Below, piece after piece: positions 1 through 29,038 of a stretch of 29,038 nt of DNA. Position 1 is the first letter of the stretch. The number at the start of each line of letters is the position of its first letter. Under the pieces are notes generated by a model that was not told the DNA's origin, ran no database searches, and was given only the letters and a program-made list of their open reading frames with translations. The stretch comes from a virus. The stretch spans positions 1 to 29,038 of the IMG/VR virus record IMGVR_UViG_3300030090_005362; one strand, given 5' to 3'. The translations under genes and the position numbers were made by a program.

Positions 1-236
1 CTCATAACCTGATTGAACTTGATAATGGGCAGTTTTGCTTGTATCCCAACAACAGAACACGCATTTTTGACAACAGTTTGACTCCTGCGAACCCCAAAAA
101 CCCCGATTTTAAGGTTTCAACAGTATACTATCAGGTCGAAAATGGTCATGATCGTGACGGCCTTGGCAATGATGAGAACTATTTCTGGAAAACAGCAAAG
201 GAAAAGGCAGCTCCTGACGATATACCGAATTTTTAG
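1..236 (+). CDS. 3' end of an unrecognised baseplate-cluster protein (partial)
   Basis: The reading frame is open from the first bases of the window (in-frame codons from position 3) to a TAG at 234-236, so this is the C-terminal part of a longer protein, about 78 residues visible. A TTG at 39 could be read as a start. I do not believe it, because the frame is equally protein-like upstream (ELDNGQFCLYPNNRTR) and no in-frame ATG lies in the window. The fragment is rich in Asn, Asp and aromatic residues, with the segments YPNNRTRIFDNSLTP and NPDFKVSTVYY. It has no membrane segment, Cys cluster or catalytic motif that I recognise. Its place directly before gp25 suggests a baseplate or tail role by association only. 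I considered gp53, but I cannot see gp53 features in this fragment, so the function is left open. Confidence 0.7.
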   Translation, partial: HNLIELDNGQFCLYPNNRTRIFDNSLTPANPKNPDFKVSTVYYQVENGHDRDGLGNDENYFWKTAKEKAAPDDIPNF

Positions 237-237
237 G

Positions 238-245
238 TATAAATA
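238..245 (+). promoter_or_regulatory. T4-type late promoter -10 element (TATAAATA) before gp25
   Basis: TATAAATA is an exact match to the T4 late promoter core, which is recognised by the phage gp55 sigma factor with gp33 and the sliding clamp. It begins one base after the TAG stop of the upstream gene and ends 22 bases before the gp25 ATG. A start about a dozen bases downstream would give a very short leader. It is the only exact TATAAATA I noticed in a gap between genes. It would drive gp25, gp6 and gp7 as a late unit. Confidence 0.75.
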
Positions 246-267
246 AGTTAGATCAAGTTACATTTTA

Positions 268-669
268 ATGCCTTTAGAAAGGGTAAAACAGGAATTTAAG
301 GATATAAGCATGTCATTTGAGACTAATCCTCTCAATAACGACCTGATTGCTTTGAAAAATACTACTGCGATTGCCCGATCAATTAGAAATATTGTATTTA
401 CACGACCCGGAGAGAAGTTTTTCAATCCAGAATTTGGATCTAGAATTACTGAATCCTTATTTGAGAACATGGATGAGGTTTCTGCTCTTGCAATTCGTGA
501 TGAAATAGAAAATTCAATAAAAAATTTTGAACCGAGAGTGAATGTTCAAGAGGTAAGAGTTGTTCCTGACTTTACGAACAATGAAATGAACGCAACTATT
601 GTATATGAGATCGTAGGAATTGATGTTCCACCACAACAATTAGACTTTGTGTTATTACCGACTCGATAA
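268..669 (+). CDS. gp25: gp25-like baseplate wedge protein
   Basis: This 133-residue protein is nearly the length of T4 gp25 (132). It belongs to the GPW/gp25 family, which includes TssE of type VI secretion and anchors the wedge and sheath to the inner baseplate. Residues 25-60 carry the family core (DLIALKNTTAIARSIRN followed by PGEKFFNPEFGS). The hallmark EPR triad is at residues 88-90 (NFEPRV). The family is sometimes labelled lysozyme, but no lysozyme active site is visible. I chose the ATG at 268, which gives the N-terminus MPLERVKQ that I recall from marine T4-like gp25 proteins. A second ATG at 310 has the better ribosome binding site (AAGGA at 298-302), so it could be an alternative start. 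The gene sits 22 bases after a TATAAATA motif, and its stop abuts the gp6 start. Confidence 0.93.
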   Translation: MPLERVKQEFKDISMSFETNPLNNDLIALKNTTAIARSIRNIVFTRPGEKFFNPEFGSRITESLFENMDEVSALAIRDEIENSIKNFEPRVNVQEVRVVPDFTNNEMNATIVYEIVGIDVPPQQLDFVLLPTR

Positions 670-2601
670 ATGGCCCTTAAAAACTTCACAAATCTGGATT
701 TTGACCAGATCAAAGACTCGTTAAAAGATTATTTAAAAGATAATTCAAATTTTAGTGACTATGATTTTGAAGGATCTAACTTAGCATCAATAATTGATGT
801 TCTTGCGTATAATACTTACATCACATCCTATAATGCAAACATGATATCGAATGAAGTTTTCATCGATTCAGCAACTTTGCGTGAGAATGTCGTTGCATTA
901 GCTAGAAATATTGGATATGTACCTCGTTCAAAGAAGTCTTCAAGAGCAGTTGTTACATTTTTTGCAGATATTTCATCTATTTCCCCTACTCCAGCGAGTT
1001 TAGTTTTAAAAAAGGGCCCTGTTGTAAGCACTGGCAATCAATTTGGTGGTCAATCGTTTGTTTTTAACATTCCAGAGGACAAATCTGTTGCAGTAATTGA
1101 TGGAATCGCATCTTTTGATGATCTTGAAGTGTATGAAGGCACTGTTTTAGATCAAACTTTTACATATTCATCAAGAAATCCATTTCAAAAGTTTATTTTA
1201 CCTAACACAGGCATTGATTTAGACACTTTAGTGGTAAAAGTTAAACCATCTGCAAGTTCAACAGTAGCTGTAAAATATCAAAGACATGATAATTTGTTTG
1301 ATAGCGATAGTGGACAAGTTATTAATGGAAATTCAAACATATTTTTTGTTCAAGAGGTTGAAAGTGAAAGATATGAGTTAATTTTTGGTGACGATATCTT
1401 TGGAAAAGCACTTCAAGACGGAAATGTTATAGAGGCATCTTATATTTTAACATCTGGTGATGATGCAAACGGTATTAATTCATTTACGTATGCAGGAAGA
1501 TTAACATTTATTAGAAATTCAGTCGAAATAAATGTGACTGATGGAATTTCACTTGTATCAAATCAGTTACCATCGAGTGGAGGTGAAGTTATAGAAAGCG
1601 TTGACTCTATTCGTAAGTACGCACCTCAAATTTATGCAACTCAAAACAGAGCTTTAAGTGCGAATGATTATGAAATATTAATTCCGAATAAAATATATCC
1701 CGAAACTGAATCAATTTCAGTTTTTGGTGGTGAGGATCTTGTTCCACCTCAATTTGGAAAGGTTTTTATTAGTATTAAACCTCGTAATGGTGATTTTATT
1801 CCAAATGCGATTAAACAAAACATAAAAAGAGATCTTAAAAAGTACGCAGTTGCAGGAATTGTACCAGAAATACTTGATTTGAAGTATTTGTTTGTCGAAA
1901 CAACCAGTAATGTATACTACAATACAAATTTAGCACCAAATTCAGCTTTTGTATCTTCAAAAATTCAAAAAGATATTACAAAATATGCAGAATCGTCTGA
2001 ACTTAATCGATATGGTTCCAGATTTAAGTATAGTAAGTTTTTAAAAGTTATAGATCAGAGTCATGAATCAGTCACATCAAACATAACAACAGTTGAAATG
2101 AGAAGAGATCTTCGATTAGCAATATCAGAAGTTGCAGAATATGCGATTGACTTTGGAAATAAGTTTCACATAAAATCTATGAACGGATTTAACATTCGGT
2201 CAAGTGCTTTTCGAGTTTTAAACGTAAATACGGATGTTTACTTATTTGATATTCCAAATAATGATGGTAAATCTGGTCAGATTGGATTATTTACATTAAG
2301 TGCGGGAACATCAAGTCCAGTTATTGTAAGAAGAAATCTTGGAGTTATAAACTATGAGATAGGACGCATCACTTTAGACCCAATAAATATTGTGTCGGGG
2401 AAAACAAAAGATAATGTTCAAATATTAGAAATATCTGCAACCCCTGAGTCAAATGATGTCATCGGATTACAGGATCTTTATTTACAACTAGATAGTAGTA
2501 TAGTTAACATTGTTGTAGATGAGATCAGTTCTGGTATCGATCCATCAGGTTCAAATTATACAGTCTCAACAAGTTACGCTAACGGAAACATCATAAGATA
2601 A
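670..2601 (+). CDS. gp6: gp6-like baseplate wedge protein
   Basis: This 643-residue protein is close to T4 gp6 (660), the wedge component that forms the ring of dimers around the hub and belongs to the baseplate J-like superfamily. The N-terminal region shows the family pattern: GSNLASIIDVLAYN at residues 35-48, followed by NEVFIDSATLRENVVALARN (61-80) and IGYVPRS. A central beta-rich part contains YELIFGDDIFGKALQDG, and the Ala-rich segment RKYAPQIYATQNRALSANDYE is typical of J-like proteins. The ATG begins immediately after the gp25 TAA with no gap, so translation is probably coupled. The stop is one base before the gp7 ATG. The C-terminal 140 residues are less conserved to my eye. The order gp25-gp6-gp7 supports the assignment. 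Confidence 0.92.
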   Translation: MALKNFTNLDFDQIKDSLKDYLKDNSNFSDYDFEGSNLASIIDVLAYNTYITSYNANMISNEVFIDSATLRENVVALARNIGYVPRSKKSSRAVVTFFADISSISPTPASLVLKKGPVVSTGNQFGGQSFVFNIPEDKSVAVIDGIASFDDLEVYEGTVLDQTFTYSSRNPFQKFILPNTGIDLDTLVVKVKPSASSTVAVKYQRHDNLFDSDSGQVINGNSNIFFVQEVESERYELIFGDDIFGKALQDGNVIEASYILTSGDDANGINSFTYAGRLTFIRNSVEINVTDGISLVSNQLPSSGGEVIESVDSIRKYAPQIYATQNRALSANDYEILIPNKIYPETESISVFGGEDLVPPQFGKVFISIKPRNGDFIPNAIKQNIKRDLKKYAVAGIVPEILDLKYLFVETTSNVYYNTNLAPNSAFVSSKIQKDITKYAESSELNRYGSRFKYSKFLKVIDQSHESVTSNITTVEMRRDLRLAISEVAEYAIDFGNKFHIKSMNGFNIRSSAFRVLNVNTDVYLFDIPNNDGKSGQIGLFTLSAGTSSPVIVRRNLGVINYEIGRITLDPINIVSGKTKDNVQILEISATPESNDVIGLQDLYLQLDSSIVNIVVDEISSGIDPSGSNYTVSTSYANGNIIR

Positions 2602-2602
2602 G

Positions 2603-5600
2603 ATGTCAGAAAAGAGAGTTCAATTAAATCAAATCGTTAAAAACCAATTACCTGCATATGTGCAGGAAGATTTTCCTTTGGTTGGTGAATTTCTTTCGCA
2701 ATATTACTTAGGACAAGAATACAAAGGTGGCCCAGTTGATCTAATACAAAATATAGACTCTTATATCAAATTAAGTGAAAATGCTAATATCATCACATCA
2801 ACTTCTACAACAAAATATGCAGGAATAGGCACAGAAACAATATTTGTATCAAACACTGAAGGATTCCCTGATAATTATGGTCTCATAAAAATAAATGATG
2901 AAATTTTAACATATAAAAGTAAAACAGATATTAGTTTTGTTGAGTGCTCAAGAGGATTTAGTGGTATAACTAATTTTACGAGTGATTCAGATCCAGAAGA
3001 CCTTGTTTTTTCAACCTCTACCGAGGAAAATCATGAAAAAGGCACAAAAGTTGAAAATTTAAGTGTTTTATTTTTAGAGGAATTCCTTAAAAAGGTAAAA
3101 AATCAATTTTTACATGGTTTTAAAAAAGATTTAGACCAAAAATTAAATCAAGCTCAATTTATAAGACAATCAAAAGATTTTTATTCGACACGAGGCACTG
3201 ACGAATCATTTAAAATACTATTTGGTGCCTTATATGGTGAAGAATGTGATATTATTCGTCCAATTGATAATGTCATATCACCATCTAACGCAAACTATAG
3301 AATTACAAGGGATTTAATTGTTGAACCATTAATTGGAGATCCAGAAAATTTAGTAAATTCAAATTTATTTCAAGATGAGTTTGAAAATTTATCAAAAGCG
3401 TACGCTCCAATATCTGCTGTCGAGATAACGTCAGTTGGTATACTTACAGAAAAATATTATAAGATAAGTTTAGACGGATCTTATAATTTTCCAGAGGGAT
3501 CCTCTCCGCTTGCTTTTGGAAACTTTTCAACACATGCAAAAACAAAAATAATCGGTCAAGTTGGTATAGCTCAAACATATTTGGATGTTGATTCTACTTT
3601 AGGATTTCCAAAATCTGGTACACTAACATTTGCTTATCAAAATGGCACTATAGGAGTTTGTACATATGTAAACAAAACAATTAATCAATTTTTAGGAATA
3701 AACACAACAGGGATTACAACAACCATATCAGATAACACTTCAGTTGATCAAAATTCTTTCGCATACGGTTTTGATTCGGATGGGGATCAAATACGAGTAA
3801 AAATAAGATCAGTTTTAAAAGATTTACAAATACCAAGTCAAACATATTATCAAAAAACAGGATCTAGAGTAAAAATAAAATCACTAGGAAAAATAGGTCG
3901 TAATTTTAAAGAAAATAATTGGTTATTCAATACGGCTCAAAGTTATGTTGTAAAAAAACTATCAGTTGTTGATTCTGTTAATAATACGTACAAACTTGAG
4001 ACTAGAGATGAAAACATATTAAGAATTGGTGATAAGATAACAACTCATGAAACAATTTCAACAACTGCACAATGGGGTGATAAAATAACATCCGAGTTTG
4101 ATCCTGCCTCTAATAAAATTTACACTGTTACTGATGTTTTCGATAAAAATACATGTTTGATAACTGGCACCGGAATTTCAGATCCAACTAAGATAACAAA
4201 AGTAACACGTAGAATATCAAAAATTGATTCCGATCTTCATCCTAACTTAAATACATTCACTGCAAACATTCAGAATGTTTATTTAAAACCAGATATTGGA
4301 TTAGTAAATGGAATTCCTTACTATGGGCCATCTCATGAACATAAAGGAAGAAGAATGGTTGGTGCAAAACATACACCATCTCCACATGCCTTTATTGATC
4401 CCGATCCAAACTCAAATAAAGTTTTAGTTGCATCTTCTTCACTTCCATTTGCTGGTGTTACTAAATTAAACCCTAAATTACAAAAATTTACTTTTAGTGG
4501 AACATACAATTTAAATGATGAAGAGATAAAGATATCAGATCAAGTTGATCATAATTATTTTTCAGGTGATGCTGTTTATTATACGCCTGAGAAAACAAAA
4601 GTAGAAACAACTCTTCCTGACGGAACTTTTATCGTACAAGAATCAATAGCTAGTCAAATATTTGACGAGGGGTTGTATTATGTAAAAAGAATTGATTCTA
4701 ACACTGTAAAATTTGCTAAAAGTCAAGCAGATTTAAGTGCTAATAATTTTGTTAAAGTAAAAACACCTAATAGTGTTGATACTGTTACAATTACCTCTAA
4801 TGATATTGAAAAATTTGAGTATCATGGAAAATTTATTGAAAGTCAAAAACTCTTTAGAGAAATATCAACTCCAATACCAAGTGATGTAAAACAAAAAACA
4901 ACAAGTGGTTATACTGGAATATTAATTAATGGAACTGAAATACTTAATTATAAATCTAAAAACTCTGTTTATTATGGTGAATTAAACAACATAAATGTTG
5001 TCAAGGGGGGTGAAGAATATGATGTTATTAACCCACCAATAGTTTCAATCACAGATAATGTTGGATCTGGTGCGACAGGAACATGTTCAGTAAAAGGATC
5101 ATTTAAAGAAATAAGAATTATAGACTCAGGATTTGATTATATTGAATATCCAACAGTTAAAATAACAGGAGGAAATGGATCAGGTGCAAAAGCAGCTGCA
5201 AAGTTAAACAGAGTAGAGAATGAGGTTTTATTTAATGCAGATGGTGTTGGACTCGGCACTGTTAATATTGGATCTGTTTCATCAAGCACTGCTGGTGTAA
5301 ATACATCGTTAATAGGATTTAGTACCTATCATAAGTTTAGAGATGGTGAGAGGGTCATATACGACCCTCTGGGGGGCATTCCATTAGTTGGTTTAGCAAC
5401 AGGGTCAGTGTATTATGTTAATACAATAAGTGAGTATTCAATCAAGTTACACTCCAAATATGATGATGCTGTGGTGGGTCTTAACACTATATCTATTACA
5501 AACTTTGGAAACGGTGTCCAAGTGTTTAAATCTTTGAATGGTAAGGCGATTGTCAGTTCTATCGCATTATTAGATTCTGGATCTAACTATGAAAATAAAG

Positions 5601-8600
5601 AGAGAACATGTAATAGTATTGGAATTAACACTGCATCTAACACAATCAATATACCCAACCATACTTTTAACAGCGGAGAGGTAATTCAATATTCTGTAGA
5701 CGGAACATCCATAGATGGATTGTCCACAACACTTGATTATTACGTTACATCTATAGATGAAGATAATTTTAGATTATCAGCGGTCGGTGTTGGTACAACT
5801 GTAAAAAGTTTTTACTATGATACAAAACAATACCAAAATCTCAGAAGTGTTGGATTAGGGACTCATAAATTTAATTACCCACCAATTAATGTGCAAATTG
5901 TGGGAAAAGTAGGTTTATCATCTGTAGCTGGAAAAACATATGATGCGATTGTACAACCTATTGTAAGAGGGGAAATAACTTCAATTAATTTAACTAATAA
6001 TGGTGTGGGTTACGGTGCCTCTGAAATTATTGGATTAAATCGAAAACCTGATGTTAATTTTAATTCTGGAAGAGACGCAGTTATTATACCAGTAGTTTCA
6101 AATGGAAGGATAGTTGATGTCAGTGTAAGTTATGGTGGAACTGATTACAATTCACCTCCTGATCTAGTTGTTTCTGGAGTTGGATCTGATGCAAAATTAG
6201 TTCCTCAAATGAACTCTGCTGGTAATATAATTTCAGTAAAAATACAAAGCGGAGGAGTGGGATATGGTGTGTCATCAACTTTTGTAAGAGTCGATCCTGC
6301 AGGAAAAGGTGTAAAAGTTGATCCTGTTTTACAAAAGTGGACAATAAATGAATTTAGAAAAAATTTATCTAATTTAAATGATGATGATGTTTTTATTACT
6401 ACACCTGTTAACAGAGATTATGGTTTACAGTGCTCTTATGTATACGCTCCTCGTAATTTAAGAAAAATATCATACGCATCAGATGCTGATGGAAATATTT
6501 TATTTGGTAAGAAAGATCTAACTCTAGTAAATGGAGTAGAGACAGATAGTGATTCTCACTCACCAATATTAGGTTATGCTTACGATGGGCATCCAATATA
6601 TGGCCCTTATGGTTTTCAAAATAAAGACGGTGGAGATATTGTTCAATTATCATCAGGTTATGTAGAAGAAGCAAATAAAAAATCAAATAGACCACCAGCT
6701 AGTATTTTTCCTCCAGAATTTTTTGTTGAGGATTTTACATTTAAAGATTCTCAAGATGATAGTGTTTTAGATGAAAATAATGGTAGATTTTGTATAACAC
6801 CAGAATTTCCAAATGGAACTTACGCTTACTTCGCTACTTTTGATAAAACATCTTCATCTGACGGGATATTTAAAAACTTTAAAAAACCACAATTCCCATA
6901 TATCATAGGTGATGCGTATAATTCAAAACCAAATAAATTTAACTTCTTAAGGTCATCAAGTCAGGATTTCTATGATCTTGAAAATTCTGGATGTATAAGA
7001 AATACATATCCATACGCATTTAATCAGGATTATAGTGGATATGATTATGTCAAACAATCAAATAATTTTGTAGCACAAGATTCCATAATTAATTTTGCTG
7101 AAAAAGGTAAAGTTAATAGAGTTGGAATTTTATCTGCTGGTAGAAACTATCGGATCAATGATACTTTAGTGTTTGATGATAGTGTATCTTCATCATTCAG
7201 AGCAACAGCAAAAGTAAGTCTTTTATCTGGATTTGACATATCAGAAATCAGTGCAACTCAAGAGACAGTTTCAAATATAGAATTTTATCCAGACTCACAA
7301 AATACTTTTGTAGGTATTGCCACCACAAGTATAAATTTACTTAACACTACGGTAGTTAATGTCGGATCTTTATCCACAACAACAACTTCTCTACAAGGTT
7401 CATATGCGATTGGAATAAGATCAGATAAGTATGTTTTATCACAAGGGATAGGAACAGCAGCAGCGACAGGAGTGGTTACATTTATGTCTATTTCTGGTGA
7501 TGTAACCAAAATTCGAGAAAATGATAGATTTAAAGTTGGAATAGGAACTGAAATAGTTAAAGTATTGAATGTCGATAAATTTTCTTCAAGAATAAGAGTA
7601 TTAAGATCACAAAGTGGTATAGCAACTAACATAGGTATTTCTCATACAGCTACAACCATCTTAGAAGAAATTCCTAGAACATTTACAATCAATACTGGAT
7701 TTACATCATCATTATTAGTAAGAAGAAATAAAGAATATTATTTTAATCCAGAGGAGGCAGTTGGTCTTGGAACCACAGCAGGAGTTGGTGTTGGGACATT
7801 CAGAACAATCTCAAATCCGGGTGCTGGCCCGAGTTCTGTTTTTATTCCGAGTCAAGCAATTTATCTATTGAATCATGGTTTAGAAACTGGAGATGAAGTT
7901 ACATATCAGACAGACGGAACACCTTTTAAAGTTAAGTTTGATAGTAATGTTGCTCAAGCAGATGTAACACTTTTTGAAGATTCGCCTTTATTTGTTGCAA
8001 AGTTAGATGATAACTTTATCGGATTATCCACAGTTAAAATAGGTATTGGATCTACCGGAACTTTTGTTGGTATTGGATCAACGTTACAAAGTAAAGTTGT
8101 CGGTGGAGTTGGTGTTGGAACAAATACAAAGATAGATCTGGTATATTTCTTGACAACAGGTGCGGGTAATATTCACAGTTTAAAAACAAATTTCAGAGAT
8201 GCTGTAACTGGTCAAATACAACGCAACACAGTTTCTGTTGTTGGATCTGGTACTCACGGATTGTTAAACAACGATACAGTCTTTATAAATGTAAATCCCG
8301 GTTTAACTACAACTGTTACTGTCAAATACAATGCATCCAACAGGAAAGCGGTTTTCAACCCTCTTCCATTTACAGTGTCTGGAGTTACATCAGCAACATC
8401 ATTAACAGGAATACCTAATACAATAGAAATTGCAAAACATGGACTCACGACTGGACAAAAAGTAATTCATACTTTTGATGATGAAGTTAGTTCCCTTGTA
8501 AATGATAAAGAATATTATGTTTATGTTATTGATAGTGATAGGGTATCATTAGTTGAAGATGAATATGAAGTAAGTAAAATAAAACCAAATTTCGTCAAAC

Positions 8601-11600
8601 TAGGAATATCTACTACAGGAACTCTTTCTCCTATTAATCCACCTTTAAAATTCTATAAGAATTCAACGGTAAATTTTGACCTATCAGATTCATCTTTATC
8701 ATATGTTCAAAATGCAAATAGTTTACCAGCCTTTTTCCTTGAATTGTATAAGGATAGTAAATTTAATAATCCATATGTTACTAATGGTAATGATAAAACT
8801 TTTGAAGTATCTATAACTGGCACAGTGGGTGTAACTGCCGATGCTAAATTAACTTTGAAAATTAATGAAAATTCACCAAATTTATTATATTATAAATTAA
8901 ATCCAGTTAACAAATTAGAAAATAAAGAAGTTAACAAACAAATTATAGTTGACGATACTATAGATTTAAACAATCAAATAATATTACAGAATAGTAAATA
9001 CAATGGAACCTTTAGAATAACATCCACAGGTTCAACGACATTTACATATAATATTGATTCATTCCCTGAAGCTTCATCATATAGTTCATCTGATTCCTCT
9101 CTAAAATACACAACTATTTCAACAACTGCATATGGTGGTATTGAGCGTGTTAGAATAATAGATGGTGGTGGTGGATATGATAGTGTCCCCGGTATAACTA
9201 CAATCACATCTGATGTTGGTATAGGTGCGGTTATTGAAACATTTAGCACAACAATAGGTAAGGTTAGTCGAACTTCATTAGAAAATATAGGATTTGATTA
9301 TCCAAGTGATAACACATTATCTCCAGAGGTTATATTCCCTCAAGTTTTAAGAATAACACCGCTTACTGGATTTAGATCCATTGGTATCACATCTTTAGGA
9401 GTAGGTTATATACAAGATCCAAACTTAGTTGTTTTAGATGGTGTAACAAAAAAACAAATCACTGATGTGGATTTAAGATTTAGACCAGATGAATTGTTTG
9501 TTGAAATATTGGAAAACAGTGAGTCGATGAATGACGCACCCCCAACAATTATTCCAACAGGTAACTCCAATGGTATAAGAATTTCAAATTTGGTCTATGA
9601 TAATGATGAGCAATCAGTCACAGCAACAATAAAAAATGCTTTTAGTGGAGTTGTAGGTTTCTCAGGAACTTACATTGATCCTTTCCCATTTACAGTCGGT
9701 GATAAAGTTTTAGTCGAGAATGCGAGTGTTGGTGTTGGATCAACAGCATCAGGATTTAATTCAGCTAACTATGATTATGCTCGATTTGAAATTACTCAAG
9801 TGACTCCAAACTATGGTGGTATTGGAACTGTCAAGTATAGTATGTCAAACTACTTATCTAAAAATGTAGATTTTCCCGGCATTTTTGATTCAGTAAATTC
9901 AGTCGCTACGCTCATACCTGATAAATGGTTCCCACAATTTGATGTTGAATTACAACCTAACAGGTTTAGAAAGGGGGATGAAGTTGAGAGTTTTAACTCG
10001 GCAGGAACCCAAGTTAGTGGTTTAGTTTTTGATTGGAATAATTCAAACAAATACTTAACAGTTGAAAGTTCACGAGAATTTGAGGTTGGACAATTAATCG
10101 AACAAGTGAGATTTAGAGGTGAGAGAGTTGGAGGTAAAGTCTACGCATCACCAACTGGAGCGAAAGGTCTCATAAAAGAAATTGTTAAATTTGAAAGTAA
10201 ATATGACTTAGACATTTTTTCAATCGTAGAGAATGGGTGGGAGTATAATACTGGATTTTTAAATGATGAACTACAAAGAGTTCATGATAATGATTACTAT
10301 CATGCATTTTCATATTCAATAAAATCAAAGGTTCAATTTGATGAATGGAAAGATATTGTTGGATCTTTGAACCATGCTTCTGGATTTAAAAAATTTAGTG
10401 ATCTACAAGTTGAGTCAGATAAATTATCATCAACATCAGGAAAATTATCCAATATCGATCCTACAAAAAGCACAGTTACAACACTTGTTGATTTAGTAGG
10501 AGTAGAGAGTCTAAACACAGTCTATGATTTTGACTTAGCTACAGAAAATTATCTTATCGCAGTTGAGAAACCATTCTCAGATGAAATAAACTTCCAGACA
10601 AGGTTGATAACAGACTACTCTGAATCAGTATCAAACCGTGTCGTTCAAATTGATGATATTAGCAATATCTTTAACAATAATGCAAGATCAACTCCCTATG
10701 CTGATGTATATCGTAATGCTTTATCAGATGGTAGAACTCAAATGTTCTTCGCTCTTGTATCTGATAGATTATTTACTGGTGAGAGACAGATAACCATTGT
10801 CAATACACTTCATGATACTGGAAAAGGACAAACAATGTTAAACCAGTATGGTGACATTGATACAGTTCTTGATTTAGGATCCTTTGATTATGCAATTGAT
10901 GGAAATGAGTCTGTTTTAAGGTACTATCCAAACAAATTCAAACTCAATAATTATAATGTTGTGTTATGGTCATATCAAATTGATGCTCAACGATTAGGCA
11001 TATCAACTGATACTGTATCATGTGGTAGTACAACCATACCGGGTGCACCATCTAATCCCACAACAGGTTTAAATGGATCATTGATAAGCATTGCTACAAC
11101 AGCAGTCACAATCGCTGGAGGAGCAGCAGGAACAGTCTTTACATTAGGTGGTATTGGTACAAATATATCAGGACATAGATCAGCAAAAGTATTAGTAAGT
11201 GTTGAAGCTGGAGGAGGCATATTAAATGGTAGTGTTGAATATGATCAAGTAAGTTTAATTCATGATGGCACTAATGTTGGTTTCCAAGAGTATGGTCAAT
11301 TAACAATACATTCCGTTGATGCATATTCATCAACAGGAAATCTTGGAACATATTTCCCATTTATGGATGGAAACGATTTAGTTCTTTCATACACTCCTGA
11401 AGCTGGAATGTCAACAGCATTTATAAATGCCATGGCAATTGGTATTGCAACTGAGGGATATATTGGAATCGGATCTTATGAATTTTCTTATGCAGAAATG
11501 TCTGCTCAATCAACAGGTATCTCATCAAGTTCGACTCCTATACCAGTAGGTATTGCAAGTTATGGAGATGAATATGATGCTGCTTATTGTATAGTTCAAA

Positions 11601-14600
11601 TTGCAGATAAGTTGAATGGTAGTTATGAGTTAGCAGAAGTTGTGATGATAGATGATTATGATGGAACTGATCCTGAAAATATAATGTTAACTGAGTTTGG
11701 TAATGTCAAAGTAGGTACAGCGTTTGCTGGATTAGGTACAATAAGTGCAAGGAGAACTGGTGCAGATGATGAAATTACTGAATTAACCTTTGTTCCAAAT
11801 GCGGGTATTGGTGTTTCAATCACAACATTTATGAATGCTCTGAGACCTGAAGAAAATACATCACTACTACCAACTGAAGCAACAAGAGAAGTGGGTGGAG
11901 AAGCAGTCAAAGATTTACAAAACGCTTCACTAGAAAGTGGATTCGCAATATATGAGGGTACTCAAACATCAATCAAGAGACAATTTGCTCTAGAGAATAA
12001 TGGAAACCCAATATTCAAAAAACCTTATGATGGATCAAGCACCGATGTTGTTGATCTTACTAATAATATAATTACCCTTCCTAATCATTTCTTTACCACA
12101 GGTCAGAAGGTAAATTATTCACCCGGTGCTGGAACATCAATCGGTATAAGCACTGCACCATTTAGTATGCCATCATCAGTGTTTATTATTAAAAAAGGTG
12201 AAGATAAAGTTCAGGTTGCTCTTACAGCTGAAAATGCATTAAAACAAATTGCACTACCAATAGGCCTATCAACAGTTGGTATTGGAACAAGTCATACCTT
12301 TACTGCAATTGATGCGAATCAAAAAGTCTTAGTTGCGATTGATAATGCGATACAATCACCGATTGCTGGAACTTCAGTTACCACTACAATTTCAGAAAAA
12401 ACAAATATAGGTGACGATGTTGTATTCTTTAGTGGAATCACATCATTCTTTGGCGCAGATTATGTAAGAGTGGGAGCTGGAGACACGCAGGAAATAATGA
12501 AAATTATATCTGTTGGTGTAGGATCAACTAACGCTATAAAAGTAAGAAGAGGTTGGTTAGGGACTACAATAGCAGGATTTAGCACTGGTGATTTAGTAGA
12601 AAAAATAAGAGGTAATTATAATATTGTTGAGAATGAAATTAACTTTATTGAAGCACCTCCCGGAAAAAATCCAATCGGATCAACAACCAATCCTCCGGAT
12701 GCAAGAGACTTTGAGGGTATAACAACATCATCAAGTTTCCAAGGAAGGGTATTTACTAGAAGTGGTGTTATTGGAGGAACTGAAGAGACATATACTGATA
12801 ATTACCTATTTGATGATTTAACTCAAGGATTCAATGGATTAACAAAAGAATTTAGTTTGACACATAATAATGGCACTGCAATCTCAGGAGTTGCCACCAA
12901 TAACGCTTTAGTTCTTCTTAACGGTGTTCTACAAACTCCCGGATCAAATGGAGACTTTACACTTGCAGAAGACTCTGGCACCACATTGTCATGGACTGGA
13001 TCAGGAATCGTAACAGCAACAAGAGATGCCAACGCTGCTTCCATACCTGTTGGTGGTTTAATAGTTTCAGTTGGATCAACAAGAGGATTTGGATATCAAC
13101 CACTCATTGGTGCGGGTGGAACAGTTGGTATCGGCACATCAACAGGTAAAGTTTTATTTGTATCGATTGGTAATTCTGGATCTGGTTATAGACCAGAAGT
13201 CCAAACTGTTGTAAATGTCGCTATACAAACTGAAAGATTTGATGGTGCTGGAGTCTTCTCTATTGGAACAGCAGCAGTATCTGATGGTCACGTAACAAGT
13301 GTAGCAATAACAACCGATAGAGTATTCTATATTCCTAGAGATATAACAAATGTTGGTTACACATCTATTACTGGTCTTACAACTGTTACAACATCAACAG
13401 CACATAATTTATCTGTTGGTAATGAAATAGTATTATCTGGAATCGCATTTACTTGTGATTATGCCCCAGCTGTTGGAGTTCAAAGTGCAGTTTACACTAA
13501 TACAACAGGAATAATGACAGTAACAACATCTGCTGCTCATGGTTTATCAACAACTGGTAAGAGTAGTGATGTTTTACTAACTGGACTTGGATTTACTTGT
13601 GCTTTAGATAATGGTGGTGCACTTCATTATTATCCTCGTGCAAACTCTGTCACTAATCCACATGGTGGCGATCCAATTTACTGTGGAACACCTGTTATCG
13701 GCGTTGCAAGTGCCACACAGTTTACAATCAACGCTGGTATATCAACAGTTCCAACATTCTATGTTTCTGGTGGTAGTGCTCAACCCGTATTGATAGCACC
13801 AAGAGGTAATAATAATTCTGCGAGTGGACAAGATGTTGGATTTGATGGATCAACTGTGTTAAAAGTTTTGAATAGCACTCAGTTTGAGGTTAACACAGGT
13901 ATATCAACAAGACCTCATAATTATGCGAGGTGCGGTAAAGTAAATCAATTAATGAAAGTTGTAATTGATGAACCATTACCATATACTGATATCCCTCTTG
14001 TCTATAGTGCAAGTTCACCGGGAATAGGAGGAACAGAGACAAGAGCAGACGTTGTGGTAAGTCAAGGATCCACTGTTATTGACTTTAAGATAACAAATCT
14101 AGGATATGGTTATGGTGTAAATCAAATATTAACTTTACCTTTAGCTGGTATTGATACTTATTTTTCATCTGTTGGCATACCTACCACTGCGAATCCAAAT
14201 TTTGAAGAAATAGAATTTACAATTAGTGAAGTTGATAGTGATCAATTCACTGGTTGGGCAGTTGGACAACTACAGATATTAGATGATTTCTCAAATCTAT
14301 TCACTGGATCAAGAAGAACATTTCCAATATCAGTTGGTGGTGATGCGTTATCAATACAATCTAGACCCGGATCTCTTGTAAAAGTTGAGGATACGTTATT
14401 TGTATTCATAAATGATATTCTTCAAATACCCGGTGAATCATACTCATTCCCCGGTGGTGCATCAATTACATTTGATGAACCACCTAAATCGGGCGATAGG
14501 TTGAAAATATTATTCTATAGAGGAACGGGTGGTGCTGATGTGGTTGATAGAGATGTGATTGCCACTGTCAAAGTTGGTGATACACTTACACTTGGATATC

Positions 14601-15808
14601 ATGATACATTAGGTCAAAAAGATTGGTTACAAGAAAATGAAAGAAGTGTTGTTGAAATAACATCATCCAATTCAGTTGATACAAATGCATATGATGGCCC
14701 CGGTGTGTTTGAGGATACTAGAGAGAAGCGACCCGTTAAATGGACAAAACAAACCGAAGATCTCTTTATTGAAGGTAAGATTGTAAGTAAGAGTCGTGAA
14801 TTATATGATGGCAGAATTTTCCCAACAACAAACTTTATACAATCTGTTGGTGTCGGTACAACAATCGCATATTTAAGTAATTTGAGACCATTCTTTAATC
14901 CAAAGAATGAGAACCTCGTTGCAACTGATTTCCAAAAAGATATTGTTATATTTAATAATGCTGAAAGAGTTGCTGCTGCTGCAACAGCTGTTGTTTCTGC
15001 TGCAGGAACAATCTCAAGTGTCATTATATCTGATGGTGGTAAAGGATATACAAGTGCTCCAACTGTCACTATTCAAAATCCAGTTGGACTTGGTACAACT
15101 GCTCGTGCTGAGGCTACAGCAACTATTGCGAATGGTTCTGTCTCTGCAATTACAGTTGGTGTTCAATCTGGAATCGGATACACAGGAACTAATCCTCCCG
15201 TTGTATTGATAGGTGCTCAACCAACACTTACTGAAAGTAATACTGTTGTATCATTTACAGGTGATAGTGGTGTGATTAGTGGTATCGCTATCACAACTGT
15301 TGGTAGTATCACTCATCCCACGATTCAACTGGATTTAGTCATTCCATATGACTCTGATTTAAGAAATTCAGATATTACACAAGGTGCAACAAATGCAATC
15401 ACAGAGTCTGCAATAGCAGTTGGTGATTATTTTGTAATTAAAAATTCAAACGTTGGTTCTGCAAGATCATCAATGGATTATAGTGATGACAGTATCGTTG
15501 GTATCGGAACAACCTTCATAGATAATGTGTATCGTGTGGCTGCTGTATCGGGAGTAACAACTGATGCAGTTGGATTTGGACAAACTGCGTTGACAAGAGT
15601 TATTGTAAGTGTTGCAAATACCGCTGGACTCGTTGGACTTGCCAATAGCACTTATTATGGTGACTATAGTTTTGGTAAAATTATTATGTCTGATCGTAAT
15701 GTTTCTCGTGCTTACACTGTAAATACTTCAAATGGTATTACTGGAATCGAGACTGGTGTTATATTAACAAGAAAGACTTCCTTAAAAGTAGGAAGTTATA
15801 CCACATAA
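2603..15808 (+). CDS. gp7: Giant gp7-like baseplate wedge protein (4401 residues) with YHYH-type and repeated beta modules
   Basis: This gene fills the T4 gene 7 slot between gp6 and gp8 but encodes 4401 residues against about 1030 in T4. Three blocks resemble the C-terminal third of T4 gp7 as I recall it. Residues 22-56 contain FPLVGEFLSQYY. Residues 165-220 contain DFYSTRGTDESFKILFGALY. Residues 2553-2605 contain NDELQRVHDNDYYHAFSYSI and the SGFKKF ending. About 2300 residues are thus inserted between blocks two and three, and about 1800 follow. The insert holds a histidine-rich segment (about 569-600), a YHYH-type signature DGHPIYGPYGF (about 1325-1336), many IxxxGxGY modules and HGLxTGxxVxY modules. 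The C-terminal part has two NGxLQxPG modules (about 3434 and 3933) resembling T4 gp10. No signal peptide or membrane segment is evident. Inferred role: wedge assembly and the outer baseplate. Related marine genes are often called VrlC-like. Structural identity is near certain; the gp7 identity is good but rests on remembered sequence. Confidence 0.8.
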   Translation: MSEKRVQLNQIVKNQLPAYVQEDFPLVGEFLSQYYLGQEYKGGPVDLIQNIDSYIKLSENANIITSTSTTKYAGIGTETIFVSNTEGFPDNYGLIKINDEILTYKSKTDISFVECSRGFSGITNFTSDSDPEDLVFSTSTEENHEKGTKVENLSVLFLEEFLKKVKNQFLHGFKKDLDQKLNQAQFIRQSKDFYSTRGTDESFKILFGALYGEECDIIRPIDNVISPSNANYRITRDLIVEPLIGDPENLVNSNLFQDEFENLSKAYAPISAVEITSVGILTEKYYKISLDGSYNFPEGSSPLAFGNFSTHAKTKIIGQVGIAQTYLDVDSTLGFPKSGTLTFAYQNGTIGVCTYVNKTINQFLGINTTGITTTISDNTSVDQNSFAYGFDSDGDQIRVKIRSVLKDLQIPSQTYYQKTGSRVKIKSLGKIGRNFKENNWLFNTAQSYVVKKLSVVDSVNNTYKLETRDENILRIGDKITTHETISTTAQWGDKITSEFDPASNKIYTVTDVFDKNTCLITGTGISDPTKITKVTRRISKIDSDLHPNLNTFTANIQNVYLKPDIGLVNGIPYYGPSHEHKGRRMVGAKHTPSPHAFIDPDPNSNKVLVASSSLPFAGVTKLNPKLQKFTFSGTYNLNDEEIKISDQVDHNYFSGDAVYYTPEKTKVETTLPDGTFIVQESIASQIFDEGLYYVKRIDSNTVKFAKSQADLSANNFVKVKTPNSVDTVTITSNDIEKFEYHGKFIESQKLFREISTPIPSDVKQKTTSGYTGILINGTEILNYKSKNSVYYGELNNINVVKGGEEYDVINPPIVSITDNVGSGATGTCSVKGSFKEIRIIDSGFDYIEYPTVKITGGNGSGAKAAAKLNRVENEVLFNADGVGLGTVNIGSVSSSTAGVNTSLIGFSTYHKFRDGERVIYDPLGGIPLVGLATGSVYYVNTISEYSIKLHSKYDDAVVGLNTISITNFGNGVQVFKSLNGKAIVSSIALLDSGSNYENKERTCNSIGINTASNTINIPNHTFNSGEVIQYSVDGTSIDGLSTTLDYYVTSIDEDNFRLSAVGVGTTVKSFYYDTKQYQNLRSVGLGTHKFNYPPINVQIVGKVGLSSVAGKTYDAIVQPIVRGEITSINLTNNGVGYGASEIIGLNRKPDVNFNSGRDAVIIPVVSNGRIVDVSVSYGGTDYNSPPDLVVSGVGSDAKLVPQMNSAGNIISVKIQSGGVGYGVSSTFVRVDPAGKGVKVDPVLQKWTINEFRKNLSNLNDDDVFITTPVNRDYGLQCSYVYAPRNLRKISYASDADGNILFGKKDLTLVNGVETDSDSHSPILGYAYDGHPIYGPYGFQNKDGGDIVQLSSGYVEEANKKSNRPPASIFPPEFFVEDFTFKDSQDDSVLDENNGRFCITPEFPNGTYAYFATFDKTSSSDGIFKNFKKPQFPYIIGDAYNSKPNKFNFLRSSSQDFYDLENSGCIRNTYPYAFNQDYSGYDYVKQSNNFVAQDSIINFAEKGKVNRVGILSAGRNYRINDTLVFDDSVSSSFRATAKVSLLSGFDISEISATQETVSNIEFYPDSQNTFVGIATTSINLLNTTVVNVGSLSTTTTSLQGSYAIGIRSDKYVLSQGIGTAAATGVVTFMSISGDVTKIRENDRFKVGIGTEIVKVLNVDKFSSRIRVLRSQSGIATNIGISHTATTILEEIPRTFTINTGFTSSLLVRRNKEYYFNPEEAVGLGTTAGVGVGTFRTISNPGAGPSSVFIPSQAIYLLNHGLETGDEVTYQTDGTPFKVKFDSNVAQADVTLFEDSPLFVAKLDDNFIGLSTVKIGIGSTGTFVGIGSTLQSKVVGGVGVGTNTKIDLVYFLTTGAGNIHSLKTNFRDAVTGQIQRNTVSVVGSGTHGLLNNDTVFINVNPGLTTTVTVKYNASNRKAVFNPLPFTVSGVTSATSLTGIPNTIEIAKHGLTTGQKVIHTFDDEVSSLVNDKEYYVYVIDSDRVSLVEDEYEVSKIKPNFVKLGISTTGTLSPINPPLKFYKNSTVNFDLSDSSLSYVQNANSLPAFFLELYKDSKFNNPYVTNGNDKTFEVSITGTVGVTADAKLTLKINENSPNLLYYKLNPVNKLENKEVNKQIIVDDTIDLNNQIILQNSKYNGTFRITSTGSTTFTYNIDSFPEASSYSSSDSSLKYTTISTTAYGGIERVRIIDGGGGYDSVPGITTITSDVGIGAVIETFSTTIGKVSRTSLENIGFDYPSDNTLSPEVIFPQVLRITPLTGFRSIGITSLGVGYIQDPNLVVLDGVTKKQITDVDLRFRPDELFVEILENSESMNDAPPTIIPTGNSNGIRISNLVYDNDEQSVTATIKNAFSGVVGFSGTYIDPFPFTVGDKVLVENASVGVGSTASGFNSANYDYARFEITQVTPNYGGIGTVKYSMSNYLSKNVDFPGIFDSVNSVATLIPDKWFPQFDVELQPNRFRKGDEVESFNSAGTQVSGLVFDWNNSNKYLTVESSREFEVGQLIEQVRFRGERVGGKVYASPTGAKGLIKEIVKFESKYDLDIFSIVENGWEYNTGFLNDELQRVHDNDYYHAFSYSIKSKVQFDEWKDIVGSLNHASGFKKFSDLQVESDKLSSTSGKLSNIDPTKSTVTTLVDLVGVESLNTVYDFDLATENYLIAVEKPFSDEINFQTRLITDYSESVSNRVVQIDDISNIFNNNARSTPYADVYRNALSDGRTQMFFALVSDRLFTGERQITIVNTLHDTGKGQTMLNQYGDIDTVLDLGSFDYAIDGNESVLRYYPNKFKLNNYNVVLWSYQIDAQRLGISTDTVSCGSTTIPGAPSNPTTGLNGSLISIATTAVTIAGGAAGTVFTLGGIGTNISGHRSAKVLVSVEAGGGILNGSVEYDQVSLIHDGTNVGFQEYGQLTIHSVDAYSSTGNLGTYFPFMDGNDLVLSYTPEAGMSTAFINAMAIGIATEGYIGIGSYEFSYAEMSAQSTGISSSSTPIPVGIASYGDEYDAAYCIVQIADKLNGSYELAEVVMIDDYDGTDPENIMLTEFGNVKVGTAFAGLGTISARRTGADDEITELTFVPNAGIGVSITTFMNALRPEENTSLLPTEATREVGGEAVKDLQNASLESGFAIYEGTQTSIKRQFALENNGNPIFKKPYDGSSTDVVDLTNNIITLPNHFFTTGQKVNYSPGAGTSIGISTAPFSMPSSVFIIKKGEDKVQVALTAENALKQIALPIGLSTVGIGTSHTFTAIDANQKVLVAIDNAIQSPIAGTSVTTTISEKTNIGDDVVFFSGITSFFGADYVRVGAGDTQEIMKIISVGVGSTNAIKVRRGWLGTTIAGFSTGDLVEKIRGNYNIVENEINFIEAPPGKNPIGSTTNPPDARDFEGITTSSSFQGRVFTRSGVIGGTEETYTDNYLFDDLTQGFNGLTKEFSLTHNNGTAISGVATNNALVLLNGVLQTPGSNGDFTLAEDSGTTLSWTGSGIVTATRDANAASIPVGGLIVSVGSTRGFGYQPLIGAGGTVGIGTSTGKVLFVSIGNSGSGYRPEVQTVVNVAIQTERFDGAGVFSIGTAAVSDGHVTSVAITTDRVFYIPRDITNVGYTSITGLTTVTTSTAHNLSVGNEIVLSGIAFTCDYAPAVGVQSAVYTNTTGIMTVTTSAAHGLSTTGKSSDVLLTGLGFTCALDNGGALHYYPRANSVTNPHGGDPIYCGTPVIGVASATQFTINAGISTVPTFYVSGGSAQPVLIAPRGNNNSASGQDVGFDGSTVLKVLNSTQFEVNTGISTRPHNYARCGKVNQLMKVVIDEPLPYTDIPLVYSASSPGIGGTETRADVVVSQGSTVIDFKITNLGYGYGVNQILTLPLAGIDTYFSSVGIPTTANPNFEEIEFTISEVDSDQFTGWAVGQLQILDDFSNLFTGSRRTFPISVGGDALSIQSRPGSLVKVEDTLFVFINDILQIPGESYSFPGGASITFDEPPKSGDRLKILFYRGTGGADVVDRDVIATVKVGDTLTLGYHDTLGQKDWLQENERSVVEITSSNSVDTNAYDGPGVFEDTREKRPVKWTKQTEDLFIEGKIVSKSRELYDGRIFPTTNFIQSVGVGTTIAYLSNLRPFFNPKNENLVATDFQKDIVIFNNAERVAAAATAVVSAAGTISSVIISDGGKGYTSAPTVTIQNPVGLGTTARAEATATIANGSVSAITVGVQSGIGYTGTNPPVVLIGAQPTLTESNTVVSFTGDSGVISGIAITTVGSITHPTIQLDLVIPYDSDLRNSDITQGATNAITESAIAVGDYFVIKNSNVGSARSSMDYSDDSIVGIGTTFIDNVYRVAAVSGVTTDAVGFGQTALTRVIVSVANTAGLVGLANSTYYGDYSFGKIIMSDRNVSRAYTVNTSNGITGIETGVILTRKTSLKVGSYTT
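4987..6295 (+). repeat. Cluster of IxxxGxGY beta modules in the gp7-like gene
   Basis: This segment encodes residues about 796-1231 of the gp7-like protein. It contains six copies of a degenerate motif of the form IxxIxIxxGGxxYxxPPxVxI, for example EIRIIDSGFDYIEYPTVKI, ITSINLTNNGVGYG, DVSVSYGGTDYNSPPDLVV and SVKIQSGGVGYG. The copies are protein-level repeats with diverged DNA. Further single copies occur at residues about 1504, 2179, 2256, 3516, 3825, 4137 and 4180 of the same protein. The pattern suggests short beta-hairpin or beta-solenoid units; that structural reading is inference. Confidence 0.7.
5349..5370 (+). repeat. Perfect 8-bp inverted repeat (hairpin) inside the gp7-like gene
   Basis: AGAGGGTC at 5349-5356 and GACCCTCT at 5363-5370 are exact reverse complements separated by a 6-base loop. 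The element is GC-rich in an AT-rich gene and is followed at once by a run of six G (5371-5376). There is no T-tract after it, so it is not a standard intrinsic terminator. It lies in coding sequence for the region DGERVIYDPLGGIP, so it may be chance or an RNA structure. Confidence 0.6.
15776..15796 (+). repeat. 7-bp inverted repeat at the 3' end of the gp7-like gene
   Basis: ACTTCCT at 15776-15782 and AGGAAGT at 15790-15796 are exact reverse complements around a 7-base loop, ending ten bases before the TAA (15806-15808). It sits just before a CATAAATA motif that could start transcription of gp8. No U-rich tract follows, so termination is doubtful. Other possibilities are protection of the 3' end of an upstream mRNA, or chance. 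Confidence 0.4.
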
Positions 15809-15811
15809 ATA
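15804..15811 (+). promoter_or_regulatory. Candidate late promoter element (CATAAATA) before gp8
   Basis: CATAAATA differs from TATAAATA by one base and fits the relaxed NATAAATA form described for marine T4-like phages. It overlaps the TAA stop of the gp7-like gene and ends 19 bases before the gp8 ATG, nearly the same geometry as the motif before gp25. The eleven-base string CATAAATAACT is identical to the one before gp15. AATAAATA also occurs inside genes (2382, 17224, 23998), so the motif alone is not decisive. Confidence 0.5.
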
Positions 15812-15829
15812 ACTAAAAAATTCAAATAA

Positions 15830-17386
15830 ATGTCTGCCATAATAACTGACCAGATAAGAATATTAAATGCGAAGAATTTTGTAGCTGGAGTATCTTCATC
15901 GTCTAATTCTTATTATACTTTTGTCGGTTTGACAGATCCGACAATAATTCAAGCAACATGGAATAATAATCCCCCTGCACCAATCGATAGTTTTGATGAT
16001 CAAAACGATTATTATGATACTATGATTGCCTTGAAAAAGGTTAACGCAAGTGATGTAAAACAAGTAGTGCGAAAAAATAGTTGGAATTCTGGAACAACAT
16101 ATGATTATTATAGGCCAGATTATAGTATTAACAATCCCCCAAAGAATGGACAAGGAACCACATTATACAATGCAACTTATTATGTGGTGAATAGTGACTT
16201 TAGAGTTTATATTTGTCTAGAGAATGGTACAAATCCAGAAAATCCAGATGGTAAACCATCTCTTGATGAACCAACATTTACAGATTTAGAACCAAAAGCA
16301 GCGGGTTCGAGTGGAGATGGATATATTTGGAAATACCTTTACACAATAAAACCATCAGAGCTTGTAAAGTTTGATTCAACAGAATTTATGCCAGTGCCTT
16401 CAGACTGGTCTACTGGTACTGATAATGCCTCTGTAAGAGACAACGCAGTCGATGGTGGTGTGAAAGTTGTTATTGTGCAAAACAGAGGTGTAGGTTTAGG
16501 AACTGCAAATAGAACTTACACAAGAGTTCCAATCAAAGGAGATGGAAGTGGTGCTGAATGCACCGTAACTGTAAATGCTGATCAACAAATAGGATCTGTT
16601 ATAGTTACCAATCAAGGCTCTGGATATACATTTGGAACCGTTGATATTGTTGCTGGTGGTTTACCAAGACCAGACTCATATCCTCAACTTGATGTAATCA
16701 TCCCACCACAAGGTGGACATGGTAAGGACATTTACAAAGAGTTAGGAGCATCAAATGCTTTAGTTTATTCACGTATTGAAAATGATCCAGAAAATCCAGA
16801 CTTTATCACAGGTAATCAAATATCTCGAATTGGGATAATAGAAAATCCACAAGCGTTTGGATCATCATCTTTACTCACTTTAGATAAAGCAAGTGCAGCT
16901 TATGCTTTGAGACTAACTGGAACAGGATACAGTTCAGCAACTTTTACTCCAGATTCAATCATAACACAAACAACTGGAACAGGAGTTACAGCTATTGGTA
17001 GAGTTCTTGGATATGATCAAGTGACTGGAGTTCTTAAATATTGGCAAGATCGTAATCAGGCAGGTTTTACAACTGTCGGTCTCGGCACTACATCACCAAT
17101 TTATGGTTTTAACGCAGATAGATTTACTGCTGAGATATCTGATGGTGGAAGTTTTAGTATTGTTCCTGATGATGGATCAAATACACTTGCTATTAACACC
17201 TCTTTTAGTGGTCTATCCACCTCAATAAATAATAAAACATACTATCTTGGTCAGACATTTACAAAAGGTGTGTCAAACCCAGAGGTTAAAAAATACTCTG
17301 GTAATATAATATACGTTGATCATCGACCAGCCATCACCCGTTCTTCTAATCAAAAAGAAGATATTAAAGTTATATTGCAATTCTAA
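15830..17386 (+). CDS. gp8: gp8-like baseplate wedge protein, enlarged
   Basis: This 518-residue protein is homologous to T4 gp8 (334 residues), the dimeric wedge protein that joins gp7 and gp10 early in wedge assembly. The best marks are GDGYIWKYLYTIKPSE (about 162-177), matching the T4 GDGYVWEYLF segment, and the C-terminus NIIYVDHRPAITRSSNQKED followed by IKVILQF (about 491-518), matching the T4 ending. The N-terminus has SNSYYTFVGLTDPT and a Trp-rich stretch, as in gp8. The roughly 180 extra residues lie mostly between these marks and include an IxxxGxGY module (SVIVTNQGSGYTFG, about 255-270), the same type of unit found in the neighbouring giant proteins. A short gap of 21 bases with a CATAAATA motif precedes it. 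Six bases separate its stop from the next ATG. Confidence 0.92.
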   Translation: MSAIITDQIRILNAKNFVAGVSSSSNSYYTFVGLTDPTIIQATWNNNPPAPIDSFDDQNDYYDTMIALKKVNASDVKQVVRKNSWNSGTTYDYYRPDYSINNPPKNGQGTTLYNATYYVVNSDFRVYICLENGTNPENPDGKPSLDEPTFTDLEPKAAGSSGDGYIWKYLYTIKPSELVKFDSTEFMPVPSDWSTGTDNASVRDNAVDGGVKVVIVQNRGVGLGTANRTYTRVPIKGDGSGAECTVTVNADQQIGSVIVTNQGSGYTFGTVDIVAGGLPRPDSYPQLDVIIPPQGGHGKDIYKELGASNALVYSRIENDPENPDFITGNQISRIGIIENPQAFGSSSLLTLDKASAAYALRLTGTGYSSATFTPDSIITQTTGTGVTAIGRVLGYDQVTGVLKYWQDRNQAGFTTVGLGTTSPIYGFNADRFTAEISDGGSFSIVPDDGSNTLAINTSFSGLSTSINNKTYYLGQTFTKGVSNPEVKKYSGNIIYVDHRPAITRSSNQKEDIKVILQF

Positions 17387-17392
17387 TCACCC

Positions 17393-20300
17393 ATGGCACA
17401 AACAACCAATCTAAATGTATCGCCATATTTTGACGATTTTAATGCAGATGATAATTATTATAAAGTTTTATTCAAACCGGGTTTTCCAGTTCAAGCGAGA
17501 GAGTTAACTGGTTTACAGTCCATACTACAGGATCAAATTGCAAAATTTGGTACCCATATGTTCAAAGAGGGTGCAAAAGTTATACCCGGAAATACAACTT
17601 ATAATAGTAATTTTGCTTGTGTAGAAATAAATAATGAGTATCTTGGTGTCACTGTAAAATCATATGTTGATCAATTACTAAATCGTAAAATTGTAGGTTT
17701 AAGAACTGGTGTATCAGCAACTGTTGTAAAAATATTAGATTCAACAGATTCTATAAGAGATAATTTAACATTATACATTAGATATGACACTTCAAGCACA
17801 TCAAACGAAAACTCATCTATTGCGAGTGGTGAATTATTAGCAGCAGATATTGATATTGTTTCTGGGCCAGAAAATAGCACATTTATACCCAAAGGAGAAG
17901 CGTTTGCAGGTGCGATCTCTCAAAATGCAGCATCAATAGCTTCATCTTTCTCAATTTCAGAAGGTGTTTATTTTATAAGAGGAACTTTTGTCAGTGTTGC
18001 ATCTCAAACAATTCTTTTAGATCAATATGGAAACACACCAACTGGAAGAATTGGATTAAGAGTTTTAGAGGAAACTGTTAATTCTGATGAAGATTCATCA
18101 TTAACTGACAACTCAAAAGGATTCAATAACTTTGCAGCACCGGGTGCTGATAGATTAAAGATAAGTTGCTCATTATTTTTCAAACCTTTAGACGATACAA
18201 ACGATGATGATTTTGTTGAATTAGCATCGGTAAGATCTGGTATTCTAAGAACAAGACCAACTACATCTGATTATAATTTACTAAATGATGAACTAGCAAG
18301 AAGAACATTCGCTGAATCTGGTGATTATACCGTTAAACCTTTTTCAATTAGAGTAAGAGAGTCTTTAAATGATGATTTAGGAAATGGTGGTGTATTCGGT
18401 CAAGGTCAAGCAACTGAATCTGGAGTTGTCGCTAATGATGATCTTGCTTTATTCCAAGTATCTGCGGGAAAGGCATTTGTTAAAGGATATGAAATAGAAA
18501 CTATATCATCATCTTTTCTTGATGTTGAGAAACCTAGAACTACAAAGAAAATAGAAAGTCAGAGAGTTAATTATAAAACAGGTGCAACATTAACACTTAA
18601 TAGACAGACAGGATCACCAGAAGTCGGAATTGGTAATACATTTGTAGTGAGTTTGAGAGATCAAAGATCTGATGGTTTACCAACTGGTGGATCTATCGTG
18701 GGATCGGAAATAGGTGTTGCTAGAGTATATGATTTTGTTTTAGAGTCTGGATCATACAATGCAACTAACTCAAATATTAATGAGTATGATATATCACTTT
18801 TTGATGTTCAAACATTCACTAATGTTACATTAAACCAAGCAATTACGTTAAGCACACCTGCTTTTATAAAAGGTAAATTTAGTGGAGCAACTGGATTCTT
18901 AAGATCAAATGCAAGTAACACAACATCTTTATCAATATACGATAGATCTGGTGATTTAGTTCCGAATGAACCATTAATTATTAATGGAGAGGAGAATAGT
19001 AGAATAGCTTTGGCAGTCACATCATTTGGTATTAGTGACGTTAAATCATTATATGCAGGCCCTAATCTAGGAAATGTTGGATCTGCAAAAAGTTTTGTTG
19101 CAGATGTGGTTCAACAAGATTTATTTAATTTTGGAGATGCAACAATAACAGTTGTTAATGGAAAAACTGGTTTAAGTACAATTACATGTGGAAATCCATT
19201 GTTCCCAAGTAGGCTTAAAGTTGGTAATTTACTTACTTTTGGTGGTTTAGATAATGATTTAAAATCTATGGTAAGAATTACAGAGGTTGGGACATCTAGT
19301 ATCTCTGTAACAGGGGTTGCCACAGTTACCGGTGTAACTGAGGGTCAACTACCATTGATTAGTTCTGTTGGCGTTACAACAGGTGCTTTAGATTCAGAGG
19401 TAAATGGATTTTTAAATACACCTGATTTAACATTAATATCAACACCTTTTTCAAGATCTGATGACAACACTCTCTTTACAGAGATGCCAAGAAAAAATGT
19501 ATCAGATGTTGATATATCATCAGCAACTTTAAATATTAGAAAAACTTTTGATGTAACAATAAATGCATCAGATGATCAATTAACAACTGCAGTTTTAGCT
19601 GGAACTAATGAAACATTTTTACCATTTGATGAGGAAAGATACTCACTTATAAGAAAAGATGGAGTTCAAGAAAGATTAACTGATGATAAGTTTGAATTTA
19701 GTGATGGTAATGGGACTTTACAAATAAGTAATATTGGATCAGATTTAAGTGGAAATTTAGATGCCACACTTGTTGCAACATTGGCTAAAACGAGTGTAAC
19801 GGCAAAGGTAAAAAGAAAACAAAGAATAAATTCTCAACTTATAGACAAATCATCTTCAACTGGATCTGGAACTGGGGGTGCAACTTTAAACGACGGATTA
19901 ACTGCTGGTGGATATCCTTTTGGAACTCGTGTGCAAGATGAAAAAATATCTCTTAATACTCCAGATGTTTTAAGAGTATTGGGTATATTTGAGTCTTTAT
20001 CAACAGCAGATCCATCTGCTCCCAAAATGATTTTATCTTCAATTGATAGTCCTGCTGGTAAAACCACAGATTTAATCATAGGTGAAAAAATAAAAGGTTT
20101 ACAATCAGGTGCGGTCGCAGTTGTGGCAGAAATTTTATCAGACTCTCAAATATCATTTGTAATCTTAAATGATATAGGTTTTAGAGAGGGTGAATTTGTA
20201 AACTTTGAAGAGTCAGCAGTGCAAGCTGTGGTTAATACGTTAGATAATGTAAGTAAAAATATTACAGGAAATTATAGTTTTAATACTGGACAAAAATCAA

Positions 20301-23300
20301 CCATATATGATTTTGGATTTATTAAAAGACTTAATGGTAGAAAATCACCCACCAAAAAGATAAAAGTATATTTTGAAAGTGCATATTTTGAAACATCTGA
20401 TGATGGAGATGTTACGGTAAAAAATTCTTATAACGATTTTAATTATAATGGTGACATACAATCAATTAACGGTATAAGAAACACTGATATTATTGATATA
20501 AGACCTAGAGTTTCAAATTATGATGTTACTGAAAGCGAGAGATCTCCACTTGAATTTTTTGGAAGATCTTTTGATGCATCTGGTAATTCAGCAGCAAATG
20601 TTTTAGCATCCGATGAATCAATAATTCTTGATTTTTCTTTCTATCTTGGTAGAATTGATAGAATATTTTTAACAAAAAATGGCAATTTTTCTATTGCAGA
20701 AGGTGCACCCAGTGAAAATCCAGATAAACCAATCGCAGTAGATGATGCTTTAGAAATAGCAGAAGTTGTTTTACCTGCTTATCTCTATAGTGTAAATGAT
20801 GCTGAGATATCATTCTTAAAGCATAAGAGATATCGAATGAAAGATATCCGTGTTCTTGAACAAAGAATTCAAAACTTAGAGTATTATACAACTCTCTCAC
20901 TTTTAGAAACTGATACTGCTAATTTATTTGTTTCTGATGAAAATGGATTAAACAAATTTAAATCTGGATTTTTTGTAGATAATTTTACAACTATTTTACC
21001 TCAAGAAACTGGAGTTGCAGTAAAAAATAGTATTGATATAAAAAGAAAAGAATTAAGATCATCACACTATTGCAATTTAATTGATTTACAAGTTGGCCCA
21101 GTTGAGGGTCAAAATAATATTTTCAATGGTGCTGATCCAGAAGGAACAAATATAAGAAAAACAGGAAATGTCTTAACACTTGATTATGAAGAAACTCCAT
21201 ATCTAACACAGTCTTTTGGAACAAGAACTGAGAGTGTAACACCTTTTATTCTTAATTTTTGGGAGGCATCTCTAGAATTAAGACCCGCATCAGATACTTG
21301 GGTTGATACAGTAAGATTAGATGCAAGAATTATTGAAAGAGAAGGTAATTTTGCTTCAACTGTCGCTGAGGCTGAGAGATCATTTGGTGGTTTTGATCCA
21401 CAAACAGGATTAACAAGCACAATCTGGGAGGGTTGGGATACTGTTTGGACTGGTTCCGGACAAGAATTTACAACTTCAAACAGACAACAAAGAATTCAAC
21501 AAGGTAATCAAATAATAAACCAGCAGATTACAGATACTTTCTTAGAAAGTTTTAGAACAGGAACATCAAATAGATCTGGATCTAGACAATTAATTACTGA
21601 ACAATTTGATCAGGAGTCAATTGGTGATGTGCTTGTCAGCAGTGAAGTAATCCCAAGAATACGTTCAAGAAACGTCTCATTTGATGGAAGAGGATTTAAA
21701 CCTCAATCGAGATTATTCGCATTTTTTGATGGTGTGAATATGACGAAGTATTGTATTCCTAAGTTGATTGAAATATCAATGATATCTGGTGTATTCCAAG
21801 TCGGTGAAACTGTAACAGGAGAGATATTCTCTGAAAATACAGCAGACCCTGCAACAATTAAATTTAGAGTCGCTGTTTCAAATCACAGAGAAGGGCCATT
21901 CGATAATCCCACAAGAATATATGCAAAAAATCCTTACACAACACAAACTGCACTCACAGCGATTGAGACTTATTCAGGTAGTCCGGGAGTTGTACAATTA
22001 TCTGGTGGGGTATTAATACCACCAACTTACTCATCCACATCAACAACAATAAATGTTGATTGTGAATCATTAGCTGAGCAGGCTCAAGGTGATTTCTTTG
22101 GTAGAATCGAAACTGGAATGATATTAAAAGGTGGAACATCAGGTGCTGAAGCTCAAGTGACAGATTTAAGATTGATATCAGACTATGCTGCCACTTGTTT
22201 AGGAAGTTTCTTTATCCCAAATCCAAACATAGTTACAAATCCAACATTCCAATCTGGAAGAAGAACTTTCACATTAATCGATAATGAACAAAATAATAGA
22301 AGTCAAGCATCAACGATCGCATCAGAAGTTTTTGATTCTACAGGCACACTAGAAACAGTTCAAGAAAATATTATTTCACTAAGAAATGCAAGAGTACAAA
22401 ATCAAAGTGTAAATGAAAGTAGATCAGAAAGAGAGGTTACGGGTAGTGTTCTTATCGCATCAAATGTCACAGGTCAAACAGTTGAGCAACAAGTTGATCC
22501 TTTAGCTCAGTCATTCTATGTTGGAGATTCTACTGGTATATTTGCTACAAGTGTAGAAGTTTATTTTCAAACTGTTGATCAAGGAAATATTCCAGTTCAA
22601 CTTGATTTAAGAACAGTCAAACTTGGTGTTCCTAGTCAAGAAGTTCTTCCATTTTCACAATTGACTCTTGATCCTGATCAAATAACAACTTCATCAAATG
22701 GTTCAGTTTCAACAAAGTTTAATTTTAAAGCACCAGTTTACCTATCACCGGGAACAGAATATGCTATCTGTATGTTATCAGCATCCGCAGATTATAGAGT
22801 TTTCATATCAAGGATAGGTGAAAATGATTTAATAACTGATGAGTTTGTATCAAATCAACCAACATTAGGTTCGCTATTCAAGTCTCAAAATGCCTCTACA
22901 TGGGAACCAAGTCAGTGGGAAGATCTTAAATTTATTATCAATCGTGCTGAGTTTTCAACATCTGGATCAGTTGAAATTTACAATCCAATTTTATCTGAGG
23001 GTAATTCACAAATTCCTAAATTACTACCAAATTCTCTGAATTTACAAACTAAAAAAATAAGAATTGGTATTAGTTCTGCGTTTAGTGGAAAAGCTAATGA
23101 TGTGCATCCAACCGTTGGTAATGTTATTTCTCAATCTCAAGATGTGTCAGGAGCGTCTGGTAATTTAGTTGCAACTGCAGGTATCGCTACTGGATCGTTA
23201 ACAGTATCAAGAGTTGGTTTGGGATACACTCCAGCTGGTGGAACATCAGATGGAACTGGAACTACAGTTGCAGGGGTTGCATTAACAACAATTACTGGAA

Positions 23301-25003
23301 GTGGTAGAGATGCTAAAGCGACAGTTCTTTATAAAGAAGGATCAGTGGTTTCTGCTACAATTTCTTCAGGTGGAGAGGGATATACCGTTGGTGATGTTTT
23401 AGGAATAACTACAAGTTTGGGTGTAAATGCAAGATTAACTGTTGCATCCATTGGTAGCACAAGTGAATTAGTTGTTGACAATGTTCAAGGAAAATTTGCA
23501 GTGGGTGCTGGTAAAACTTTATTCTTCTCAGGTGGACTAAATGCGATTGGAGATGTAGGTTTAACAAGTGCGGTAACAGGTTCTGGTGGCGTATATGGAG
23601 CATTCCCAACTACGAGTGGTATCACAACAATAAGTGATGGTTTACATATAGAGGTAAATCACAAAAATCATGGAATGCATCACCAAATTAATAGAGTTGC
23701 AATCTCTGGTGTTGAAAGTGATGTTGCCGAAACTAAACTTACTGCACCATATGCTAATGATTCAACTGCAAATATATCGATTGGTAGTACAAGTGAGTTT
23801 TCAACTTTTGAAAATGTAGGTGTTGCAGCATCTAATCCTGGCTACATTAAGATTAAAAATGAAATAATTAAATACACTGGATTCTCTGGGAATGATCTTA
23901 CTGGTATTACTAGACAACAAGATTCAACACAAGGTCAAAATTATGTTACTGGAGATATTGTGACCAAATATGAATTGGGAGGAGTATCTTTACGAAGAAT
24001 AAATACAACCCATAATCTTGCGAATGTGACTGATGCAAATCCTATCACATTAGATTCATATAAGATTAAATTAGACATGGGTGCTAATGGAATAGGTAGG
24101 ACATCATCTGAAAGTTTCCCTCAACTCAAAGTTAAGGAAACAAAATCAGGTGGAGGAAATAGAATTCATGCCTCACAAAACATGGCGTTTGATTTGATCA
24201 AACCTTTAATACAAAATACCACTGTTCAAGGAACAAATTTAAGTGCGGAGATTAAAACTGTAAGTGGAACAAGTGTGAATACCGGATCTGGACAGGGATC
24301 TGATACTCCATTTGTTGTTCAAGGAACAGAATCCGTAGCTATAAATCAATCCAATTACATGAATACACCTAGAATTATAGCTTCAAGAGTGAATGAAACT
24401 AATAATGATTCAATAACAGTTCTACCGGGTGATAGATCATTTAATATGACACTTAATTTGAACTCTAATGATTCAAGAATATCACCTACGGTTGACATGG
24501 AAAGAATAAGTGCTCTGTTAGTTTCAAATAGAGTTGATAAACTTATTTCAAACTTTAAAACTGATAATCGTGTTGATGGATTAGATACTGATCCTTCAGC
24601 ATTCCAATATATTTCAAAAGAAAATGTATTACAAACATCTGGCACATCATTAAAAGTCGTTCTTGACGCTCATATAAATGAATATACTGATATAAGGGCG
24701 TTCTTTGCTATAAGTGAAAATCCCGGATTTGATCCAATATTTGTACCTTTCCCCGGATTTAATAATCTAAATGAAAGAGGACAAGTTATCTCTATTGATG
24801 AAAGTGATGGAAAAACTGATGCACTAACTCCTCCATCAGAGGCCTCTGGTTTTGTGAGTGATCAACTACAATTCAAAGAATTAACATTTAGTATTAGTGA
24901 TTTACCATCATTTAGAGCATTTAGAGTTAAGTTTGTATTAACATCAACAAATCAGGTTTACGTACCTAGAGTCTCAAATCTTAAAGTAATCGCTCTCGCA
25001 TAA
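17393..25003 (+). CDS. Giant DUF4815-type virion structural protein (2536 residues)
   Basis: The N-terminus (residues 5-66, with NLNVSPYFDDFNADDNYYKV and FPVQARELTGLQSILQDQI) is the DUF4815 type known from structural proteins of marine T4-like phages. Other recognisable blocks are RYRMKDIRVLEQRIQNLEYY (about 1146-1165), LELRPASDTWVDT (about 1293), GRGFKPQSRLFAFFDGVNMT (about 1430-1449), DPLAQSFYVG (about 1702) followed by a beta-rich region with LGSLFKSQNASTWEPSQWED, and a C-terminus ending STNQVYVPRVSNLKVIALA. IxxxGxGY modules (TISSGGEGYTVGD, about 1985), an NEIIKY module (2150-2190) and GGTSGAEAQV recur. It lies in the slot of T4 genes 9 to 12 and wac, none of which is otherwise seen. It may supply peripheral wedge or fibre-attachment functions, but that is inferred from position. 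No signal peptide or enzyme motif is visible. The next ATG overlaps its stop (TAATG). Confidence 0.88.
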   Translation: MAQTTNLNVSPYFDDFNADDNYYKVLFKPGFPVQARELTGLQSILQDQIAKFGTHMFKEGAKVIPGNTTYNSNFACVEINNEYLGVTVKSYVDQLLNRKIVGLRTGVSATVVKILDSTDSIRDNLTLYIRYDTSSTSNENSSIASGELLAADIDIVSGPENSTFIPKGEAFAGAISQNAASIASSFSISEGVYFIRGTFVSVASQTILLDQYGNTPTGRIGLRVLEETVNSDEDSSLTDNSKGFNNFAAPGADRLKISCSLFFKPLDDTNDDDFVELASVRSGILRTRPTTSDYNLLNDELARRTFAESGDYTVKPFSIRVRESLNDDLGNGGVFGQGQATESGVVANDDLALFQVSAGKAFVKGYEIETISSSFLDVEKPRTTKKIESQRVNYKTGATLTLNRQTGSPEVGIGNTFVVSLRDQRSDGLPTGGSIVGSEIGVARVYDFVLESGSYNATNSNINEYDISLFDVQTFTNVTLNQAITLSTPAFIKGKFSGATGFLRSNASNTTSLSIYDRSGDLVPNEPLIINGEENSRIALAVTSFGISDVKSLYAGPNLGNVGSAKSFVADVVQQDLFNFGDATITVVNGKTGLSTITCGNPLFPSRLKVGNLLTFGGLDNDLKSMVRITEVGTSSISVTGVATVTGVTEGQLPLISSVGVTTGALDSEVNGFLNTPDLTLISTPFSRSDDNTLFTEMPRKNVSDVDISSATLNIRKTFDVTINASDDQLTTAVLAGTNETFLPFDEERYSLIRKDGVQERLTDDKFEFSDGNGTLQISNIGSDLSGNLDATLVATLAKTSVTAKVKRKQRINSQLIDKSSSTGSGTGGATLNDGLTAGGYPFGTRVQDEKISLNTPDVLRVLGIFESLSTADPSAPKMILSSIDSPAGKTTDLIIGEKIKGLQSGAVAVVAEILSDSQISFVILNDIGFREGEFVNFEESAVQAVVNTLDNVSKNITGNYSFNTGQKSTIYDFGFIKRLNGRKSPTKKIKVYFESAYFETSDDGDVTVKNSYNDFNYNGDIQSINGIRNTDIIDIRPRVSNYDVTESERSPLEFFGRSFDASGNSAANVLASDESIILDFSFYLGRIDRIFLTKNGNFSIAEGAPSENPDKPIAVDDALEIAEVVLPAYLYSVNDAEISFLKHKRYRMKDIRVLEQRIQNLEYYTTLSLLETDTANLFVSDENGLNKFKSGFFVDNFTTILPQETGVAVKNSIDIKRKELRSSHYCNLIDLQVGPVEGQNNIFNGADPEGTNIRKTGNVLTLDYEETPYLTQSFGTRTESVTPFILNFWEASLELRPASDTWVDTVRLDARIIEREGNFASTVAEAERSFGGFDPQTGLTSTIWEGWDTVWTGSGQEFTTSNRQQRIQQGNQIINQQITDTFLESFRTGTSNRSGSRQLITEQFDQESIGDVLVSSEVIPRIRSRNVSFDGRGFKPQSRLFAFFDGVNMTKYCIPKLIEISMISGVFQVGETVTGEIFSENTADPATIKFRVAVSNHREGPFDNPTRIYAKNPYTTQTALTAIETYSGSPGVVQLSGGVLIPPTYSSTSTTINVDCESLAEQAQGDFFGRIETGMILKGGTSGAEAQVTDLRLISDYAATCLGSFFIPNPNIVTNPTFQSGRRTFTLIDNEQNNRSQASTIASEVFDSTGTLETVQENIISLRNARVQNQSVNESRSEREVTGSVLIASNVTGQTVEQQVDPLAQSFYVGDSTGIFATSVEVYFQTVDQGNIPVQLDLRTVKLGVPSQEVLPFSQLTLDPDQITTSSNGSVSTKFNFKAPVYLSPGTEYAICMLSASADYRVFISRIGENDLITDEFVSNQPTLGSLFKSQNASTWEPSQWEDLKFIINRAEFSTSGSVEIYNPILSEGNSQIPKLLPNSLNLQTKKIRIGISSAFSGKANDVHPTVGNVISQSQDVSGASGNLVATAGIATGSLTVSRVGLGYTPAGGTSDGTGTTVAGVALTTITGSGRDAKATVLYKEGSVVSATISSGGEGYTVGDVLGITTSLGVNARLTVASIGSTSELVVDNVQGKFAVGAGKTLFFSGGLNAIGDVGLTSAVTGSGGVYGAFPTTSGITTISDGLHIEVNHKNHGMHHQINRVAISGVESDVAETKLTAPYANDSTANISIGSTSEFSTFENVGVAASNPGYIKIKNEIIKYTGFSGNDLTGITRQQDSTQGQNYVTGDIVTKYELGGVSLRRINTTHNLANVTDANPITLDSYKIKLDMGANGIGRTSSESFPQLKVKETKSGGGNRIHASQNMAFDLIKPLIQNTTVQGTNLSAEIKTVSGTSVNTGSGQGSDTPFVVQGTESVAINQSNYMNTPRIIASRVNETNNDSITVLPGDRSFNMTLNLNSNDSRISPTVDMERISALLVSNRVDKLISNFKTDNRVDGLDTDPSAFQYISKENVLQTSGTSLKVVLDAHINEYTDIRAFFAISENPGFDPIFVPFPGFNNLNERGQVISIDESDGKTDALTPPSEASGFVSDQLQFKELTFSISDLPSFRAFRVKFVLTSTNQVYVPRVSNLKVIALA

Positions 25004-25227
25004 TGTCTTACATCAAAGTTAAAGATAACGAACATTTTCTTAGGAATACAGAATCTAACTGTATTATCAATACTAATAAATCTGAGTACGAGAGATACAT
25101 GTCTCTTCGTAAAATAAAACAAGGTGAGACAAACAAAGTGGAGAATCTTGAGAGAGATATATCGACACTTAGAAATGAAATCACTGAAATTAAAGATATG
25201 TTAAGGAGTCTGGTAAATGGCAACTAA
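25003..25227 (+). CDS. Small coiled-coil phage protein, 74 residues
   Basis: The ATG shares one base with the stop of the preceding giant gene (TAATG at 25001-25005), so it is probably translated by coupling. The N-terminal half (MSYIKVKDNEHFLRNTESNC, then IINTNKSEYERYM) resembles small conserved proteins of marine T4-like phages, as I recall them. Residues about 45-70 (VENLERDISTLRNEITEIKD) have a clear heptad pattern of Leu and Ile and should form a coiled coil. It lies where T4 has wac (fibritin, a trimeric coiled-coil neck fibre), but it is far shorter and I see no sequence link to fibritin. Its last 11 bases overlap the next gene in another frame. Probably a small virion or assembly protein; function unknown. 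Confidence 0.75.
   Translation: MSYIKVKDNEHFLRNTESNCIINTNKSEYERYMSLRKIKQGETNKVENLERDISTLRNEITEIKDMLRSLVNGN
25203..25208 (+). promoter_or_regulatory. Strong ribosome binding site (AAGGAG) that fixes the start of the 141-residue protein
   Basis: AAGGAG lies within the end of the coiled-coil gene, 8 bases before the ATG at 25217. It is one of the best Shine-Dalgarno matches in the window and supports an 11-base gene overlap instead of a downstream start. Confidence 0.75.
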
Positions 25228-25642
25228 AAAAATTACTTTTGATCCAGAAGCAGGGGTTGCATATCCATGTGACTTGATAATGAATGTCGGTGCTGATTTT
25301 AGTGCAACTTTTAATGTCGTTGACACATCAAATACTGGGTTTAATTTTTCTACCACTAACTCTGTGGGTGTTGGCACGACAACTGGTTGGACAGGATCGT
25401 CTCAAATGACAAAAAGCACAGCGATTGGATCAACTGCTTTTCCTGCAGCTACATTTACAGTTGGCATTGATACAACTGCATCAAGCGGATATGGATTAAC
25501 AATATCTTTAGGATCAACAGATACTAGAAGCGTGAAAGCAGGTCGATATGTGTATGATATTTTAGTTGGATCTGGTGCAACAGTGTATCGAATTGTAGAC
25601 GGAAATATTCAAGTACGTGGTGGTGTATCTTCTGCACCCTAA
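25217..25642 (+). CDS. Beta-rich virion-associated protein, 141 residues, function unknown
   Basis: The start at 25217 is supported by an AAGGAG site, and the frame overlaps the previous gene by 11 bases. The protein is Gly, Ser and Thr rich, with no membrane segment. Residues 1-35 (MATKKITFDP, DLIMNVGADFSATFNV) and the C-terminal block AGRYVYDILVGSGATVYRIV (109-128) followed by DGNIQVRGG resemble small Ig-like or beta-sandwich proteins that I recall near gp13 in marine T4-like phages. The middle (residues 48-105) is a low-complexity Gly-Thr-Ser stretch (SVGVGTTTG) in the same style as the neighbouring giant proteins. Position between the baseplate and neck genes suggests a virion or tail-associated role. 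I do not recognise a named family. Confidence 0.7.
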   Translation: MATKKITFDPEAGVAYPCDLIMNVGADFSATFNVVDTSNTGFNFSTTNSVGVGTTTGWTGSSQMTKSTAIGSTAFPAATFTVGIDTTASSGYGLTISLGSTDTRSVKAGRYVYDILVGSGATVYRIVDGNIQVRGGVSSAP

Positions 25643-25665
25643 ATATTGACAGAGGTATAGTATAA

Positions 25666-26514
25666 ATGGCTCAACCATCAAGTAGATCAACACTAATAGA
25701 TTATTGCAAAAGGCAACTGGGTGCTCCACTGCTTGAGATTAATATTGCCGATGAGCAAACTGAAGACTTATTAGATGATGCGATTCAATATTTTCAAGAA
25801 AGACATTTCAACGGGGTCATACAAACATTTCTAAAGTACAAAGTAAGACAAGTAGATATTGATAGAGCAAGAGGGAGAGGTGGTGATAATGCAGTTGGTA
25901 TTGTTACTACAACAACAAGTGCAACTATAGTTGGTGTATCAACGGAGTTTTCGTTTGAAGAGGATAGCAACTATCTACAGATGCCAAACTCTGTGATAGG
26001 TGTTAATAAACTATTTCATTTTGATGGTGCAAACACAGTAACAAATAATATGTTTAGTGTAAAATATCAGTTATTTTTGAATGATATTGCATTCAATCTT
26101 GGTTATGCTGGTATCTTAAACTACGCAATGACAAAACGATATCTAGAAGATATAAACTTTGCATTAACAACTGAGAAGCAAATAAGATTTAATCAAAGAC
26201 AAGATCGTTTGTATATGGATATGGATTTTTCAGCCATGAGTGTTGATGATTTTCTTGTGATTGATTGTTTTAGAATTATAGATCCAAATGACCATACGGG
26301 AGTATATAATGATTACTTTTTAAAGAGATATCTTACTGCATTAATGAAAAGGCAATGGGGTCAAAATTTAATAAAGTTTCAAGGTGTTAAATTACCCGGT
26401 GGTGTAGAGTTAAATGGTAGACAAATATATGAAGATGGGCAGAGAGAATTAGATGTAATAAGAGAACAAATGTCAAATACTTATGAGTTACCACCTCTCG
26501 ATTTTATAGGATAG
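25666..26514 (+). CDS. gp13: gp13-like neck protein
   Basis: This 282-residue protein (T4 gp13 is 309) belongs to the neck protein that, with gp14, seals the packaged head and forms the docking site for the tail. The N-terminal block LGAPLLEINIADEQTEDLLD (18-37) followed by DAIQYFQERHFNG matches the T4 RLGAPIINVELT...ALELYGEYHFDG region. The C-terminal block RQWGQNLIKFQGVKLPGGVE (about 228-247) with LNGRQIYEDG matches T4 KELNGQ...LPGGVTIDGQRL. The interior YMDMDF...DFLVIDCFR is also typical. No extra modules are visible apart from a short Gly-Thr loop near residues 77-95. A weak GAGG (about 25652) precedes the start. Its stop is 4 bases before the gp14 ATG, so gp13 and gp14 are likely co-translated. 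Confidence 0.93.
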   Translation: MAQPSSRSTLIDYCKRQLGAPLLEINIADEQTEDLLDDAIQYFQERHFNGVIQTFLKYKVRQVDIDRARGRGGDNAVGIVTTTTSATIVGVSTEFSFEEDSNYLQMPNSVIGVNKLFHFDGANTVTNNMFSVKYQLFLNDIAFNLGYAGILNYAMTKRYLEDINFALTTEKQIRFNQRQDRLYMDMDFSAMSVDDFLVIDCFRIIDPNDHTGVYNDYFLKRYLTALMKRQWGQNLIKFQGVKLPGGVELNGRQIYEDGQRELDVIREQMSNTYELPPLDFIG

Positions 26515-26518
26515 TGAT

Positions 26519-27946
26519 ATGGTTCTCAATCCCTTTTTTCAGCAAGGATCAACTAGCGAGCAGAACCTAGTTCAATCTCTAATAAATGAACAACTTCAAA
26601 TTTATGGAGTGAATGTTCATTATATGCCTAGAAAATATGCGAACAGTAACACAATAATTAAAGAAGTTATTGAATCAAAGTTTGATGATGCGTATCCCAT
26701 TGAGGCCTACGTTGAATCTTTCGACGGATATGGAGAGAATCCAACACTTTTATCAAAGTTCGGTATTCAGGCAACAAACGAATTAACACTTACAATATCA
26801 AGAGATAGATTTGAAACTTACATTTCACCTCTTATGAAAAATGAGGCAGATGTGAGGTTATCAACTCGACCAAAAGAGGGAGATTTAATTTATTTTCCGT
26901 TAGGTGATCGTCTATTTGAAATTAAATATGTTGAACACGAACAACCATTCTATCAATTAAAGAAAAATTATGTATATACTCTTCGTTGTGAACTATTTCA
27001 ATATGAAGATGAAGTTATTGATACTGGTGTTGATGAGATTGATGATACACTTGCAGCAACAGAGGGTGTAGATGGTGAAGATTTTATTATTGGTGGCACA
27101 CAAGTTCTTACATTAGTTGGAACCGCATCAAGTGCGTCTGCTGTTACAACCGTCATAAATGGTGGTATTCAATTTATTGATATAACAAACCGTGGACGTA
27201 ATTATACTTTTGCTCCAAGAGTAGCTATATCATCTGCACCAACTGGTGGTGTCACTGGTATTGCAACTGCAAACCTCCGTGGTGGCATAGTTGTTTGTGA
27301 AGGTGCTGCTGATCCGAACAATCAAAAAGCAAGTGTTGTTCAAAGTATAAACTTAGTAAATCCCGGATCAGGATACACAACAGGCCCTGACATACAAATA
27401 TTTGGTGGAAATGGCGTGGGTGCTGCAGCCACCGCAGGAATGGCGAATGGAACAATTGGTATTGTTACAATAACTGGTGGTGGTTCTGGATATACAACCA
27501 CTCCAACTATTACATTTACAGGATTATCAACAGTTTCTGCTGCTGCGACTGCAATCGTTTCGACTGCCGGAACAATTAGTGCAATTCATATCACCAATGC
27601 AGGTGCTGGTTACACAACACCTCCAACAATTACGATCGCTCCTCCTGCAGCTAGCGATGCATCTGGTAACTTCCAGTTCAATGAGATAATTACTGGTGGA
27701 ACAAGTGGTGCAACTGCAAGAGTTCGTGATTGGAACAGTGTTACAAGTGAACTTAAGATATCAAATGTAGAGGGAGTATTCTTGAGAAAAGAGGAGATTA
27801 CTGGAGGATCATCAGGAGCAGTTCATACCATAAGACTAATAGATCTCACTAATTTCGATGATGGATTTGGTGATAATGATGGATTTGAAACTGAAGCAGA
27901 CGCGATATTAGACTTCTCAGAGGGCAATCCCTTCGGACAACCATAA
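26519..27946 (+). CDS. gp14: gp14-like neck protein with a large repeat insertion
   Basis: Residues 1-165 match T4 gp14: LQIYGVNVHYMPRKY, the AYVESFDGYGENPTLLSKFG block, and GDLIYFPLGDRLFEIKYVE (about 121-139) with PFYQL. gp14 joins gp13 in the neck connector. T4 gp14 has 256 residues; this one has 475. The extra length is a region from about 195 to 435 with four tandem IxxxGxGYxxxPxIxI modules (DITNRGRNYTFAPRVAI, INLVNPGSGYTTGPDIQI, TITGGGSGYTTTPTITF, HITNAGAGYTTPPTITI). Two GGxSGA motifs follow (TGGTSGATARV, ITGGSSGAVHTI). A short acidic tail ending EGNPFGQP resembles the T4 C-terminus. The insertion therefore lies between the conserved core and the tail. An AGGA at 26508-26511 precedes the start. 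Confidence 0.92.
   Translation: MVLNPFFQQGSTSEQNLVQSLINEQLQIYGVNVHYMPRKYANSNTIIKEVIESKFDDAYPIEAYVESFDGYGENPTLLSKFGIQATNELTLTISRDRFETYISPLMKNEADVRLSTRPKEGDLIYFPLGDRLFEIKYVEHEQPFYQLKKNYVYTLRCELFQYEDEVIDTGVDEIDDTLAATEGVDGEDFIIGGTQVLTLVGTASSASAVTTVINGGIQFIDITNRGRNYTFAPRVAISSAPTGGVTGIATANLRGGIVVCEGAADPNNQKASVVQSINLVNPGSGYTTGPDIQIFGGNGVGAAATAGMANGTIGIVTITGGGSGYTTTPTITFTGLSTVSAAATAIVSTAGTISAIHITNAGAGYTTPPTITIAPPAASDASGNFQFNEIITGGTSGATARVRDWNSVTSELKISNVEGVFLRKEEITGGSSGAVHTIRLIDLTNFDDGFGDNDGFETEADAILDFSEGNPFGQP
27160..27640 (+). repeat. Four tandem IxxxGxGY beta modules in gp14
   Basis: The four copies are spaced irregularly and start near residues 218, 280, 319 and 358 of gp14. The last three are almost regular: about 38-40 residues each, with consensus ISxxGSGYTTxPxITI and Ala-rich linkers (AAATAG, SAAATAIVST). 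Copies at the protein level are far more alike than the underlying DNA. The same unit occurs in the gp7-like, gp8-like and DUF4815-type proteins. Confidence 0.8.
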
Positions 27947-27949
27947 ATA
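27942..27949 (+). promoter_or_regulatory. Candidate late promoter element (CATAAATA) before gp15
   Basis: CATAAATA overlaps the gp14 stop (TAA at 27944-27946) and ends 19 bases before the gp15 ATG. The extended string CATAAATAACT and the 19-base spacing are the same as before gp8. It fits the relaxed NATAAATA late promoter of marine T4-like phages and could start a gp15-gp16 unit. Confidence 0.5.
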
Positions 27950-27968
27950 ACTCGGTATAGGTGCAAAA

Positions 27969-28994
27969 ATGTTTGAGTATTTTTACAACGAAATATTTAG
28001 AAAGACGATTATCTCTTTTGGTACGTTGTTTAATGATCTCTCCATTAAGCATGCGGATTCAGATGGAAATAAAACGGTAACAAAAGTCCCACTTGCATAT
28101 GGGCCTATTGGAAAATTTTTAGCAAGATTAGAACAATCACCAAATTTGAATAAGTCAGTTGCAATGACATTACCAAGAATGTCATTTGAGTTTACTGGTT
28201 TGACATATGACCCTACAAGGAAGGTGACTACAACTCAGCAAATAACTGTTAAAGACCCAGATAGTGACACTCAGACTAAAAAAGTTTTTATGCCTGTTCC
28301 ATATAATATGGCATTTGAACTAAACATTATGTGTAAATTAAATGACGATGCCCTACAAATTGTTGAACAAATTTTACCATTTTTTCAACCATCATATAAT
28401 TTGACTGTAAATTTAATATCTGAGATAGGTGAAAAGAGAGATATACCAATTGTATTAGAAAATGTTTCTTTTCAAGATGAATATGAGGGTGATTTTACAT
28501 CAAGAAGAGTTTTATATTACACACTAAGATTCACCGCAAAGACATATCTATTTGGCCCTGTCTCCTCTGCTACCCCAGATATTATCAAAGGTGTATCTGT
28601 TCGTTATCTTGCTGGAAGTTCAAAGAGTACAGAAAGAGATGTTACATACTCTATTAAACCGAGAGCAATCAAGGATTATACAGGAGATATCGTTACTAAT
28701 TTAGCTGAAGATATTGACGCTACACAAAGAACATTTAAGGTTGATGATACCACTAATGTTAAAGATGAATTCTATATTGTTATAGATAATGAAGAGATGT
28801 TAGTAAAATCTATCTCCGCATCTACCAGTAAAATCACTGTTCAGAGAGGAAAAGATTCTACACTCGCTACATCACACGTTAGGGGAACTGACATTAAAGG
28901 CATTGATTACACAGATACTTCAGATGGAGAGGGTGTTGATAGTGCTGTCATTCCAATGGGCGATGACTTTGGATTCAGTGGTACAATTACATGA
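27969..28994 (+). CDS. gp15: gp15-like tail completion / sheath terminator protein with an inserted module
   Basis: The start MFEYFYNEIFRKT parallels T4 gp15 MFGYFYNSSFRRY. Residues 131-141 (IVEQILPFFQP) are almost identical to the T4 segment, and FTSRRVLYYTLRFTAKTYLF (176-195) matches the T4 LSRRRIEWSLTFEV region. T4 gp15 forms a hexameric ring that caps the tail tube and sheath and binds the neck. This copy has 341 residues against 272. The extra part (about 250-312) has FYIVIDNEEMLVKSI, a beta stretch and VQRGKDSTLATSHVRGTDI, a module also seen in the gp7-like and DUF4815-type proteins. The last residues (DGEGVDSAVIPMGDDF) again resemble the T4 tail, so the module is inserted, not appended. 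An AGGTG at 27959-27963 precedes the start. Confidence 0.93.
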   Translation: MFEYFYNEIFRKTIISFGTLFNDLSIKHADSDGNKTVTKVPLAYGPIGKFLARLEQSPNLNKSVAMTLPRMSFEFTGLTYDPTRKVTTTQQITVKDPDSDTQTKKVFMPVPYNMAFELNIMCKLNDDALQIVEQILPFFQPSYNLTVNLISEIGEKRDIPIVLENVSFQDEYEGDFTSRRVLYYTLRFTAKTYLFGPVSSATPDIIKGVSVRYLAGSSKSTERDVTYSIKPRAIKDYTGDIVTNLAEDIDATQRTFKVDDTTNVKDEFYIVIDNEEMLVKSISASTSKITVQRGKDSTLATSHVRGTDIKGIDYTDTSDGEGVDSAVIPMGDDFGFSGTIT

Positions 28995-29038
28995 AAACCT
29001 CAAAATTTGATGACCTAAACGATGCTTTCAATGTAGAG
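28991..29038 (+). CDS. gp16: 5' end of probable gp16, terminase small subunit (partial)
   Basis: Only 16 codons are in the window (MKTSKFDDLNDAFNVE). The ATG overlaps the gp15 stop in an ATGA arrangement, typical of translational coupling. The conserved T4 order 13-14-15-16-17 and the acidic N-terminus KFDDLNDAFNVE, similar to what I recall for marine T4-like gp16 proteins, support the terminase small subunit, which recognises DNA for packaging and stimulates gp17. The fragment is too short for a domain call. Confidence 0.6.
   Translation, partial: MKTSKFDDLNDAFNVE

Follow-up and report, generated by a model that had tools for sequence, protein, structure and literature searches.

Gene order and the giant reading frame

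The record IMGVR_UViG_3300030090_005362 is a complete viral record of 29,038 bases, with no larger genome behind it, and was analysed over its full length (hereafter the window). All recognised genes of the window lie on the plus strand, in the order gp25, gp6, an ORF of 4401 codons, gp8, a DUF4815 protein of 2536 aa, two small ORFs, gp13, gp14 and gp15. The giant ORF (2603-15808) has on one side the homologues of gp25 (268-669; PF04965, E 2.4e-17) and gp6 (670-2601; PF21379, E 1.3e-15) and on the other that of gp8 (15830-17386; PF09215, E 3.4e-13). The gene gp25 comes first, and the order gp6-gp7-gp8 that follows it is that of T4. Then, the DUF4815 (VrlC-type) protein (17393-25003; PF16075, E 2e-55; PHROG 358) occupies the place of T4 gp9-gp12, and homologues of gp13 (25666-26514), gp14 (26519-27946) and gp15 (27969-28994) were recognised by PHROGs 211, 460 and 227, respectively. 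Two small ORFs of 74 and 141 aa, within 25003-25642, stand at the position of the T4 genes preceding gp13; for the longer, a PHROG match (E 1e-13) points to L-shaped tail fibre assembly. This arrangement is of the Kyanoviridae type, as in SynMITS9220M01, S-SM2, P-SSM2 and Bellamy.

The 4401-residue frame that had been predicted at this locus is present and contains no internal stop; its product has a mass of 473.7 kDa and a pI of 4.9. It is matched over residues 605-4395 by PHROG 2885 "baseplate wedge subunit" (3294.9 bits), and its orthologues are annotated as gp7 or baseplate wedge initiator; NCBIfam holds no model for the giant gp7. The ORF is an intact gene in the structural cluster of a T4-like cyanophage of the Kyanoviridae. 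That its length could result from frame joining or another assembly or annotation artefact has a negligible probability. The gp7 frame is indeed broken in a few contigs (L218, L069, L074), probably through errors of sequencing or assembly. However, an open frame with this layout recurs in cultured genomes and independent contigs, about 100 in all (the independent contigs have intact ORFs of 4,392-5,000 aa), synonymous changes dominate, and giant homologues were detected in virions by mass spectrometry. Among relatives, S-SZBM1 virions contain a 6,619-aa "baseplate wedge initiator" identified by 71 peptides (PMC9146016), S-CREM2 virions a 1,937-aa wedge protein that comes after the inner wedge proteins (PMC10665884), and S-SM1 virions a member of cluster T4-GC969 (PMC3037559), to which the giant gp7 of Syn19 belongs according to its record note. 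On these grounds the artefact was rejected.

The giant gp7 is already known. A tblastn search of deposited phage records retrieved the N-terminal block in 467 records and block 3 (see below) in 413, nearly all of them cyanophages and many labelled baseplate wedge initiator or gp7. The gene is carried by over 400 deposited phages; it is lineage-wide, already annotated and not special to the window. The gp7 proteins of SynMITS9220M01, Bellamy, S-SM2 and P-SSM2 (4067-5195 aa, the longest that of P-SSM2) share with the window the gene position, block order, insertion site and YHYH domain, and differ merely in sequence divergence and module lengths; over residues 1-250, the identity with SynMITS9220M01, Bellamy and S-SM2 is 53-58%. 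No description of a split gp7 core was found in the literature searched. The present analysis adds the insertion site, a series of gap sizes, a C-terminal module that is separable, and evidence that speaks against the published absence of gp7.

A wedge core in three blocks

Three gp7-like blocks had been predicted at residues 22-56, 165-220 and 2553-2605. Block 1 (residues 1-60; 2603-2782) is an N-terminal helical segment, supported by the alignments of intermediates and, at low confidence, by AF2 helices. In T4 gp7 it corresponds to the helical domain (643-689); judged by its position, it also corresponds to residues 1-48 of gp17 of Vibrio phage XM1 (PMC10457771). A small beta module (residues 66-152; 2798-3058), predicted by AF2 with a pLDDT of about 70-83 over most of its length, separates it from block 2 (residues 150-260; 3050-3382), which includes FYSTRGTDESFKILFGALYGEE and corresponds to T4 gp7 717-759. 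Block 3 (residues 2520-2610; 10160-10432) includes HDNDYYHAFSYSIKSKVQFDEWKDIVGSLNHASGF and corresponds to T4 gp7 864-889, just past domain V (766-861) and ahead of domain VI (920-1012).

Block 2 is recognised directly. In an hmmsearch of all PDB sequences with a profile of 46 sequences, built from residues 1-560 of the cyanophage family, T4 gp7 was the first match (E 4.4e-5, through T4 727-758 in block 2), followed by another T4-like gp7 (E 1.8e-4). The comparison of block 2 with a nine-member profile of T4-like gp7 by hhalign gave P 96.7 and E 3e-10, and, with single T4 proteins as control, gp7 scored 67.7 against at most 20.5 for 11 others. Block 1 was supported through intermediates: residues 13-207 of the YB07 protein are colinear with T4 650-830, a segment containing part of the helical domain (643-689) plus block 2, and the block is also in place in HTVC008M and in Pfam family PF23786. 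Compared directly with T4 864-889, block 3 is weak (E 0.002; its score of 32.7 exceeds those of all 60 shuffles, the best of which reached 26.8), but it is strong against the gp7 of pelagiphages (E 1.5e-10), YB07 (503 aa; 3e-7), Desulfovibrio phage 7757 (586 aa; 3e-11) and S-CRM01 (1454 aa; 3e-12). Its assignment is secure because each of these intermediates has significant matches to both block 2 and block 3 within one protein. Chance resemblance of the blocks was rejected on the background of the 11 other T4 proteins and on the shuffle controls. Significant profile matches, direct for block 2, through intermediates for block 1 and chiefly through them for block 3, therefore uphold the reading of this protein as a gp7 core of T4 type that a giant insertion has split.

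The three blocks match one compact baseplate-wedge family, PF23786. Over its full length this family is represented by a 293-aa gene that immediately follows gp6 in the Ackermannviridae phage SH19 (Kuttervirus); this protein and the 335-aa protein of Vibrio phage D506, likewise directly after gp6, have blocks 1, 2 and 3 in that order, with blocks 2 and 3 nearly adjacent and no insertion, unlike the window. In the window gp7, PF23786 matches block 2 only, with 18.7 bits, under the curated cut-off of 27 bits; the YB07 and HTVC008M homologues exceed this cut-off. In Syn19 (6484 codons) and HTVC008M (1016), one ORF contains profile positions 4-54, 153-230 and 231-280 in this order, and partial sets were found in S-H38 (blocks 2 and 3), S-SM2 and YB07 (blocks 1 and 2), P-SSM2 (block 2) and Bellamy (block 1). 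A separate gp7 elsewhere in the genome was sought in complete relatives, where PF23786, wherever detected, lies in a single ORF per genome. The compact homologues directly after gp6 in HTVC008M (L008:19436-22486), D506 (L270:8760-9767) and Salmonella phage SH19 (L271:8739-9620) are labelled "head closure Hc2", which looks like a propagated mislabel. The 242-aa gp17 of XM1 is a tiny orthologue of T4 gp7 that was set beside the window through its published description; it sits in a (gp16)2-gp17 wedge, where a loop and the C-terminus anchor peripheral tail spikes (PMC10457771).

T4 gp7 itself (1032 aa; PDB 5IV5/5HX2) also lies between gp6 and gp8 and shares with the window gp7 the succession of helical domain, block 2 and block 3. 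Its core, however, is preceded by about 640 residues, and only domain V (96 residues) separates block 2 from block 3, whereas the window gp7 starts directly with the core and has about 2,170 residues in the place of domain V. The gp7 proteins of cyanophages, pelagiphages and YB07 begin with the core; the large addition of T4 is the 640 residues before its helical domain. The T4 N-terminal domains (1-640) and domains V and VI have no Pfam match in the window gp7. As HTVC008M and YB07 lack them too, we take these domains as probable traits of the T4 branch and not of the whole gp7 family.

The structure predictions were of low confidence. The AF2 model of residues 1-560 (pLDDT 66 overall) places helices where the core bundle is expected, those of block 1 at residues 8-14, 18-23, 25-36 and 45-60, while the region of block 3 (residues 2350-2760) gave a pLDDT of 44 and no fold. 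Foldseek of the 1-560 model against the PDB returned no match with E <0.001 (T4 gp7, E 0.16). A single-sequence PDB search with the whole 4401-aa protein gave chance matches only, the PDB sequence searches retrieved no solved cyanophage relative, and those with the 293-aa and 335-aa minimal proteins gave no match.

According to a published statement, pelagi- and cyanomyophages have no T4 Gp7, and VrlC appears to stand in for it (PMC7029224). On a rival reading, the giant ORF would be a tail-fibre or adhesin-like protein with borrowed N-terminal wedge motifs, and another protein, such as VrlC/DUF4815, would replace gp7 as in that statement; that much of the giant chain is beta-rich and partly repetitive agrees with such a view. 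We consider it very unlikely: a single ORF between gp6 and gp8 contains all three blocks in their order, short gp7 proteins with the core blocks coexist with DUF4815 in HTVC008M and YB07, and VrlC is a separate gene after gp8 whose Pfam scan shows DUF4815 alone. The statement of absence is contested here because gp7 core blocks are present in cyanophages and pelagiphages. With high confidence, we regard the giant protein as a Kyanoviridae baseplate-wedge gp7 whose core is split by an insertion of about 2,170 residues and whose extra mass lies outside the core.

Insertion and C-terminal extension

The insertion (about residues 280-2452; 3440-9958) lies between blocks 2 and 3, where T4 gp7 has its domain V of about 96 residues (766-861). 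The large gap that had been predicted was found, with a smaller figure: about 2,170 residues (2,174 between the profile edges of blocks 2 and 3) instead of about 2300. For T4, about 105 residues were measured in place of the supposed couple of hundred. The gap amounts to 241 residues in YB07, 384-449 in pelagiphages, about 1,000 in S-CRM01 and 2,053-2,587 in 114 cyanophage ORFs, which represent about 100 distinct contigs and genomes as some loci overlap. In several branches, then, material has gone into one and the same site of the wedge protein.

Purifying selection acts on the insertion. Between the window and contig L093 (95.7% identical), dN/dS was 0.06 in the insertion, 0.07 in the N-terminal core and 0.01-0.13 in the C-terminal parts. 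In the comparison with the more distant contig L104 (67%), the insertion (0.23) evolved faster than the core (0.07-0.09) and was still constrained.

Within the insertion, residues 1314-1416 (6542-6850) match positions 87-185 of the 193 of the YHYH profile PF14240 (E 7.4e-20). YHYH proteins have been predicted to act as a tail-associated metal hydrolase (PMC7824862). An enzyme activity of the partial domain of the window is doubtful, since its motif reads Y-A-Y-F and a single His (1321) is invariant in the matched half among the about 140 homologues compared; the N-terminal half of the profile is unmatched. Y-A-Y-F replaces the YHYH motif across cyanophage gp7 proteins. In Syn19, a second YHYH protein of 1399 aa (L007:25381-29580) is encoded just upstream of gp8, beside the 6483-aa gp7.

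Two kinds of repeats were also found. A GY-type beta repeat is common to gp7 (10 copies), gp14 (26519-27946; 4 copies), gp8 (15830-17386; 2 copies) and the DUF4815 protein (17393-25003; 1 copy), which suggests one decorating module common to several wedge and neck proteins. An FCCH-like repeat, in 5 copies, was found in gp7 only.

After block 3, the further stretch of about 1800 residues of the original prediction was confirmed as a tail of about 1,790 (residues 2611-4401; 10433-15805); a PDB sequence search with the C-terminal 1,802 residues retrieved no solved relative. In S-SSM7 (L006:19989-39083), two genes correspond to the giant ORF, one of 3007 aa with blocks 1-3 and one of 3001 aa that matches the window gp7 from about residue 3310, and a gp9-like gene sits between them. 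The last ~1,100 residues of the window gp7 are thus a separable module, as they have their own gene in S-SSM7. The giant ORF could then be a fusion of gp7 (about 3,000 N-terminal residues) with a once-separate baseplate protein (about 1,100 C-terminal residues), a serious possibility against which we lean slightly. The two genes of S-SSM7, with the gp9-like gene in between, agree with a fusion, but a fission in S-SSM7 would account for them equally well. A fusion would also leave the insertion between blocks 2 and 3 unexplained, and so it complements the reading as a split gp7 core and does not replace it.

Implications for the outer baseplate

In the proposed arrangement, blocks 1, 2 and 3 would together form a compact wedge core joining two gp6 chains in a (gp6)2-gp7 heterotrimer, with the gp6 homologue of the window (670-2601) as the expected partner. 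At the point of T4 domain V, about 2,170 mostly beta-rich and partly repetitive residues, including the YHYH-type domain, are inserted, and about 1,790 more extend beyond the core, the final ~1,100 as a separable module. Each wedge would then contain one gp7 chain of about 470 kDa, presumably six copies per baseplate, with most of the mass outside the core. This extra mass would point outwards as part of the outer baseplate and probably present adhesive or receptor-facing modules.

The original prediction saw in gp7 the scaffold on which the outer baseplate of this lineage was built. Such a role is plausible but only partly supported, and an exclusive one is put in doubt by HTVC008M, which, with a short gp7 of 1016 aa, has no gp9/10 N-domain or gp11 either. 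The domains PF07880 (gp9/10 N-domain) and PF08677 (gp11), which match strongly in T4 and CZ01, gave no match in SynMITS9220M01, P-SSM2, S-SM2 and Bellamy, four complete relatives with an unsplit gp7 of 4,067-5,195 aa. This absence fits gp7 taking over the periphery. However, a gp9/10-like gene stands beside the giant gp7 in S-SSM7, Syn19 and S-H38. The DUF4815 (VrlC) protein was found in all Kyanoviridae tested and in YB07, is absent from T4 and CZ01, and is the constant non-T4 component. The loss of the T4 peripheral proteins therefore tracks DUF4815 better than the size of gp7. We infer that the giant gp7 contributes mass to the outer baseplate. That the inserted and C-terminal modules of the single-gene giant gp7, with DUF4815, make up the whole outer baseplate and replace T4 gp9, gp10 and gp11 seems to us rather unlikely; if true, what in T4 is a peripheral apparatus of many subunits would here be part of a single wedge-core chain.

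T4-like cyanophages are among the commonest viruses in the sea. The present comparisons speak against the view that cyanophages and pelagiphages lack gp7, which would instead have been hidden by insertions or by the "head closure" label. At one site, the wedge core accepts anything from almost no insertion to about 2,500 inserted residues, and this tolerance suggests a route by which T4-like baseplates may diversify at their periphery while the contraction machinery is left untouched.
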